Source of the DNA: Pelovirga terrestris
GTDB taxonomy: Bacteria > Desulfobacterota > Desulfuromonadia > Desulfuromonadales > Geopsychrobacteraceae
Length of the DNA: 64,000 nt
NCBI RefSeq assembly: GCF_014773365.1
Contig: NZ_JACWUN010000017.1
Coordinates: forward strand, 1 to 64,000
Reading direction: 5' to 3'
The translations under genes were made by a program, and so were the position numbers. Shown here one piece after another: positions 1-64,000 of this stretch; position 1 is the stretch's first letter, and each line of letters begins with the position of its first letter. The notes below the pieces were generated by a model, which saw nothing but the letters and a program-made list of their open reading frames with translations, had not been told where the DNA came from and ran no database searches.

Positions 1-126
1 AGCGGGACTGTTCAGTTACATAGAGCAGTTCCATCGTTTTCAACACACTTCGTGAACCGCCGTATACGGAACCGTACGTACGGTGGTGTGGGAGGACGGC
101 AGGGGCGACCCTGCCTCCTACCCGAT
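1..126 (+). mobile_element. 3' end of a group II intron (domains V and VI)
   Basis: Domain V is visible at 56-87: a 9-bp stem (56-64 with 79-87), a two-base CG bulge on the 3' side (77-78), a 4-bp upper stem (65-68 with 73-76) and a GAAC loop (69-72). The lower stem carries a CGC-type catalytic triad. Domain VI follows at about 90-123: a stem with a GCGA loop and a bulged A at 120 that fits the branch point. The intron probably ends at 126 with the usual AT, so the branch point lies six bases from the end. The rest of the intron, including any reverse transcriptase gene, lies left of the window. The exact 3' boundary is inferred from family pattern. Confidence 0.85.
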
Positions 127-330
127 GCTTTCTTTTGCCTCGCTCACGACACGGTGAACGTCAGGCAAGCATCATCTCCCTTCCGGGTGGAATTGGTCAC
201 AGCGACAGGTGCCCATTTTCTTTTTCTCCAATATCTGTTCGAGAACGCGAGAGACTCCCTCGTTTTCGCGGACATCTTTCTTGATGTCGTCATCGGTGTA
301 GTTATAGCAGTAACAAATCTTCTTGGTCAT
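118..330 (-). CDS. CopZ/BFD-like [2Fe-2S] selenoprotein with in-frame UGA (Sec53)
   Basis: A 70-residue protein if the UGA at 172-174 is read as selenocysteine. It starts at ATG 330, ten bases after the hsdR remnant stop, with a GAGG ribosome site. The N-terminal part has C6-x-C8 and C42-x-C44, then a GRUC motif (U53-C54) followed by 16 more sensible residues and TAG. The pattern CxC ... C ... GR(C/U)C matches the [2Fe-2S]-binding N-terminal domain of CopZ from Archaeoglobus and BFD-like domains, where the Sec position is Cys (family memory). A SECIS-like hairpin lies just after the UGA. The last two codons and the stop fall inside the intron, so the insertion may have replaced the natural C-terminus. 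The likely role is iron-sulfur or copper handling in the cytoplasm; this is not proven. Confidence 0.82.
135..168 (-). promoter_or_regulatory. SECIS-like hairpin after UGA 172-174
   Basis: On the minus strand the RNA pairs UUGCCU (168-163) with AGGCAA (140-135), CG with CG, and UUCAC (158-154) with GUGAG (147-143). There is a two-base bulge, and the apical loop is CGUGUC. The loop begins 18 bases after the UGA and has G as its second base. Both agree with the bacterial SECIS pattern (loop about 16-37 bases after UGA, G in the first two loop positions). It lies wholly outside the intron. Confidence 0.75.
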
Positions 331-340
331 ATGCGGTACC

Positions 341-964
341 TCACGCCACTGCCTGCTGATACAGATACTGCTGGAAATCGACAAAAATGCGGCTGATCTC
401 TTGCGGCATTCCCAGATCAGCGACGGCATCGGGGATGGAATTGTGATATTTGAGCTTGAGCAGGGGGGAGAGTTTTTCCAGGGCCAGTTCATCGACCCCG
501 ACCTTGACGTATTGCGCCAGGACAAAATCCAGGAAGCTGCGGTCCTTGCCGTCGGTCAGCTTGACCCTGGCTTTTGTCTTCTTCTTGCAGATACAGGGAG
601 TCCCACCGCACTGGTTGCAGGGTTTCTTTTCCCTGATGCAGACACAGGGGTCCTTCTGGTCGATCATCCCCATAAAGAGCTTGACCCGATGCTGCTCGCG
701 CTCCTTGATTTCGATAGTCCAGTTGAAGTCGGTTTCCTCGTAGCGGCATCCGGCTTCGATCTCTCCTTTGACCACCGCCAGCTTGGTGTTACGGTATTCC
801 AGCACATAGTCTGCCGTCAGCGCCTTGCCGCGTCTGCCGCTACCTTCGATACGTCCTAAGGTGATGGGATGTTCTGGACGCATCCGGCTCCCAGCCACTA
901 CGCCCCAACCAGCGGCTTTCAAGGCCGGATCAATATGCTCAAGTCGGGTTGCGGCTTCGTTCAT
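341..964 (-). pseudogene. hsdR remnant, internally deleted type I restriction subunit
   Basis: A 207-residue open frame in which the first ~70 residues resemble the N-terminus of a type I restriction R subunit (nuclease part, TADYVLEYRNTKLAVVK). The middle keeps only a Cys-rich stretch (CVC..CNQCGGTPC). The last ~60 residues match the HsdR C-terminus (LDFVLAQYVKVGVDEL, LLKLKYHNSI, DAVADLG). The family is usually about 800-1100 residues. The whole helicase section, including Walker A and DEAH, is missing, so it cannot act as a restriction translocase. It overlaps the AlbA_2 remnant by four bases and is followed ten bases later by the selenoprotein gene. Confidence 0.85.
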
Positions 965-1490
965 TCGATAACCTCCCAGTGACCGCCTTTGTCCGGACCG
1001 ATGCGACGGATATATCCGTTATTCTGAAGGTTTCGAAGGTTTCTTTCGATTGAGCGGCCAGACACGCCAATGTTATTTGACAATTCAGCAATTGTAATTT
1101 CGGGATTCTGGCGCATCTTGATAAGTATTTTCTCCGACGTTTTCTCCGACGTTTTCTCCGACGTTTTCTCCGACGTTTTCTCCGACGTTTTCTCCGACGT
1201 TTCGTCGTCAGTTTGCTTGGTAACTTGCCCCGTCGTATCCGCAACACTTATTACACGGACTCCCGCAGAATTTTCCGGCAATTGCTCTATGCTGGGTGTC
1301 GGCAGAATAAAGCGAAAGATATCATTTTCCACCAGTTCGGGATTCTCGCCGCCGTAATCCCGGCAGTAACGGAACAGCTTGCGCACTCCTGAGCCAAGCT
1401 CATCAGCCCGACCGATTTCCTTGAAAAAGCGGGCAATAATCGGATTTTTGGGAAAGGGTGAAAAACAGGCCGGGTCGATCAGTCCTGTTC
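961..1490 (-). pseudogene. C-terminal remnant of an AlbA_2/Schlafen-like putative DNA-binding protein
   Basis: The open frame without a start runs from about 1490 down to 961. It reads FSPFPKNPIIARFF, ADELGSGVRKLFRYCRDYGG, then a low-complexity SEKT repeat, then a winged-helix end (NNIGVSGRSIERNLRNLQ ... GGHWEVIE). This is the usual C-terminal half of AlbA_2-domain proteins found beside type I R-M genes. The N-terminal AlbA_2 and ATPase-like parts are absent. Around 1490 the frame is joined directly to an hsdM fragment, which marks a deletion junction. An ATG at 1386 gives a 141-residue frame, but nothing indicates it is expressed. Confidence 0.8.
1129..1200. repeat. Six tandem copies of a 12-bp repeat
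   Basis: The unit TTTCTCCGACGT is repeated six times without change. On the minus strand it encodes SEKT repeats in the linker of the AlbA_2-like remnant. A 12-bp unit keeps the frame when copies are gained or lost. Such SEKT linkers are usual in this protein family. Confidence 0.95.
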
Positions 1491-2098
1491 ATGATGGCGA
1501 TGACATAGGCGAGGGATTTCTTCTCTTTGCCGAAGAAGGTCTGCTCCTGTAGAATCTTGACATCAGCGGTGGTCAGTTGCGGTTTCTGCTTGAGGTATTC
1601 GAAGGCTTCGCACAAAAAGCCCGCCGACCCGCAAGCACCGTCATAGATCCGTTCACCAATACGCGGTTGCACCACCTTGATGATGGCGCGGATCAGGGGA
1701 CGGGGGGTGTAGTATTCGCCGCCGTTGCGTCCGGCGTTGCCCATGTTCCTGATCTTGGCTTCGTACAGGTGCGACAGCTCATGTTTCTCAGCCTGAGAGC
1801 CGAAGCGCAGTTGGTCGATGTGGTCGATGATCTCACGCAGGTTGTAGCCGCTTTGAATCTTGTTTTTGATCTCGCCGAAAATGTCACCGATCTTGTATTC
1901 GATGGTGTTGGCACCGGTGGCCTGGTCACGCTCCAGGGCATCAAGATACTTCAGAAAGAGTATCCAGGAACTCTGCTCGGTATAATCCAACTCACTGGTA
2001 CAACCGGCATCCTTCCACAGGACATCGCCAATATTTTTAAAGGTCTGCTCGAACAAAGGTAGGGGCCCCCGGGGATGGAATAATTCAATAGATGCCAT
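1403..2098 (-). pseudogene. hsdM remnant, N-terminal part of a type I methyltransferase
   Basis: From about 2050 the frame matches the HsdM N-terminus (FEQTFKNIGDVLWKDAGC, LDYTEQSSWILFLKYLD), then jumps over roughly 60 residues to TGANTIEYKIGDIFGEIK. It continues through NGGEYYTPRPLIRAII and the SAM-binding motif YDGACGSAGFLCEA, up to YVIAIMN at about 1490. After that the reading is foreign because the AlbA_2 remnant begins. The catalytic NPPF motif and the C-terminal half are lost. The normal ATG before FEQ is missing; the nearest upstream Met codon in frame is at 2098. This HsdM belongs to a different subgroup from the intact hsdM at 26078-28210. Confidence 0.85.
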
Positions 2099-2237
2099 GG
2101 TTGAATCGCTGAGCATCAGCAGAGTGGCAAGGTTAGCACTTTTTGTTGCCGGCAAAAAGGCAAAAGGGCAGGTGGCTGGGGTTGCGTGGGTGGGAACCTA
2201 AAAGGATGTTCATCCGGTCGGAGTGGCCGCATGAACC

Positions 2238-2819
2238 CTATTTTGTTCGCCAACTACCATCGGCCAGTTCGATAAACCATCCGCTTTGTGCGTTATCGCG
2301 CCAGGATGCTGCAAAAATATCCTGCACCTCGCCGACCCGGTCGGGGAATCCGTTAGCGCGGGCAATCTCTGCGTAGAGACGCTGTCGATCAGCATTCTCT
2401 TCGCTCACCAGGCGATTAACCTCACCCCTGGTTCGCAGGTCCAGCCCCTCCGTTGTCCGCACCTTGAGCAGGGCATCTACGCCGATGCCGATATGTCCCG
2501 AATCAAGATAGGGGAAGAGGCGTTCAGAGCGCTGTTTTATGGTGTCCTTCACCGCACGGATTTCAGGGGTGGTCACGTTGATGTCCTGGGCCGCATAAGC
2601 TGTGGTGGGTCCGCTCAGCCAGTGCAGCAGGCTGCCACGGTTACCTGCAGGCGGCTGGGTTGCCGGATCTTGTGGAAGGTTGCGTTCACCCCAGACCTCT
2701 TCGACAATTTTATCTGCGGCACCGCGCAGTTCCTCTGCCGGGAAGTAGATGTTAATAGTGACACAGGCGGCAATCACCAGAAGTGGTAGGCCAAGCAACG
2801 AACGAATCAGCTTTTTCAT
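2238..2819 (-). CDS. DUF1318 (YdbL-family) lipoprotein
   Basis: A 193-residue exported protein. The N-terminus is a lipoprotein signal: basic MKKLIRS, a hydrophobic core and a lipobox-like LLVIAAC with Cys19. The following VTINIYFPAEELRGAADKIVEEVW is the hallmark of DUF1318/YdbL proteins in this bacterial group. The C-terminal half (VKDTIKQRSERL, GIGVDALL, RLVSEENADRQRLYAEIARANG) matches the YdbL core. A GGGAG ribosome site precedes ATG 2819. It lies 68 bases downstream of the YdbH-like gene on the same strand, as in the enteric ydbH-ynbE-ydbL cluster, which is linked to transport of lipids to the outer membrane. No ynbE-sized gene is seen between them. Confidence 0.85.
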   Translation of the reverse strand: MKKLIRSLLGLPLLVIAACVTINIYFPAEELRGAADKIVEEVWGERNLPQDPATQPPAGNRGSLLHWLSGPTTAYAAQDINVTTPEIRAVKDTIKQRSERLFPYLDSGHIGIGVDALLKVRTTEGLDLRTRGEVNRLVSEENADRQRLYAEIARANGFPDRVGEVQDIFAASWRDNAQSGWFIELADGSWRTK

Positions 2820-2887
2820 GTCTTCTCTCCCGGCTGGTTAACGAACAGACCATCATTATATCACGACAGGATGGGTGTGGCAGTAAA

Positions 2888-5800
2888 TCAGCGCGTTGTT
2901 GTCCGATCAATACGCTCCAGACGGCGCAACATTTCACGAAACGACACCCCCGTTCCCGGTGCCAGAATATCGATGCGCGGCGGTAATAGTCCACCATCAA
3001 CCAGGTGCAGGTCCGAATCGGCGCGGGCGGTTCCCTTGAGCACAAAAACATCGTTGCGCAGGACACAGCGCAGACCAATGTTGCGATAGCGATAAAAATC
3101 GATAAAACGATACACCCCGCGCGAGAGGGCGGCCGAAAGCCCTCCCTGGCTGATAACCGTCAGATTGTTGAGCGCCTTGACGCTGATATTGCGCTGCCCC
3201 TGATCGCGGGTGGTGAATTCAGCGACGAAAGCCGAAGGTATCTTGCCGAACAAACGCAGATCGTGAATGTAGCCATCCATAATGCCGTTGATCTCACCGA
3301 AGGCAAAGGTCCTGGTCAATTGTTCCAGATCAATCCCGTGAAAGTCGATATCACCTTCAATGCTACGATAGGAGGAAAAAATATCGCGTGCCCTTAAATT
3401 GCGGATCTGGATCGTGCCGGCAAAGACATCGATGCGCGCTTCTCCTTCTGATTGCAGCATGCCGCCAACATATTCAAATTCGCCAAGATCAGCGGTTAGG
3501 CTTCCCCGCAGGAGCGTCAGTTCCAGCTCCTGGGTGAGTTCCTGAAGATCGATATGGTTGATACGGGTGCGACCACTGACAGAGAGATCGCTGGAATCAT
3601 GACCAATACTCAAGTTTTCAATCAGGATGTTCCCGCCGGCCAGATTGAGTTTCCAGGGGTCGATAAAGGTCAGGCGGTTGGTCATTGCGGTGAGGGTGAG
3701 ATCATTTGCTGCGCTGCTAACCGGCCCGGCTTGAAGTTGCGAGAAGGTCACAAATCCATTGCGCGCAACGCCTGAAGTCTTACCACCGGAAGAAAAGACA
3801 AAAGGGATCTCTCCGGCCAGATCGAGCATGCTGATATTTGCAGCGCGGTATTTCAACCCGAGGGTGTCAGGATGAAGGGCGCCGCTAACGTTCCACCCGT
3901 CCGGCCTCCAAACTCCGGTGCTGTCGGCTGCCAGAGTACCGTTTAGCTCAAGTTGTTCCAACCCCGGGAACAGGGTTGCCAGCAACGGTCGCAGCTGCAG
4001 GTTAAATCCCGTTTCAAGGTGCGGAAGCAACAGCTCGCCACCAAATTCCAGTGTGTCGGAATGTCGCTTTAGCTGCCCTTTGAACTGACCAATAGCGGGT
4101 ATGAAAAGGCTGATGTCATTGACTTGCAGGGATGCCAGGGTGGCATCCCAGGCAGCTTGCAGGTCAAAATCGATGGGCAGTTGTGACAGGTCGCCGTAAA
4201 AAGAATGAATCAGCGCTTCCTGCATCTGCGCAGAACCCTGGAGCCTGGCATGCGACTGTTGTTGCGCTTCATCCCATGCCACTGTGCCGGCCAGGTTAAG
4301 GGAACCCCCGGCCAGCGCGCTCATATCATCGGCGGAGAGATATTCAAGGTTCTCGATCGTTAGTGCTGCAATGTTCATTTGCAACGACGGTGCGTGCCAG
4401 CGCGCCGCACCCTGCAGGGTCGCAACGGGAATCGACAGGCCATGACCAGTTATTGTGGTTTGTATGTTCAAATCCGCCACCGCGAGTTGCTCCTGCTGCC
4501 AGTGAAAGCTGCTGCTGATGTGGCTTGTCGCGACGTCAAAACCGGCAGCATGAAGACCTTCAGCGATCAAGTTGAAATGTCCCTGGACCGCGTCCGCGGT
4601 AGGATTCAGCTGGATCTGTCCGGCGAGCCACCCTTTTTTCTCGACCAGGTGTGGCCAGCGGGAAGGGCTAAGGATTTGCGCCAAAGAACCTACCGGGGTT
4701 CGGTGCAGCTGTGCAACCAGTTGCCCGGAATTGCCCTCGACCGTTAGTAGGGGTGCTCCCCTCAGATCGAGTTTGAGGTTACCGGACAGGGCATCAATAG
4801 CGCCCTGCACCTGGAAGTTGCCACGGAAGGGCGATCGATCCGCAGCCCCAACACCGGCGGATGGCTGCGGCCAAAGGCTATGAAAATCGCCGCTCAGCTC
4901 TAGAACCTGGTTCAGCCAGCTGGTCCGTGCTGTCCATTCAAGGCCACCGCTGACGGGCAGGGCTTGGTCTTGGCCTACGACCTTTGGTATCCGCGCCAGA
5001 TCGCGGAAAGTTCCTTGTCCTGTGGCAACCACATGCCCATCCGTTCCCTGCACAGCAAAAGATACGGGGGAGCCTTCTGCCAGTTGCGCTTCGCCGACGG
5101 CCTGCCACTGGTGCCGATCTCCGGCACCACTCAGGCGCAGATTGTTTGCCTGAAAACGCACGTCACCTTTTGTCAGTTGCAGCGCTGCCGCGGCAAGTTG
5201 GCCTTGCACTTGCCCTCCACGTATTTCTACCCCCAGGCGCAGGTTCTGTACGGAAAAATCGACGTCAGGCGCAAGTAGCTGTTGCATCCCTGCGAGCGCC
5301 AACCAGGGGTCCAGTTGTGCCCGGTCAACGTGAGCCAGCACCAGTTCTCCCCCGGCGGCCAGCCCTTCGACGGCAGGGCGCAGGGTTAAGGGCGTTGTGA
5401 GCAGTGAGTGGCCATCGATGTTCACTTCATTCAGTTGCACTTGCAGTTGCGGATCGGTCTCCCATTGCCATTGCCCGGAAGTAGAGAGCTTAAGTGGCGT
5501 CTCCCCTTGCACCGTAACCGCCAGACGAAAACTTCGCGATGGTGCATGATGCAGATCGAATTCAATGGCGCGCACTGCAACCACCTGATCCGTTAACACA
5601 AGATCAAAGCGACCACCGGTAACTGTCAACAGGTCGATGCTGATCGGAGGTTTGCGCAATCTGAAGGGGGTGGAGTTGTTATTGTCAGGTAAAAAGGTCG
5701 GGTTAAAATAGACTTCCGGTTGTTCCACCCGCAGGGAATCGAGTCGCCCACGCCATAAGTTTCCGAGGTTGAAATCCAGGATCAGAGCGGGCACTGTCAC

Positions 5801-6067
5801 GTAATAGAGATCGGCATGATCTACTGTCAAGCCACGCATGCGTAGCTGACCACGATCCAACGCGAGCTGTTCAATTGTTACCAGGGCTGCGAGATTTGTG
5901 CTCAGAAACTGCTCAAGGCGGGGTTTGGCGATGTTGTTCAGCAGCGGGGTGCGATAATGCCACAGGGCAAACATCAGCAGCAGCGCCAGCGCTGGAACAG
6001 TAAATCCTGCAATCCTCAAGCATTGCTGGAAGCGACTGCGCTGCTGATTGTATCGAGGTGATGTCAT
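2888..6067 (-). CDS. YdbH-like AsmA-superfamily intermembrane protein
   Basis: A 1059-residue protein with one N-terminal membrane anchor (about residues 17-37, VPALALLLMFALW). The rest is long, beta-rich and presumably periplasmic. The C-terminal ~300 residues (SRTRINHIDLQ, LNNLTVISQGGLSAALSRGVYRFIDFYRY) match the YdbH/dicarboxylate-transport family end. YdbH proteins are AsmA-like bridges thought to carry phospholipid between inner and outer membrane. The start at ATG 6067 has a GGGAGGG ribosome site nine bases upstream. With the DUF1318 lipoprotein it forms a two-gene unit. The family assignment is good; substrate and direction of transport cannot be read from sequence. Confidence 0.8.
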   Translation of the reverse strand: MTSPRYNQQRSRFQQCLRIAGFTVPALALLLMFALWHYRTPLLNNIAKPRLEQFLSTNLAALVTIEQLALDRGQLRMRGLTVDHADLYYVTVPALILDFNLGNLWRGRLDSLRVEQPEVYFNPTFLPDNNNSTPFRLRKPPISIDLLTVTGGRFDLVLTDQVVAVRAIEFDLHHAPSRSFRLAVTVQGETPLKLSTSGQWQWETDPQLQVQLNEVNIDGHSLLTTPLTLRPAVEGLAAGGELVLAHVDRAQLDPWLALAGMQQLLAPDVDFSVQNLRLGVEIRGGQVQGQLAAAALQLTKGDVRFQANNLRLSGAGDRHQWQAVGEAQLAEGSPVSFAVQGTDGHVVATGQGTFRDLARIPKVVGQDQALPVSGGLEWTARTSWLNQVLELSGDFHSLWPQPSAGVGAADRSPFRGNFQVQGAIDALSGNLKLDLRGAPLLTVEGNSGQLVAQLHRTPVGSLAQILSPSRWPHLVEKKGWLAGQIQLNPTADAVQGHFNLIAEGLHAAGFDVATSHISSSFHWQQEQLAVADLNIQTTITGHGLSIPVATLQGAARWHAPSLQMNIAALTIENLEYLSADDMSALAGGSLNLAGTVAWDEAQQQSHARLQGSAQMQEALIHSFYGDLSQLPIDFDLQAAWDATLASLQVNDISLFIPAIGQFKGQLKRHSDTLEFGGELLLPHLETGFNLQLRPLLATLFPGLEQLELNGTLAADSTGVWRPDGWNVSGALHPDTLGLKYRAANISMLDLAGEIPFVFSSGGKTSGVARNGFVTFSQLQAGPVSSAANDLTLTAMTNRLTFIDPWKLNLAGGNILIENLSIGHDSSDLSVSGRTRINHIDLQELTQELELTLLRGSLTADLGEFEYVGGMLQSEGEARIDVFAGTIQIRNLRARDIFSSYRSIEGDIDFHGIDLEQLTRTFAFGEINGIMDGYIHDLRLFGKIPSAFVAEFTTRDQGQRNISVKALNNLTVISQGGLSAALSRGVYRFIDFYRYRNIGLRCVLRNDVFVLKGTARADSDLHLVDGGLLPPRIDILAPGTGVSFREMLRRLERIDRTTTR

Positions 6068-6143
6068 CTGCTGTGCGCCCTCCCTTTTGCCCTGCTGTTG
6101 CCGCCATCCATGGCGACCAACACCCTTGCCACAGGAACCCCGA

Positions 6144-6173
6144 CCCTGCGCCAGGACAGCAGTGAATAGTTAC
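6144..6173 (-). repeat. Dispersed intergenic repeat, copy D (5' half only)
   Basis: The 30 bases begin GTAACTATTCA and end GCGCAGGG on the minus strand. They match the first third of copy B (31981-32069) at about 24 of 30 positions. It lies upstream of the ydbH-like gene. Confidence 0.5.
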
Positions 6174-6353
6174 CTTTAGCATAGCAAAAGTAGACGCCCT
6201 TTCCTGCAGAGTTTTTGGCCAGTTGGCGCTGATCAGTGCGAATAAATTGACCGCAACAATGATGCGCCAATAATTCATCTGGAAATTATCACCTTGATCC
6301 GCTATGCATATGCTGAGTTCATTGTGTCACTTTTGCCACCAACGGGAGTTGTC

Positions 6354-6581
6354 ATGATTCCGCAAAAGTATGAGTTTTTTGTGTTCACCTTTTTGATGTC
6401 GCTGTGTATGTCATTCTTTATGTCAGGAGTGATTACTTTCATCAATATCGGATTGGTTGAAGGGTTTGCCGGGTTGTGGATCGAAGCCTTCATCAAGGCT
6501 TTTGTGGTGGCCTATCCGACGATTATGATTGTCGTGCCCCAGGTTCGCCGGGTTGTCAAACTGGTGGTGCGCCAGGGTTGA
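6354..6581 (+). CDS. DUF2798 small membrane protein
   Basis: A 75-residue protein with two predicted membrane segments (about residues 8-30 and 42-64). It matches the DUF2798 pattern (FTFLMSLCMSFFMSGVITF, FIKAFVVAYPTIMIVVP). The start is taken at ATG 6354 because GGGAG (6344-6348) precedes it; a longer frame from 6294 lacks such a site. DUF2798 proteins are inner-membrane proteins of unknown role. Its 3' end is eight bases from the convergent PepSY gene. Confidence 0.85.
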   Translation: MIPQKYEFFVFTFLMSLCMSFFMSGVITFINIGLVEGFAGLWIEAFIKAFVVAYPTIMIVVPQVRRVVKLVVRQG

Positions 6582-6589
6582 ATATGCTA

Positions 6590-8137
6590 TCAGGTCGTTG
6601 TTTCGGCCTTCTTTTTTTGGCGTCGACACCACCAGTCATAGGTTCCACTGAGACACAGCAGCAACAGGATGATGCCACTAAGCGGGATAATCAGCAGATA
6701 CCAGGGACCGAGCCAGGGTTCGAAGATGCGGCCGTTGTGGAATTCAAAGAGATAGTGCCACAGTGACATGGGCGCGGCGGCGGCAATTTCCGCCGGCATG
6801 GTGGGTAATGAGCGCTGGTGGGCGGTCATCGGCAGCATCCCATCATGGTAGTCGAAACGCACATAGGGCCGGTTACCTGCCATGACCACACCACTGACCA
6901 GGTCATTGCTCTGGTAGGGGTTGCTTTCCTGTAGTCCGGGACGCCGCAGACGCCAGACGCGCCCCTGATGCTCTTCGACCACAAACAGCCCGCTGAACGA
7001 GCCGATCAGCAGTTGTCCATCCGCCATTCCTTCCAGTACCGTAACCCCCATGCCGTGGATGGGAACCGGCAGCTGTAGGCGCTGAAATGCTTCCTCCAGA
7101 TCGGCCGGGCCATGCCACAGGCCATTCTCGGTTGAGATAACGATGGTGCCGTTGCTGCTCGCCGTGGCGGCCTGAATCTTGCCGCCGAAACCGCCGGAGC
7201 GGGGGGAAAAGAGCAGCAGAGGGTTGTCAGCAGCAAGGCTGTGGCTAACGGTTGCCAGCAGCAAGGGGGGGCGCAGGAATATACCCGACCCGGCCAGGAT
7301 CATCAGGATGACGACAATCCAGATGCCCAGTTTGAGGTGATATTTCCAGCACCAGCGAAAAAGGCTGCCGGGCGGCCGGCGTCGGGTTGGCAGCTTGCGG
7401 TTGCGCCACGGCACAAACCAGATCACCAGCCCGCTAAAGCCGAGAATCACCAGAATGATGGCGCTGATATCAAGAAGAACCTTGCCCGGCGCGCCGAGAA
7501 TGGCGCCATTATGGATATCGTGCAGTATCCTGAACAACGGCACTTTAGTGGCGTCATCCTGCTCGGCAACGGCAAGGTTCACCGGCGCAAAATTGAGTGA
7601 TCCGGGATCGGCCTGCCAGGCGGCGGTTTCGGAAAAGGCGACGATCCGCTCACCTGTTTCAACCACTGCCACCATCCGTGGGGATGATGGCGCGCCCGGC
7701 AGGACGACCTGCGCCCAGGGATTGTTACCGTGTTTTTGATAGAGTCCACTGCGGGTTGCCGCCAGCAGGGTACGATCAGCGGAATCTTCATTGAGAATCA
7801 CCAGCGCGGCAGTGTCGCGGTCATACGCTGCCGGCGGAAAGCCTTCATCCACAACGGTGAAACTGCGTCCCTGATCGTCACTGCGCGCAATGCCCGCTTT
7901 TCCCGCCAGGTACCAGGTGCCGTCGGCGCTGATGGTGCCGCTACGAACCAGCATACGATTCCAGTTCTGGTAGCTGTAATCTGCCGGCACCAGGCTTTGC
8001 GGCGTATCGATGGAGCGGATCCACGCGGGATGATTAAGCAGCAGGCCTGATGCTCCCATGGCCGTCAGATACAGTCCCAGGATCAGGCCCAGATATTTGT
8101 GAATTGCGCGGGAAATACGAAAACTGCGACGTGCCAT
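6590..8137 (-). CDS. PepSY-associated transmembrane protein with BNR-like periplasmic repeats
   Basis: A 515-residue inner-membrane protein. The first membrane helix (IHKYLGLILGLYLTAMGASGLLL) is typical of PepSY_TM proteins. Later helices lie near the middle (IILVILGFSGLVIWFVPW; LGIWIVVILMILAGSGIFL) and at the end (YLLIIPLSGIILLLLC). The periplasmic parts contain BNR/Asp-box-like pieces (SDDQGRSF, WYLAGKAGIARS) that suggest a small beta-propeller. The start is put at ATG 8137 because AAGGA sits eight bases upstream; the frame stays open to 8188. Relatives are often iron-uptake or flavin-linked reductase partners, but nothing next to it proves this. A copy of the dispersed repeat lies just upstream. 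Confidence 0.8.
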   Translation of the reverse strand: MARRSFRISRAIHKYLGLILGLYLTAMGASGLLLNHPAWIRSIDTPQSLVPADYSYQNWNRMLVRSGTISADGTWYLAGKAGIARSDDQGRSFTVVDEGFPPAAYDRDTAALVILNEDSADRTLLAATRSGLYQKHGNNPWAQVVLPGAPSSPRMVAVVETGERIVAFSETAAWQADPGSLNFAPVNLAVAEQDDATKVPLFRILHDIHNGAILGAPGKVLLDISAIILVILGFSGLVIWFVPWRNRKLPTRRRPPGSLFRWCWKYHLKLGIWIVVILMILAGSGIFLRPPLLLATVSHSLAADNPLLLFSPRSGGFGGKIQAATASSNGTIVISTENGLWHGPADLEEAFQRLQLPVPIHGMGVTVLEGMADGQLLIGSFSGLFVVEEHQGRVWRLRRPGLQESNPYQSNDLVSGVVMAGNRPYVRFDYHDGMLPMTAHQRSLPTMPAEIAAAAPMSLWHYLFEFHNGRIFEPWLGPWYLLIIPLSGIILLLLCLSGTYDWWCRRQKKKAETTT

Positions 8138-8151
8138 CCATGTTATCCTTG

Positions 8152-8208
8152 GGTATCTGTTCAGCACCGGGTCAGGAATCTGTGGCAAGGATAGAGCTGA
8201 ATAGTTAC
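8152..8208 (-). repeat. Dispersed intergenic repeat, copy A
   Basis: The 57 bases read GTAACTATTCAGCTCTATCC, then a short spacer, then GATTCCTGACCCGGTGC and GAACAGATA on the minus strand. Both halves recur in copy B (31981-32069), where a longer spacer separates them. The element ends about 15 bases before the PepSY gene start, so it would lie in that gene's leader. Confidence 0.7.
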
Positions 8209-8328
8209 ATCCTTGGCAAATAAATCGATACCTTCTCGTAGGTGCTGTTACCGGAGCTTAGCGTAAAAAATGGTGTCAACCTTTGATGCAAATCAATTTT
8301 GTTCCTTCTTCGCCACCGGAGAAATATT

Positions 8329-9171
8329 TTGAGTGGTTTTTTTGAGCATTTACCCGCAACAGGTGCCATCTGTGCCCACCGGGGCGCGCGTTCCATCGCT
8401 CCGGAGAATACCCTGCTGGCGTTCGAGGCGGCTCAGCGCAGTGGTGCTCATCTGCTGGAAACCGATGTGCAGATGAGCGCTGATGAACAGCTGGTGCTGT
8501 TTCATGATCGTGGCCTTAAGCGCACCACCAATGTTGCCGATCACCCGGCCTTTGTCGGCAGAGCCCGTAAAGCTCTGACCTCTTTCGCTTACGAAGAATT
8601 GCGGTTGCTCGACGCCGGTAGCTGGTTTTTGCAGCAGGATCCCTTCAAAACACTCGTCCAAAACGAGGTTCCTGCAACCATCACCCAGCAAATTCCTGAG
8701 CAACGAATCCCCTTGCTTAAAGAGGTTCTTGAGCACTGCCGCACGCATGATTTTCCCCTTAATCTGGAAATCAAGGGCAAGCTGCCGCGCGCCAAAATGC
8801 ACCGCCGTCTTGAGTTGCTGGTGGATGAAATCAAGCGCGCCGGATGTGAGGATCTGATCCTGGTATCCTCCTTCGAGCATGACAACCTGCATCTTCTTAA
8901 AACCCTCAGTCCAGCGCTGGCCACAGCGGCTCTGGTCGAAAGAAGCCATCCCCGTCATCTGCTCAACTACCTGCAAGAGCTGCAGGTGGCTGCTTACCAT
9001 CCCCGTCATGATCTGGTTGACGAAAAACTGATCCAATGCCTTGCTGCCGCCGGTATCAAAACCAATATCTGGACAGTTAATGACCCGCAACGCTTTGGTT
9101 TTTTTGCCGCCGCCGGAGCGACCTTTATCTGTACCGACTGGCCGCAGACCATGGCGTCACCAGCGCTGTAG
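8329..9171 (+). CDS. Glycerophosphodiester phosphodiesterase family protein
   Basis: A 280-residue GDPD-type TIM barrel. It contains the family motifs HRGARSIAPENT near the N-terminus, LETDVQ and the metal/catalytic FHD, later NLEIKGK and VSSFEHDNL, and the closing INIWTVNDP-like NIWTVNDPQ with TDWP. It should hydrolyse glycerophosphodiesters to glycerol-3-phosphate and an alcohol. There is no signal peptide, so it is probably cytoplasmic. The start is a TTG at 8329 preceded by CCGGAG (8316-8321); no ATG fits and the TTG is a judgement. It stands alone between the PepSY gene and the Ehr operon. Confidence 0.88.
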   Translation: MSGFFEHLPATGAICAHRGARSIAPENTLLAFEAAQRSGAHLLETDVQMSADEQLVLFHDRGLKRTTNVADHPAFVGRARKALTSFAYEELRLLDAGSWFLQQDPFKTLVQNEVPATITQQIPEQRIPLLKEVLEHCRTHDFPLNLEIKGKLPRAKMHRRLELLVDEIKRAGCEDLILVSSFEHDNLHLLKTLSPALATAALVERSHPRHLLNYLQELQVAAYHPRHDLVDEKLIQCLAAAGIKTNIWTVNDPQRFGFFAAAGATFICTDWPQTMASPAL

Positions 9172-9264
9172 CCCCTGCCGGGGCACAGGGTTGCTCAGCC
9201 GCCGGCGCCGACTGTTTATCAGATTACCCCACCCCAAAAAGTGTTAAAAGTTTGAAAACATCCA

Positions 9265-9320
9265 TTGACAATGGTGACAATTGAGCATTATATGTCCAAA
9301 GATGTCACATGAAATGACAT
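9265..9320 (+). promoter_or_regulatory. Sigma-70 promoter and TGTCA/TGACA operator before the Ehr operon
   Basis: TTGACA (9265-9270) and TTATAT (9288-9293) are separated by 17 bases, a good sigma-70 match. Just downstream an inverted repeat ATGTCA (9302-9307) ... TGACAT (9315-9320) lies in the leader, and half-sites GTGACA/TTGACA recur in the promoter. The repeat is a candidate binding site for the HTH regulator encoded first in the operon; that pairing is inference. Confidence 0.6.
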
Positions 9321-9338
9321 AAGTCGTATGGAGGAGTG

Positions 9339-10016
9339 ATGAATCTTTCAGTCAAGGATGCGGCCAAACTGCTTGCGGTTGCAGAAAAAACTATTTATCG
9401 CTGGATTAAACAGGACATTGTTCCTGCCTATAAAATAAACGAAAATTATCGTTTTAATCGCGCCGAGCTGCTGGAATGGGCGACCTCGCGCCGGATGGGG
9501 GTGTCGGTGGAGGCTTTTAACGAACCGGAAACCGTTGCTCAACCCTTGCCTGCGTTGAGCGAAGCGTTGGAGAGCGGCGGGATTTTTTATCGAGTTGGTG
9601 GTGACACCAGAAAAAAGGTGTTGCTGGATGTTGTTAATCATTTACGTCTGCCCGATGAGGTTGACCGCGACTATCTCTTCAGGGTGTTGCTGGCACGAGA
9701 AAAAATAGCCAGTACCGCCGTCGGCAATGGTATTGCTTTTCCGCACCCGCGCAACCCGGTTCTGCTTCATGTCACCAGGCCGACCGTTACCCTTTGCTTT
9801 CTCGACAATCCGGTTGATTTTCACGCTCTTGACGGTCTGCCGGTAAGGATTCTCTTTACCTTGATCACACCAACCTTGCGTTCTCATCTGCATCTGCTGT
9901 CAAATCTGGCGTTTGTCTTGAAAAACAAGAATTTCGAGCAGGTCATTCAGAATCAGGGCAGCCGGGAAGAAATTGTCGCGGCACTCCGGCTGGCCGAACA
10001 GAAGCTGGTGCTCTGA
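9339..10016 (+). CDS. HTH-PTS EIIA-like (PtsN-type) regulator of the Ehr operon
   Basis: A 225-residue two-domain protein. Residues 1-50 are an excisionase/MerR-like helix-turn-helix (VKDAAKLLAVAEKTIYRWIK). Residues about 70-220 are a PTS EIIA domain of the nitrogen type, with the phospho-histidine motif GIAFPHPRNP. GGAGGAG precedes ATG 9339; a GTG at 9336 overlaps that site and is less likely. The stop overlaps the ATG of the next gene by one base, so it is the first gene of the operon. It probably senses phosphotransfer state and controls the complex behind it. DNA binding and phosphorylation are inferred from the domains. Confidence 0.85.
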   Translation: MNLSVKDAAKLLAVAEKTIYRWIKQDIVPAYKINENYRFNRAELLEWATSRRMGVSVEAFNEPETVAQPLPALSEALESGGIFYRVGGDTRKKVLLDVVNHLRLPDEVDRDYLFRVLLAREKIASTAVGNGIAFPHPRNPVLLHVTRPTVTLCFLDNPVDFHALDGLPVRILFTLITPTLRSHLHLLSNLAFVLKNKNFEQVIQNQGSREEIVAALRLAEQKLVL

Positions 10017-12007
10017 TGGCCGAATTATGGCTGCTATCCTTGCTGCTGCCGGTATTCGGTGCCCTCCTGGTTCTGCCTTTGTGTCGTTACGCAACCTTGA
10101 GCGCCGGGATTGCTGCTGTGACGACCGTGCTGGCGGCGATTCCCGGTGTGTACGTCGCCATGTCCCTGCTGAACGGTCAACCGCCCATTTCCATTGCTTA
10201 TGCCTGGTCATTGCCCGGTGGTGCTTTGCAGATTGACGTTGACGCAGTGAGCGCATTTTTTCTGTTGCCGGTGTTTATTCTGTCCCCGTTGTGTGCCATT
10301 TACGGTGGTGCCTATCTGCACCAGGTTAAGGGAAAGTTGCTGGGAGTTCATTGGGCTTTTTTTCTGCTGCTGGTTGCGTCGATGGTTCTGGTCTTAAGCG
10401 CAGGTCAGGTCTTTCTGTTTTTGGTGGCCTGGGAATTGATGTCATTGACGTCGTTCTTTCTGGTGGCCTTTGATCACCAGAATAAAGAAGTGAAGCAGGC
10501 TGCCTGGGTCTATCTGGTGGCCAGTCACCTCGGGGTCACCTTGTTGCTCGGGTTCTTTCTCTATAGCAGTCAATGGAGTGGCAGTCTGTTCTTCTCTGAC
10601 TTTGAGGCGCTAAGGGCAATCCCCCAGCACCAGGCGACAGGGCTGTTTCTGCTGGCGGTGGCGGGTTTTGGCATCAAGGCCGGGTTGTTCCCTTTTCACG
10701 TCTGGTTGCCGGAAGCTCACCCGGCGGCTCCCAGCCACGTGTCGGCGCTGATGTCGGCGGTCATGGTTAACCTGGGAATCTACGGGATCCTGCGGACTGT
10801 TACCTGGTTGCCGCAAGCCCCCGCCTGGTGGGGGCTGTTGCTGGCCGGATTCGGCATTGCAGGGGCGCTGTACGGCATTGCCCTGGCCGCCGTTCAGCAG
10901 GATATCAAGCGCTGTCTGGCCTATTCCACGGTGGAAAATGTCGGGATCATTTTTGTCGGTCTCGGTGTGGGAATCTATGCCGTCGCCGCAGGTTTTTCCG
11001 CCGTCGCCCTGCTCGCTTTTGCCGGAGCGCTATTACATCTGTGGAACCATTCGTTGTTTAAGGGGATGCTGTTTCTCGGCGCCGGGAACCTGGTACACGC
11101 AACCGCTACGCGCAACATGAATCAGTTAGGTGGCTTAATGAAGCGCCTGCCTGCCACCTCGATGCTGCTGATCGGCGGCAGTGTCGCGATTACCGCGTTG
11201 CCACCGTTCAACGGTTTTATTAGTGAGTGGCTGATCTACCTGGGCTTACTCCACGGTGGACTGGAGATGCCACGGGCCATGGGGCTGCCGCTGTTGCTCC
11301 TGGTGAGTCTGCTGGCGCTGGTTGGTGCAATGGCCATCCTGGTGTTTGTCCGGTTGGTGGGAATTTCTGTATTGGGCAATCCGCGTTCGGCAGCGGCAGC
11401 TAGTGCCCATGAAGGGAGCATCTTGCTGCTGGCACCTCCCGCTATTTTGTTGGCTGGTTGTGTGCTGATCGGACTCAATCCGTTGCCGGTGCTGGATCTG
11501 CTCAGGGCTCCTGTGGTGTTGTTGATCAAAACGGAGTTGCTGCCGATGCTGACGCTGACCGCATTTACCGGGCTGGGTCGGGGGGTCTGGTTGCTGTTGG
11601 CGTTGATTGCCGGCATGGCCTTGTTGTTTTTTGTGCAACGTCACCGCCATCCTGCTGTCGTCGCAGCAACCTGGGGCTGTGGCTTTGCCCTGCCGAATAA
11701 TCGCATGTCCTACAATGCCACGGCTTTTAGCGAGCTTGCTCACAATCATTTGCTGCCGCGTACCCTGCGCCCGGAAGTTGTAACCGCGCCGGTAACCACA
11801 TTTTTTCCTCAGGCAGTACAGCTGTCGCAACAGTCATCCGATCCGGTTCTGAATCGTCTGCTGCAACTGTTTTTCACCAGGATAGCAAATCTGTGTCAAC
11901 GGTTGCGCTGGTTTCAGCAGGGGCGTTTGCCGATTTATCTGCTCTATATTTTTCTGACCTGTATTGGCCTGATGGTCTGGTCGCTTCGGGTTTTTGGGGG
12001 AGGTTGA
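10016..12007 (+). CDS. Ehr complex antiporter-like membrane subunit 1 (HyfB/NuoL type)
   Basis: A 663-residue, highly hydrophobic protein of the Mrp-antiporter/NuoL-HyfB family (HyfB about 670 residues). It keeps the channel residues: the Glu in FLVAWELMSLTSFFLVAFD and the Lys in GFGIKAGLFPFHVWLPEAHP, followed by APSHVSALMSAVMVNLGIYG. It should be one proton or sodium pumping module of a membrane-bound oxidoreductase. It begins on the last base of the regulator stop and is followed two bases later by a second, similar subunit. Both share a conserved internal end (HPAVVAATWGCGFALPNNRM here), so they probably arose by duplication. Confidence 0.9.
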   Translation: MAELWLLSLLLPVFGALLVLPLCRYATLSAGIAAVTTVLAAIPGVYVAMSLLNGQPPISIAYAWSLPGGALQIDVDAVSAFFLLPVFILSPLCAIYGGAYLHQVKGKLLGVHWAFFLLLVASMVLVLSAGQVFLFLVAWELMSLTSFFLVAFDHQNKEVKQAAWVYLVASHLGVTLLLGFFLYSSQWSGSLFFSDFEALRAIPQHQATGLFLLAVAGFGIKAGLFPFHVWLPEAHPAAPSHVSALMSAVMVNLGIYGILRTVTWLPQAPAWWGLLLAGFGIAGALYGIALAAVQQDIKRCLAYSTVENVGIIFVGLGVGIYAVAAGFSAVALLAFAGALLHLWNHSLFKGMLFLGAGNLVHATATRNMNQLGGLMKRLPATSMLLIGGSVAITALPPFNGFISEWLIYLGLLHGGLEMPRAMGLPLLLLVSLLALVGAMAILVFVRLVGISVLGNPRSAAAASAHEGSILLLAPPAILLAGCVLIGLNPLPVLDLLRAPVVLLIKTELLPMLTLTAFTGLGRGVWLLLALIAGMALLFFVQRHRHPAVVAATWGCGFALPNNRMSYNATAFSELAHNHLLPRTLRPEVVTAPVTTFFPQAVQLSQQSSDPVLNRLLQLFFTRIANLCQRLRWFQQGRLPIYLLYIFLTCIGLMVWSLRVFGGG

Positions 12008-12008
12008 G

Positions 12009-13979
12009 ATGCCCTGGTTGCTGACGGCAGTGGCTCTAGCCGGACTGTCCGGCGTTCCCGGGCTGTTTATGAATCGCTATGGCAGTGGCGGTGAGCGGAT
12101 CGCTTGTGCTTTGATCGTTGCTGCCGCACTCTGCGGCCTCGGCGCCGTCGTCCAGGTTTTTTATGATGGTGATCCGTTGCTGCTGGCTTGGTCGTGGAAC
12201 ATTCCCGGCGCAGCTTTTATTGTGCGTCTGGACGCTCTGGCAGCATTTTTCCTGATGCCTCTGTGCCTGGTCGCGGCAGCGGGGGCCATTTACGGACTGA
12301 TGTATATGGCCCAATCCCACCACCCTGAAAACGGCAGACAGTTCCGCTTATTTTATGGCCTGGTAGTGGCAGCAGTGATGCTGGTGGTCTGTGCCGGCAA
12401 CAGCTTGTTATTTCTTTTTGCCTGGGAGTTGATGGCGGTTTCCGGATTTTTTCTGATCACTGCGGACGATCAATTGGAAGAGGCCCGCAAGGCGGGTTTT
12501 GTTTATCTGGCGGCCTCCCACACCGGCGTTTTGGCCCTGCTCGCCATGTTCGTGTTGCTGGAACAGGGCAGCGGATCTTTTACTTTCCCAGCCGCTGGCC
12601 TGTTGGTTGCTCAAGGCGGGTCGGCGGCGGCGATATTTCTGTTGGGCCTGTTCGGTTTCGGGCTGAAGGCCGGTTTGATCCCGCTGCATATCTGGCTGCC
12701 TGCCGCCCACGCTGCCGCGCCGAGTCACGCGTCGGCCCTGCTGTCCGGTGTGATGATCAAGACCGGTATTTACGGACTGATGCGTCTGACCTCCTTTTTC
12801 AGTGAGATTCCCTTCTGGTGGGGAGGCTCCTTGCTGGCGCTGGGGGCCCTGTCGGCGGTGTTCGGGGTGGTTCTGGCCCTGGCACAACATGATATCAAAC
12901 GCTTGCTGGCTTACCACAGTGTTGAAAATATCGGCATCATCGCGCTAGGTCTCGGCATGGCCCTGGTTGGCCGCAGTCTGGCAGAGCCCCTGCTGGTGAT
13001 GCTTGGTTTGGGGGGTGCCTTGTTACACGTCGTCAATCACGGGTTGTTTAAATCATTACTGTTTTTAAGTGTCGGCTCCGTGGTTCAGGCAACAGGGACG
13101 CGTGATCTCAGCCAATATGGCGGTTTATCAAAGCATCAACCGCTGACGGCTTTGTTGTTTCTGGGCGGCGCGGTAGCGATCAGCGGATTGCCACCTTTTA
13201 ATGGATTTATCAGCGAGTGGTTGATTTACACGGGTGTTTTTTCCAGCGCCGGGAAAGATGTTGGCGGTGGCATAGCCATTCTGCTGATTGCCCCGGTGCT
13301 GGCGCTGACCGGGGCCCTGGCCCTGGCCTGCTTCGTCAAGGTTTTCGGCATGACCTTTCTGGGCCATCCCCGCAGTGACGCTGTCGTGCAGGCCAAGGAG
13401 GCACCGGCATTGATGCTGGCGCCGATGATGGTGCTGTTGGGCTTTTGTGCCTGGATCGGGTTGCTGCCGCAGACGCTGGGCCCGTTGTTGCTCAACGCTG
13501 TGGGCAGCTGGAACAGCGCAGCCCTGGAAATGCCGACAGCCTTGCCGCTGCAGTCATTGACCAATATCAGTGTTTTTGCCTGGGTGCTATTGCTGACCTG
13601 TGGTGTGTCGATCTGGTGGTTACAGCGCCGCCGGCACCATGTGGTGCGCAGCCTGGGGACTTGGGGCTGTGGTTATCAGCTACCAAATCAACGCATGCAA
13701 TACAGTGCCGGCTCCTTTGCCGACACAATAGTCGCACTGTTCCACTTCGGACTCTGGACCCGGCGCCATGGCGGGCAGGCCCGCGGACTGTTTCCCGTCG
13801 GCGAGCATTTGACTTGCCACACGCCGGATATCGTTCTGGATCGGGCGATAATACCGGCAAGTAGCGGTATCAGCTGGTTGTTTGTGCGGTTGCGATCATG
13901 GGTGCAGAACGGACTTTTGGCATTTTATCTGCTCTATATTGCCCTGACGCTGATATTTTTTCTGTTGTGGTTTATGTGA
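12009..13979 (+). CDS. Ehr complex antiporter-like membrane subunit 2 (HyfB/NuoL type)
   Basis: A 656-residue paralogue of the preceding subunit, with the same landmarks: LFAWELMAVSGFFLITADD with the channel Glu, GFGLKAGLIPLHIWLPAAH with the Lys, APSHASALLSGVMIKTGIYG, and the late SLGTWGCGYQLPNQRMQY block. ATG 12009 is chosen because GGGGGAGG stands five bases upstream; the frame continues upstream to 11994 without a better start. Two large NuoL-like subunits in a row, plus a third smaller one downstream, give the complex three predicted pumping channels. It lies in the inner membrane. Confidence 0.9.
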   Translation: MPWLLTAVALAGLSGVPGLFMNRYGSGGERIACALIVAAALCGLGAVVQVFYDGDPLLLAWSWNIPGAAFIVRLDALAAFFLMPLCLVAAAGAIYGLMYMAQSHHPENGRQFRLFYGLVVAAVMLVVCAGNSLLFLFAWELMAVSGFFLITADDQLEEARKAGFVYLAASHTGVLALLAMFVLLEQGSGSFTFPAAGLLVAQGGSAAAIFLLGLFGFGLKAGLIPLHIWLPAAHAAAPSHASALLSGVMIKTGIYGLMRLTSFFSEIPFWWGGSLLALGALSAVFGVVLALAQHDIKRLLAYHSVENIGIIALGLGMALVGRSLAEPLLVMLGLGGALLHVVNHGLFKSLLFLSVGSVVQATGTRDLSQYGGLSKHQPLTALLFLGGAVAISGLPPFNGFISEWLIYTGVFSSAGKDVGGGIAILLIAPVLALTGALALACFVKVFGMTFLGHPRSDAVVQAKEAPALMLAPMMVLLGFCAWIGLLPQTLGPLLLNAVGSWNSAALEMPTALPLQSLTNISVFAWVLLLTCGVSIWWLQRRRHHVVRSLGTWGCGYQLPNQRMQYSAGSFADTIVALFHFGLWTRRHGGQARGLFPVGEHLTCHTPDIVLDRAIIPASSGISWLFVRLRSWVQNGLLAFYLLYIALTLIFFLLWFM

Positions 13980-13990
13980 TGGAGTCAATG

Positions 13991-14905
13991 ATGATCGTCG
14001 GCATGCTTATACATCTTCTATTGCTGCTGCTGTTTGCGCCCTTGCTGGCGGGGATTATAGCCCGTACCAAAGCCCTGTTTGCCGGGCGACGCGGTCAGCC
14101 AGTGTTGCAGCTCTATTTCGATCTGTTGCGCCTGGCACGCAAGGGATCGGTGATCAGTAAAACCACGACCTGGGTGTTTGCGGCAGGTCCGGTGATCGGA
14201 CTGGTGGTGCCGCTGATCGCCGCCTTGATGATTCCTTTTGGTACCCTGCAGGCGCCATTATCTTTTGACGGCGATCTGATTCTGTTTGTTTATTTGTTTG
14301 CCCTGGCGCGTTTTTTTACCGCAGCGGCTGCTCTTGATACCGGATCGAGTTTTGAAGGGATGGGGGCGGCGCGCGAAGTGACTTTCTCCTGCCTGGCGGA
14401 ACCGACTATTATGTTTGCGTTACTGGTGCTGGCCAAATTATCCGGCGGGTTGTCACTCGATATCCTGCTGGGAGATCACTTAAATGCATCCTGGAGAGGC
14501 GGTTCCGGCCCGGCGCTGGGACTGATTCTGGTATGTTTGTTCGTCGTTCTGCTGGTTGAAAATTCGCGCATTCCTTTTGACGATCCCAATACCCATCTCG
14601 AATTAACGATGATCCATGAGGTGATGGTCCTCGATCATAGTGGTCCGGCCTTCGCCATGATTCTCTACGGGGCGGCTCTCAAGCTGATGGTACTGGGTAC
14701 GCTGATCGTGAATCTTGCGCTGCCCTGGGCAACCCCATGGTGGGCTCTTAACCTGTTGCTCTATCTGGCAGGACTGGTGCTGCTGGCAATGTTGATCGGT
14801 ATCGTTGAATCCGTTATGGCGCGACTGCGGCTGGTGCGGATTCCTCAGGTACTGATCGGTACCACCCTGATTTCTGTTTTTGCTCTGGTCCTGGTGCTGC
14901 GTTAA
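13991..14905 (+). CDS. Ehr complex NuoH/HyfC/HycD-like membrane subunit
   Basis: A 304-residue membrane protein of the NuoH-type family (HycD 307 residues). It has LLAGIIARTKALFAGRRGQPVLQ near the N-terminus, AREVTFSCLAEPTIMF in the middle, and the acidic loop ENSRIPFDDPNTHLELTMIHE, which in complex I and hydrogenases contacts the electron-transfer arm. GGAG at 13981-13984 favours ATG 13991; ATGs at 13979 and 13988 are in frame too. The preceding gene ends at 13979. This subunit links redox change in the soluble arm to ion movement in the antiporter-like subunits. Confidence 0.9.
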   Translation: MIVGMLIHLLLLLLFAPLLAGIIARTKALFAGRRGQPVLQLYFDLLRLARKGSVISKTTTWVFAAGPVIGLVVPLIAALMIPFGTLQAPLSFDGDLILFVYLFALARFFTAAAALDTGSSFEGMGAAREVTFSCLAEPTIMFALLVLAKLSGGLSLDILLGDHLNASWRGGSGPALGLILVCLFVVLLVENSRIPFDDPNTHLELTMIHEVMVLDHSGPAFAMILYGAALKLMVLGTLIVNLALPWATPWWALNLLLYLAGLVLLAMLIGIVESVMARLRLVRIPQVLIGTTLISVFALVLVLR

Positions 14906-14917
14906 GGAGAAACCCCG

Positions 14918-15556
14918 ATGACTGATATCAACAGCATCATTCTGCTGGTGGTAATCCTGCTGAACTTTTTCATCCTCGGCAGTGCCAGACTGGTGGCCTG
15001 TATTCGCGCCGTTGCCTTGCAGGGGGCGTTGCTGGCCCTGTTGCCGGTGATCGTTCACGGCTTTTCCCTTCATTCATTAGGACTGGCCGGCGGGGCCTTT
15101 CTGTTTAAGGGGGGGCTGATCCCCTGGTTGTTGTTGCGGGCGATTCGCGAGGTGCGTATCCGCCGCGAGGTCGAGCCCCTGATCAGTCTGGTCGCGACCC
15201 TGTTTCTTGGCGCCATGGCGACGGTGGCAGCGTTTCTGTTTGCCGATCAGTTGCCCCTGATTCATGCTTCTCAGGCGGGGGTCCTGGTTCCAGCATCCCT
15301 GGCCACCATGTTGGCAGGTTTTCTGTTGTTGATGACCCGGCGCAAAGCGATTACCCAGGTGGTCGGTTATCTGATGCTGGAAAACGGCATTTTTATCTTT
15401 GGCGTTCTTCTCTCAACGGCCATGCCGCTGGTCGTCGAAGCTGCGATACTGCTCGATCTGCTGGTGGCCGTGTTTGTTATGGGGATCGTTTTGAATCACG
15501 TCAATCGGGAGTTTTCGTCCATCAATATTGAACGCCTATCGGCACTGAAGGAATAA
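14918..15556 (+). CDS. Ehr complex HyfE-like membrane subunit
   Basis: A 212-residue protein made almost wholly of membrane helices, the size of HyfE (216 residues). It shows the HyfE pattern, including GGAFLFKGGLIPWLLLRAIREV and TQVVGYLMLENGIFIFG; its C-terminal half resembles NuoK. A clear AAGGAGA precedes ATG 14918, and the next gene starts five bases after the stop. It is expected in the membrane arm between the antiporter-like subunits. Confidence 0.88.
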   Translation: MTDINSIILLVVILLNFFILGSARLVACIRAVALQGALLALLPVIVHGFSLHSLGLAGGAFLFKGGLIPWLLLRAIREVRIRREVEPLISLVATLFLGAMATVAAFLFADQLPLIHASQAGVLVPASLATMLAGFLLLMTRRKAITQVVGYLMLENGIFIFGVLLSTAMPLVVEAAILLDLLVAVFVMGIVLNHVNREFSSINIERLSALKE

Positions 15557-15560
15557 CACG

Positions 15561-16982
15561 ATGCTGATCTCTCTGATTCTGATCCCTGTGTGCCTGGCGG
15601 CGCTGTCCCTGGTGTTGCCCTGGCATCAGTTGCGCTCCTGGTTGTTGCCGACGGCCGGAATGATTCAACTGGTACTGGCCGTCCTGGTCGTGCTGGCAAA
15701 ACCGCAGGCGGGTGAGTGGATCGGTCTTGATGCCCTTTCCACTCTGGTGTTGCTGGTCACCAGTATTCTTTATCTGGGCTGCGCATTTTATGCTGTAGAC
15801 TATCTGGCGTTGCGGCAGGATCGCGGTAACCGGATTATTGTTCCTTGTCTGCTGGTTTTCCTGGCGGCTATGTCACTGGCGATTATTTCCCGGCATTTGG
15901 GGCTGATGTGGGTGGCGGTAGAAACGACCACCATCGTCAGTGCCCCGCTGATCTATTACAATCGCAATCGTCTGTCGATCGAGGCGACCTGGAAATATCT
16001 GCTGTTGTGTTCGGTGGGAATTGCTCTGGCGATGCTCGGGATCATGTTTGTTGCTTATTCGGCCGTGGGTGGTCAAGCCGAGGTGAGTCTGCAACTCGAC
16101 TGGTTGCTGGATACGGCGCCGCAGTTGAGCAAGCCCTGGCTGCATGCCGGCTTTATCTTCTTGCTGGTTGGTTACGGAACCAAAATGGGGCTGGCACCAT
16201 TACACAGCTGGAAGCCTGACGCTTATGCCGAATCGCCGGCGCTGGTTGGTGCGTTGCTGGCCGGCGGGTTGACGACGGTTTCTTTTCTGGCGATTCTGCG
16301 CGGCGTACAGGTGATGTCCGCCGCCGGGGATCTGATCATGGCGCAACAGGCGCTGATGGGGTTGGGGTTGTTTTCCATGCTGATTGCCGCGATATTTATG
16401 GTGCGGCAGCCGGATATCAAGCGGATGCTGGCCTATTCATCGGTGGAGCACATGGGCATTCTCGCGCTGGGTGTCGGCATCGGCGGGTTGGCGACCTTTG
16501 GGGCCCTGTTGCACCTGGCCAACAATGCCCTGACCAAGGGCTGCCTGTTTCTCACCGCCGGCAACATTCAGCGATCGTACGCCAGTAAAAATCTCAGAGA
16601 GGTGCGCGGTGCTCTTAGCTGTCTGCCGCTGTCGGCCGGTATTTTCCTGACCGGCTTTCTGGCGATCACCGGGGCGCCGCCTTTTGGTCCTTTTTTGTCT
16701 GAATTTACCATCCTGCGAGGGATTTTTGCCGGTGGCCACCCATGGATAGCGGCGGCGTTTCTGATCCTGCTGGCAACGATCTTTATCGGTATGGGGGCAA
16801 CGGTTCTCTCGGCAACGCAAGGGGAATCTCCACAGGTTTCTGCACAGTTTCGTGATCGCTTGCTGCTGGTTGCGCCGCCGTTGCTGTTGTTGGCGTTGGT
16901 CCTCTGTCTGGGAATTTATATGCCTGATCCGCTGAAAGAGTTGTTGGACGCCGGGGTTGCGTTACTGGAGGTGACCTCATGA
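15561..16982 (+). CDS. Ehr complex antiporter-like membrane subunit 3 (HyfF/NuoN type)
   Basis: A 473-residue antiporter-like subunit (HyfF about 526 residues). It has the channel Glu in LMWVAVETTTIVSAPLIYYN and the Lys in VGYGTKMGLAPLHSWKPDAY, followed by ESPALVGALLAGG and DIKRMLAYSSVEHMGI. It overlaps the start of the large-subunit gene by four bases (ATGA), which suggests coupled translation. In hydrogenase-4 and formate hydrogenlyase-like complexes HyfF sits next to HyfE and HyfG, exactly as here. Confidence 0.9.
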   Translation: MLISLILIPVCLAALSLVLPWHQLRSWLLPTAGMIQLVLAVLVVLAKPQAGEWIGLDALSTLVLLVTSILYLGCAFYAVDYLALRQDRGNRIIVPCLLVFLAAMSLAIISRHLGLMWVAVETTTIVSAPLIYYNRNRLSIEATWKYLLLCSVGIALAMLGIMFVAYSAVGGQAEVSLQLDWLLDTAPQLSKPWLHAGFIFLLVGYGTKMGLAPLHSWKPDAYAESPALVGALLAGGLTTVSFLAILRGVQVMSAAGDLIMAQQALMGLGLFSMLIAAIFMVRQPDIKRMLAYSSVEHMGILALGVGIGGLATFGALLHLANNALTKGCLFLTAGNIQRSYASKNLREVRGALSCLPLSAGIFLTGFLAITGAPPFGPFLSEFTILRGIFAGGHPWIAAAFLILLATIFIGMGATVLSATQGESPQVSAQFRDRLLLVAPPLLLLALVLCLGIYMPDPLKELLDAGVALLEVTS

Positions 16983-18496
16983 GTCGACTGAAACCTGTGC
17001 AGATATTGCGCAATGGCGATAGTGTTCCGCTGGCCGAAGTGACGATTCTGGAGATGGACGCATTTTTCACCGCGGTCAAACAGGAAGCGGCGGCGCAGGG
17101 GCGGGTTGTTGCCCTGTTTGCATCACCAGCCGGTGACGAGTTTGATCTGTTTGCCCTGATCGCTCATGACTGGCAGGGAACCCTGGCCCTGTTGCGTACC
17201 CGAGTGGTTGATCGCTACCCCTCGTTGACGCCGGAATTGCCCGCAGTGCATCTGTTTGAGCGGGAGATAGCCGAGCAGTATGGGGTAGTTGCCGAAGGGC
17301 ATCCGTGGTTTAAGCCGGTACGTTTTCATCGCAGCTACAGCGCCGGCGATGCCTGGGGCCGGGATCAGCAGCCGTTGATTCCCGGCGATATGGACTACTA
17401 CCGGGTTGAGGGGAGTGACGTCCATGAGGTGGCGGTTGGTCCTGTTCATGCCGGGGTGATTGAGCCCGGACATTTTCGTTTCCAGTGTCACGGCGAGAAG
17501 GTGCTGCACATGGAGATCTCTCTGGGCTATCAGCATCGCGGTCTGGAACCTCTGCTGAAGGGTAAGCCGGGGCCGGCCACCATGCAGCGACTGGAGACTG
17601 TCGCCGGGGACAGCACCATCGCCCATGCCACAGCCTATGCCCGGATCTGTGAATCTTTGAGCCATACCGCCGTTCCCCCGCGGGCCGAAGCGATTCGGGC
17701 CCTGGCGCTGGAACTGGAGCGCCTGGCCAATCATGTTGGCGATATTGGCGGTCTGGCCACCGATATCGGTTACCTGCCGACCGCCTCTTACTGTGGCCGG
17801 CTGCGCGGTGATTATCTCAACCTCACGGCCGATCTATGCGGTAGTCGTTTTGGCCGGACGCTGGTGCGACCCGGAGGGGTAGCGTACGACATCGACAAAG
17901 ATCGCGCTGAGAAGATGAGCAAGCAACTCGCGCTGGTGACGCGCGATACCAAGGGGGCTTTGGCGCTGTTTTTTGACTGTCCATCGGTGCTGGCGCGGCT
18001 GGAAGGAACAGGTCAGGTTGCTATGGATGATGCGGAAGCTCTTGGTCTGGTCGGGGTTGCCGGCCGGGCTTGCGGTCTGGCGGTTGATGCTCGACTTCAT
18101 CACCCCTGGGGAGCCTACATCAGGAATTTTGACCAGGCGGTATTTGAGGAAACCGGTGATGTCCATGCTCGGGCAAAGGTCAGACAGCGCGAAATTGTCA
18201 ACTCAATCAGCTGGGTTAAACAGGCCCTGTCTTCCCTGCCCGACACGGAATTGAGCCTTCCGGCCGGAGCGCTCGCCCCCGAGTCGCTCGCTGTCACGCT
18301 GGTGGAGGGCTGGCGCGGCGAGGTGGCTCATGTCGCCCTGACGGACAAGCAAGGCGCTTTTTGCCGCTATAAAATCGTTGATCCATCTTTTCGCAACTGG
18401 AGTGGTCTGGCCATGGCGTTGCGCGATGAACAAATTTCTGACTTTCCACTATGCAATAAGAGTTTCAATCTCTCCTATTGCGGTTTTGATCTGTAA
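16979..18496 (+). CDS. Ehr large subunit (HyfG/NuoCD-like) lacking the [NiFe] cysteines
   Basis: A 505-residue fusion of a NuoC-like part (about residues 1-150) and a hydrogenase large-subunit/NuoD-like part (about 160-505). Where active [NiFe] hydrogenases have the first CxxC (ERICGIC), this protein reads RLETVAGDSTIAHATAYAR. Where they end with DPCxxC, it reads VDPSFRNW and finishes NLSYCGFDL. Both Ni-ligand pairs are therefore absent, and no C-terminal processing peptide is seen. This matches the Ehr (energy-converting hydrogenase related) complexes described in Geobacter, whose substrate is unknown. It should sit on the cytoplasmic face and pass electrons to the small subunit. Confidence 0.92.
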   Translation: MSRLKPVQILRNGDSVPLAEVTILEMDAFFTAVKQEAAAQGRVVALFASPAGDEFDLFALIAHDWQGTLALLRTRVVDRYPSLTPELPAVHLFEREIAEQYGVVAEGHPWFKPVRFHRSYSAGDAWGRDQQPLIPGDMDYYRVEGSDVHEVAVGPVHAGVIEPGHFRFQCHGEKVLHMEISLGYQHRGLEPLLKGKPGPATMQRLETVAGDSTIAHATAYARICESLSHTAVPPRAEAIRALALELERLANHVGDIGGLATDIGYLPTASYCGRLRGDYLNLTADLCGSRFGRTLVRPGGVAYDIDKDRAEKMSKQLALVTRDTKGALALFFDCPSVLARLEGTGQVAMDDAEALGLVGVAGRACGLAVDARLHHPWGAYIRNFDQAVFEETGDVHARAKVRQREIVNSISWVKQALSSLPDTELSLPAGALAPESLAVTLVEGWRGEVAHVALTDKQGAFCRYKIVDPSFRNWSGLAMALRDEQISDFPLCNKSFNLSYCGFDL

Positions 18497-18507
18497 AAGG
18501 GCTGACC

Positions 18508-19272
18508 ATGCTCAAGATTTTGCGTGAACGGTTTCGTCAGGGCTATCGAACTTTCCCCTATCTAAAAAAAGATCCAGTGATAGCGGAACGCTTTCGTGGA
18601 CGACCGCAGTTGCCGATCGAGCCTTGCGCCTTGGATTGCCATGCTTGCCGGGACGCCTGTCCTTATGGGGCTGTTCAAATTGACCAGGGCAGGATTGGCA
18701 TCGACCTGGGGCTCTGCACCTTTTGCGGAGATTGCGCCACAGCCTGCCCTTCTGGAACATTGACCTTCAGTTGTGATCATCGCCTGGCAACCCGGAAACG
18801 GGACGATCTGCGCGTCGGCCCCGCCGAACTGCAGCTGGCGGCGGCGTTGGATAAGCGCATGAAAAAGTTGTTTGGGCGCTCGCTGAAGCTACGCCAGGTG
18901 TCCGCCGGGGGCTGCAATGCCTGTGAGGCGGATATCAACGTGCTTGGCACCCTGGTGTTTGATCTGGGGCGCTACGGCATCCAGTTTGTCGCGTCGCCGC
19001 GCCATGCCGACGGGCTGCTGGTCACCGGTCCGGTCACAGAAAACATGAAAAGCGCCCTGCTGGATACCTATGCGGCGGTGCCCGAGCCGAAACTGGTGAT
19101 TGCATCCGGGGCCTGCGCCATTGGCGGCGGACCGTTTCGCGGCAGTCCCGAGGTCAACAACGGTATTGGTGATCTGTTGCCGGTTGATCTCTATATCCCC
19201 GGTTGCCCCCCGCATCCCTGGACGACCCTCGACGGCTTGTTGCGGTTGCTCGGACGTCTGGAGGGAAGATAG
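18508..19272 (+). CDS. Ehr small subunit fused to a 2x[4Fe-4S] ferredoxin (HyfI/NuoB-like)
   Basis: A 254-residue protein. The N-terminal ~80 residues carry two ferredoxin-type motifs (CALDCHACRDACP and CTFCGDCATACP). The rest is the hydrogenase small-subunit/NuoB fold with the proximal-cluster ligands GGCNACEAD, SGACAIGGG and IPGCPPHP. All iron-sulfur cysteines expected are present, unlike the Ni cysteines of the large subunit. In Hyf-type complexes the ferredoxin (HyfH) and small subunit (HyfI) are separate, so the fusion is notable. It is the last gene of the operon, 12 bases after the large subunit. It should relay electrons between a cytoplasmic donor and the large-subunit site. Confidence 0.92.
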   Translation: MLKILRERFRQGYRTFPYLKKDPVIAERFRGRPQLPIEPCALDCHACRDACPYGAVQIDQGRIGIDLGLCTFCGDCATACPSGTLTFSCDHRLATRKRDDLRVGPAELQLAAALDKRMKKLFGRSLKLRQVSAGGCNACEADINVLGTLVFDLGRYGIQFVASPRHADGLLVTGPVTENMKSALLDTYAAVPEPKLVIASGACAIGGGPFRGSPEVNNGIGDLLPVDLYIPGCPPHPWTTLDGLLRLLGRLEGR

Positions 19273-19494
19273 TTTCCGTCCCGAAATGGTTCTTTTCCGC
19301 CGTGGCGGTGTCAATCTGCAGCCTTGTTTGTGCGGCGTAAAGTACTACGCCTTAAGCTCAAGCCCTTGATTTCCTAGCCATAACGAAAAATTCCTCATTT
19401 CCGATTCGGAAACTTATGTGTGCCTACCTGGATTTTACGAGTGGCGGCAATTGATCTTGAACCGCTTCGATAATCGTGATAGAAGCACTGCAGC

Positions 19495-19995
19495 ATGGAA
19501 ACAGGGATGATGGGTACAGAGCGTGACCGCGATTTTATGGAAGCGGCCTATGCTGAAGCGCTGGTCGCTGAGCAACTCGGCGAGGTTCCCGTTGGCGCTG
19601 TTGTGGTCTACGCAGATCAGATTGTCGGTCGTGGTCACAACCTGCGCGAGACCAGCAATGATCCCACCACCCACGCTGAGATGATCGCCATCCGTCAGGC
19701 GGCGGCTGAACTTAATTCCTGGCGTCTGCTCGATTGCACCCTGTATGTGACACTGGAACCCTGTGTTATGTGCATGGGGGCAATTATTCTGGCGCGGATT
19801 CCACGGCTGGTGTACGGTTGTCGTGACCCGCGCGTCGGCGCTGCCGGCTCTATTTACAATCTGGCCGAAGATGAGCGCTTCAATCACCGGGTTGAAGTAA
19901 CCGAAGGCATTCTACAGCACCAGTGCAGTCAACAGCTGAGTGATTTTTTCCGCAGACTCAGGGAGCAAAAGAAAGAACAGAAAAGCAACAAATAG
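19495..19995 (+). CDS. tadA: tRNA-specific adenosine deaminase TadA
   Basis: A 166-residue zinc deaminase with the CDA/TadA motifs H60-A-E62 and P-C90-x-x-C93, plus EVPVGAVVV and YGCRDPRVGAAGS. TadA converts A34 to inosine in the tRNA-Arg(ACG) anticodon. The start could also be ATG 19507 or 19510, since a GGAAACAGGG stretch could serve those; homologues begin about ten residues before RDFMEAA, which favours the shorter forms. It lies immediately upstream of a tRNA gene, a common arrangement in this group. Confidence 0.93.
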   Translation: METGMMGTERDRDFMEAAYAEALVAEQLGEVPVGAVVVYADQIVGRGHNLRETSNDPTTHAEMIAIRQAAAELNSWRLLDCTLYVTLEPCVMCMGAIILARIPRLVYGCRDPRVGAAGSIYNLAEDERFNHRVEVTEGILQHQCSQQLSDFFRRLREQKKEQKSNK

Positions 19996-20005
19996 TGACA
20001 CTCAC

Positions 20006-20093
20006 GGAGGGGTGTCCGAGAGGTCGAAGGTGACAGACTCGAAATCTGTTGTAGCGCAAGCTACCGTGGGTTCGAATCCCACCCCCTCCGCCA
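20006..20093 (+). tRNA. tRNA-Ser (CGA)
   Basis: An 88-nt class II tRNA with encoded CCA. The acceptor arm GGAGGGG (20006-20012) pairs with CCCCTCC (20083-20089). The anticodon stem ACAGA/TCTGT encloses loop CTCGAAA with anticodon CGA at 20040-20042, a long variable arm (GTAGCGCAAGCTAC) follows, and the T loop is TTCGAAT. It reads serine UCG codons. Confidence 0.97.
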
Positions 20094-20097
20094 ATAA

Positions 20098-20141
20098 AAA
20101 CAGGGACTTAGCTGGTAAAAGCTGAGCCCCTGTTTTTTTTT
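20098..20141 (+). terminator. Rho-independent terminator after tRNA-Ser
   Basis: AAACAGGG (20098-20105) pairs with CCCTGTTT (20128-20135), with a further AGCT/AGCT inner stem, and runs into nine T residues. Confidence 0.9.
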
Positions 20142-20160
20142 GGAGGGGGTAAAAACGCAC

Positions 20161-22664
20161 TCATGACGCACTTTGAAACAAAACACCACCATCTTTGACA
20201 ACATGGCTCGCCCAGGTTGCGGATTGTTCGGCTTGTTGCTGATAGGTCACACCGAAGATGGTGTCACCCAACCATTTCTTGAACGACGGGTTGTCGCTGA
20301 ACTGCTTGAATAGTTCGGTGTGGTCGGATAAGAGGTCGATCATGACGCGCTGCAGTGCGGCATCGTGCTCGATCCGGGCGGTTTTCTTGTCGTTGTTCTT
20401 CATGGCGTTCTGGTAAGCAGCGTCTGCTGCCACTTTAGCCGGGATCTCCTTGGCTATGACTTGGCGGATCTTGTCGCCGTCCTTCCAATCGATGTTGCCG
20501 AACTGGTCGTTAAACGCCTTAACGATGTTGCTCAGCTGATCCAGTTCCGGTTCCGGTTTGCGGCCGCCGCCGCTGGTTGGCACCGGTCCGATTTCGGCAT
20601 CCTGATCGGCAAGGCCGATCTTCAGGCTGGTTTTCACCTCGACCCGGTAGCTGTCCATGTCGATGGCCTCCAGGATGCCTCTGGAGAGATCCTCTTCCTT
20701 GGGCGCGGGGAGTTTCGGGATCAGGAAGTTCAGGATGATCGACAGCTTCTCCCAGTCGGCATTCGAGTACGACAGAATCGAGGACAAAAAGCCGTAGGTG
20801 CGGACGAAGGCCTTGGCCTTGCCTTTGAAGTCGACCTGGCCGTCCTCATCAAGATCGGCGTTGTAGGTGGCCACGCAGGCGTCCAGGATCGGGTCGAGCT
20901 TGTCACGGTCCGCGCCATTCAGATAGCGTCCCACCAGATCGTTGATTTGCGCCTTTGAATAGACCTGGTAGCCATCCAGATCCGACTTCAGATCGTGCAA
21001 CTTATTGGGGTCGGTCTCGTCACTGAGGATGGTGGTGCGATAATAGGGCTCGAATGATTTTTTGATGGTCTCCGAGTCGTTGTAAAAATCGAGAACAAAG
21101 GTGTCGTATTTGCGCGGGTGGGCGCGATTGAGTCGTGAGAGGGTCTGCACCGCCTTGATGCCGGAGAGCGCCTTGTCCACGTACATGGTGTGCAGCAACG
21201 GTTCGTCGTAGCCGGTCTGGAATTTGTCGGCGACGATCAGGAAGCGGTACGGGTCCTGTTGTACCTTGTCCGGGATCTGGCTGCTGGGAAAGCCGTTCAG
21301 CGTCGCTTCGGTGGCTTTTTTGCCGCCATATTCATGTTCACCAGAGAAAGCCACGATGGGTGCGTAAGGGCTTTTGCGCTCCTTGAGGTAGTTCTTGAAG
21401 GCGTGATAATACTGAATGGCTCGCACGATACCGCCTGTGATGACCATGGCTCTGGCATGGCCGCCGATCTTGCGATGGCCGATCACCTGGGCGTGGAAGT
21501 GGTCCACCATGATCTCCGCCTTCTCGCGGATGGCGTGTTCGTGGGACTCCACATAGCGGCGCAGCTTTTTCTGGGCGTGGCGGAGACCTGGGCGAACTGC
21601 TTGATGGTGTCGCGGATCTGTTTGTCGAGCACCCGCCGGTCAGTGACCACGATGACCGAATCGAATAACGCCTTGCTCTCGTGCTCCAGCCCTACGAGCT
21701 GGTGTGCCAGCCAGGCGATGGAGTTGCTCTTGCCGCTACCCGCCGAATGTTGGATCAGGTAACGCCTGCCGCTGCCGCTCCTGGCGGCGTCGGCCAGCAG
21801 CATGCGCACTACCCTCAACTGGTGGTAGCGGGGGAAAATCTGCGTGTGCTTTTTTTTGCCGGTCTTCTCGTCCTTTTCCTCCACCACCTGGGCGTAATTT
21901 TCCAGGATGTCGGTCAGGCCCTCCTTGGAGAGGGTTTCCTTCCACAGATAGTCGGTGGCCAGTCCATGGGGATTGGGTGGATTGCCGGCACCGTCGCCCG
22001 CGCCCTTGTTGAGGGGCAGAAACCAAGAGGCCTTGCCCTTGAGATGGGTGCAGAAACGCACATCGTGATCGTCCACGGCAAAATGAACAACGCAGCGACC
22101 GAACTGGAACAGCAGCTCCTTCGGGTCGCGGTCGCGCTGGTACTGCTGCACGGCCTCGAGCACCGTCTGTTTGGTGAGTTTGTTTTTGAGCTCGAAGGTG
22201 GCGATGGGCAGGCCGTTGATGAACACGGCCATATCGAGGGAAAGCGCCGTTTCGTTGCGGCTGTAGCGGAGCTGACGGGTGACGCTGAAGATGTTGGCCG
22301 CGAACCGCTCGGCTGCTTTCTCGTTATCCGGCGTCGGCGTGCTGTAGAAGAGATCCACATGGGACGGGCCGTGCTTGATACCGCTGCGCAGCACCTCTAC
22401 CACGCCGCGCTTGGCGATCTCGCCCTGCAAGCGGTGTAGGAACTGGGTGCGCCGAGGGTTGTAAGAGTCGGCTTCCTCGTCGATGCCGAGAGCCTCATAG
22501 GTGTCGGGCTGGGTGGCGGAGATGAACTGCAGTAGTTTAGTCAGGTCGACGGCGTGTTCCCGGTCATAGTCTTGCGGATCACCCTGAACGTAGCCGGCAT
22601 CCTCCACAAGAGAGGTGACGATGATTGATTCCAACCCCTTTTCGCTGGTGTCGGTCGGTTTCAT
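20161..22664 (-). pseudogene. hsdR, type I restriction subunit broken by deletion and frameshift
   Basis: The 5' part (22664 to about 21580) encodes the HsdR N-terminus: nuclease region with FELKNKLTKQTVLEAVQQY and Walker A IQHSAGSGKSNSIAWLAHQL, up to DTIKQFAQVSA. The next coding sense, in another frame, is AQKKLRRYVESHEHA, which continues to a complete C-terminus at 20161. Normally well over 100 residues with the DEAH box and motif III lie between. A GCCCAG repeat at both sides of the join (about 21576-21595) could have mediated the loss. The product cannot translocate or cut DNA. Its ATG overlaps the DUF1016 stop, so it ends the R-M operon. Confidence 0.88.
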
Positions 22665-23704
22665 AGATCCTCCAGCAAGTGAGCGATGTCCTTCGGCGAC
22701 GGCAGTTGACCTTTCAGCGCCTTGGGCAGGGTCTTGGTGATTTCATAAGTGGCCACGCCGATGGGCTTGCGGGCATCGTGCAGGGCGTATTCCACCACCG
22801 TGCGGTTTTTCTCTTTGCAGAGAATGATACCGATGGAGGGGTTTTCATCATCCTGTCGGACCTGCCGGTCCAGAGCCGCCAGATAAAACTGCATCTTGCC
22901 GACGAACTCCGGTATGAATTTGCCGATCTTCAGCTCGATGGCCACCAGCGCCTTGAGCCGCCGATGGAACAGCAGCAGGTCGATAAAGTATTCATCGCCG
23001 TCCACCTCCAGCCGGTACTGGCTGCCCATGAAGGCGAACATGCCACCCATAGCTCGGAGGAAATCCTCGATCCGGGCGATGAGCGCCCGTTCCAGTTCCC
23101 GCTCGCTGTGTTCCTCGCCCAGCTCTAGAAAATCGAAAGTGTATTCGTCCTTCACCGCCAGCTTGGCCTGGGCGCGAAGTTCCGGTGTGAGCGCCTGGTC
23201 GAAATTGGTCTGGCCCAGCAGGGATTTTTCATAGCTCTGGTTGTCGATCTGGTGAATGAGCACGTTCTTCGTCCAGCCGAACTTGTGGGTCATGCGGATA
23301 TAGAACTCCCGTTCCAGCGGGTCCTTGCAGCGCTGAAGGATGACCAGATTGTGGCTCCAGCCGATTTGTGCAACCAGTGGTTGCACTCGCTCGTCATCGC
23401 GGTAGAGCAGGTAAAATTCCCGCATATAAAAGACGTTGCGCCGGGAAAACCCGCTGATGCCTGGGAACTCGGATCGCAGATCCTGGGATAGCTGATCCGC
23501 AATGGATGCGCCGTGTTCGGCATCCGCCTGCCGGCCCACGATCATCCGGCCGATGTCCCAGTACAGGCCGACCAGCTCCTTGTTGACCGCCTTGAGGGCT
23601 TCATCCTGGGCGGAGCGGATGCGCTCCTTGATCTCGGTCAGCAGGCGCGGATAGTCCTGCGGTTTGCCGAGGCTGTTTTTTGGGGTTTTGTCAGTCGGTT
23701 TCAT
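22661..23704 (-). CDS. DUF1016 / YhcG-family PD-(D/E)XK nuclease
   Basis: A 347-residue protein with the YhcG signature: an N-terminal helical domain (VNKELVGLYWDIGRMIV, SRRNVFYMREFYLLY, IGWSHNLVILQRCKDPLEREFYI) and a C-terminal PD-(D/E)XK nuclease core (FIDLLLFHRRLKALVAIELKIGKF). ATG 23704 is chosen because GAGGGGG stands just upstream. It overlaps the end of hsdS by 14 bases and the start of hsdR by four, so the genes are co-transcribed. DUF1016 genes are frequent accessories of type I R-M operons; the actual role is unknown. Confidence 0.9.
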   Translation of the reverse strand: MKPTDKTPKNSLGKPQDYPRLLTEIKERIRSAQDEALKAVNKELVGLYWDIGRMIVGRQADAEHGASIADQLSQDLRSEFPGISGFSRRNVFYMREFYLLYRDDERVQPLVAQIGWSHNLVILQRCKDPLEREFYIRMTHKFGWTKNVLIHQIDNQSYEKSLLGQTNFDQALTPELRAQAKLAVKDEYTFDFLELGEEHSERELERALIARIEDFLRAMGGMFAFMGSQYRLEVDGDEYFIDLLLFHRRLKALVAIELKIGKFIPEFVGKMQFYLAALDRQVRQDDENPSIGIILCKEKNRTVVEYALHDARKPIGVATYEITKTLPKALKGQLPSPKDIAHLLEDL

Positions 23705-25022
23705 CCATGTCCCCCTCGTCATCGATCACGTCATCGGCATCGGCGGTGTCCTCTTCCAGCGCCAGCAGTTCGTCCTCAGCCACTTCCGGCACCTCGATGC
23801 CGCGCACATCCACCTGGCCGGTGACCACATCGGCAATCAGCCGGGTGCGGTATTCGCGCATCAGCTCGATCTCGCGTTGGGCGCGGGAGATTGTGTAGTC
23901 GATGGTGGCTGTTTCCCTCTCAATATGCGAAACGATGGCTTCTTGTTCTTCGAGCGAAGGCAATGCTGTTCGTAAATTCTGTATTTTCTCAACCGAGATG
24001 CCGGGCTGTGCCGCTGACTCAGAATATTGGTTGAGATTCATCACGGCCAGCATGTAGTAGTACCAATCGGTCAAAATTCCTGAGCGCACATCTGTTACCA
24101 CCGCGTGTTCAGTGGCCCAGAATTTTCCCTCGACACGATGAACATTTCCGCAAAGAGCACCTTGGCGACCGACCAAGAGATATTTCCCATCTTTGTTGTA
24201 ATTGGTGAAGTAACCGCGTAAACCGTTACCGCCATAAACGGGATACGCACCGGCTTCGGCAATCTGATCGGAAGTAAGGTTGTCGCCACTCTTCATCGCA
24301 GCAATGTGCTTTAGCTTTCTCACCTCCCAATGTTCCGGAATATCTCCGATCCATTCCACACCACTGGGCTTGAACTTGACATTGGGATCAAGCCCCCGGG
24401 TCACGGCTTGATTGATGACGTTCTGCTTCTGCTCCTTGAGCAGTTCGATGAGCCGCCGCTTGTTGCGGATGAACTTGTTGGCCCGTGCGGTGAGCGAATC
24501 GATAAATTTGAGAATCTGTTGTTGTTCCTCTGGTGGGGGAACAACGGCACGAATTGAATAAAAATCGTCCGTGTAAAGCCTCCAGAATCCCTTAACGATT
24601 CCTTTAGTTGATTTGGTAAACTCCGTGATGAAGTGGGGGCTTTTGAAAAGGATCTCAAAAAACCTCGGATTGTCATCGGTAACCGGTCGGAGAACCGTGT
24701 AGTCAGGACTAACCACACCAGACTGCTTCGCATGAGCAAAGACCCCTAGGTGGGCCTTCAGTCTATTCAGTACCAAATCGCCATTCTGGCAAACTTTTCC
24801 ACCGGCATATGATTCTGACTGTAAGCGCCATTTGTCGATTTTTGAGCTGTCAATAAGTCCATGCTTCTGGCTCATCGACAGATGGATTTCTTGTCCGTCT
24901 TTAGAACGTTCATCCACCTCTTGGAATAGGTATCGGCAACGATGAACCGCCCATTGGCCAGGAATGTTCGGAGCCGCAGGGCTACCGGAATCCTTGTATT
25001 CTGGATAAGGGGTCAGCTTCAT
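23691..25022 (-). CDS. hsdS: Type I restriction-modification specificity subunit HsdS
   Basis: A 443-residue HsdS with two target-recognition domains. TRD1 (about 20-180) ends in the helical spacer PPPEEQQQILKFIDSLTARANKFI. TRD2 (about 225-390) begins GVEWIGDIPEHWEVRKLKHI and ends in a matching helix PSLEEQEAIVSHIERETATI. It reads the DNA target for the methylase. ATG 25022 is preceded by AGGAGGGG; the stop of the RhuM gene is four bases away. The C-terminus has an acidic tail (AEDELLALEEDTADADD). The gene is intact although its restriction partner is broken. Confidence 0.93.
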   Translation of the reverse strand: MKLTPYPEYKDSGSPAAPNIPGQWAVHRCRYLFQEVDERSKDGQEIHLSMSQKHGLIDSSKIDKWRLQSESYAGGKVCQNGDLVLNRLKAHLGVFAHAKQSGVVSPDYTVLRPVTDDNPRFFEILFKSPHFITEFTKSTKGIVKGFWRLYTDDFYSIRAVVPPPEEQQQILKFIDSLTARANKFIRNKRRLIELLKEQKQNVINQAVTRGLDPNVKFKPSGVEWIGDIPEHWEVRKLKHIAAMKSGDNLTSDQIAEAGAYPVYGGNGLRGYFTNYNKDGKYLLVGRQGALCGNVHRVEGKFWATEHAVVTDVRSGILTDWYYYMLAVMNLNQYSESAAQPGISVEKIQNLRTALPSLEEQEAIVSHIERETATIDYTISRAQREIELMREYRTRLIADVVTGQVDVRGIEVPEVAEDELLALEEDTADADDVIDDEGDMDETD

Positions 25023-25025
25023 CAC

Positions 25026-26078
25026 TTAAGCCCCTCCTTTTCCGCCTGGCAATCGCCTGGCCGCATCCTCCAACTGCTTCACGTAATCCGCTTCGCCAAT
25101 GGCTTCCTTATGTTCCCGGCGGCGAACCTCGAATTCCTCGTACTCGGCCCTGGCATGACCCTCGGCAGCCTTCTTGGTGACCTTGCCGGCATTGGGCAGC
25201 ACCCTACGTTCGTTGAAACGGAGGAAGTCGTCCAGCCGCTGCTCCCAGTCCTTCATGAAAACCTGCTTGCGTCGCCGGGCCTGGTCTTCGGCAAAATCCA
25301 GCCACATGACGACAATGCGGTTCAATTCGTCGATTTCCTCGACCCGAAGATAGTTCTTGGCCGTGCCTATATCCGTTTTTCGGACTTCGCTGCCTTGCCA
25401 ACTGGTCAGGCCCATGTTGGGCAGCAGGTGATCGGCGCGGCTTTTAATCAGTTCGGCGGCGGTCATGCCGGTGGCGGCAAAGTGCAACTTGTTCTGAATG
25501 ACGCTAAAAAAACGGGTGGTCTCGTTCCAGGTTGGATCGTAATCCGCGGCCATGGCGAAAATTTCCCGCACCCGAAGATACATGCGCCGCTCGCTGGCGC
25601 GAATGTCTCGGACGCGCTCCAGCATCTCGTCAAAATAGTCGGGAACGGAGGAACCCTTGACTGGCGGATTCTTCAGCCGTTCGACGTCCATGGTGAAGCC
25701 CTTGACGATATATTCCGTCAAGCGCTGGGTCGCCCAGATGCGAAAACGGGTGGCCACCCTGCTCTTGACCCGGTAGCCGACCGAAATAATCATGTCGAGG
25801 TTGTAGTATTCGAGCTCGCGGCGCACGTCCCGATTGCCCTCGCGGCGAACTGTCAAATATTTTTTTACAGTTGCCTCCGGTTCAAGTTCACGCTCTTCAA
25901 AAATGGCCTGGATGTGGTGGCTGATGTTCTGTTTGCTGCTCTGAAACAGCTCGGCCATCATCTGCTGAGTCAACCAGACGGTTTCGTCCTCCAAACGAAC
26001 ATCCAGCCGAATTTTACCGTCCTCGGTCTGATAGACGAGAACTTCCCCTCCAATGGGCACTGCGCCATGATCGCTCAT
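25026..26078 (-). CDS. RhuM-family protein
   Basis: A 350-residue protein matching the RhuM family, first named in Salmonella pathogenicity islands: IRLDVRLEDETVWLTQQMMAELFQ, SKQNISHHIQAIFEE, VRREGNRDVRRELEYYNLDMIISVGYRVKS, FRIWATQRLTEYIVKGF. The N-terminal part resembles a DNA-binding ORF6N/Bro-type domain. It overlaps hsdM by one base and sits between hsdM and hsdS, a usual place for RhuM genes in type I loci. Function is unknown; a regulatory or accessory role is inferred from position. Confidence 0.9.
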   Translation of the reverse strand: MSDHGAVPIGGEVLVYQTEDGKIRLDVRLEDETVWLTQQMMAELFQSSKQNISHHIQAIFEERELEPEATVKKYLTVRREGNRDVRRELEYYNLDMIISVGYRVKSRVATRFRIWATQRLTEYIVKGFTMDVERLKNPPVKGSSVPDYFDEMLERVRDIRASERRMYLRVREIFAMAADYDPTWNETTRFFSVIQNKLHFAATGMTAAELIKSRADHLLPNMGLTSWQGSEVRKTDIGTAKNYLRVEEIDELNRIVVMWLDFAEDQARRRKQVFMKDWEQRLDDFLRFNERRVLPNAGKVTKKAAEGHARAEYEEFEVRRREHKEAIGEADYVKQLEDAARRLPGGKGGA

Positions 26079-28210
26079 CAGCCCGCCTCCCCTACAATCT
26101 GTTCCAGCAGCCCCTCGGTTTCCTGCTCCAGAGCAAAGATGTCGGCCTTGATCTCATCCAGGGTGCGCATGGGCGCGGGCCGGTAGAAGTGGCGGGTGAA
26201 GGAGATTGCGTAGCCCACCAAAGTTTTGTCCGGGTCGATCCAGGCATCCGGGGCGTAGGGCAGTACCTCGCGCCGGAAGAACGCTTCGATGCCGCCTTCT
26301 TCCAGCAGTGGCACCTGTTCGGTGTCGCGCAGGGCGGTATCCGGCTCGTACTCGACCACGCAGTGTTTGCCGCCCACCTCGACCTCGAACAGGCCGTGGA
26401 TGGGGTCGGGCGTGGTCTTGCCGGGCCTGTGAACCTTCTTCAGCACCGGCGCGGCATCCTCGCTGGTGTTGCAGAGCTCGCCTTGCAGCAGCTTCTTGTG
26501 CTTGGCCGTGAATTTGACGCCGTGCTTGTCGGCATCGATGTCGCAGGTGTCCATGAAGGCGTTGTAATCCAGGTGCGGACCGGCTCCAAGCGTCTCGGCC
26601 ACGCGGCGGGCAAGGCCCACCAGCGGCTCTTCCTTGGCCTTGGCGCACGCTCGCTCGAACCGTTCCAGCCGGGCCGGGCTCAGATCAACGGCAAGACGCA
26701 GCGGACGGTCCACCGTCACCTTCCAGTAGCCGAAGGCCTCGTTGGGGAAGATCTTGGATTTCTCGGTTTCAACTGGATTGACCACCAGGTCGCAGATGGC
26801 GCGGATGTGCTCCTCGGAGAACTCGCAGTTCTTCTTGCCAAGGTTGCGGCGCAACGGCACGTACCATTCGCTGGCGTCGATGAGCTGAACCTTGCCCCGG
26901 CGCGTATCAGACTTGCGGTTGGTCAGCAGCCAGATGTAGGTGGCGATGCCGGTGTTGTAGAACGTGTTCTCCGGCAGGGCGATGATGGCCTCCAGCCAGT
27001 CGTTCTCGATGATCCAGCGGCGGATGTTGCTCTCGCCCTGACCGGCGTCGCCGGTAAAAAGTGATGAGCCGTTGTGAACCTCGGCGATGCGGCTGCCGAG
27101 GCGGGTAGTGTGCTTCATCTTGGAGAGCTTATTGACCAGGAACATGAGCTGACCGTCCGAGGAACGGGTGATCATCTTGTATTCCGGGTCGTTTGCGTGT
27201 TGGGTGACAAAGCGCGGGTCCTTGATGTCCCCCTTTCCGCCCAGGCGCTCCAGGTCGGTCTTCCAGCTCTTGCCGTAAGGCGGATTGGAAAGCATGAAAT
27301 CGAATTCCTGCGACGGGAAGGCATCGCTGGAGAGCGTGGAGCCGTACTTCATGTTTTCGGCCTCGGCCCCTTCACCTTTAAGCAGTAGGTCGGCCTTGGA
27401 GATGGCGTAGGTTTCCGGCTGTACCTCCTGGCCGAACAGATGAATGGAGACATCCTTACCGTGGCTCTGGGCGAGCTCGGCGAGGCGCTCCTCCGCCACG
27501 GTCAGCATGCCGCCGGTGCCGCAAGCCCCGTCATAGACAAGGTAGGTGCCCGATTCGATGTCGCCCTTTACCGGCAGGAAGATCAGGTCGGCCATGAGCT
27601 TGACCACGTCGCGGGGCGTGAAGTGCTCTCCGGCCTCTTCGTTGTTCTCCTCGTTGAAGCGCCGGATAAGCTCCTCGAAGATGGTGCCCATGGAGTGGTT
27701 GTCGAGGGCTGGAAGGATCTCGTTGCCGTCCACGTCTTCTACCTTCTTGGGGCTGAGATTGACGCGGCCGTCGAGAAATTTCTCGATCAGGTGGCCGAGG
27801 ATATCGGCCTCGATCAACGTGGGGATCTGGTTGCGGAACTTGAACTTGTCGAGGATCTCCTGGACGTTGGGCGAAAAGCCATCCAGGTAGGCTTCGAAGT
27901 CCGCCTTGAGTTGCTGTTGCTTGGCGCGGTTCTTCAGGTCGCGCAGGGTAAAGGGCGATACATTGTAAAAGGCTTCGCCTGCGGCCTGGCAGAGCGCGGC
28001 GTGCTGGTTGGCGATTCCGGCCCCGTCGAGCTGCTTCTTCATGCCGAGCACCTTTTCCTTGCTTGGCTCCAAGAGCGCGTCGAGGCGGCGGATGACCGTC
28101 ATCGGCAGGATTACGTCGCGGTACTTGCCGCGCACGTAGACATCGCGCAATACGTCGTCGGCGATACCCCAGATAAAACTCACGATGCTGTTGTGGATCA
28201 CATGGTTCAT
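26078..28210 (-). CDS. hsdM: Type I restriction-modification methyltransferase HsdM
   Basis: A 710-residue N6-adenine methyltransferase. The N-terminal HsdM_N domain (about 1-150) begins VSFIWGIADDVLRDVYVRGKYRDVILPM. The SAM-binding motif is LVYDGACGTGGML, preceded by EHFTPRDVVKLM. The catalytic motif IV is SNPPYGKSW. The C-terminal ~200 residues are the helical end found in the longer HsdM subgroup. With HsdS it should methylate adenine in a bipartite target. It follows a small HTH gene by six bases. It is not closely related to the hsdM fragment at 1403-2098. Confidence 0.95.
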   Translation of the reverse strand: MNHVIHNSIVSFIWGIADDVLRDVYVRGKYRDVILPMTVIRRLDALLEPSKEKVLGMKKQLDGAGIANQHAALCQAAGEAFYNVSPFTLRDLKNRAKQQQLKADFEAYLDGFSPNVQEILDKFKFRNQIPTLIEADILGHLIEKFLDGRVNLSPKKVEDVDGNEILPALDNHSMGTIFEELIRRFNEENNEEAGEHFTPRDVVKLMADLIFLPVKGDIESGTYLVYDGACGTGGMLTVAEERLAELAQSHGKDVSIHLFGQEVQPETYAISKADLLLKGEGAEAENMKYGSTLSSDAFPSQEFDFMLSNPPYGKSWKTDLERLGGKGDIKDPRFVTQHANDPEYKMITRSSDGQLMFLVNKLSKMKHTTRLGSRIAEVHNGSSLFTGDAGQGESNIRRWIIENDWLEAIIALPENTFYNTGIATYIWLLTNRKSDTRRGKVQLIDASEWYVPLRRNLGKKNCEFSEEHIRAICDLVVNPVETEKSKIFPNEAFGYWKVTVDRPLRLAVDLSPARLERFERACAKAKEEPLVGLARRVAETLGAGPHLDYNAFMDTCDIDADKHGVKFTAKHKKLLQGELCNTSEDAAPVLKKVHRPGKTTPDPIHGLFEVEVGGKHCVVEYEPDTALRDTEQVPLLEEGGIEAFFRREVLPYAPDAWIDPDKTLVGYAISFTRHFYRPAPMRTLDEIKADIFALEQETEGLLEQIVGEAG

Positions 28211-28216
28211 AGCCCG

Positions 28217-28432
28217 TTATTGCTCCTTGCGCTTCTTGTCGGTTTCCGCAGGCTCGGCCGCGCCGCCGGCCTTGATCCACGCGTCCACTTCGTCCTTCTT
28301 GAACTTCCAGAGACGCCCCATGCGGTGGGCGGGTAACCCTAATTTGATCCATTTGTAGACAGTGTCGCTACTGATGCCAAGGTGTTCGCAGATTTCGTGT
28401 ATAGATAACCAGCGATCTTCCGAATTGGTCAT
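28217..28432 (-). CDS. Excisionase-type helix-turn-helix protein at the head of the R-M operon
   Basis: A 71-residue protein with an excisionase-family HTH (WLSIHEICEHLGISSDTVYKWIKLGLPAHRMGRLWKFKKDEVD) and a charged tail. GGAG precedes ATG 28432. It is first in the minus-strand operon HTH-hsdM-rhuM-hsdS-DUF1016-hsdR, so it is a good candidate for controlling R-M expression, as such genes often do. Confidence 0.9.
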   Translation of the reverse strand: MTNSEDRWLSIHEICEHLGISSDTVYKWIKLGLPAHRMGRLWKFKKDEVDAWIKAGGAAEPAETDKKRKEQ

Positions 28433-28902
28433 TGATGGAACTCCAGATTTTCTGAAAAACGATAGGGGAAGTGATCGTGAGTATGATGAGTGCCCCCTCC
28501 AGTAGATGCTTTTTCAACTGTGCCCCATTTGAGGGAGAAGATCAAACGATTTAAGCCGATATGGGCCGTTTGTTATGTCGGACAACCGTGATGAGGTGAG
28601 GGTTTCCTCAAGACCATGGTGCTCCAATTAGTAGGGTCGCTACGCATTTGTCTACTATAAAAATAAGCTTGTTGGAGACAGCCGCAGGGAAAATTCAGGG
28701 GAAGTGGATCGAAACGATAGCAGGATAAAACATTCCACTAAAGGAGGCATTTTTGCCTCCTTTAGTGGAAACAGATGCCTTATAATTTTGTCACCACAAC
28801 GAAACCAAAGGCGTCCTATGAAAACTATTGTTATGAAAAAAATTTCTCCTGCGAAAAGATTTCAACACTGATTGACGACGGCAATAGGGCGGCCTCAAAT
28901 AT
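28433..28902. other. Gene-poor flank of the R-M island
   Basis: No convincing coding region is seen. It should hold the promoter of the minus-strand R-M operon at its left end and a strong hairpin at 28733-28770. The stretch GGAGGGGGCACTCAT read on the minus strand near 28500 echoes TGGAGGGGG...GCACTCAT read on the plus strand at 20141-20164, the other edge of the island. Confidence 0.5.
28733..28770. terminator. Perfect 17-bp inverted repeat with TTTT loop
   Basis: TTCCACTAAAGGAGGCA (28733-28749) pairs without mismatch with 28754-28770. It can fold on either strand. No long T-run follows, so it could be a bidirectional terminator, an element end or an operator. Confidence 0.5.
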
Positions 28903-29302
28903 TTTCTTGTTCATCCGCATCACAACAGCGCCTACCGCTACAGTAAACTTGGAGAAAAGACTCCCATCAAGGCGCTTTCTGCGAGTAAAGCACATATGAG
29001 GTTCCTGAACCCAGACGAAAAGCCCCAACAGCGACTGGAGAAACCGGAAACAGGCCGTTACGATTTGGTTCGTCTGATTCGCAGCGATCTCAAATTCAAC
29101 ATCCTCGGCGAACTGTTTTCTGTTGCGCCGGAACTAAAGCTCGGACGCTGGTGGCGACTATCGATGGCACAGAACAGAAGTTAGAGCTCTATCTGGAAAA
29201 AACCAAGGTCGATGAGTTTGACTACAAAATCCGATAATTTATTCGTTGCGTCTACGATGTCCCGGCACTAAAAAGTGTCCACGATGTGGTGGTACTCAAC
29301 AG
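28903..29302 (+). mobile_element. 3' remnant of an IS481-like transposase and its right end
   Basis: One frame (28903 to about 29140) reads HPHHNSAYRYSKLGEKTPIK, MRFLNPDEKPQQRLEKPE and SDLKFNILGELFSV. After a frameshift another frame reads IDGTEQKLELYLEKTKVDEF and ends DYKIR at 29237. This is the C-terminal end of an integrase-core (IS481-type) transposase. The sequence GTGTCCACGATGTGGTGGTA ending near 29302 looks like its right terminal repeat. The catalytic part and left end are missing, so it is dead. Confidence 0.7.
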
Positions 29303-29546
29303 TTAATAGCTCCCCGGCATATCAGCCGGTTCATCAATGAATAGGCGCTCGCAGGCGATTTCCTGCGAGCCTTTACAGCAATGTCCTCAGTTTCGGAGTC
29401 AGTTCTTCCTAGTCAAACACACCCAGGGCATTTGGGCATGGATGGCACGGCAATGCTGGCCCACCACATTGACAAATAAAGACTGCCGCGGTTATATTTC
29501 CCATCGAGAAACTATGGCTTTTTTCAATTCCTTACAGGAGTGCAAG

Positions 29547-30599
29547 ATGAAACCTTTTAAGGCTATGCCTTTTTTAAGTTTGCTCGTTCTTTTTTTGTTT
29601 GTTGCGGGTGATCTGCTGGCTTGTACCAGGGTGGTATATAAGGGTCCGGCTGAAAACGTGCTTACCGGGCGTACAATGGATTTTTCAATCGCCATTCCTG
29701 CCAACTTGTGGATTTTCCCGCGCGGGATGAAAAGAAGCGGTGAGGTGGGCCCAAATTCGCTGGAATGGACATCGCGCTATGGCAGTATTGCTGCCAGTTC
29801 CTGGGACATTGCCACGCCGGACGGCATGAATGAGAAAGGACTGGTCGCCAATCTTCTGTGGCTCGTGACATCGCAGTATCCTGCTTTTGACCCGTCCGGT
29901 AAAGAAAAAGGCATTACAATTGCGGCATGGGCCCAGTATGCTCTCGACAACTTTGCCACCGTTGCTGAGGCGGTGAATTCTCTTGGCAAGGAGGAGTTCG
30001 TTGTTGTCACGGATTTTATCCCCGGAACGGATAAGTTTACTACTGTCCATCTATCTCTTTCCGATCCGACCGGAGATAGCGCTATTCTGGAATATATCAA
30101 TGGCAAGTTAGTTATCCATCACGACCCATCGTACCAGGTCATGACAAACGATCCCGTCTATGAGGAGCAGTTGGCCATCAAGGGCTATTGGGAACACATT
30201 CCAGGTACCGTGTTTTTGCCGGGAACCAACAGGCCCGCTGATCGTTTTGCTCGTGCCTCCTATTACATTGGTGCCATTCCCCAAACCAGCGATCCCCATA
30301 TAGCCGTAGCAAGCGTGTTCAGCGTGATCAGAAATGTTTCCGTTCCCTACGGTATATCTTCAGCAGACCAGCCGCATATTTCCAGCACGCAGTGGCGGGT
30401 CGTTGCCGACCAGAAGCGGCTTGTTTACTACTTTGAAAATGTCATGACACCGAATGTACTGTGGGTTGATCTTAAAAAGGTTGATTTCAGTAACAAGGCC
30501 AGTGTCCTCAAGCTCAGCCTCGACGAGGGCCAGGTATATGCTGGTGATGCCCTGAGGTCTTTTAAGAAAGCTGTTCCTTTTAAGTTTCAGGGACTGTAG
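29547..30599 (+). CDS. Exported linear-amide (choloylglycine-type) Ntn hydrolase
   Basis: A 350-residue protein. A signal peptide (residues 1-25, LSLLVLFLFVAGDLLA) is followed directly by C26-T-R, the Cys nucleophile that becomes the mature N-terminus in choloylglycine/penicillin V acylase-type Ntn hydrolases. Further family marks are LTGRTMDFS, PDGMNEKGLVANLLWL, and the late QWRVVADQKRLVYYFE. It should cleave a linear C-N amide bond, for example in N-acyl amino compounds or N-acyl homoserine lactones; the substrate cannot be told. AGGAG (29536-29540) fixes ATG 29547. It is probably co-transcribed with the barrel gene 42 bases downstream. Confidence 0.88.
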   Translation: MKPFKAMPFLSLLVLFLFVAGDLLACTRVVYKGPAENVLTGRTMDFSIAIPANLWIFPRGMKRSGEVGPNSLEWTSRYGSIAASSWDIATPDGMNEKGLVANLLWLVTSQYPAFDPSGKEKGITIAAWAQYALDNFATVAEAVNSLGKEEFVVVTDFIPGTDKFTTVHLSLSDPTGDSAILEYINGKLVIHHDPSYQVMTNDPVYEEQLAIKGYWEHIPGTVFLPGTNRPADRFARASYYIGAIPQTSDPHIAVASVFSVIRNVSVPYGISSADQPHISSTQWRVVADQKRLVYYFENVMTPNVLWVDLKKVDFSNKASVLKLSLDEGQVYAGDALRSFKKAVPFKFQGL

Positions 30600-30641
30600 C
30601 GGTGACAATCCGTTTTTGTTGGCGTTTCTGGAGAAAATGAG

Positions 30642-31409
30642 ATGATAAAACCAATCACCCCAGGCCTGCTGCGGCTTCGTGATCTTAGTTTAATGCTGGT
30701 GTTCTCACTAGGGATTCTCATGGGAACGGCCAGTGCGGTGGTTGCCGATGGCTGGAGCGGTCAAGTAACTCCCTATCTCTGGGCAACCGGAGTCGGCGGA
30801 GACATTACTCCTTTTCGTGGAGGACCGACTGTCTCGATAGACGACTCTTTTTCTGAAATTGTTAATGATCTGGAGGGTGCCTTTTTTCTTTCCGGGTTTG
30901 CGCGTCATGACCGTCTTGTTGTGCTCGGTGACTTCAGTTACGCATCCTTATCAAAAAAAGGCCGCTTACCGAATGGTGTTCCCGCCGAAGGTGAAATACG
31001 CCAGACATCCCTTACTCTCGAAGCCGGGTATCGCCTGGTTGATGTCGAGCGCATCCGCTTTGATGTCCTGGTAGGCGCCAGAGCCTGGTGGCTGCACAGT
31101 GCTGTGAAGATCCCTGTTGCCGGCGTCAATTATTCTAAAAGTTTCAATTTTATCGACCCGATCGTGGCTGCTCGCGCCAATGTCCGTCTGTTGCCGCAGT
31201 GGTCCGCCATTTTTTATGGTGATGTGGGAGGCTATGGCGTAGGTTCGAAGATGACAAGCCAGGTGCTCGCGACCCTCAATTATCAGGTCAATCAACATCT
31301 CTACGCTTCGGCGGGCTTTCGCCAGTTGACCGTGGATTATAAAAGTGGTGGTACTCGTGCGGACGTGACCATGTCCGGACCGCTACTGGGAGTGACCTGG
31401 CAGTTTTGA
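30642..31409 (+). CDS. Outer-membrane beta-barrel protein
   Basis: A 255-residue protein with a signal peptide (about residues 1-35, ending SAVVADG) and then alternating strands rich in aromatic residues (GQVTPYLWATGVGGDITP, LVVLGDFSYASLS, FDVLVGARAWWLHS). It ends in a C-terminal Phe (GVTWQF), the usual signal for barrel assembly. GGAG precedes ATG 30642. It is near the Ntn hydrolase on the same strand. No specific function is recognised. Confidence 0.8.
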   Translation: MIKPITPGLLRLRDLSLMLVFSLGILMGTASAVVADGWSGQVTPYLWATGVGGDITPFRGGPTVSIDDSFSEIVNDLEGAFFLSGFARHDRLVVLGDFSYASLSKKGRLPNGVPAEGEIRQTSLTLEAGYRLVDVERIRFDVLVGARAWWLHSAVKIPVAGVNYSKSFNFIDPIVAARANVRLLPQWSAIFYGDVGGYGVGSKMTSQVLATLNYQVNQHLYASAGFRQLTVDYKSGGTRADVTMSGPLLGVTWQF

Positions 31410-31501
31410 TCCGGGTCCAGGTATCGGGCTTCCAGAACGCACCGCCAGGCACTGGCAAGCAATACGTTGCGGACAAGGAGGTGCGTGACGCCAACAAGCG
31501 G

Positions 31502-31744
31502 ATTGGCGGTGTTGGCGTTCTCGGCATTGGTCTCGGTTTGCGACGAGAGTTGATTGAGGGATGCTGAAATCTCTTCCAGCGAACTGGCGGATACGGTGGC
31601 ACCTTGCGACAGGGCCTGACTGGAATCGGCGACCTGGATCGGCTGAATGCCGATAATCTCAATGACATGGCGGATTTCAATGCCGTAGCCTTCGCTGGCC
31701 TGGTCAAAGGTCAGGGACCTTCCTTCCTTCGACTCTTCATCCAT
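31502..31744 (-). pseudogene. Chimeric CheW / chemoreceptor remnant
   Basis: From ATG 31744 the frame first reads like the start of CheW (LTFDQASEGYGIEIRHVIEIIGIQPI), close to YGIDICYVIEIIGIQSI of the intact cheW at 45511-46017. It then switches to a chemoreceptor signalling segment (SSQALSQGATVSASSLEEISASLNQLSSQTETNAENA). After about 31502 the reading is foreign. Neither domain is complete, so this is debris of a former chemotaxis gene pair joined by deletion. Confidence 0.8.
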
Positions 31745-31980
31745 CGTCAATGAGTGATCATGATTTGCTACTTCGACAGCAATCATACGATTCTCTTTTC
31801 TTATCCGCCTATAACCATCGAACAACTTGTCAATAAGTGGATTCACAGTACACACATACATGATCAGATTGGCAAAGTAACAACATCAAAAACCCTACCA
31901 GTAAGGTCTGCAATAATTATCATAGCGATGTTTTGCATTAAAATAATTACATAGGGCAAGTAAGTTCATCTAATTTTACT
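31745..31980. other. Intergenic stretch without recognised genes
   Basis: Together with 31410-31501 this AT-rich stretch between the barrel gene and pilT shows no convincing coding region or RNA. Open frames here are short and lack ribosome sites. Confidence 0.5.
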
Positions 31981-32069
31981 GTAACTATGCAGCTCTATCC
32001 TTGCGCAGGGCCATCGGGAAACAATCGCGTCCCGTGATATAGGATTTCTGACCCGGTGCAGAACAGATA
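31981..32069 (+). repeat. Dispersed intergenic repeat, copy B (longest form)
   Basis: The 89 bases start GTAACTATGCAGCTCTATCC and end GACCCGGTGCAGAACAGATA. The two ends match copy A (8152-8208, minus). The extra middle part contains a CGGGA/TCCCG hairpin. The 5' third matches copy D (6144-6173) and the 3' third matches copy C (62223-62251). It lies about 190 bases upstream of pilT. Confidence 0.7.
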
Positions 32070-32259
32070 GCAAAAGCACAAAATAAAAAGAGCAAGGTCA
32101 AACAATGAAACCGAAAACAGAGAAAACGCCGTGGCGCAAAAACCTAACCGGACAATGCTGAAAAAAACTGAAATTTTTTGAATAGCAAGCTGTGATTTGT
32201 TTTGCATTTCCTGATAGGATTCCAGTTTGATAAAGGCTTTGCAATAAAGAGGTGCTTCC

Positions 32260-33330
32260 ATGGCAAAAATAGAAAAACTCTTCCAGATTCTTCAGCAGCA
32301 AGGTGGTTCCGACCTGCATCTGTCACCTAACAATCCGCCGCTCATCCGCGTGTCGGGACAATTGCGACCGGCCATCAACCAGGTGCTTAACGGTGATCAG
32401 AATCGTGCCCTGGTTTACGAGATTATGAACGAAGCCCAGCGAACGGATTTCGAAGAACGCCACGATCTTGATTTTGCCTACGAAGCTGAGTCTATTAAGG
32501 CGCGTTTTCGCGCCAACATCTTCATGGGACGCCTTGGTGTCAGTGCCGTTTTCCGGATTATTCCGGCAGATATTTTAACGGTGGAGCAGTTGGGCTTGCC
32601 CCAGGGGGTGCTGGACTTCTGTGATTTCAAAAAGGGGCTGGTGCTGGTTACCGGCCCAACCGGCAGCGGTAAATCAACCACCCTGGCGGCGATGATTGAT
32701 CATATCAACCGCAATCGTAGTGAGCACATTCTGACCGTTGAGGATCCGATTGAATTTGTCCACCATGGTCAGAAAAGTCTGATCAATCAACGCGAAGTCG
32801 GGGTTCATACCCGTAGTTTTGCCAGCGCCCTTAAAGCCGCTTTGCGCGAGGATCCCGATATTATCCTGGTCGGGGAAATGCGTGATCTGGAAACTATTGA
32901 ACTGGCAGTTACCGCGGCGGAGACCGGTCATCTGGTGTTTGGTACCCTGCACACCAGCAGTGCTGCCAAAACCGTCGACCGCCTGGTCAATGTCTTCCCC
33001 ACGACCCAGCAGGAACAGATCCGAACCATGCTGGCAGAGTCGTTGCGTGGTGTCGTCGCTCAGCAGTTATTGCGGACCCTGGATGGCAAACGCTGCGCGG
33101 CGCTGGAGATTCTCAAGGTTAATGCTGCTGCGGCCAACCTGATTCGCGAAGGAAAAACCTTCCAGATTCCCTCGATTATTCAGACCGGCAGCAAGGATGG
33201 TATGCAGTTAATGGATCAGGCGTTGCAGAAGCTGATCCATGACAAGAAGGTGTCGGTCGAAGAAGCAGCCCGTTTTGCCACGAATAAGGGGCAGTTTATG
33301 TCACAGAATACCGCGGCTGGAGGTCAATAA
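32260..33330 (+). CDS. pilT: Type IV pilus retraction ATPase PilT
   Basis: A 356-residue secretion ATPase. It has the PilT N-terminal domain (GGSDLHLSPNNPPLIRVSGQL), Walker A GPTGSGKSTT at about residue 130, the Asp box (ALREDPDIILVGEMRD) and the His box (ETGHLVFGTLHT). It powers pilus retraction and twitching from the cytoplasmic face of the pilus base. The start ATG 32260 has GAGG upstream. Its stop overlaps the ATG of the next gene by one base. No other pilus genes are in the window. Confidence 0.95.
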   Translation: MAKIEKLFQILQQQGGSDLHLSPNNPPLIRVSGQLRPAINQVLNGDQNRALVYEIMNEAQRTDFEERHDLDFAYEAESIKARFRANIFMGRLGVSAVFRIIPADILTVEQLGLPQGVLDFCDFKKGLVLVTGPTGSGKSTTLAAMIDHINRNRSEHILTVEDPIEFVHHGQKSLINQREVGVHTRSFASALKAALREDPDIILVGEMRDLETIELAVTAAETGHLVFGTLHTSSAAKTVDRLVNVFPTTQQEQIRTMLAESLRGVVAQQLLRTLDGKRCAALEILKVNAAAANLIREGKTFQIPSIIQTGSKDGMQLMDQALQKLIHDKKVSVEEAARFATNKGQFMSQNTAAGGQ

Positions 33331-33779
33331 TGGATGATCAACGGATTATTGTTGAAACCTGCGAAGTGGAACTGGTGATGGTAAATGGATTGCGCATCCA
33401 TGGTGAAACCTTCCTGCAGTTGCAGGGGGTTTACCTGACCGGGCCGCAGCGGGTCGGTGAACTTCTCAACGATGAGGAGACCTTCCTGCCGCTACGCCGC
33501 GACGGTCAGGTGCAACTGGTTAATCTGGAACAGACGGTTTCAGTCTCACTCTCTGCTGAGCTGGAATTTGATCCGTTGCTGACCCTTGGAGAGGAACATC
33601 GCGTACGGGTTGAGCCGGTTGCTGGTGCTGCTATTGAAGCGAGAATTTTTGTTAATTTGCCGGGGAATAAAAGTCGGGTCAAAGATTTTCTCAATCAAAA
33701 AGTACGGTTTCTGCCATTTCTGGACAATGAACGGGTGGTTTATATTGCCCGCAAAAAAATATTGCGGGTAACTGACTAA
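33330..33779 (+). CDS. Uncharacterised protein co-transcribed with pilT
   Basis: A 149-residue soluble protein, mostly predicted beta-strand (VELVMVNGLRIHGETFLQL, GQVQLVNLEQTVSVSLS, KVRFLPFLDNERVVYIARKKILRV). It has no signal peptide or membrane segment. It begins on the last base of the pilT stop, so translation is probably coupled. It resembles small conserved proteins of Geobacter relatives without known function; a role linked to pilus or surface behaviour is inference from position only. Confidence 0.75.
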   Translation: MDDQRIIVETCEVELVMVNGLRIHGETFLQLQGVYLTGPQRVGELLNDEETFLPLRRDGQVQLVNLEQTVSVSLSAELEFDPLLTLGEEHRVRVEPVAGAAIEARIFVNLPGNKSRVKDFLNQKVRFLPFLDNERVVYIARKKILRVTD

Positions 33780-33866
33780 GTTGTCGTCGGATCGGATCGA
33801 TTGTCACGAGCAAATAGCTCGCGGTCAGGTCTAGAACAAAGCACACAATAGCCAAAGGTAAAAACG

Positions 33867-34661
33867 ATGATGTTCTGGTTTATTTACGCGTTGACCGGCG
33901 CGGTGGTAGGGGTGCTGGCCGGGTTGTTAGGGATTGGAGGCGGGATCGTGATCGTACCGCTGCTCACCTTTACTTTTGTCGCCCAACAATTCCCTGAAAC
34001 CTACATTCTTCATCTGGCCCTGGGGACCTCCCTGGCGACTATTATTGTCACCTCTATCTCCAGCTTTCGTGCCCATCATGCCCGCGGCTCGGTTAACTGG
34101 CCGGCAGTTAAGGGGTTGGCTCCCGGTATTCTCTTGGGCACCTTTATGGGAACCTGGGTTGCGGCCCAGCTCAGCAGTAAATTTTTAAGCGTGTTTTTTG
34201 CCTGTTTTCTCTATTACGTGGCTATTCAGATGTTGCTGAATATCGCTCCGAGCCCGTCGCGCAGTCTGCCGGGAAAAGCCGGAATGTTTGGCGTTGGCGG
34301 CGTCATCGGCGGCATTTCGAGTCTGGTGGGGATCGGTGGTGGAACCATGACGGTGCCATTTCTGGGGTGGTGCAACCAGCCGATTCACACTGCGGTGGGC
34401 ACTTCAGCGGCGGTTGGTTTGCCGATAGCTATTGCCGGTACCCTGGGGTATCTGCTTAATGGTCTGTTTGTCAGCGGTTTGCCGGCGGGCAGTCTGGGCT
34501 TTATTTATCTGCCGGCACTGCTTGGCGTTGCTGTGGTGAGCTATTTCACCGCGCCCTTTGGGGTTCGGCTGGCCCATGCGTTACCTGTAGCTCGGCTGAA
34601 AAAAATCTTTGCCATTTTTCTGTTGTTGATGGGAACACGCATGGTCCTGAGCTTTTTTTAA
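33867..34661 (+). CDS. TauE/SafE (TSUP) family membrane transporter
   Basis: A 264-residue protein with about eight membrane segments and the twofold TSUP repeat: [17 protein letters not shown] in the first half and [20 protein letters not shown] in the second, each followed by a GTSLAT/GTSAAV motif. Family members export sulfite, sulfonates or other organic anions; the substrate is not evident here. It starts at ATG 33867. A separate cation transporter follows 31 bases later. Confidence 0.9.
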
Positions 34662-34692
34662 CGGGGCGCTTATACATAAAGAGGACTTGTTG

Positions 34693-35559
34693 ATGGAAAA
34701 CTTCTGGTTTGCGTTTGGTTTAACGGTTTTTGCCGGTCTGGCCACCGGGGTTGGCAGTTTGATTGCGTTTATGGCAAAACGCACAAATTATCGTTTTTTA
34801 TCGGTAGCAACAGGATTCTCAGCAGGGGTTATGCTTTATGTTTCCTTTGTTGAGATTTTTGTCAAAGGGGCCAACGTTTTAACCCAGGCCTATGGTGCCT
34901 ATTGGGGACACTGGGTCAATACGGCAGGTTTTTTTGGCGGCATGTTGCTGATTGGCTTGATTGATACCTTAATTCCCTCTGCAGCCAATCCCCACGAAGT
35001 TCACTCTGAAGCGGAAGTCAGCCCTCTTAAAGATGAATCGGAACCTATGCCGAAACAATTCATCAAGGATCATGGGCTGGGAAATAAAAAACTGCTGCGT
35101 ATGGGCTTGTTTACTGCGTTGGCTATCACCATTCACAATTTTCCCGAAGGGCTGGCAACCTTTCTTGCAGCACTTGAGGATCCAGCTCTGGGCGTTGCTA
35201 TCGCTATTGCCATCGCGTTACACAATATCCCAGAGGGAATCAGTGTTTCGGTCCCTATTTATTATGCCACCGGCAGTCGCTTCAAAGCCTTCTGGTATTC
35301 ATTGCTTAGCGGTCTTGCTGAGCCCCTGGGAGCCATCATCGGTTATCTGGGCATCATCTTTTTCTTTGGTGGGACTGACGGCGTGGTGCCACCACAGGTC
35401 ATGGGGATCCTGTTCAGTGGCGTTGCCGGGATTATGGTTTATATCAGTCTCGATGAGTTGCTGCCTACCAGCCGGGCTTATGGCAAAGGGCATGACAGTT
35501 TGATCGGGCTGGTCGCTGGTATGGTGGTGATGGCCTTGAGTTTATTGTTGATGATGTAG
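34693..35559 (+). CDS. zupT: ZIP-family metal transporter ZupT
   Basis: A 288-residue inner-membrane ZIP transporter with about eight helices. The metal-binding motifs are in helices IV and [17 protein letters not shown] and [21 protein letters not shown]. It takes up zinc and other divalent metals (iron, manganese, cobalt in the E. coli protein). GAGGA at 34681-34685 supports ATG 34693 over the 34687 start. A loop between helices III and IV (about residues 95-130) is longer and charged. Confidence 0.93.
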
Positions 35560-35588
35560 TTTTGTGGACTGATGATTACGGGCTGGCA

Positions 35589-36728
35589 ATGGCAAAAAAA
35601 CACGAACTGAGGCGCTTACAAAAGGCAGCTGCTGGCCACAGGTGGACACTGTGGTGCCTTGTTGTTCTCTTGTGCTTACTGCTGATCGGTTGCGGGGAAA
35701 TCAACTATTATCGTCAGGCCGCTCTTGGTCAATGGCACTTGCTGGCTCAACGGCATGATATTGAAGAACTGCTCGCTGCGGATCAGACGCCCGCTGACCT
35801 GAAGCAGCGTCTGGAACTGGTGCAGTCCATCCGTGATTTTGCCGGCACCGAACTGTTGTTGCCTGACAATCGCAGCTATCGTACCTATGCGGACCTTAAG
35901 CGCCCCTATGCGGTCTGGAATGTTGTCGCTGCCCCCTCCCTGTCCGTTGACCCGCTCACCTGGTGTTTTCCGGTAGCCGGTTGCGTACCCTATCGCGGTT
36001 ATTTTGATGAGGCCGCGGCGCACCATTTCGCTCAGGGCTTGAAAGCCAAGGGGTACGATGTTCATGTCTATGGAGTGTCCGCCTATTCAACCCTGAACTG
36101 GTTCGATGATCCTGTTCTCAACACCTTTATTCACTACCCGGAGGACCATCTGGCCGGGTTGATTTTTCATGAGCTGGCACATCAGCAGCTGTACCTTAAG
36201 GATGATAGTCCCTTTAACGAATCCTTCGCCCGGATGGTGGAGCTGGTTGGGGTAGAGCGCTGGCTCGTATTTCGTCAGCAACAGGACCAGATCAGCAGCT
36301 ATCGGCAGCAGCGGGCACGTCAACAGGAATTTATTGATCTGGTATTGCAGACGCGCCGGGAGCTTGAGGCTGTGTATCACCGCAATGATGCAACGTCGGT
36401 CCAACTCACATCCAAGGAGCAGCTGTTGCGTGAATTCCGTCAGGGCTATACTCTTTTAAAACAACAATGGGGCGGGGATGAACGTTTTGACGCCTGGGTC
36501 AATCGCCCCTTAAATAACTCACACTTTGCTCTGGTGGCAACCTATCATGATTATGTGCCGGCATTTTTTGCCCTCCTTGAGCAATCTGATGGTGATTTGC
36601 AGGCTTTTTACCGCAAGGCAACAGAACTTGCCGATTTACCCTTACCTCAGCGTGACGCAGCACTACGGGTCTTGCGCCCTGCTGTGACAGAAGATGCAGT
36701 CAGCGCAGCCATGACAACAAGCCATTGA
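35589..36728 (+). CDS. Putative zinc aminopeptidase (PF10023-type), membrane-anchored
   Basis: A 379-residue protein with one N-terminal hydrophobic segment ending in Cys (TLWCLVVLLCLLLIGCGEI), which may be a lipobox. Family marks are YYRQAALGQWHLL near the N-terminus, CFPVAGCVPYRGYF, and the zinc motif HELAHQQLY followed by NESFARMVE. This is the PF10023 'putative aminopeptidase' family, an HExxH metalloprotease facing the periplasm. The start is uncertain: ATG 35589 is preferred over TTG 35562, and neither has a strong ribosome site. Confidence 0.85.
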   Translation: MAKKHELRRLQKAAAGHRWTLWCLVVLLCLLLIGCGEINYYRQAALGQWHLLAQRHDIEELLAADQTPADLKQRLELVQSIRDFAGTELLLPDNRSYRTYADLKRPYAVWNVVAAPSLSVDPLTWCFPVAGCVPYRGYFDEAAAHHFAQGLKAKGYDVHVYGVSAYSTLNWFDDPVLNTFIHYPEDHLAGLIFHELAHQQLYLKDDSPFNESFARMVELVGVERWLVFRQQQDQISSYRQQRARQQEFIDLVLQTRRELEAVYHRNDATSVQLTSKEQLLREFRQGYTLLKQQWGGDERFDAWVNRPLNNSHFALVATYHDYVPAFFALLEQSDGDLQAFYRKATELADLPLPQRDAALRVLRPAVTEDAVSAAMTTSH

Positions 36729-36779
36729 TGTCAAAAATCCAGCGTCCTTTCCTGTGGGTCTAGACGACTTTCACAAAGA

Positions 36780-36820
36780 TGTGTCTAAATATTGACACAT
36801 TATCAAAAGATCATTATATT
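36780..36820 (+). promoter_or_regulatory. Promoter with overlapping palindromic operator for the sigma-54 activator gene
   Basis: TTGACA (36792-36797) and TATATT (36815-36820) are 17 bases apart. TGTGTC (36780-36785) and GACACA (36794-36799) form an inverted repeat with an 8-base spacer that covers the -35 box, so a bound repressor would block the promoter. Confidence 0.6.
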
Positions 36821-36868
36821 CAGCTACTGATCGGCCCCAAGTAAATACTCAGCCGTCAATAAAGATTG

Positions 36869-37957
36869 ATGGAAAAGAGCTGCCCCCCTTTGCGCATTGG
36901 ATCCCATGTTATGGCAACAAATGACGATTATTGTGGAATGATCGGCAATTCGCCGCAGATGCTGGAATTGTTTGATCTGATTGCCTGTGTAGCCGAAGAA
37001 GGTAGCAGTACGGTTCTCATTCAGGGAGAGAGCGGCACCGGGAAGGAACTGATTGCTCGTGCGGTTCATGATAACAGCCCCCGCAGAACCGGGCACTTCG
37101 TGCCGGTGAACTGTGCCGCTATCCCTGATGAGCTGCTGGAAAGCGAGCTATTTGGATATGTCAAAGGGGCTTTTACCGGGGCCATGCAGTCAAAAATCGG
37201 TCGGATTCAGCATGCTGATGGCGGCACGCTTTTTCTCGATGAGATCGGTGACATGAAATCGACCCTCCAGGCCAAGCTGTTGCGGGTGTTGCAGGAGCGC
37301 GAAGTAGAGCAGGTCGGGGGCGTGCGACCGACCAAGGTCGACGTACGGGTTATCGCCGCAACCCATCAAAATCTCGATCATCTGGTCGCGTCGGGTCGTT
37401 TCCGTGAGGATCTGTACTATCGCTTGGCCGTCATTCCGATTATTGCCCCGCCGTTGCGGGAACGGCGTAGCGATATCACTCTGTTGATCGAGCGCTTTAT
37501 TGACCGTTTTACCCGGCGCAAAACCGATCGACGCACCATGTTGGATCCGCAGGCGCTGCAGAGCTTGATGGCTTTTGACTGGCCCGGTAACGTGCGCGAG
37601 TTGGAAAACCTGATTCAGCGGCTGGTGATCCTTCATCGCGGCAAGCGGATCAGTATGAAGGAATTACCGGAGAAATATCGTTGTGAACATGTCGTAGCGA
37701 ACGGCGCCGATGCCGGCTGTGCTGGGCCAGGGGGAGAAATATCGACGGTGGCCGCACATCCTCAGTCTACTGCCCCCGGAATTCAATGGGGGGATGAAGG
37801 GATTGATTTTAACATGCTGATCAGTGATTTTGAGGATCGACTGATCCTCGAGGCGATTTCCCGTAGTGGGGGTAACAAGAAGGAAGCAGCACGTTTGCTG
37901 AACCTTAAGCGCACCACCCTGATCGAGAAAATCAAGAAGAAGAATTTGCCGGTCTAG
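36869..37957 (+). CDS. Sigma-54-dependent transcriptional activator (no receiver domain)
   Basis: A 362-residue protein. After a short N-terminus (~30 residues, no receiver) comes the AAA+ sigma-54 interaction domain: Walker A GESGTGKE, the sigma-54 contact loop GAFTGA, Walker B GGTLFLDEIGD, and FREDLYYRL. Then a linker and a Fis-type HTH at the C-terminus (NKKEAARLLNLKRTTLIEKIKKKN). It resembles FlrC/FgrM-type flagellar regulators and stands next to the che region, which suggests control of motility genes. It converges with the CheC-like gene; the two stop codons share a CTAG. ATG 36911 is an alternative start. Confidence 0.9.
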   Translation: MEKSCPPLRIGSHVMATNDDYCGMIGNSPQMLELFDLIACVAEEGSSTVLIQGESGTGKELIARAVHDNSPRRTGHFVPVNCAAIPDELLESELFGYVKGAFTGAMQSKIGRIQHADGGTLFLDEIGDMKSTLQAKLLRVLQEREVEQVGGVRPTKVDVRVIAATHQNLDHLVASGRFREDLYYRLAVIPIIAPPLRERRSDITLLIERFIDRFTRRKTDRRTMLDPQALQSLMAFDWPGNVRELENLIQRLVILHRGKRISMKELPEKYRCEHVVANGADAGCAGPGGEISTVAAHPQSTAPGIQWGDEGIDFNMLISDFEDRLILEAISRSGGNKKEAARLLNLKRTTLIEKIKKKNLPV

Positions 37958-39825
37958 CTTGCTTTCTTGAAATGAAGGGTCACCTTATCCTGAATTTCGT
38001 CGGTGCTGGCCGGAATTACCAGAATATCTCTGGCGCCATATTTAACCGCTCGTAGTACTGCCGAACGCGTCCATTCTTCACCGGCAAAAATCAGCGGTGG
38101 CAGGGTACGACCGGCCGATTGCAGTTTGATCGCTGCGGCAAATCCTTTTTCCCCCACCTGAGCCATGACCAGAAAAATTCCCAGAACCTGGTGTTGTTGC
38201 AGCAGCCCCTTGATATCATCCTGAAAACTTAGCAACCGGCAGTCGTAGGCTGCACCGGTGAGAATGTCAACAAAGGGTTGAGCCGTAGTGGGCTGATCAC
38301 TTAAAATCAGAACAATGGGCGGGCCGTCGACACAAGCAGCATCTGTTGCTGCGACGGCTGCTGAGCCGACCGGGGTCTCCGGTGGTGGTCCGCCCCACTC
38401 GCCGGCGGCTGGTGGTTGTACCCCCGGTTGAACTGCGGTCGGCTGGACCGGTTCCGCCGCCGCAGCTTGAACTTCGGCAATTGTCGCGGCCGGAGCATCC
38501 AGATCAAAGAGGTCAGCCGGAAAGATCAGGTACAAGCGATGAAGCTCGTAGCCGTCCATGGCGATGGCAAAGGACGCCAGATAATAGGTGTCTTCAGCAA
38601 ACGGCTGATCAGAAGAGGGGTCAATCTTGGTTGGAACAACGGCCTGGCTTTCCGTGCGGACAAAACGCAGCTGCTTCGGGAAGCGATCGAGAAAAACCTG
38701 GGTTAAGCTGCCGGCCAGGATATTGGCGATCTCACCATAGGCATCGGAAACTTCTCCGTCGAACTCCCCTTTTCCCATCTGCTCGGCGATCTGGTCATCC
38801 GGAAGCATGATCAGGGTGCCGCCCATGGCAATGGCGTCTGGGACCTGGGTGATTAAATAGCCGACCCCTTTTTTGTCACCGCTGACCTTCAGCTGAGTCA
38901 GGATCGACTTTTCCTGACATTGAGTGGCAAAGAAGTCCTCTTTGGTGGTCATGACCAGTTGGGTATCGCTGCACTTGAGGGTCTGCCCGAGCAGGGCCCC
39001 GATTTCTTCGCCAATCTGGCCGATGGTGGTGTTAAAGACCACATCGACCAGTTTTTTGGCATCGGCAAACTTCGGTTTTTGGGCGGCAGGGGGTGTTTGT
39101 GCCGCAGTTGGTGCAGCTGGTGCGGGTGGTGCAGCTGATGCGGATGGTTCGGCGGTAGGGGGTGGCTCTACAGCCGCATCGGATGGCGTTGGGGCGGTTA
39201 CTTTTTCTTGGGTAGCTGCTGAGGCGGTTGGTGCTGCCGCAGCAGGCGCGGCTTCTTCCAGATCAAAAATGGGCAGAGGAACGACAAATTCAAAAACTCC
39301 CAGATCGGTTTCATCGATGGTCAGTTCACAGCTGGCAACATAATACTCTCCCGGGGGGAAGGGAGCGTCACTTTCCACGTCAATTTTGGTAGGAATCAGC
39401 TCTTCAACCGTTTTTTTTACGAAACGTACGGTTTTTGGATATTTGTCGACAAACGCCTGGGTCATGACACCGGCGATAATATTAGCTACTTCACCAAAGG
39501 CATCGGTTAATTCTCCGTCGAGTTTGCCGGATTGGACATTTTCTTCGATGATATCCTGAGGGAGCATGATCAGGGTGCCGGCCAGAACGGCGGCAGCAGA
39601 AATGCGATTGAGCAAAAAGCAGTTGCCCTCACGCTCGCCGCTGACCGTCATGCGCGTGAGGGCAGTTTTCTGGCGCGCCGGATTGCTGAACAGTTGTTCT
39701 TTTGAGCAGGTGCGAAGCTTGATGTCGGAACAGCTCAGCATTTGTCCCAACAGGGCGCCGATCTCACCGGCCAGGGTTTGCAGGCCGGCTTTACAGACTA
39801 CATCTATGAGAGCCCTTTGCTTCAA
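37954..39825 (-). CDS. Tandem CheC-like phosphatase with C-terminal receiver-like domain
   Basis: A 623-residue protein. Two repeats of about 190 residues (1-190 and about 250-445) each carry the CheC/FliY catalytic pattern D-x3-E-x2-N: D108/E112/N115 in LTDAFGEVANIIAG, and VSDAYGEIANILAG in the second. They are joined by an Ala/Pro-rich linker. After a second Pro-rich linker the last ~120 residues (PPIVLILSDQPTTAQPFVDIL ... GARDILVIPAS) look like a receiver fold, but the phospho-acceptor region (IFLVMAQVG) lacks a clear Asp. It probably removes phosphate from CheY. It is the last gene of the che operon, 32 bases after cheX. I do not know this domain order in a named protein. Confidence 0.75.
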   Translation of the reverse strand: MKQRALIDVVCKAGLQTLAGEIGALLGQMLSCSDIKLRTCSKEQLFSNPARQKTALTRMTVSGEREGNCFLLNRISAAAVLAGTLIMLPQDIIEENVQSGKLDGELTDAFGEVANIIAGVMTQAFVDKYPKTVRFVKKTVEELIPTKIDVESDAPFPPGEYYVASCELTIDETDLGVFEFVVPLPIFDLEEAAPAAAAPTASAATQEKVTAPTPSDAAVEPPPTAEPSASAAPPAPAAPTAAQTPPAAQKPKFADAKKLVDVVFNTTIGQIGEEIGALLGQTLKCSDTQLVMTTKEDFFATQCQEKSILTQLKVSGDKKGVGYLITQVPDAIAMGGTLIMLPDDQIAEQMGKGEFDGEVSDAYGEIANILAGSLTQVFLDRFPKQLRFVRTESQAVVPTKIDPSSDQPFAEDTYYLASFAIAMDGYELHRLYLIFPADLFDLDAPAATIAEVQAAAAEPVQPTAVQPGVQPPAAGEWGGPPPETPVGSAAVAATDAACVDGPPIVLILSDQPTTAQPFVDILTGAAYDCRLLSFQDDIKGLLQQHQVLGIFLVMAQVGEKGFAAAIKLQSAGRTLPPLIFAGEEWTRSAVLRAVKYGARDILVIPASTDEIQDKVTLHFKKAS

Positions 39826-39857
39826 AATAACCTCGCGTTGCGAAGATGAGAGCAGGG

Positions 39858-40316
39858 CTAGTTGAGCTGGTATTTGATCTCAACAAAAAACTGACCCTGA
39901 CTGATGGTAAAAGGTATGACAACCCGCTGACTGCCTTTAGGGGCAGAGATAACGTAGGACTGCCCGGTTACTGCTGTCGGAATGGCCAATTCCAGGGCGA
40001 TATTCTCTGTGCTTAGGCGTTCCTTGATGCCGCCGGCCAGCATGTTGGCAATCTCACCGAGGGCATCCTTCACGTCGGCATCCACCTCCTCCAGTTCCAT
40101 GCCGAGCATCGCCCCGGTCACTGCCAGACCAACAGCACTGGGGCAGTGAATGCCGAGCATGGCAGAAAGACCACCGGTCAGACCGATCATGGCGGAGACA
40201 TGACAGCCCATCGCCTGTTTGCCTGCTGCAAGCGGAGGCGAAGCAGCAATATCGATAAAGATCATGCAGTTGAAGATCTCTTCGGTTGTTTCCGTGATTA
40301 TTTTAGCAAAATCCAC
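39858..40316 (-). CDS. cheX: CheX-type CheY-P phosphatase
   Basis: A 152-residue CheX with catalytic D84/E88/N91 in VKDALGEIANMLAGG. CheX proteins dephosphorylate CheY-P. It has no membrane segments. It lies 45 bases downstream of a second cheX of the same length, with which it shares the general layout (ITETTEEIFNCMIFIDI versus INSTQEIFSSMIMLDV), so the two are probably tandem duplicates. Confidence 0.88.
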   Translation of the reverse strand: MDFAKIITETTEEIFNCMIFIDIAASPPLAAGKQAMGCHVSAMIGLTGGLSAMLGIHCPSAVGLAVTGAMLGMELEEVDADVKDALGEIANMLAGGIKERLSTENIALELAIPTAVTGQSYVISAPKGSQRVVIPFTISQGQFFVEIKYQLN

Positions 40317-40361
40317 ATGGACGTCCTTGATGTTAGTGGTTTTCCTGGTTTTTTAGTCTGA

Positions 40362-40823
40362 TCAGCTGTCTTTACGCAATTGCAGCTCGACCACAAACCC
40401 CAATCCGTCAAAAGCAAAGGGAACAGTAACGGCCTCGGCACCGGCCAGACAATCAACTGAATAGTCCTCCCCGTAGATTGCTGACGGCATCGACAGCTTG
40501 ATGTCGCTACCACTGGGATCAAGAATCGACTTGATGCTTCCGGCCAGCATGTTGGCCAGTTCGCCGATAGCATCACGGACATCATCGTCAATTTCTTCTA
40601 CATCCATCCCTAAAAATGCTGTCGTCACAGCCAGGGCGGCAGCATTGGTCATGTGGATGGCAAGCATTCCCTTGGTGGCTCCAGCCAGACCGACAATCCC
40701 GGAAATGCTGTTGATCAATTTGTCGTTATTGCGAATAAAGGGCTCGCCGGGGGTAACGTCCAGCATGATCATGCTGGAAAAAATCTCCTGGGTGGAATTG
40801 ATAATCTCCTGTGCGTGCTCCAC
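40362..40823 (-). CDS. cheX: CheX-type CheY-P phosphatase (paralogue)
   Basis: A 153-residue CheX with D84/E88/N91 in VRDAIGELANMLAG, in the same positions as its neighbour. GAGGAGA lies just before ATG 40823. It is 69 bases downstream of a cheY in the che operon. Having two near-identical-length copies next to two cheY genes suggests each may prefer one response regulator; that is inference. Confidence 0.88.
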   Translation of the reverse strand: MEHAQEIINSTQEIFSSMIMLDVTPGEPFIRNNDKLINSISGIVGLAGATKGMLAIHMTNAAALAVTTAFLGMDVEEIDDDVRDAIGELANMLAGSIKSILDPSGSDIKLSMPSAIYGEDYSVDCLAGAEAVTVPFAFDGLGFVVELQLRKDS

Positions 40824-40892
40824 TATCTTCTCCTCTGTGCGGTAGCGGTTGATCTCTCACGGCGGAGAAAGCAACCATAAGGGGGTGTGCCG

Positions 40893-41264
40893 TTAGAGCA
40901 GGGCACCCAGGGTTTCGTTGATCAATTCCGGAGTAAAGGGTTTTTTGATGGCTCCCTTGGCTCCGTAGGATTTGGCTTCATCAATAATATCAGCGCCGGT
41001 TTCGGTAGAAATCATGACCACCGGAATGTCTTTGATGGCGGCGATTTCCGATTTGGCCTTGAGAAATTCGAGGCCGTTCATGTTGGGCATATTGATATCG
41101 CTGAGAATCACATCGACGTCGTTGGCACTTAGCACGTCGAGGGCCTCCTGGCCGTCACCTGCTTCGAGGATGGTGCTGAAATCGATGCCGGCCTGGCGCA
41201 GTGCCCGTGAAACAATTTTACGCATGGTGTTTGAATCGTCGACAATCAGGACAGTTTTACCCAT
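40893..41264 (-). CDS. cheY: CheY single-domain response regulator
   Basis: A 123-residue receiver: acidic pocket VDDSNTMRK, phospho-acceptor in ILSDINMPNMNG, Thr/Ser in MISTE, and Lys in AIKKPF. It carries the phosphate from CheA to the motor or another output. ATG 41264 is chosen because AAGGAG lies just upstream; a longer frame to 41351 is not supported. Confidence 0.93.
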   Translation of the reverse strand: MGKTVLIVDDSNTMRKIVSRALRQAGIDFSTILEAGDGQEALDVLSANDVDVILSDINMPNMNGLEFLKAKSEIAAIKDIPVVMISTETGADIIDEAKSYGAKGAIKKPFTPELINETLGALL

Positions 41265-41304
41265 TGTTAAGCTCCTTGAGAATGAATTGTTGGGGGAGTA
41301 TTTG

Positions 41305-41787
41305 TTATTCGACTTTTTGGTGCAGGGCCGCCAGCGATTCCCCGTCGGCATAAATTTTTATCGGTTCCTCGTCACTATTGATCAGATGCCAGACCACCGT
41401 ATGTTCATCCACCTCCGGCAGCTTTCCAGCTTCCAGGGTGGGCAGGCCGATCTTATATTCCTGGTTAGGGAGTAGTTTGGTCATAAACAGACCACCAATG
41501 GTATTAAGTAATTCGTTCAGAATGTCATAAGCTTGCGATGTGGTGACTTCCTCCTCATCAATACCAAAAACATTGCCGGAAATTTTTTTTAATAACCCGG
41601 CGGGCATGGCCAGGCGAATTTCTCCCTGAACCGGATCATTAATCAACATGCTGCTCCAGGTCAGGTCCGTCGCTGGTATCTCGGTCGGTGCGCCGCGCTC
41701 CTCGATCACCTCCATGAAAACCATGTTTTCCAGGGTTTGCTGGACAGCTTCAATCATGGCCGGGTAAAACTGATGCTCCTGAGTCAT
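41305..41787 (-). CDS. Divergent CheX-like phosphatase
   Basis: A 160-residue protein with the CheX/CheC catalytic spacing D88/E92/N95 in AYDILNELLNTIGGLFM. The rest (TLENMVFMEVIEERG, GEIRLAMPAGLLKKI) is more distant from the two cheX genes downstream. GAGGAGA precedes ATG 41787. It is placed between two cheY genes. It is probably another CheY-P phosphatase, or a variant that binds without catalysis. Confidence 0.75.
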   Translation of the reverse strand: MTQEHQFYPAMIEAVQQTLENMVFMEVIEERGAPTEIPATDLTWSSMLINDPVQGEIRLAMPAGLLKKISGNVFGIDEEEVTTSQAYDILNELLNTIGGLFMTKLLPNQEYKIGLPTLEAGKLPEVDEHTVVWHLINSDEEPIKIYADGESLAALHQKVE

Positions 41788-41811
41788 GCTGGTCTCCTCA
41801 ATGGGGTCAGG

Positions 41812-42183
41812 TTAATCCAGAAAATCTTGCAGGGCGTCCATCATTATCGGCGGTGAAACCGGCTTGTTGAGCACCCGATAAGCACCGAGTTCAAGGAGTT
41901 GCGCCTCCTTGGCAGGATTGCCGGCGCTGGTGATGACAATGATCGGCATGCCGCAGAGTTTAGGGCTCGCCTTGACCCATTTGACCAGGGTTTGGCCATC
42001 CATCACCGGCATGTTCAGATCGGTCAATAACAGATCCGCCGGTTGCTCCTTGGCGGCGTCAAGCGCCTGTTTGCCGTCTTCAGCTTCAACAAATTCAGCA
42101 TCGCCAAGGCCGACAATCTGCAGGCAACGTTTAATGAACATCCGTGCGGTGGCGGAGTCATCGGCAATAATTATTCGCTTCAT
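41812..42183 (-). CDS. cheY: CheY-like response regulator (second)
   Basis: A 123-residue receiver with IADDSATARMFIKR, LLTDLNMPVMDG, VITSAG and VLNKPV. It overlaps the HDOD gene stop by one base, so it is translationally coupled to it. It differs clearly from the other CheY in this operon, which suggests a second output branch. Confidence 0.92.
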   Translation of the reverse strand: MKRIIIADDSATARMFIKRCLQIVGLGDAEFVEAEDGKQALDAAKEQPADLLLTDLNMPVMDGQTLVKWVKASPKLCGMPIIVITSAGNPAKEAQLLELGAYRVLNKPVSPPIMMDALQDFLD

Positions 42184-43061
42184 CAGCTCTTCTCTCCTGT
42201 GTCGGATAAACCCTCCGACAGTTTATTAAACTCTGTATCTACCACCAGCATAACATTCGCCAGAATATTAGCATTGATTTGGATAAAGTCGGCGTAGTGT
42301 GGATCCAGTTTATAGCGCATGCTGTCAGAACCGGTACCGAAGCCACCCATCATGGCGATGCTGTCACCCAGATGGACAGCGTAGACCAGCGGCCGCCAGG
42401 CTTCCTCCGCCTGGGAGGGCTGGTGATGGTGACGAATGACGGCAGTCAGTTCCGGCGGCAGTTGCCATGCTTTGGCAAGGGCTTCACCGGCAATGGTATG
42501 GTCGACCCCAACCAGGTGTTCTTCTGCAGCAAGATAATCGAGGCTGTCGTGGCTGTTGATCAGCGCAACCGCCTCCGGTGCGCTGCCGCGCAGATAGTCA
42601 GAGATCAGGGCTTTGCCGATATCGTGCAGCAACCCGGCGGTAAAGGCCAGGTCAGGGCTGAGGTCTGCCCCCGACTGAATCACCACCTCGCGGGCAGCAA
42701 TGGCGGCACGCAGGTCATGTTTCCACAGATCGCCTCCCACCGCTTCATAGCCCGAGAGTTCCTTGGCAAAAAGTTCACCGGCACAGCTTTCAATGGCAAT
42801 ACTGACGATCACCTGTTGTCCCAGATAGGAAACAGCGCGATCGACAGAGCTGATTTGATTGACCAGGCCATAGGCGGCAGAATTGACCACTTTGAGAACC
42901 CTGGCGGTCAGATTGGCATCGGTTTTCACCAGGTTGACCACGTCCATCACTTCATGATCAGGTTGCGAGGTGATCTGCAGCAGACGGCTGGCGCTGGCCG
43001 AGATCATGGGAACGGATGAAACAGTTTTCTGCAGCTCAGCCGGATTAATTTTATGGACCAT
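42183..43061 (-). CDS. HDOD-domain protein
   Basis: A 292-residue protein filled by an HDOD domain (SSVPMISASASRLLQITSQPDH, NLTARVLKVVNSAAYGL, SSVDRAVSYLGQQVIVSIAI) with an HD-like core (TAGLLHDIGKALISDYL, GVDHTIAGEALAKAW). HDOD proteins act in signalling, often alongside chemotaxis and motility genes in this group. Enzyme activity is usually not known. It lies between cheD and cheY in the operon. Confidence 0.9.
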   Translation of the reverse strand: MVHKINPAELQKTVSSVPMISASASRLLQITSQPDHEVMDVVNLVKTDANLTARVLKVVNSAAYGLVNQISSVDRAVSYLGQQVIVSIAIESCAGELFAKELSGYEAVGGDLWKHDLRAAIAAREVVIQSGADLSPDLAFTAGLLHDIGKALISDYLRGSAPEAVALINSHDSLDYLAAEEHLVGVDHTIAGEALAKAWQLPPELTAVIRHHHQPSQAEEAWRPLVYAVHLGDSIAMMGGFGTGSDSMRYKLDPHYADFIQINANILANVMLVVDTEFNKLSEGLSDTGEKS

Positions 43062-43071
43062 AATGTTCCTC

Positions 43072-43560
43072 CTAAAGCTGCCAATTCGGCTTGCCGGGTG
43101 AGCTTAATATGACCTGACCTGCGGCAACAGAAATAGATACCGTGCGACTGTAGTTGCCGCCGAGATCTTCGGCGATGGCTCCCATGCCGTAAGACCAGAG
43201 GATCTTCTTGATGGACAGCGCATTGCGTTTGCCGATCTGGAAGGTGTCATTGGTATCCATGACGTTGGCGCCACCGCAGAGCTTGACGATGATCCCCTTG
43301 CCACGCTTGTCGCAACCCAACTCCGCCATTTGCGCGAGCAGCGCCGGAATCGCGGTGTCGGCAAAGTAGCCGGGTTTTTCTGCGGCCTTTGCCTTGTTGA
43401 TGGTGGAGTCCGGCAGAGCAATATGGGCCATGCCGACGCAACGTGTTTTCGGATCAAGAAAAATCACCGAGACGCAGGAACCCAGCGCAAAGGTTTTGAT
43501 GGTGTCTTCCGGGATATTTGATGCGCCGAAGTCGCCGACGCCCAGTATGATTTGCCCCAT
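43072..43560 (-). CDS. cheD: Chemoreceptor glutamine deamidase CheD
   Basis: A 162-residue CheD with the catalytic Cys in ALGSCVSVIFLDP, the His in GMAHIALPDS, and KLCGGANVM later. CheD deamidates glutamines on chemoreceptors and, in many bacteria, partners CheC. Here several CheC/CheX proteins are encoded downstream, so such a pairing is plausible. It begins one base after the cheB reading frame boundary region and precedes the HDOD gene by ten bases. Confidence 0.93.
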   Translation of the reverse strand: MGQIILGVGDFGASNIPEDTIKTFALGSCVSVIFLDPKTRCVGMAHIALPDSTINKAKAAEKPGYFADTAIPALLAQMAELGCDKRGKGIIVKLCGGANVMDTNDTFQIGKRNALSIKKILWSYGMGAIAEDLGGNYSRTVSISVAAGQVILSSPGKPNWQL

Positions 43561-43561
43561 C

Positions 43562-44620
43562 TTATTTTTTCTCCACCAGCAGCTTCAACAGGGAAGGTGC
43601 AATGTGATCGAGGGGCACCAGGCTTTGTGCTCCTCCTTTTTCATAGGCCACTCTGGGCATACCGAAAACAACAGATGAAGCCTCATCCTGTGCAATACAG
43701 CGGGCACCTGCCTGCTGCATTGCCAGCATCCCTTCAGCGCCGTCTGACCCCATGCCGGTGAGCATGGCACCGATGGCATTGGCGCCGACATGTTTGGCCA
43801 CTGAGTGCATCATGACATTGACTGAGGGGCAGTGCCCGCTGACTTTTTCCGGCCCCCCCAAGCGTACCACGTAAAAACCGCCGCTACGAACCACCTCAAA
43901 TTGCACCCCGCCGGGCGCAATCAGCACCAGACCGGTACGGACGCGATCACCTTGCTCGGCTTCTTTAACCTGCATGGCGCAGAGCTGATTAAGGCGATCG
44001 GCAAACATTTTGGTAAAGCCGCTCGGCATGTGCTGAACAATAACCGTACCCGGGGTTGTCGCTGGAAAGCCCTCCAACACCCGTCGAATCGCCTCGGTTC
44101 CTCCGGTTGAGGCCCCGATCGCAATGACCTTGTCGGTGGATTCCGCCAGGGCCGTGGATTTGCCGACCGTCCCGCCGGCTAAAGGGTCGACACGCTTACC
44201 TTTCCAGTGAGAAACATTCGCCCCGCTGGCAATCTTGACCTTGGTGCGCAGCTCCATCAGCATGGAATTGAGCCCAGCCGTGACGTTGCTGGTCGGTTTG
44301 GCAACAAAATCAACCGCACCGGCGTCCAGCGCCTCCATGGTGATCTGTTTGCCACGCTGGGTCAGGGAGCTCACCATCACCACGGGGATCGGATATTGCG
44401 GCATCAGTTTGCGCAAAAACGCAACCCCATCCATGCGCGGCATTTCAACATCGAGGGTCAGGACATCAGGTTCAAGCTCAAGGATGCGATCACGGGCGAT
44501 ATAAGGATCAGAAGCAGTCCCTACCACCTCAATGGCCGGATCGAGGGCAAGACCCTGGCTGAGAATATTGCGGACCAGGGCAGAATCATCAACAATCAGC
44601 ACCCGAACTTTGCGTTTCAT
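43562..44620 (-). CDS. cheB: Protein-glutamate methylesterase CheB
   Basis: A 352-residue protein with an N-terminal receiver (VDDSALVRNIL, LTLDVEMPRMDG) and a C-terminal methylesterase domain: catalytic Ser in IGASTGGTEAIRRVL, His in IVQHMP, and Asp in MLTGMGSDGAEGM. It removes methyl groups from chemoreceptors when phosphorylated by CheA. It follows cheR directly with no gap. Confidence 0.95.
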   Translation of the reverse strand: MKRKVRVLIVDDSALVRNILSQGLALDPAIEVVGTASDPYIARDRILELEPDVLTLDVEMPRMDGVAFLRKLMPQYPIPVVMVSSLTQRGKQITMEALDAGAVDFVAKPTSNVTAGLNSMLMELRTKVKIASGANVSHWKGKRVDPLAGGTVGKSTALAESTDKVIAIGASTGGTEAIRRVLEGFPATTPGTVIVQHMPSGFTKMFADRLNQLCAMQVKEAEQGDRVRTGLVLIAPGGVQFEVVRSGGFYVVRLGGPEKVSGHCPSVNVMMHSVAKHVGANAIGAMLTGMGSDGAEGMLAMQQAGARCIAQDEASSVVFGMPRVAYEKGGAQSLVPLDHIAPSLLKLLVEKK

Positions 44621-45490
44621 TTACAGGGTCCCCTTCTGGTAGAGCGCCGGTTTCAGATAGTTGTAAAGGGTCTGACTACGCCCCAGGGTTTCTGAATGGC
44701 CGATGAAAAGATAGCCGCCCGGCTCGGTACACTGATGGTAGCGTCGGACCAGGGCTTCCCGGGTTGGCTGGTCAAAATAGATCATGACATTGCGGCAAAA
44801 GATCATGTGGAAGGGTTTTTTGAAAGGAAAACAGGTGTTCATCAGGTTAAAGCGCCTGAAGGTCGCTTCTTTCTTGATTTTATCGATTACCGCCATATTA
44901 TCCGCCCCGGCCGGAGTAAAGTACTTGCGCTGCAGATTCTCAGGCAGTTGCTTGACCCGCTCGGTTGCATATACGCCACGCCGAGCAATGGTCAATGCCC
45001 GATCGGAGATGTCTGTAGCCAGGATGCCTGCATCCCATTTGCTGTAGTCGGTGCCCAGATGCTCCATCATCAACATCAGCAGGGTGTAGGGTTCTTCGCC
45101 ACTGGAACAGCCGGCACACCAGATCCGTAACTCCTTACAATTCTGCTGCCTGAGTTTATTAATCGTGGCGGGCAACGCGGTTTCGGCAAAATAGTCGAAG
45201 TGGTCTTTTTCCCGGTTGAAGTAGGTGTGGTTGGTGGAGATCAGATCGACCAGTTCACCCAGCGACCGTTCCGTTTTATCGCCGACCAGATAGTCAAAAT
45301 ACGCCGAAAAGGTCGACAGCCCGAGGTTGCGCATCAGCTTTTGCAGGCGACCGACGAGCAGGGAACGTTTCTGGTCGGTCAGGTTGATGCCGAAGCGTTC
45401 GTGGATCAAATTGCGTAACTGGGCGAACTCCCGGTCGGAGATCGACATGGTGTTGGTATACGGTGGTGCCTGTCGGCTGTTGTTGTCCAT
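44621..45490 (-). CDS. cheR: Chemoreceptor methyltransferase CheR
   Basis: A 289-residue CheR. The N-terminal helical domain runs to about residue 90 (NTYF-like NHTYFNREKDHFDYF). The SAM-binding region is WCAGCSSGEEPYTLLML, and MIFCRNVMIYFDQPTRE and GYLFIGHSET follow. It adds methyl groups to chemoreceptor glutamates, opposing CheB. The start at 45490 is preceded by a weak site; ATG at residue 15 (MSISDREF) is also possible. Confidence 0.95.
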   Translation of the reverse strand: MDNNSRQAPPYTNTMSISDREFAQLRNLIHERFGINLTDQKRSLLVGRLQKLMRNLGLSTFSAYFDYLVGDKTERSLGELVDLISTNHTYFNREKDHFDYFAETALPATINKLRQQNCKELRIWCAGCSSGEEPYTLLMLMMEHLGTDYSKWDAGILATDISDRALTIARRGVYATERVKQLPENLQRKYFTPAGADNMAVIDKIKKEATFRRFNLMNTCFPFKKPFHMIFCRNVMIYFDQPTREALVRRYHQCTEPGGYLFIGHSETLGRSQTLYNYLKPALYQKGTL

Positions 45491-45510
45491 GAGGGTTATC
45501 CGCTGGCCGG

Positions 45511-46017
45511 TTATTCTTCGTCGCCGTCACTCTGAATCAGACGTTGCATCTCGTTACTGAATAACAGCTTATGAACATCAAGTAGAATGATGACGCGGTT
45601 GTTCATCTTCCCCATCCCCTGGATGTAGCTGTTGTCACTGTTTTTGCTGGTGCGTGGCGCCGGTTCCACGTGGCTTTCAGGAATGTCGGCAACCTCACTG
45701 ACCTCGTCTACTACCAGGCCGACCTCGGTGGAATCCACATTGATAACAATAATGCAGGTGCGGTCATCGTAGTCACGTGCCGGCAGTTTGAAGCGGGCGC
45801 GAACATCCATGACTGGAATGACCTTGCCACGCAGGTTAATCACCCCACGGATAAAGGCGGGCATATCGGGAACTTCGGTAATTGACTGGATGCCGATAAT
45901 TTCAATGACATAACAGATGTCAATACCATAGTTTTCACCAGCTAAGTGAAAGGTGAGGTATTTGTCCTTTTGAGTATCTTCGTTATCCGGGCCATTCAGG
46001 GAGAGATCTTCTGCCAT
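45511..46017 (-). CDS. cheW: Chemotaxis coupling protein CheW
   Basis: A 168-residue CheW (YLTFHLAGENYGIDICYVIEI, GVINLRGKVIPVMDVRARF, VDEVSEVADIP). It links chemoreceptors to CheA. Its stop-start junction with cheA is zero bases. A fragment resembling its N-terminus is found at 31502-31744. Confidence 0.94.
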   Translation of the reverse strand: MAEDLSLNGPDNEDTQKDKYLTFHLAGENYGIDICYVIEIIGIQSITEVPDMPAFIRGVINLRGKVIPVMDVRARFKLPARDYDDRTCIIVINVDSTEVGLVVDEVSEVADIPESHVEPAPRTSKNSDNSYIQGMGKMNNRVIILLDVHKLLFSNEMQRLIQSDGDEE

Positions 46018-48306
46018 TTATTCGTCTCCTTTGCTGATTGCTGCGGCATCAGCCAGTTCTTTTTTGCTGTCAAATGATTCAACCAGGGTGCCGACATCAA
46101 GAATCAGGCTGACGCCTCCATCGCCGAGAATGGTACAGCCGGAAACACCGGGGACAGTACCGATAAAATCAGACAATCCCTTGATAACGGTCTGCTGCTG
46201 GCCGAGAATTTCGTCAACAAACAGACAGAAACGACTGTCCTGGTATTCAAGAACGATCAGAATGCCATTACAGAGTTGTTCTGAGTCAGGTCTTTTATTA
46301 AGAATCTGATGCAGGCGGACAACCGGAAAAAAGTGTTCTCTGACCCGCGCCAATTCATCACCGTCAGGAGTGACGGTGATTTGTTCCATCTCAGGGCGAT
46401 AGGCTTCCAGGATCGACAAGGTGGGAACGATACAGGTCGTGGTTCCGACCCGTACCATCATGCCGTCAATGATCGCCAGGGTCAGGGGAATGCGCAGATT
46501 GATGCGGGTGCCCTGACCGAGCTTGCTGGTGATGTCGATCTTGCCCTTGATCTTTTCAAGGTTTCTTTTCACCACATCCATGCCGACTCCACGGCCGGAG
46601 ATATCAGTGACCTGGGCGGCGGTGGAGAAGCCTGGGGCAAAAATCAGATTGTTGATCTGTTTCTCCGTCAGGTCCGAGCCATCTCCTTCAATCAGTCCCT
46701 TGCTGATGGCTTTTTCGAGGATTTTTTCGCGGTTTAAGCCGCGGCCGTCATCTTCGATGGTGACCCAGACTTCCCCTTCTTCGTGGCGTGCCGAGAGCTT
46801 GACCGTTCCTTTTTCCGATTTGCCGTTGGCCATCCGTTCAGCGGGAGGTTCAAGGCCGTGATCGAGGGAGTTGCGTAACAGGTGAACGAGGGGATCGGTG
46901 ATGGTCTCGATGACGGTTTTATCAATTTCTGTTTCTTCGCCGATCAGTTGCAGATCGACCTTTTTACCAGCTTTCACCGAGATATCATGAACCAGCCGGA
47001 TCATGCGCCGGAACAGGCCGGAAACCGGGATCATGCGGATCGACATGGCCATTTCCTGCAGTTCGCGCACCAGTTTCGACATATGCTGGGCTGCCTTACC
47101 GAAGTTCTCCAGCTCCAGCCCTTTGAGGTCGGGGTTATGGATCAGCATGTTTTCAGCAATCACCATCTCGCCGATCAGGTTGATCAGGTTGTCGAGTTTA
47201 CCCAGCTCAACGCGGATATCCTGCCTTTTGGCCGGAACCTTGGAGCGGGTCACCGGTTTGGCCTTGGCTTTGGCCTCATCGCTGGATTCCTGCTGGCGTT
47301 TAAGAGCGTTGGCAATCTGCTCCGGGGTGGCGCTTCCCTGTTGCATGAGAATTTCACCGACCGGTTTTTTCTGGATCTCCACGGCCGAAGAGATTGCCAG
47401 TTTATCAACCCCTTCTTCGGCCAGGAGATCACCAAGCAGGGGGGTCATGAGGTTTTTCAGGGCCTCAAGGTGGGAATCAAGATCCTCGATAAAATCTTCT
47501 TTGCCTTCGGCAATGTTGTTCAGCCCCTGCTGCAGTAGATCGAGACTTACCAGGAGTTGTTCGGTCGGGTTGTCCACCGCAAGTCTGGAGCCGGACTTGA
47601 CCCGATCCAGGACGTTTTCCATCTGATGGCTGAGTTTTTCCAGGTGGGCAAAGCCAAAAAAGCCGCAGTTGCCCTTGAAGCTATGGATATGACGAAAAAT
47701 ATCTCCAATGGAATCAGCATCTTCAGGATGCTCTCCCCAGGCGAGCAGGCCCTGTTCCGCATGTTGCAGCAACTCACCACTTTCCTGCACAAAACTGTTG
47801 CGCATCTCTTCAGTGATTTCCATCTCCGGGAAAACCGGTTCCGGCTCACTGGCAACAGGTGTCGTCGGATGATCTTCCTGGGGATCAGCTGCGCTGGTGG
47901 CAGGACCATCGATGGCTAGATGGAGTTGCGCAGAAATTGAATCGGCAGCAGCACTCATCGTATCGTCGCTGAAACTGGCGTCAACAGCATCGAGGGCATC
48001 TTTAGCGAAATCACAAGCAGCACAAAAGAGCGTGACATGCTCGGGAAGCAGTTCGATTTCGTTGTTGCGGACCAGATCAAGCAGGCTTTCGGCGGCATGA
48101 GCGACCCGGGTCAGATGGGTGAATTCGAGAAAACCGGCACTGCCTTTCATCGAATGAAAGAGGCGAAAGATAGCGTTCATGGTTTCAGGATCGCTGTTCT
48201 GCCCCAATTCAATGATTGCAGGTTCAAGCTGTTCGATCATGTCACGGCTTTCGGTGACAAACTCCTGAATGATTTCGATCTGATCGTCGTCGAGCTGCAT
48301 ACCCAT
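46018..48306 (-). CDS. cheA: Chemotaxis histidine kinase CheA with two Hpt domains
   Basis: A 762-residue kinase. Hpt1 has H51 in LFHSMKGSAGFLEF; Hpt2 has H208 in HIHSFKGNCGFFGF. Then come a linker, the dimerisation helices (VELGKLDNLINLIGEMVIAE), the ATPase with N box LLRNSLDHGLEPP and G boxes IEDDGRGLNREKI and GVGMDVVKRNLEKI, and a C-terminal CheW-like domain. No obvious P2 CheY-binding domain is recognised. Two phosphorylatable His domains together with two CheY proteins allow branched phosphotransfer. It is the first gene of the minus-strand che operon. Confidence 0.95.
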   Translation of the reverse strand: MGMQLDDDQIEIIQEFVTESRDMIEQLEPAIIELGQNSDPETMNAIFRLFHSMKGSAGFLEFTHLTRVAHAAESLLDLVRNNEIELLPEHVTLFCAACDFAKDALDAVDASFSDDTMSAAADSISAQLHLAIDGPATSAADPQEDHPTTPVASEPEPVFPEMEITEEMRNSFVQESGELLQHAEQGLLAWGEHPEDADSIGDIFRHIHSFKGNCGFFGFAHLEKLSHQMENVLDRVKSGSRLAVDNPTEQLLVSLDLLQQGLNNIAEGKEDFIEDLDSHLEALKNLMTPLLGDLLAEEGVDKLAISSAVEIQKKPVGEILMQQGSATPEQIANALKRQQESSDEAKAKAKPVTRSKVPAKRQDIRVELGKLDNLINLIGEMVIAENMLIHNPDLKGLELENFGKAAQHMSKLVRELQEMAMSIRMIPVSGLFRRMIRLVHDISVKAGKKVDLQLIGEETEIDKTVIETITDPLVHLLRNSLDHGLEPPAERMANGKSEKGTVKLSARHEEGEVWVTIEDDGRGLNREKILEKAISKGLIEGDGSDLTEKQINNLIFAPGFSTAAQVTDISGRGVGMDVVKRNLEKIKGKIDITSKLGQGTRINLRIPLTLAIIDGMMVRVGTTTCIVPTLSILEAYRPEMEQITVTPDGDELARVREHFFPVVRLHQILNKRPDSEQLCNGILIVLEYQDSRFCLFVDEILGQQQTVIKGLSDFIGTVPGVSGCTILGDGGVSLILDVGTLVESFDSKKELADAAAISKGDE

Positions 48307-48430
48307 GGCGGACCCTCACCAAAAAAAGAAAACTGCAAAGTTAGCTAAGCAACGGCTAATAATAGCGAACAGGTGCTTGAAAGAAAAGGTATTAATGGCG
48401 TCTGGCTATTAATTACAGGATTTTTCCTGC

Positions 48431-48450
48431 GCCGATCCAGCTGGATCGGC
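48431..48450. repeat. 20-bp palindrome downstream of the chemoreceptor gene
   Basis: GCCGATCCAGCTGGATCGGC is a perfect palindrome about 24 bases past the chemoreceptor stop and upstream of cheA. It can form a 9-bp hairpin but is not followed by a T-run on either strand. Confidence 0.5.
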
Positions 48451-48473
48451 ACAAGTTTGCTGAATATCACATG

Positions 48474-50222
48474 TTAACCTGCTTTTTCCGGGAGTTGATG
48501 TCTGCTGCCGGAGATCTCTCTTGAGCTTGAATGAGGATCTTTGAGAACAAATCGACTCAGTTGATGTTTAAGCTGCGCGGCCTGACCAGCAAGTTCGGCA
48601 CTGGTGGCGGCACTCTCTTCAGCGGTTGCGGTGTTTTGTTGAATCACTTGATCAATCTGTTGCAGACCGGTATTGATTTGCCCAACCCCTTGCGCCTGTT
48701 CCTGACTGGCGACCGAAATTTCGTTGATCAGGTCGGATGTCTTGCCGATGGAGTTAACGATCTCAGCTAGGGCTTTGGCGGTTCTTTCTGCGATTTGGGA
48801 ACCGTTGGCGGTCTTTGCTACTGAACCCTCAATCAGTTCTGCCGTTTCTGCGGCCGCCTTAGCACTGCGCGCTGCCAGGTTGCGTACCTCTTCGGCCACC
48901 ACCGCAAAGCCTTTACCATGTTGACCGGCGCGGGCGGCTTCAACGGCGGCATTTAAGGCGAGAAGGTTGGTCTGGAAAGCGATCTCATCGATAACCTTGA
49001 TGATTTTGCTGATATTGTGGCCGGCTTCATTGATGTCCTTCATCGCGTCAATCATTTCCGTCATGCGCTCACTGCCAACATTGGCTGCAGCTCGGGCAGA
49101 GTTGGCCAACTCACTTGCTTGACGGGCATTTTCGGCGCTGATATTGGTCTGGCTGCCGATCTGGTTCATCGAACTGCTGATTTCTTCTACCGAGGCTGCC
49201 GAGGTCGATGCCCCGTCGGATAAATGCTGTGCCGATTCACTCAGCTCGGCGCTGCCGCTGTCGATTTCCTGCCCCGCTGCCTGGATCTCAGCGATGACCT
49301 GGTTAAGATCTTCTCCCAGGCTTTTTAAGGCATTGCGTAGACTGTCATGATGATCATGGGGGGTCACCTCAAAGGTCAGATCACCCTTGGACAGCTGTTG
49401 CAATGGCGTTACGACTTCCTGTTGCAGGCTGTCGGCCAGCGCATCGAGGGTTCTTCCTGTCTCGCCCAGTTCATCATTCTGGGTCAGGTTAAGGCGCTCA
49501 TCCAGGTGACCGTGACCGATGTCGGTCAACACCTGGCGTACCCGCGTCAGGGGAGTAACAACAAGTTTTCTGAGCATCAACAGCAGGGCCAGCCAGATGA
49601 TGATCAGGCAGCTCAACCCCAGGACAACGCTGCTGATCAGGCTGCTACGATTGCCGGCGGCGGCCATCAGTTGGAGATGTTCCCTTTCCTGATTGAGCTT
49701 GTCGAGACTGAAATTGACATAAAGAACCCCGGACAGGGTTCCTTCCTGGTCGTCAGGATGACAACCCATACAGCGGGGCTCAAACATGTGACCATTGGCC
49801 ATGAAATAACTTTCCGCACTTTCCTGCTTTAGGCTGTAGTTCTGGTCGGTGCGGGTAATATTGATGGTTGGCTGACGGGTGCCTATTTTGTCCCGCTGGC
49901 TTGAGTGGGTGGAAACCCCTTGCGCGTTGGTCAGCCCAACTTCGATGACCCCGGGTACGTCACCAAGTCCCATAATAAGCTCATCAAAAACATCCATTTC
50001 GCCACGCTCGAGGGATCCCTTGGTGCCCACCTCCAGGCTGGTGAAGACACCATGTGCCTGCTCGATAATCGTCTCTTGTAGGGCCCCGAGGGCTTCGTCT
50101 TCTTGCTGCTTTAGAATTTTACGCGTTTGCAGTGCTGATAAACTAAAGCTGATGCCCAGAATAATGAGCAGAATAAGGACAAGGGCGCCCCCTACTTTGG
50201 TCTGAATGCTGTTCAACTTCAT
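48474..50222 (-). CDS. Methyl-accepting chemotaxis protein with periplasmic c-type heme motif
   Basis: A 582-residue receptor. TM1 is about residues 11-30, the periplasmic sensor about 31-193, and TM2 about 195-217. Then comes a HAMP-like region and the signalling domain with the conserved tip [20 protein letters not shown]. The sensor contains C151-M-G-C-H155, a CxxCH heme c attachment site, in an [14 protein letters not shown] context. This matches the Geobacter periplasmic heme-PAS receptors (GSU0582/GSU0935 type, from memory), thought to sense redox state or gases. It lies just upstream of cheA on the same strand and is likely served by that pathway. Confidence 0.92.
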
Positions 50223-50409
50223 GGTGTCGTCCTTTGCATGGAGTGGCTATGAATTTGCATTAGTTGACGTTCATTTGCAATCTATCATTGAGACAGGATA
50301 AGTACAACAAAAAAAAGAAAGACAAGGAAGTTTGTCAATAATGGTGAGGTTTGGCAATCATGCCGTCAGGTAATAGAGGGGCTGTGACAACAAAGGTGTT
50401 TTGTCATGC

Positions 50410-51648
50410 TTAGATGAGTGGAGCAGGCTTTTTTTTGCGCCGCCGGCGTTTGCGACGAACGGGAGCTTCCACCGGTTTGCCGCAGGTGGAGATTGCGCTG
50501 TTCCATTCCTGCAACAGCGGGAGCAGATCGGGTCGTACTTGCGTCCAGAGGGTGAAGAGTTCCATGGCCGTGGCAGTTGCAGGGTGGCGCAGAAATTTCT
50601 GTTCGCCGCGCTGGCCGCGGCCGCGAACCAACCGGAAACAACCGATGAGCAGGTCGCGGGCCTGCAGGCGGATGCCTGCTGCGATACTGAAATAGCGGCA
50701 GTGAGGGGTGAGGATCTCATTGGCGGATTGTAGAGCGGTGGTCATAGGGGTGCTGCGGCCTGGTGGACAACTATCCATAAACAAGCGCAGGTAAAGGGCG
50801 GCAAGGGCAAAGCTTTCATCGATGATAATGCCGCTGTGAGTGCGGGCATCGACCTGTGCCAGCATGGAAATGCCCTCATCGGTGCCGGGATAGCCGGCGA
50901 GCAGATGTGGGAGCATTCCCAGTTCGCGGCATTGGTGCAGCACCGGGGCGGCAATGCCGTAACGGAACAGCGCCATGATCTCTTCACGAATGCGGGCTGG
51001 TGCCGCCGTTGCCAAGAGCTCCCGATGTTGCTCGATGGCCGGGAAGATGTCGTCGCAGAGCTTGAAATCAAGGCGCGCAGCAAACTCGATGGCGCGCAAC
51101 ATGCGCACCGGATCTTCGACAAAACGCACCAGCGGATCACCGATGACACGGATCAGCCGTTGTTGAAGGTCGGCAAGACCGTCAACATGGTCGATGACGC
51201 TGAAGTCAGCGATGTTGTAAAACAGGGCGTTAATGGTGAAGTCGCGCCGAAAAGCATCTTCGCCCGGGGTACCGAAAAGATTCTGGACGAAATGCAGGTG
51301 ATCGCTGGGATCGTCGGGCAGTTCCTCCGGGGAGACTTCACGGCGAAAGGTGGCGACTTCGATGACTTTGTTACCGGCAAAGCGGATATGGGCAAGGCGA
51401 AAGCGGCGGCCGACCAGAAAGCAGTTGCGGAACAGGCGTTTAATCTGGTTGGGTGTGGCGTCGGTGCCGATGTCGAAATCCTTCGGTGTGCGTCCGAGCA
51501 GTAAATCACGCACACTGCCTCCCACCAGGTAGCTTTTGAAACCGTTACGGTGCAGTCGGTAAAGAACCTTCAGGCAGTCTTCATCGACTTGTCGGCGTGA
51601 GATCGGGTGCTGGTCGCGTGCGAGAATAATGGGCAGGTCAGAAGCCAT
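50410..51648 (-). CDS. pcnB: Poly(A) polymerase I-like nucleotidyltransferase (PcnB)
   Basis: A 412-residue class II nucleotidyltransferase. Catalytic marks are YLVGGSVRDLLLGRTPKDFDIGT with the DxD pair, FRRDFTINALFYN, and RMLRAIEFAARLDF. The C-terminus is strongly basic (RRKRRRRKKK), as in PcnB, which binds RNA 3' ends; CCA-adding enzymes usually lack this. It should add poly(A) tails that mark RNA for decay. It is transcribed away from miaA. Confidence 0.88.
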   Translation of the reverse strand: MASDLPIILARDQHPISRRQVDEDCLKVLYRLHRNGFKSYLVGGSVRDLLLGRTPKDFDIGTDATPNQIKRLFRNCFLVGRRFRLAHIRFAGNKVIEVATFRREVSPEELPDDPSDHLHFVQNLFGTPGEDAFRRDFTINALFYNIADFSVIDHVDGLADLQQRLIRVIGDPLVRFVEDPVRMLRAIEFAARLDFKLCDDIFPAIEQHRELLATAAPARIREEIMALFRYGIAAPVLHQCRELGMLPHLLAGYPGTDEGISMLAQVDARTHSGIIIDESFALAALYLRLFMDSCPPGRSTPMTTALQSANEILTPHCRYFSIAAGIRLQARDLLIGCFRLVRGRGQRGEQKFLRHPATATAMELFTLWTQVRPDLLPLLQEWNSAISTCGKPVEAPVRRKRRRRKKKPAPLI

Positions 51649-51786
51649 GGAGGTCCAATGTCAGGAGCTTGATTGCGTTTATTCGGTAGACTATAGCAAT
51701 TCAACAGGTTAAAAAAAACTGTTTTGATTGGGAAAATGGCAGGGTTTTTATTATTCTGCTGCAAACATCCAGCAAGACGGTGAAAC

Positions 51787-52701
51787 ATGGTGAATAATTC
51801 TATGGATGCACTGGTCATTTTGGGAGCGACTGCCGGCGGCAAAACTGCTCTGGCAATCGCAGCAGCACGGCATTTTGACGGCGAGATCATCTCTGCAGAT
51901 TCCCGTCAGGTTTATCGTGGCATGGACCTGGGTAGCGGTAAGGACCTGGCGGAATATGCCGAGATTCCCTACCACCTGATTGATATCGCTGAGGCCGGCA
52001 GTGAGTATAATCTGTTTCAATTTCAGCGCGATTGCTACGCAGCTATCAAAGCGATCCATCAGCGTCGGCGGCTACCGCTGATTTGCGGCGGAACCGGGCT
52101 CTATCTGGATGCGGTGCTGAAAGGGTATCATCTGGTCGAGGTCCCGCTAAATCAGCAGCTGCGTGAGCAGGTTTCAACCTTAAGTGATGAGCAGTTACGC
52201 CGGAAGCTGCTGGAAATCAAGCCGCAGCAACACAATCGTACCGACCTGGTTGAGCGCGAGCGGCTGCTGCGGGCCTACGAAATCGCTCTGGGCGAAGCCC
52301 GCGCTGAACCGATTGATCCCTTTGTCTGGCAACCACTGGTGTTTGGTTTGAAATGGCCACGGGAGATGCTGCGCCGCCGGATCCGCGAACGTTTGAACCA
52401 GCGTCTGGAGCAGGGGATGATTGCGGAGGTGGAGAATCTTCAGGCCGCCGGGGTGTCCTGGGAACAGTTGGAGTTTTATGGGCTCGAATATCGCTATATT
52501 GCCCATTACCTCCAGGGTAAGCTGCGCCGTAACGAGATGGTTCAGCAGCTGGCCAATGCCATTGGTCAGTTTGCCAAGCGTCAGGAAACCTTTTTCCGGC
52601 GGATGGAAAAACACGGGACCCGGATTAACTGGCTTAATGCGCAGAACGATCCTTTTGCCCAACTGTGTCGCATGGTAGAACAGTACCGGATTAGCCTGTA
52701 G
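51787..52701 (+). CDS. miaA: tRNA dimethylallyltransferase MiaA
   Basis: A 304-residue MiaA: P-loop LGATAGGKTALA, ISADSRQVYRGMDLGSGK, PYHLIDIAEAG, ICGGTGLYLDAVLKG, and KRQETFFRRM. The P-loop reads GATAGGKT where most have GPTASGKT. It isopentenylates A37 of tRNAs reading UNN codons. ATG 51802 (MDALVILG) is an alternative start. The next gene starts right after the stop. Confidence 0.95.
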   Translation: MVNNSMDALVILGATAGGKTALAIAAARHFDGEIISADSRQVYRGMDLGSGKDLAEYAEIPYHLIDIAEAGSEYNLFQFQRDCYAAIKAIHQRRRLPLICGGTGLYLDAVLKGYHLVEVPLNQQLREQVSTLSDEQLRRKLLEIKPQQHNRTDLVERERLLRAYEIALGEARAEPIDPFVWQPLVFGLKWPREMLRRRIRERLNQRLEQGMIAEVENLQAAGVSWEQLEFYGLEYRYIAHYLQGKLRRNEMVQQLANAIGQFAKRQETFFRRMEKHGTRINWLNAQNDPFAQLCRMVEQYRISL

Positions 52702-53997
52702 ATGCAAGGTCGGCTGAAAAAATATCTGCATAGCCGGGCGGTGCTGACTCCCTGGCAGCTGGCAGGCCACCGTGCGTCGGAGGTTGATGCGGCCATTGTT
52801 ATCCCCGCCTTGGCGGAAGCGGAGACTCTGCCGGCAACCTTGCAGTCGCTTGGGTCCAACGATCCTGAACTGCTGCAACGTACCCTGGTGATCGTTGTCG
52901 TCAATCATCGCAGCGATGCATCATCGGCACTGCGACGCAACAATGCAACCACCTTGTCCTGGCTGGCATCCCGGTCCCGTCCACGGTTGCAGCTGGCCTG
53001 GATTGATGCTGCAGCCCCCGGACTGGAACTGCCGACCGGTCAGGGGGTGGGGCTGGCGCGCAAAATCGGGTTTGATGCGGCATTGCACCGGCTTAACTGG
53101 AACAACGCGCCCTTCCTGATCTCCCTCGACGCTGACACCCTGGTGGATCAGTCTTATCTCACCGCCCTGTTCCGTCATTTTGCCACAGTACAACAAGACG
53201 GCACGGTGCTCCCCTTTCGCCATCAGGCGGGGGCTGATGGTGGTGAAGAAGAGGCGATCCGCGCCTATGAACTCTATCTGCGCAGCTACCAGTTCGGCTT
53301 ACAGCAGGCCGGATCCCCCTATGCCTATCACAGCATCGGTAGCGCTTTTGCCTGTCGGGCGCCGGGGTATATTGCGGCCGGTGGAATGAACCGGCGGCTG
53401 GCCGGGGAGGATTTCTATTTTCTCCAGCAACTCAACAAGGTTGGTGGGGTTGTGCCGTTACAAGGAACGGTGGTGCATCCCGCGCCCCGTTGTTCAGTTC
53501 GTGTACCTTTTGGTACCGGGCGCATTGTCGCCCAGCATCAGTTGGGGGAGAAACCAGCGTACCGTTTTATTGATACACAAGCATTTGCCATATTGAGGGA
53601 GTGGTTGCTGGTGGTAGCAGCGCAGCCCGATGGCTCGGTTGATGATCTGCTGAGACGGGCACAGCTGATTTCCCCAGAGCTGGCGGCTTTTCTGAAAGAC
53701 CGCAATTTTGCCACTATCTGGGCCCTGTTGCAGCGCAATCACGCCGGTAGCGAACAACGTTTGCGTGCCTTTCATCATTGGTTTGACGCGCTGCGTACCC
53801 GTCAGCTCCTGACGCGCCTGGGACAGGGTGGCGGCGATCCCATCCCTTTGGTTAGCGAATTGCTGCGCTGGGGCGGATATCCCGGTTGTTCTGATGCCAT
53901 GACGCAGCTCAGATTGCTCGAAGGGTTGCAAGGGGTCGCCGGGCAATCATCTTCATCAGCTGTTTTACCTGGCATCGGCAAGGTTTTACTTGGCTAG
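52702..53997 (+). CDS. Family 2-like glycosyltransferase
   Basis: A 431-residue protein with a GT-A/GT2-like start (AAIVIPALAEAETLPATLQSL), a DxD-like metal site (LISLDADTLVDQSYLTALF), and the acceptor region ending AGEDFYFLQQLNKVGGVV. The C-terminal ~150 residues are extra and not recognised. There is no membrane segment. ATG follows the miaA TAG with no gap, so the pair is co-transcribed. Donor and acceptor are unknown. Confidence 0.8.
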   Translation: MQGRLKKYLHSRAVLTPWQLAGHRASEVDAAIVIPALAEAETLPATLQSLGSNDPELLQRTLVIVVVNHRSDASSALRRNNATTLSWLASRSRPRLQLAWIDAAAPGLELPTGQGVGLARKIGFDAALHRLNWNNAPFLISLDADTLVDQSYLTALFRHFATVQQDGTVLPFRHQAGADGGEEEAIRAYELYLRSYQFGLQQAGSPYAYHSIGSAFACRAPGYIAAGGMNRRLAGEDFYFLQQLNKVGGVVPLQGTVVHPAPRCSVRVPFGTGRIVAQHQLGEKPAYRFIDTQAFAILREWLLVVAAQPDGSVDDLLRRAQLISPELAAFLKDRNFATIWALLQRNHAGSEQRLRAFHHWFDALRTRQLLTRLGQGGGDPIPLVSELLRWGGYPGCSDAMTQLRLLEGLQGVAGQSSSSAVLPGIGKVLLG

Positions 53998-54079
53998 ATC
54001 AGGGGATTGATGGCAGAATGACTCTTTTTATCTATATGTTTGCTTCCTCAAACTTGTAACCTAAGCACAGGTTGATTCT

Positions 54080-55792
54080 ATGACGCTGCTGTATCGTACC
54101 CTTTTGTTTTTACTGTTGTTGCCGACTGTTGCCCTGGCCCAGCTGCCGGGTCAGTTGTTAGAGGACCTGGCCCCGGTCGATGGGGTTGTGTTGATGGCCA
54201 TGGGTGACTCCTGGCTGGTGGATCTGGATGCCAATCAGAACCTGCGGCCCGGCGACATCCTTGCGGTTATGACCGCCGGCGAAACCATCATCCATCCGCA
54301 GACCCGTGATATTGTCGGCCGCATTGATCATGTAGCGGGTTTTCTGGAAGTAACGCGGGTTTTATCCGGCTATTCCTATGCTGAGCTGTTGACCGAAGGA
54401 TTAAGCCTGCAGGCAGGAGATCAGGTGCGCCGCTTCGAGCAGGTCCCTGCCTATATGGATGATTCTGTTCCTGCGTCGCTGACCCAGGAGCTCAAACGTA
54501 ACCTTAATCATTTTAAGTGGTTTGACCAGCCGCTCGAAACAGCTGAAACGGGCCTGATTTTTCGTCTGCAGGATGAACGTTTGAGCGTCAGTGGACGGGG
54601 TGGGGTGTTTGTCGGCAGTTATCGTTACAGCGAGGGGCAGGTGTTGGCCCCGTTGACCCCGACCATTCGTCAGACTGAGCCGGTCGCTCCGGTTGATCCC
54701 GAGCGCAGTGCCCTTAATCGCGGTGTTGATTCGCTGCTTGGTACCGTCGGCCTGACGCGTGGCGATACCCGTTTGGAGGCGCCGGGGGTTGCTCGTCATC
54801 AGCAGTCCGATGGTATCTGGATCAGCCCGCCCTTAGGTGAGAATCCAGTGGGACTGGCGAGCGGTGATCTGACCGGTGACGGACGCACGGAGGTGGCTGT
54901 AGCCCTTGAGAATGAACTGCGGATCATGCGCATGGAGGATGGCCGGTTTGTCGCCGCCGGGGTTGTCAATTTCCCTGCCGGGACGCGCTTGCTTGCTATT
55001 GATGCTCATGATCTGGATGGCAATGGCCGGGCCGAGCTTTATCTCACTGCGGTTATTGATAGCGATCTGCGCAGCCAGGTTGTTGAGTACCGTAATGGTC
55101 GTTTTGAGCGGGTTATTACCATGGTCAACTGGTTCATGCGGGTGGTTGATCTGCCGGGCGAAGGCCCGGTTCTCCTTGGCCAGCGTCTGAGTCGCAGTGA
55201 TGAGCCCTTTGCCCCACCGGTATTTCGCATTGCGCGCAATCGTGATCGACTGGTGCGCGGGGAGGCTCTCGATCTGCCGGCACGGATCAATCTGTTCAGC
55301 ATGTTGCCGGTGACCGCCGCCTCAGGCGAAACTATCTATGTCTCTTTATCGGCTGATGATCGACTGCAGTTGGTTAACGGCAGCAATGACCGCCTGTGGC
55401 GATCCAGCGACTATTTTGGCGGATCGGATACCAGCTTCTATCATCGTCCGGGATCTGAAGCGACCAATCGGGTACCGGTGGCTATCCAGCAGCGTCTGGG
55501 GCGCCTGGCCGCAGGAGACCTTCTGACCGTTCAGAATCAGGGCTCTCGATTGCTGAAAGGGTTACGTACCTTTACCGATGCACAACTGGTGGCTTTTGAA
55601 TGGGACGCTAGCAGCCGGCAGTTGCTTGAACGCTGGCGTACTCCGGCACAAAAAGGTTATATCGCTGATTTTATCGTCGCTGATCTGGATGATAACGGAG
55701 AACTTGAGCTGTTGATAGCCATGCGTTTTCAGGAGAAAAATATCCTGCAGCGCGGTCACTCTGCCTTGATGGTGTTCACGTTGCAGCAATGA
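54080..55792 (+). CDS. Exported FG-GAP/VCBS-repeat protein
   Basis: A 570-residue protein with a signal peptide (residues 1-20, LLLLPTVALAQ). The N-terminal ~150 residues resemble a secreted domain seen with CsgG/FlgT-like proteins (DANQNLRPGDILAVM). From about 260 it has FG-GAP-type repeats with calcium-like loops (GDLTGDGRTEVAVAL, AHDLDGNGRAELYLTA, VADLDDNGELELLIAM), which build a beta-propeller. It is likely periplasmic or surface-located. A hairpin terminator follows, so the gene stands alone or ends a unit. Confidence 0.75.
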   Translation: MTLLYRTLLFLLLLPTVALAQLPGQLLEDLAPVDGVVLMAMGDSWLVDLDANQNLRPGDILAVMTAGETIIHPQTRDIVGRIDHVAGFLEVTRVLSGYSYAELLTEGLSLQAGDQVRRFEQVPAYMDDSVPASLTQELKRNLNHFKWFDQPLETAETGLIFRLQDERLSVSGRGGVFVGSYRYSEGQVLAPLTPTIRQTEPVAPVDPERSALNRGVDSLLGTVGLTRGDTRLEAPGVARHQQSDGIWISPPLGENPVGLASGDLTGDGRTEVAVALENELRIMRMEDGRFVAAGVVNFPAGTRLLAIDAHDLDGNGRAELYLTAVIDSDLRSQVVEYRNGRFERVITMVNWFMRVVDLPGEGPVLLGQRLSRSDEPFAPPVFRIARNRDRLVRGEALDLPARINLFSMLPVTAASGETIYVSLSADDRLQLVNGSNDRLWRSSDYFGGSDTSFYHRPGSEATNRVPVAIQQRLGRLAAGDLLTVQNQGSRLLKGLRTFTDAQLVAFEWDASSRQLLERWRTPAQKGYIADFIVADLDDNGELELLIAMRFQEKNILQRGHSALMVFTLQQ

Positions 55793-55806
55793 TACTTTTT
55801 TACAAC

Positions 55807-55849
55807 GACCGGACTGCTCTGCAGTGATCGGTCCGGCCGTTTCTTTTTG
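55807..55849 (+). terminator. Rho-independent terminator after the FG-GAP gene
   Basis: CCGGAC (55809-55814) pairs with GTCCGG (55831-55836), with an inner ACTGC/GCAGT stem, followed by a T-rich tail (55840-55847). Confidence 0.7.
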
Positions 55850-55878
55850 TCTTTTTGTCAGGATTCCCGCCACGTTCC

Positions 55879-57663
55879 ATGAATATTCTCTCTCTTAATC
55901 AGGTCAGTCTGGCGTTCGGTGGCCCTAAGCTGCTTGATGCTGTCAACTTGCAGATCGAAGCCGGTGATCGTATCTGTCTGCTCGGACGTAACGGTGCCGG
56001 CAAATCATCACTGATGCGCCTGCTCAACGGTGACATTTCGCTTGACGCTGGTGAAATCCAGCGCCGCCAGGGAGTGCACACTGCTTACGTGCCGCAGGAC
56101 TTCCCTGCCCATTGGCCGGGGACGGTGCGTGACTATCTGCAGCAAAGTGGCCAGGCCCACGGGCTCGATGACCTCACCCTGCAGGTGCGGATCGACCAGC
56201 TCGCCGGGCGGTTGGAACTGCTGCTGGATGAGCCACCGACCGATCTTTCCGGTGGTCAGCAGCGCCGCACCCTGCTGGCGGCGGCATTGATTCTTGAACC
56301 TGATCTGATTTTGCTCGATGAACCGACCAATCATCTGGATATCGAAGCGATCATCAAGCTCGAGGAACTGCTGTTAAGATTGGGCAAGACCCTGGTGTTC
56401 GTCAGTCACGATCGCGCTTTTGCGCGCCGTCTGGCGACGCGGATCGTTGAGCTCGATCGCGGCCACTTGCATGATTATCGCTGTGATTACGGCACCTTTT
56501 TGGAGCGTCGACAGGATGTTCTGCATGCCGAAGAAAAAGCCTGGGAGCGTTTTGATCAAAAGTTGGCCGAAGAGGAGGTATGGATCCGCAAAGGGATCAA
56601 GGCCCGCCGTACCCGTAACATGGGGCGGGTGCGCGATCTGCTGAAACTACGCGAAGAACGACGCCAGCGTCGTGATCGCATCGGCAAGGTGCGCCTGAAT
56701 ATCGATGAGGCACAGCGCAGCGGGCGCATGGTGGTTGAGACCGCAGGATTATCTTTTGCCTATCCTGACAACCCGCCGCTGATTGACAACCTCGATTTGC
56801 GGATCATGCGCGGTGATCGTATCGGCCTGCTCGGTCCCAATGGTTGTGGCAAGACCACCCTGCTCAAGCTGCTGACCGGTGAGTTGCAGCCGACTGCCGG
56901 CACCCTGCGCCTGGGAACCAATCTGGAAATCGCCTATTTTGATCAATTGCGTGAGCAGCTTGATGGTGATCGCAGCGTCAAGCAGAACCTTGCTGACGAT
57001 CATGATCAGGTCATCATCAATGGCCAGCCCCGTCATATCTATGGTTACCTGCAGGATTTTCTCTTCACCCCGGAACGGGCGCGAACGCCGGTTCGGGTCC
57101 TGTCCGGTGGGGAAAAAAATCGTCTGTTGCTGGCCAAACTCTTTACCCGCCCGGCGAATCTGCTCATTCTTGATGAGCCGACCAATGATCTTGACATGGA
57201 AACCCTGGAACTATTGGAGGAATTGCTCCTTGATTACCAGGGCACCGTGTTGCTGGTCAGTCACGACCGCAGCTTTATCAATAATCTGGTGACCAGTTCC
57301 CTGGTGTTTACCGGTAACGGCAGGGTGGAAGAGGTTATCGGTGGCTATGACGATTGGCTTGCGCAGAAGCCGGCGCCACGGGCTGACACCGAACCAAAAC
57401 CAAAAACACCAGTACCCGCGCGTAAAGAGCGGCCGCGCAAACTGACCTTTAAGGAAAAAAGGGAGCTGGCAGAATTGCCCTTGACCATTGAGACCCTCGA
57501 AGCCGAGCAGGCCGAGTTGCACGCCACGATGGCTGATCCGGGCCTTTACCAGCAGGGCAACAGCGAAAAAATCACTGCAGCGCAACATCGACTGGAAACA
57601 GTGGAAAAGGAGTTGGAGGCAACCTACGGACGCTGGCAGGAACTGGAGCAGATTCCGGAGTAA
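55879..57663 (+). CDS. uup: ABC-F ATPase, Uup type
   Basis: A 594-residue protein with two ATP-binding cassettes: Walker A LLGRNGAGKSS and LLGPNGCGKTT, signatures LSGGQQRRTLL and LSGGEKNRLLL, each followed by LLDEPTNHLD / LILDEPTNDLD. Between them lies the ABC-F linker. The C-terminal ~90 residues form the Uup-type coiled coil (LTFKEKRELAELPLTIETLE). Uup binds DNA or ribosomes and affects transposon excision and translation. ATG 55879 is used; the frame upstream to 55855 has no better signal. Confidence 0.93.
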   Translation: MNILSLNQVSLAFGGPKLLDAVNLQIEAGDRICLLGRNGAGKSSLMRLLNGDISLDAGEIQRRQGVHTAYVPQDFPAHWPGTVRDYLQQSGQAHGLDDLTLQVRIDQLAGRLELLLDEPPTDLSGGQQRRTLLAAALILEPDLILLDEPTNHLDIEAIIKLEELLLRLGKTLVFVSHDRAFARRLATRIVELDRGHLHDYRCDYGTFLERRQDVLHAEEKAWERFDQKLAEEEVWIRKGIKARRTRNMGRVRDLLKLREERRQRRDRIGKVRLNIDEAQRSGRMVVETAGLSFAYPDNPPLIDNLDLRIMRGDRIGLLGPNGCGKTTLLKLLTGELQPTAGTLRLGTNLEIAYFDQLREQLDGDRSVKQNLADDHDQVIINGQPRHIYGYLQDFLFTPERARTPVRVLSGGEKNRLLLAKLFTRPANLLILDEPTNDLDMETLELLEELLLDYQGTVLLVSHDRSFINNLVTSSLVFTGNGRVEEVIGGYDDWLAQKPAPRADTEPKPKTPVPARKERPRKLTFKEKRELAELPLTIETLEAEQAELHATMADPGLYQQGNSEKITAAQHRLETVEKELEATYGRWQELEQIPE

Positions 57664-57714
57664 CCCTTTAACGCAGACGGACAGTGGTTTTGCGCTAATT
57701 GGGACAGGCTCTAA

Positions 57715-58650
57715 CTATTCTTCCTGGGGATATCCTGATAGCACAGCCAGCTGGTCGGGTGTGAGTAGGCCTTTATAGGTTCTCCCACCAATGATCCAGG
57801 TGGGATAGGCTTGAATATTGTTGATTCTGCATTCTGCTGCCGGCGGTGATCTACGGCCACCTGGCGTGCATTCGACGTATGGGAGCAGTTTTGCGGACGA
57901 CTCGAACAGAAACTTCTGTTCCTTGCATGCCGGTCACCAGAAAGTACCATAAAAAATGGCATCCCCTTGAGCAAGATGAGTGGCCAATCCTTTCAGGTAG
58001 GGATCCTCGGGCCCGGCAGCAGGATGAAATACTCCACTATAGTGCAGATGCATCCCCCCGATAATGATCAGTGCCACAATCGCTGTTTGAACGGACCAGG
58101 ACTTAAACTTGAAATTCTTCATCCTCTCGGGCCGCTGAGTCATGATGACTCCGAAAGTGGCCACCATTATTGCCAGAGAAACAAGGCAGTAGGGGCACAG
58201 GGCATTGATGACAAAATGCGATACCAACGTGAGATAGATACTGTAGCCCACCCCTATTAATGCAACGATCCAGGCTGACTTCCAGTGCTGCTCAGGATTG
58301 CGAATCTTAAAACCAATAAAGGTGAGAGCAGCATAAGTCATGAATCCCCAGAATGCCGTTGGCATGCCGAGGAAGGTTCCCCACCGACTTTGCTGAACGA
58401 TGTCGCATGCACTCCCTTCAGCGCAGTGCAGGGGAGTATTGCCAAACCATACGGTCAGGGTCAGATACAGGGTCAGGGCCATCCCGATTCCGGCAAGCAC
58501 AGTTACGGGCCAGTTGGGATGCTTCCTTTGTTTTAACCCTGGTGGTTGTTTCTTTTTCCCCTGTTTCACGGGCCTTTCCGGGGATGCTGTTTCTTGTGGC
58601 AAGGGCGCCTTTTCGGTCGAGGTCTTCTTCCTATTTTTTATTTTACTCAA
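57715..58650 (-). CDS. VKOR-thioredoxin fusion selenoprotein with UPAC active site
   Basis: A 311-residue protein if UGA 57934-57936 is read as selenocysteine. Residues 1-45 are cytoplasmic and basic. The VKOR domain (about 50-190, four to five helices) keeps the loop cysteines (LHCAEGSACDI) and the CPYC centre (ALCPYCLVSLA). The thioredoxin-like domain begins near 220. Its active site reads FYGTFW-U239-PAC where homologues have FWCPHC, and it continues in frame with LPYVECTPGG, AAECRINNIQAYPTWIIGG and LSGYPQE to TAG. Without readthrough the protein would lose this whole domain. It is the last gene of the thiol-redox operon and should oxidise or shuffle periplasmic disulfides. Confidence 0.9.
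57904..57921 (-). promoter_or_regulatory. SECIS-like hairpin after UGA 57934-57936
   Basis: On the minus strand GAACAGA (57921-57915) pairs perfectly with TCTGTTC (57910-57904) around an AGTT loop (57914-57911). The loop begins 19 bases after the UGA and its second base is G. Both agree with the bacterial SECIS pattern. The hairpin lies in coding sequence, as bacterial SECIS elements do. Confidence 0.8.
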
Positions 58651-58713
58651 TGGTTTAATCCTCCAGACGATGATTCACTCAACCAATCCCCTCTTTTAAG
58701 ATGTTTGTCGTTT

Positions 58714-59370
58714 TTATTCTTTCGGATATTGGGCGATCAATTCCGACTGAATCAGTTCGGAGAGTTGGCGGTAGCCAAAAACTTGCAACGGCTTGCCGTT
58801 GACAAAGTAGCCGGGCGTTTTTTGTACATCAAGGGCTCTCACGTCGGCCATATCCTGGGCAATGATTTTGGCAATAGCGGGGTCATGCATATCTTTTTTG
58901 ATTTGCTCGATATCAACTCCCGCCCTGGGGAGGATCTCCCATAATCTTTCTGGCTGGTAATTGTGGTGGTTAGCCCAGATATTCTGGGTCGCAAACATCA
59001 GATTCAAGGTTTCCCAGTACTTCCCTTGCATTGCTGCTGCTTCAAGAATTTTGACGAAATCGTCAGCACCATCATGGAACGGGGCGTAACGAAGCACCAA
59101 TTTTATTTTACCGGGATTGGCATCCATGATTTGTTTGATAAAGGGAGCAAACGCAGCGCAGGTTTCGCAGGCCGGGTCCATAAACTCAACCAGGTAAACT
59201 TTCGCGTCATCACTGCCAAATGTTCGCGAATGATCTCTGATAAAAAGCTCAGCGTTTTCTGCCGCCAAAAAACCATACTTTTGTGCTTGTTGCTCTTGAT
59301 AATAATTATTACCAACCACAAAAGCCAAGACCAACACCAGACAGGTTATTCCAACGAGAGCGTATTTCAT
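58714..59370 (-). CDS. DsbA-like periplasmic disulfide oxidoreductase
   Basis: A 218-residue thioredoxin-fold protein. The N-terminus is a signal peptide or anchor (MKYALVGITCLVLVLAFVVG). The active site is C-E-T-C in EFMDPACETCAAFAPF, and the cis-Pro loop is KTPGYFVNG. It should introduce disulfides into exported proteins and be re-oxidised by a DsbB- or VKOR-type partner, both of which are encoded next to it. It overlaps the DsbB gene by four bases. Confidence 0.9.
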   Translation of the reverse strand: MKYALVGITCLVLVLAFVVGNNYYQEQQAQKYGFLAAENAELFIRDHSRTFGSDDAKVYLVEFMDPACETCAAFAPFIKQIMDANPGKIKLVLRYAPFHDGADDFVKILEAAAMQGKYWETLNLMFATQNIWANHHNYQPERLWEILPRAGVDIEQIKKDMHDPAIAKIIAQDMADVRALDVQKTPGYFVNGKPLQVFGYRQLSELIQSELIAQYPKE

Positions 59371-59807
59371 TTTGAGGTTCTCCTCTTCAGGATGATTAAC
59401 AGAAAGACAAGGGTTGAAAATGCGAAAAATGACAACATGGGGATGGATATAAAACCGAACAGTTCAAAATATTGTTCCGTGCAGGAAACACCCTGTGAAC
59501 AGGGTTGAATGTTTTCCGGAATAATTCCGGCGTAGAGCAACGTATGGTAAAGAGCCGTCAACCCACCGGCGATAGTCAGTGGCAGGGAATATTTGATGAC
59601 GCTTTTATCAAACGTCGGGAACAGGCCCGCAGCGAAAATAACGATTAACGGAAACAGGAAAATCCGCTGATACCAGCAGAGGACACATGGCTGATATTCT
59701 AAAACGGAACTGAAAAAGATGCTGATTGTTGCCGAGACGCTGACCAGGAGCCAGCATAAGAACAGCAACGTCCAATTTGTATTCGTTTCTTTGTCAGATT
59801 GCGCCAT
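59367..59807 (-). CDS. DsbB/BdbC-like disulfide bond formation protein
   Basis: A 146-residue four-helix membrane protein with the two cysteine pairs of the family: PCVLCWYQRIFLFP (CxxC) and QPCSQGVSC. It passes electrons from the DsbA partner to quinone. The start is taken at ATG 59807 (MAQSDKE), which gives the usual BdbC size and has GGAG upstream; the frame is open to 59873. Confidence 0.9.
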   Translation of the reverse strand: MAQSDKETNTNWTLLFLCWLLVSVSATISIFFSSVLEYQPCVLCWYQRIFLFPLIVIFAAGLFPTFDKSVIKYSLPLTIAGGLTALYHTLLYAGIIPENIQPCSQGVSCTEQYFELFGFISIPMLSFFAFSTLVFLLIILKRRTSK

Positions 59808-59876
59808 AAACAATTGCTCCACAAAATGATGAAAAATAAGGTCGACAGTGCCGTGCTTGTGACGGTGGACCACCCT

Positions 59877-60626
59877 TTAGCCTAGTACCGGAACCCATCG
59901 GTAAAAAAACATGGTGATCGGTAACAGCAGATTGAACATTAGCATGATACCAACGGCAATGAGCATCACACCGGTACCGATTTCAATTTTGCGCATATGG
60001 TATCGAAGCCTTCTGGCCGTGCTCAGGAATCGATGAAACAGCAGTCCCGAGAGCAGAAAAGGAAGCCCCAGACCTAGGGAATAGAACGTCAATAACATGG
60101 TCCCCTCAGCAACGTGCCCTGATGTTGCCGCGACCATCAAGATTGAGGCCAAAATGGGTCCAATGCAGGGTGTCCAGCCAGCGGCGAAGGCGACTCCAAC
60201 AACCAACGTGCCAAAATAGCCGGCAGGTTTTTTGGTCAGTTGAATTCTTTTATATTTCAACAGGGCGTGGAAGGAAAATAATCCGGTCATGTGGACGCCA
60301 AACAGCAGGATCAGCAAACCGCCGATCTTGGCGACCCAGTTCATCCCCTCGCGCAATAATGCCTGGATTTGACCGGAGGCGATGCCGGCAATTGCGCCAA
60401 GCAGGATAAAAACAAGGGAAAATCCGAGGATAAAACAAAGAATATGGAGGATAACCGTCAGGCGAACTTTGACATCAGGATGCTCTTCATCAAGTTGTTC
60501 AAAGGATAGACCAGTTATGTAGGTCAGATACGAAGGGATCAGCGGTAGAACGCAAGGAGAAACAAAGGACAAAACCCCAGCGGCAAACGCTATCCAATAA
60601 GTGATATCGGCAGCTTCTTGTAACAA
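59877..60626 (-). CDS. ccdA: Cytochrome c biogenesis / thiol transfer protein CcdA
   Basis: A 249-residue membrane protein with six helices and the two conserved redox cysteines in FVSPCVLPLIPSYLTYITG and AAGWTPCIGPILASIL. CcdA carries reducing equivalents from cytoplasmic thioredoxin to periplasmic thioredoxin-like proteins such as ResA/TlpA. It follows the ResA-like gene by four bases, so both likely work together. Confidence 0.94.
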   Translation of the reverse strand: MLQEAADITYWIAFAAGVLSFVSPCVLPLIPSYLTYITGLSFEQLDEEHPDVKVRLTVILHILCFILGFSLVFILLGAIAGIASGQIQALLREGMNWVAKIGGLLILLFGVHMTGLFSFHALLKYKRIQLTKKPAGYFGTLVVGVAFAAGWTPCIGPILASILMVAATSGHVAEGTMLLTFYSLGLGLPFLLSGLLFHRFLSTARRLRYHMRKIEIGTGVMLIAVGIMLMFNLLLPITMFFYRWVPVLG

Positions 60627-60630
60627 TTGA

Positions 60631-61140
60631 TTATCCTCTGGTCAAATGTCTGAAATATTCAACCGTTTTTTGACTGGACCAATCGAGTGGGCCAATAATC
60701 TTCTGGTCGACAATGCCGTTTTTATTGATGATGAAAGATTCGGGTAATTTATAGACACCATATTGTTGTTTGACGGTCCCCTGGTCGTCGTAGAGCACAG
60801 TGATATCGAGCGGATTTCTCTTGAGAAAGTCAGGAACAATCGAAGGGCCGTTCTCTTCTGTGTTGATGGCCAGCATGACAAAATCCTCTTCCGCCATCAT
60901 CTTATTGAGCCGCTCCATCGAGGGCTTTTCCTGTTTACAGGATGGACACCAGGTTGCCCAGAAATTCACCATAACAACCTTGCCCCGCAACTCAGACAGC
61001 GTGACGGTATTTCCTTTGGTATCCAAAAGCTGAAAATCAGGTGCAATATCTCCAACAACCACGGGTGTTGGGAGGTTGAAATAGATGTAGACACCGAAGC
61101 CCAATACCACGATGAGAACTACCAACACCAAATAACGCAT
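60631..61140 (-). CDS. ResA/TlpA-like membrane-anchored thioredoxin
   Basis: A 169-residue protein with an N-terminal anchor (LVLVVLIVVLGFGVYIYF) and a thioredoxin-like AhpC/TSA-Redoxin domain: DFQLLDTKGNTVTLSELRGK, active site NFWATWCPSCKQEKPSM, and cis-Pro LPESFIINKNG. It reduces apocytochrome c or other periplasmic thiols using electrons from CcdA. It is the first gene of the minus-strand operon ResA-CcdA-DsbB-DsbA-VKOR. Confidence 0.93.
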   Translation of the reverse strand: MRYLVLVVLIVVLGFGVYIYFNLPTPVVVGDIAPDFQLLDTKGNTVTLSELRGKVVMVNFWATWCPSCKQEKPSMERLNKMMAEEDFVMLAINTEENGPSIVPDFLKRNPLDITVLYDDQGTVKQQYGVYKLPESFIINKNGIVDQKIIGPLDWSSQKTVEYFRHLTRG

Positions 61141-61208
61141 ATCGAACCTTTCTGTGCGCAGGGCATGAGACCTTGCGATATAAAAAATAACATCTCTCTG
61201 ACAGATGA

Positions 61209-61230
61209 CACCCCAAGCAGGACTTGGGTG
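61209..61230. repeat. Inverted repeat upstream of the thiol-redox operon
   Basis: CCCAAG (61212-61217) and CTTGGG (61223-61228) face each other across five bases, about 70 bases upstream of the ResA-like start. It could be an operator or leader hairpin; no regulator is known. Confidence 0.35.
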
Positions 61231-61366
61231 AACATCAGCAACATAACTTCAATGCTTATTTAGCCCAGGAGTCAATGCAAATCAGTCGTGCACGAATGGT
61301 ATGTCGACGACGCTAACTCCAATAATGATCTTTTGTTGCAGGTGGTTTTTGGGGGTGTAGACAAGC

Positions 61367-61822
61367 TTAACGCAGAAGAACAACTGTACGTAGCACTTGT
61401 AACGTTTGATGTTCGGGTAAGTGACCAGGGGGGGTGCGTCTTGCTAAGTGTGTTCCCCCTAAGTTCAACCCAGGAGCGTGGGAGAGATACGTCGTGTCAA
61501 GGGACGCTGCTGAATTTTTGATGAGCAGGGTGGACAGTTTTGAGGTAGGAAGAGCTGAAGTAAATACCAGGGAATCAAGGCAATCGTCACCAAGTGAAAA
61601 GGATAAATTCGCTGACTGCGGAATTTTTGAACCCTGTTGAGGCAGTTCGGAATCCGCAGAACAATTGACCAAACATTTGCCGATGGGATTTACTTTCAGA
61701 TGGGAGGAATCTTCATCCGTATGACACCAGAAGGCAGCATTGGCAGTACCGAAGCTGAGGAACAGATAGATCAGCACCATCCATTGCAGGATCCATTTTT
61801 TCTGTAGAGCGCTCGTCAGCAT
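61367..61822 (-). CDS. Uncharacterised exported Cys-containing protein
   Basis: A 151-residue protein with a signal peptide (about residues 1-29, WMVLIYLFLSFGTANAAF). The mature part begins FWCHTDEDSSHLKVNPIGKCLVNC and has cysteines at the front and one further on (GDDCLDSLVF). The rest is low in known motifs and ends in a basic, Pro/His-rich tail. ATG 61822 is chosen for the signal peptide and an AGG upstream; the frame runs open to 61969. It precedes the thiol-redox operon by 226 bases on the same strand. It may be a metal- or thiol-related periplasmic protein; function is unknown. Confidence 0.6.
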   Translation of the reverse strand: MLTSALQKKWILQWMVLIYLFLSFGTANAAFWCHTDEDSSHLKVNPIGKCLVNCSADSELPQQGSKIPQSANLSFSLGDDCLDSLVFTSALPTSKLSTLLIKNSAASLDTTYLSHAPGLNLGGTHLARRTPPGHLPEHQTLQVLRTVVLLR

Positions 61823-62006
61823 GACTATTACCTGAAAAGAAGAAAATTCCAAAGAAGCGACAGAAGACTTATATCCGTCATTAGAGATAAACACGATGGG
61901 GAAACTCCCTTTTCTTCTCTGCGTGTTTGCACACCTTGCTTGCGACATGAATCTCATGCCACTACCCAATACCGGTGGCTTGAAATGACAAAATCAGAAA
62001 AAAGAG

Positions 62007-62045
62007 AAAGCCAGCTGCGGGGAGGTTCCGCAACTGGCTTTTTTT
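62007..62045. terminator. Bidirectional terminator-like hairpin
   Basis: AAAGCCAG (62007-62014) pairs with CTGGCTTT (62034-62041), with an inner GCGG/CCGC stem. T-rich tails follow on both strands. No gene ends nearby on the plus strand. Confidence 0.65.
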
Positions 62046-62066
62046 AACCACACAAGGAGGAGGATA

Positions 62067-62114
62067 ATGTCGAGGAACTTGGCTCGCCTGCCACAACAAG
62101 CTTCGTTCTTTTAA
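62067..62114 (+). other. 15-codon ORF behind a strong ribosome site
   Basis: AAGGAGGAGG (62054-62063) stands four bases before ATG 62067. The frame reads MSRNLARLPQQASFF and stops. It lies just past the hairpin at 62007-62045. It may be a leader peptide or the preserved start of a gene that has been lost. Confidence 0.35.
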
Positions 62115-62464
62115 GGCCCACTATATTGATAGTAGTTATCAATTGCAAGCAATAAGTGACCAGAATGGTAATTTAATTGTCACGCCTCTTTTTCAGGCCT
62201 CTTTTGAATCCCCTGCTCTGTTAGGATTCCCGGCCCGGTGCGGAACAGATACAAAACATTGAGTAAAGACCATCAGTTCCTTGTCGTGGATGTCGCGACT
62301 TAGGCTGGGTGTTGACCAGGGTACCATAGACATCAAATGCCGGTGTGGTCATGGACTCCCACCGGTTATTATCCTGCCGTCTTGCCGTCCTGTCCGTGCC
62401 GATCTGAATCGCAGTCGCACGTGTCTACGGTTGATCTTCAAGGGTATCGATTTTGATTTCAGCA
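62115..62464. other. Intergenic stretch with a candidate metal-type operator
   Basis: No coding region is supported. ATTGATA (62125-62131) and TATCAAT (62137-62143) form a 19-bp inverted repeat of Fur-box length, though it matches the enteric Fur consensus only loosely. A copy of the dispersed repeat follows at 62223-62251. Confidence 0.35.
62223..62251 (+). repeat. Dispersed intergenic repeat, copy C (3' half only)
   Basis: GGATTCCCGGCCCGGTGC followed by GGAACAGATA matches the 3' third of copies A and B with few changes. No 5' half is seen upstream. Confidence 0.6.
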
Positions 62465-62484
62465 GCCCCTGACACATCAGGGGC
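62465..62484 (-). terminator. Hairpin downstream of the CMD/AhpD-like gene
   Basis: GCCCCTGA (62465-62472) pairs with TCAGGGGC (62477-62484) around a four-base loop, ten bases past the stop of the minus-strand gene. There is no strong T-run, so confidence is moderate. Confidence 0.5.
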
Positions 62485-62493
62485 TGGAGCGGG

Positions 62494-63045
62494 TTATTTC
62501 TGCCAGGCGAATTTCCTGAAAGCCTCGTCGCTCGGGGTGCCGGCAAGGTGATTGACGTAGTTGCTCATCACCTTTTGCGACAGGCCAAGGATAATTTCTA
62601 GTAACTGACGCTGGCCGTAACCGGCGGCGTAGAATTTCTCAACCTCCGCTTCGCTCAGCTCACCGCGTTTGCGCACCAGCGCCAGGGTCGTTTCCTGTAG
62701 CACCTGAAGCTTCTCGGTCGGCAGCGGCTGCTGGTTGCGCAGCGCCTCGGTCAGCGCCGGGTCGACCTTCATCATGTGGGCGATGGCGGTGTGGGCCGGG
62801 ACGCAATAGGTGCAATTGTGTTCGACGTTGATGCTCTGCCAGACCACGGTCTTTTCTTCGTCATTGAACGAGGAATCGAGGAACAGCTGGTGCAGCTTCT
62901 GGTAGCCTTCGAGGAGACCGGGAGCCTCGGCCATCACGCCAAAGAGGTTGGGAATCATGCCGTTCTGTTTCTTGTAGTTGGCGAGACGTTGGCTGCTCGC
63001 TTCCGGCGCGCTATCGATGTCGTGAATGTTGAATTTGTTTTTCAT
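62494..63045 (-). CDS. Carboxymuconolactone decarboxylase / AhpD-like protein
   Basis: A 183-residue protein of the CMD/alkylhydroperoxidase D-like superfamily. The redox motif is H-x-C-x-x-C-x-x-x-H in VEHNCTYCVPAHTAIAHMM, with KTVVWQSINVEHNC before it and the family end LGLSQKVMSNYVNHLAGTP. Such proteins act as small thiol peroxidases or dehydrogenase-like enzymes against organic peroxides or quinones. It is transcribed away from a TetR gene, and two palindromes lie in the shared promoter region, so it is very likely repressed by that TetR. Confidence 0.9.
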   Translation of the reverse strand: MKNKFNIHDIDSAPEASSQRLANYKKQNGMIPNLFGVMAEAPGLLEGYQKLHQLFLDSSFNDEEKTVVWQSINVEHNCTYCVPAHTAIAHMMKVDPALTEALRNQQPLPTEKLQVLQETTLALVRKRGELSEAEVEKFYAAGYGQRQLLEIILGLSQKVMSNYVNHLAGTPSDEAFRKFAWQK

Positions 63046-63131
63046 CTTTCTGCTCCTTCAGTTTATGACTGTTCTTGAGGTTATTGATCTCTCGTTGCGA
63101 GACGTTAACACCGGGCCTTCTAAATTGTTTC

Positions 63132-63147
63132 TTGAACGTACGTTCAA
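63132..63147. promoter_or_regulatory. Operator 1 (perfect 16-bp palindrome) and CMD gene promoter
   Basis: TTGAACGTACGTTCAA is a perfect palindrome. On the minus strand, TTGACA (63175-63170) and ATAAGT (63152-63147) are 17 bases apart and form the promoter of the CMD gene, with the -10 box touching this operator. Confidence 0.85.
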
Positions 63148-63181
63148 CTTATCCTCTCCGACATGCTGTTGTCAATATTAT

Positions 63182-63210
63182 TTGAACGATCGTTCAAGTT
63201 TGTGTATAGT
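63182..63210. promoter_or_regulatory. Operator 2 (perfect 16-bp palindrome) and tetR promoter
   Basis: TTGAACGATCGTTCAA (63182-63197) is a perfect palindrome with the same arms as operator 1; the centres are 50 bases apart. TTGAAC (63182-63187) and TATAGT (63205-63210), spaced 17 bases, make a plus-strand promoter for tetR whose -35 lies in the operator. Confidence 0.85.
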
Positions 63211-63248
63211 GGATCTGCACGGTTTATTTTTAAGGACGAGGAATCGCC

Positions 63249-63833
63249 ATGGCAAAAGCGCAATTTGACCGCAATCAGGTGGTCGACAGGTCGATCAAGC
63301 TGTTCTGGCAGAACGGCTTCAGCGCCTCGTCGATGCAGCAGGTGGTGAAGAACACCGGTCTCCAGCCCGGCTCGATCTATCTTGCCTTCGGCAGCAAGGA
63401 GGGTCTCTTTCGCGAGGCGCTTGAGGAGTATGCCCGCAAGAGCAAGGAATATATACGTAAGAGACTCGATTCGGCACCATCGATCGGAGAAGGGATTTGT
63501 GCGATCCTCGATGAAATGGTCGAGGATTCGTTGCGCAGAAACTACTGCAGCTGTTTTCTGATCAAGACTCAACTCGAACTGGCGGCGCAGAGAAATGAGT
63601 TTTACGATTTTGCCGCAGCTCAGTTGGCAGGGATTGAAGAGCTTTATCGCAGCTATCTGGCCCGAGAGTTCGACGCCGACCTGAGCCGAAAACGCGCCTC
63701 AAGCCTGATGCTGCATATTTTTGGTGTTAAGGTTTACAGCTATCAGCGCGATTCCACCGCGCGGATGCGCGAGGGTCTGCGCGAGGGTCTGCCCTGGCTC
63801 CCCTGGCCACAGCAACAGCCAGGTAGCGCATGA
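63249..63833 (+). CDS. TetR/AcrR-family repressor
   Basis: A 194-residue regulator. The N-terminal HTH (VVDRSIKLFWQNGFSASSMQQVVKNTGLQPGSIYLAFGSKEGLF) is typical TetR. The C-terminal ligand domain has several cysteines (ICAILDEM, YCSCFLIKTQLELA) like TetR proteins that sense electrophiles or quinones. GAGG precedes ATG 63249. It likely binds both palindromes upstream, repressing itself and the CMD gene; the inducer is unknown. Confidence 0.92.
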   Translation: MAKAQFDRNQVVDRSIKLFWQNGFSASSMQQVVKNTGLQPGSIYLAFGSKEGLFREALEEYARKSKEYIRKRLDSAPSIGEGICAILDEMVEDSLRRNYCSCFLIKTQLELAAQRNEFYDFAAAQLAGIEELYRSYLAREFDADLSRKRASSLMLHIFGVKVYSYQRDSTARMREGLREGLPWLPWPQQQPGSA

Positions 63834-63950
63834 CGACATCCGACGAAAAATCGGATCGCAGAATCCATGCACGGTGGTTCTCGTCGAACTCTAACTCTGG
63901 TACCATCACTAAGCAACTGACTGAACAATAAGACAGGCGGGAGGAACATC

Positions 63951-64000
63951 ATGGGGCCGGAACATTTTGGCTGGGGCGGCTGGTGGATTTTTCCAACCAT
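63951..64000 (+). CDS. Start of a small membrane protein gene (truncated by window end)
   Basis: ATG 63951 follows a strong GGGAGGAA site. The 16 codons seen read MGPEHFGWGGWWIFPT, like the start of Gly/Trp-rich SHOCT-type small membrane proteins. The gene continues past the window. Confidence 0.55.
   Translation, partial: MGPEHFGWGGWWIFPT

Follow-up and report, generated by a model that had tools for sequence, protein, structure and literature searches.

The locus described here raises the question of how an in-frame TGA is read when it occupies the position of the first active-site cysteine of a thioredoxin-like domain: as selenocysteine, as a stop, or as an error of the sequence. The window is the whole stretch of 64,000 nucleotides analysed from Pelovirga terrestris (contig NZ_JACWUN010000017.1, positions 1 to 64,000). 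An earlier note, made from the letters alone, had read a minus-strand gene in it as a VKOR–thioredoxin (Trx) fusion with selenocysteine (Sec) in a UPAC active site. The features of this gene are as follows.

57715..58650, minus strand: predicted Sec-VKOR-Trx gene, TTG start at 58650, 311 codons, TAG stop at 57715-57717 (translation with TGA read as U)
58147..58512, minus strand: VKOR domain, residues 47-168 (PF07884, E 1.8e-24 in the own genome, 5.5e-24 with the protein)
57718..58002, minus strand: thioredoxin-like domain, approximately residues 217-311, with the UPAC active site, Cys261/Cys274 and YPTW; matched by 3kp8
57934..57936, minus strand: in-frame TGA, residue 239, aligned with Cys209 of Synechococcus VKOR; TGA in 7/7 complete genes of the type
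57904..57921, minus strand: putative SECIS stem-loop, GAACAGA / AGTT / TCTGTTC, 12 nt past the TGA, apical loop 19 nt past it

The reading frame at 57718-58650 is interrupted solely by the TGA at codon 239. Its translation gives 311 residues followed by TAG, with a single UGA at the first active-site position (GTFW-U-PAC). A further 72 residues follow, among them YPTW and, near the end, LSGY, just as the note had described. GGAGGA precedes the TTG at 58650, and the start context printed for four relatives has GGAGGA or AGAGGA ahead of TTG or GTG. The claimed fusion was confirmed on both sides: PF07884 scored 85.3 bits against a curated cut-off of 27.5, and 3kp8, the Trx-like domain of Synechococcus VKOR, matched the C-terminal domain with 99.5 bits by sequence. 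Since Pfam returned no family at E <= 1 for the 72-residue tail when it was scanned by itself, the Trx-like domain was identified through 3kp8. NCBIfam contained no Sec-VKOR model, and two weak VKOR models stayed below cut-off.

The Synechococcus VKOR provided the sole solved relatives by sequence and the first by fold. Entry 4nv2 matched residues 42-311 (E 2.1e-43), with codon 239 on chain residue 209 and Cys242 on 212. The AlphaFold2 model, built from 27 sequences (mean pLDDT 82.2, pTM 0.68; first 34 residues mostly below 50), has five helices (47-69, 98-115, 119-147, 153-171 and 182-204) ahead of a thioredoxin-like fold. The top five Foldseek hits were all chains from four entries for Synechococcus VKOR (query-length TM 0.54-0.58); the rmsd of 5.9-6.6 indicates that the domains are differently placed, and the modelled Trx-like domain itself superposed on 3kp8 with TM 0.95 (target length), rmsd 0.9 and 50% identity. 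Together, the model and 3kp8 place a C-terminal Trx-like domain after the fifth helix, as in a Synechococcus-type VKOR-Trx fusion. The Trx active site lacks a two-cysteine CXXC, its first position being the TGA, and the protein is therefore filed as a Sec variant and not as an ordinary member.

The VKOR part has a loop pair, Cys76/Cys82, and a CPYC pair, Cys152/Cys155. All four cysteines are invariant in 27 aligned sequences, as are positions 239 and 242 (Sec entered as Cys), Cys261, Cys274 and YPTW. The N-terminal tail (residues 1-46) contains 14 Lys/Arg and 3 Asp/Glu, and the loop 172-181 contains 4 Lys/Arg and 1 Asp/Glu. Under the positive-inside rule, these basic segments would fit a cytoplasmic N-terminus and a periplasmic Trx domain.

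The same TGA was found in relatives. An order-level search matched the protein in 8 of 136 genomes, six of which, including the own genome, have a full-length or nearly full-length gene with exactly one stop, a TGA. A seventh complete TGA gene, L032, came from public contigs. All seven (own, G088, G065, G083, G075, G018 and L032) carry TGA at the active-site codon, and the six others are 62-82% identical to the window gene. Of the remaining matches, G011 was dropped, as its match comprised 63 N-terminal residues only, and G087 was left out of the complete genes because of many stops in the aligned frame; its damaged copy has both the TGA and the hairpin. The type is uncommon: a profile search of the class matched 7 of 277 genomes at E <= 1e-15, from two families of the window's order. 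One of these is G087, whose operon is riddled with indels: relative to L032, 68 gap openings fall within 3 kb (contig L043, approximately 9400-12500), and frames of 411-833 codons are open on the same stretch. Either decay or a locally poor assembly would account for these indels.

Two objections that the note itself had raised were thereby settled. Other stop codons at this place in sister genes were not encountered, the codon being TGA in 7/7 complete genes and in the damaged G087 copy. A sequencing or assembly error that turned TGC or TGT into TGA has a probability that is practically nil; G087 does exemplify bad or decayed stretches, but the same TGA stands in the window gene and in six further complete genes, each from a different assembly, which refutes such an error.

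L032 (JAGYNC010000275.1) is filed as a Victivallaceae MAG. All of its 3042 bases align, at 94%, with the G087 operon, and G087 is a member of the window's own genus; L032 is therefore probably a misbinned contig rather than a case of inter-phylum transfer. Its MAG, of unstated completeness, gave no tRNA-Sec over cut-off; this supports misbinning weakly, as the L033 record missed too (46.6 against 47), though G630, with the same stretch, has selA. With L032 set aside, the Sec-VKOR was seen in one bacterial order alone, within the genomes searched and a public-contig scan that reaches close relatives only. Viral contigs held no relative of the gene, and 18 plasmid records matched, every one below 60% identity, from genera that we take to be cyanobacteria.

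More distant homologues have cysteine in place of the UGA. Apart from the window's own genome and another of the genus, a phylum-wide draw of 395 genomes gave G332 alone, without a stop; in the class of G332, 28 of 148 genomes matched. The codon was read where the locus was fetched, and the other 8 of the 28 had no stop reported inside the match. The alignment with cysteine homologues that the note had proposed bore out its reading: the active-site codon is TGC in 13, TGT in 7 and TGA in none of 20 distinct Cys-type genes (L033, which came from public contigs, L037 and L050-L067, mostly from two families in a different class of the phylum). L049 was dropped, its printed stretch being identical to L033, and the stops reported for L049 and L051 fall upstream of the ATG. 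In a tree of the 27 proteins, a branch with 100/100 support sets the seven Sec genes apart. The tree was midpoint-rooted, and the program warned of long branches meeting at the Sec branch; the direction, probably from Cys to Sec, is suggested by the wider family being Cys and not given by the tree. A different type of fusion was observed in a Phycisphaerae MAG (L034, JAFGJQ010000004.1), in which VKOR is followed in frame by a longer Trx domain that looks DsbA-like by eye and has C-x-x-C.

The genome encodes the machinery for which the note had asked. Each component exceeded its curated cut-off: selA (583.7 bits), selB (365.8), selD (353.5) and the tRNA-Sec, selC (69.7). In this assembly of 3.1 Mb and 47 contigs, selA, selB and selD are grouped on a single contig and the tRNA-Sec is on a different one; the anticodon of this tRNA, read by eye, is TCA. 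The selD gene is itself a Sec gene, with an in-frame TGA in SG-TGA-AAK. All 8 genomes matched in the order-level search have selA, and so do 24 of 27 Cys-type genomes (27 of the 28 taken in, G595 left out); the machinery thus does not predict the Sec form. On contig L043 of G087 (1-3011 and 9535-10455), selA and a SelB-type-GTPase-like frame stand approximately 6.6 kb from the Sec-VKOR gene.

After the TGA, the DNA continues with CCGGCATGCAAG and then GAACAGA-AGTT-TCTGTTC, and the perfect 7-bp hairpin with an AGTT loop, 12 nt past the UGA, is present as the note had claimed. Its MFE is -13.5 kcal/mol over 47 nt, with a fold z of -1.82 and 11 of 200 shuffles at least as stable. A passage of a recent catalogue of prokaryotic selenoprotein families describes the bSECIS as a loop of 3-9 nt with G in the first two positions, a stem of 4-16 bp, the loop 16-37 nt from the UGA and an MFE <= -7.5 (PMC13188914). 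The window hairpin lies within each of these ranges (AGUU, 7 bp, 19 nt, -13.5 kcal/mol), and when a perfect stem of 7 bp or longer was required, bSECIS-like geometry was found in 7/7 Sec genes and 0/20 Cys genes. No Rfam family matched the element: when 57400-59500 was scanned, the three matches all fell far short of their gathering scores, and none of them was a SECIS. Geometry and conservation were therefore used to assess the SECIS.

Taken by itself, the hairpin is weak evidence; the strong part is that it is conserved. With G-U pairs allowed, the same geometry passes at 314 of 3050 codon positions (approximately 10%) in 11 window genes and in 3779 of 20000 synonymous recodings of the stretch. 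The hairpin is more than chance, since the TGA and a 7-bp stem-loop recur in 7/7 complete genes. Seventeen of the 18 nucleotides are invariant in the seven genes, and the single change, A to G in L026, retains a G-U pair; so invariant a stem gives no covariation support. The window of codons +5 to +12, picked after the hairpin had been seen, ranks first of 260 eight-codon windows with 22 of 24 invariant nucleotides against a mean of 11.5. At degenerate columns with an invariant amino acid, identical codons occur in 6 of 8 cases in the stem-loop and 14 of 120 elsewhere (Fisher p 1.6e-4). Position +11 is Glu in 7/7 Sec genes and Gly in 20/20 Cys genes, as if the RNA may have pulled the protein.

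These data bear on a rival reading in which translation ends at the TGA, leaving a 238-residue five-helix VKOR without shuttle and, beyond it, a decaying remnant. TGA terminates 3 of 10 window genes examined, which is consistent with such a stop and indicates that the codon is not reassigned wholesale. The dN/dS after the TGA, however, is 0.075-0.309 (Nei-Gojobori, all 21 pairs of the seven Sec genes), which places these codons under purifying selection, as expected of translated sequence. In 7/7 complete genes the frame stays open for a further 71-75 codons and ends at nearly the same position, the cysteines and YPTW beyond the TGA are invariant across the 27 sequences, and the stem-loop codons are frozen. 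A real stop is thus very improbable, and on comparative grounds the decoding of the TGA as Sec is nearly certain.

The genes upstream on the same strand encode further thiol-disulfide proteins.

58714..59370, minus strand: DsbA-like thioredoxin-fold protein with CETC, the next gene upstream (PF13462, E 4.4e-20; PF01323, E 4.3e-10)
59367..59873, minus strand: DsbB-type disulfide oxidase (PF02600, E 4.8e-12; PRK03113, E 1.2e-27, below curated cut-off)
59877..60626, minus strand: CcdA / DsbD-type transmembrane protein (PF02683, E 9.6e-21)
60631..61140, minus strand: ResA/TlpA-type thioredoxin-like protein with WCPSC (PF00578, E 8.5e-29; ResA model, E 1.8e-35, below curated cut-off)

G088 and G075 share the window's gene order, ResA-CcdA-DsbB-DsbA-VKOR. 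In G083, DsbA adjoins the Sec-VKOR gene and the cluster is truncated where the contig stops; L032 retains DsbB-DsbA-VKOR, with a CcdA-like fragment only and no ResA match. None of the cluster neighbours occurs in the stretches examined of G065 (764 nt upstream) and G018. In most genomes seen, the Sec-VKOR gene thus belongs to a cluster of extracytoplasmic thiol-disulfide genes, next to a DsbA/DsbB pair. In the window, the DsbA-like/DsbB and CcdA/ResA pairs share the cluster at 58714-61140; with a DsbB-type gene present, two disulfide generators of different families are neighbours. Ahead of the cluster lies a 200-codon frame (61367-61969, minus strand) with no Pfam match at E <= 1 and with relatives at the same place in G088, G075, G087 and L032. 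Farther upstream, 62494-63045 (minus strand) encodes a peroxidase-related/AhpD-like protein with CTYC (TIGR01926, below cut-off), a family of which a Sec form is listed in the 2026 table (PMC13188914).

We propose, with a probability of roughly 0.87, that the gene encodes a Synechococcus-type VKOR-Trx selenoprotein, in which the UGA would be decoded as Sec at the outer nucleophile of the shuttle via the SECIS and SelB/tRNA-Sec, and which would take part in quinone-linked disulfide generation. In a passage on Synechococcus VKOR, electrons flow from substrate to Cys209-Cys212, Cys50-Cys56, Cys130-Cys133 and finally quinone, and the active-site CXXC with a loop cysteine pair is a feature of the VKOR family (PMC3800646). 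The matching residues in the window protein are Sec239-Cys242, Cys76-Cys82 and Cys152-Cys155. By analogy, the UPAC pair, oxidised as the selenenylsulfide Sec239-Cys242, would accept electrons from periplasmic thiols and pass them to the loop pair, Cys76/Cys82; from there they would move to the membrane pair, Cys152/Cys155, and on to quinone, so that disulfides would be made de novo. The enzyme would therefore most likely generate disulfides in the periplasm, linked to quinone, with a built-in shuttle that works through a selenenylsulfide. We infer the incorporation of selenium, the periplasmic side, the direction of the electrons and quinone as their acceptor, and the shuttle would presumably cycle through the selenenylsulfide. 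Sec chemistry suggests faster exchange and reversible oxidation. One may speculate that its benefit here is faster exchange, or else a resistance to overoxidation; the change in redox potential and rate of the shuttle domain that the note had claimed may follow from Sec.

Two other readings accept Sec and differ on what the protein does. A motif of this kind usually has a lower potential with Sec, and this expectation does not by itself favour an oxidase. The shuttle might therefore act chiefly as a periplasmic reductant or isomerase, with VKOR as its partner, alongside CcdA and ResA; these two lie in the cluster, where a DsbA/DsbB pair is already at hand. We consider this rather unlikely, because L032 keeps DsbB-DsbA-VKOR with only a CcdA-like fragment and no match to ResA, and because the cysteine set of the VKOR part is that of a disulfide generator, as a passage of PMC3800646 describes it.

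The other reading would make the UGA a selenium-dependent switch: the full Sec fusion when selenium is present and, when it is absent, a UGA-terminated five-helix VKOR that oxidises the adjacent DsbA-like protein. A degree of termination at the UGA is, however, normal in bacterial selenoproteins. The last membrane helix of the model (182-204) does end ahead of the TGA, but the 34 residues between them hold elements of the Trx fold, so that the truncated product would carry a partial domain. Likewise, a DsbA-like gene is directly upstream in G000, G088, G075, G083 and L032, but no DsbA match stands beside the gene in G018 or within the 764 nt upstream in G065. VKORs without Trx exist, according to a part of the VKOR phylogeny (PMC4555120). 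On balance, the switch is quite unlikely; were it real, selenium supply would reroute periplasmic disulfide formation, and among quinone-linked enzymes that make disulfides de novo this one would be the first with a known use of selenium. The disulfide generator with a Sec shuttle remains our preferred reading.

The author of the note knew of no described Sec-containing VKOR fusion, and our survey agrees with this. Table 1 of the 2026 catalogue, with 119 families or subfamilies and read whole, has no VKOR or PF07884 entry, and its main text contains neither "VKOR" nor "vitamin K" (PMC13188914). Both terms are also absent from the main texts of PMC5029168, PMC1794560, PMC8318568, PMC12013277, PMC9312934 and PMC2398784, and "seleno" is absent from the available part of the VKOR phylogeny (PMC4555120). 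Among the open-access matches listed, no title or abstract opening pointed to a Sec-VKOR; NCBI may hold machine-annotated examples. We conclude that this is a real selenoprotein form of a known enzyme family, apparently undescribed, and one that adds a family to a catalogue without it (PMC13188914). A gene caller that takes the TGA as a stop would give a truncated VKOR. VKOR enzymes, among them the one that warfarin targets in humans, are regarded as thiol relays, and a natural Sec variant would place selenium in the quinone-linked step of de novo disulfide formation. The Sec-VKOR thus offers a native protein for asking what Sec does in a disulfide relay with respect to rate, potential and protection from overoxidation.

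This study also relates the protein to known systems. The closest is the Synechococcus VKOR-thioredoxin fusion (PDB 3kp9, 4nv2, 4nv5 and 4nv6; 3kp8), which has the same domain order, loop cysteine pair and CXXC, the same position of the Trx motif, two further Trx-domain cysteines and YPTW. In contrast to it, the window protein has Sec as the outer residue of the shuttle in place of Cys209, a SECIS inside the coding sequence and a basic tail of approximately 45 residues, and its gene is clustered with those for DsbA-like, DsbB, CcdA and ResA proteins. The Cys-type VKOR-Trx homologues are 42-49% identical to the window protein with the redox positions aligned; they carry WCPHC or WCPAC where it has WUPAC, and the tested stem-loop geometry is absent from all 20. 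The known UxxC selenoproteins of the Trx fold (DsbA-like, DsbG-like, Trx and TlpA-like; PMC13188914 Table 1) share Sec as the first residue of the motif. The TsoB rhodanese/DsbD fusion-like selenoprotein (NF045694) is, by its name, also a selenoprotein with a membrane disulfide-relay domain; it is DsbD-like and not VKOR, and the Sec-VKOR protein does not match NF045694 at E <= 0.001.
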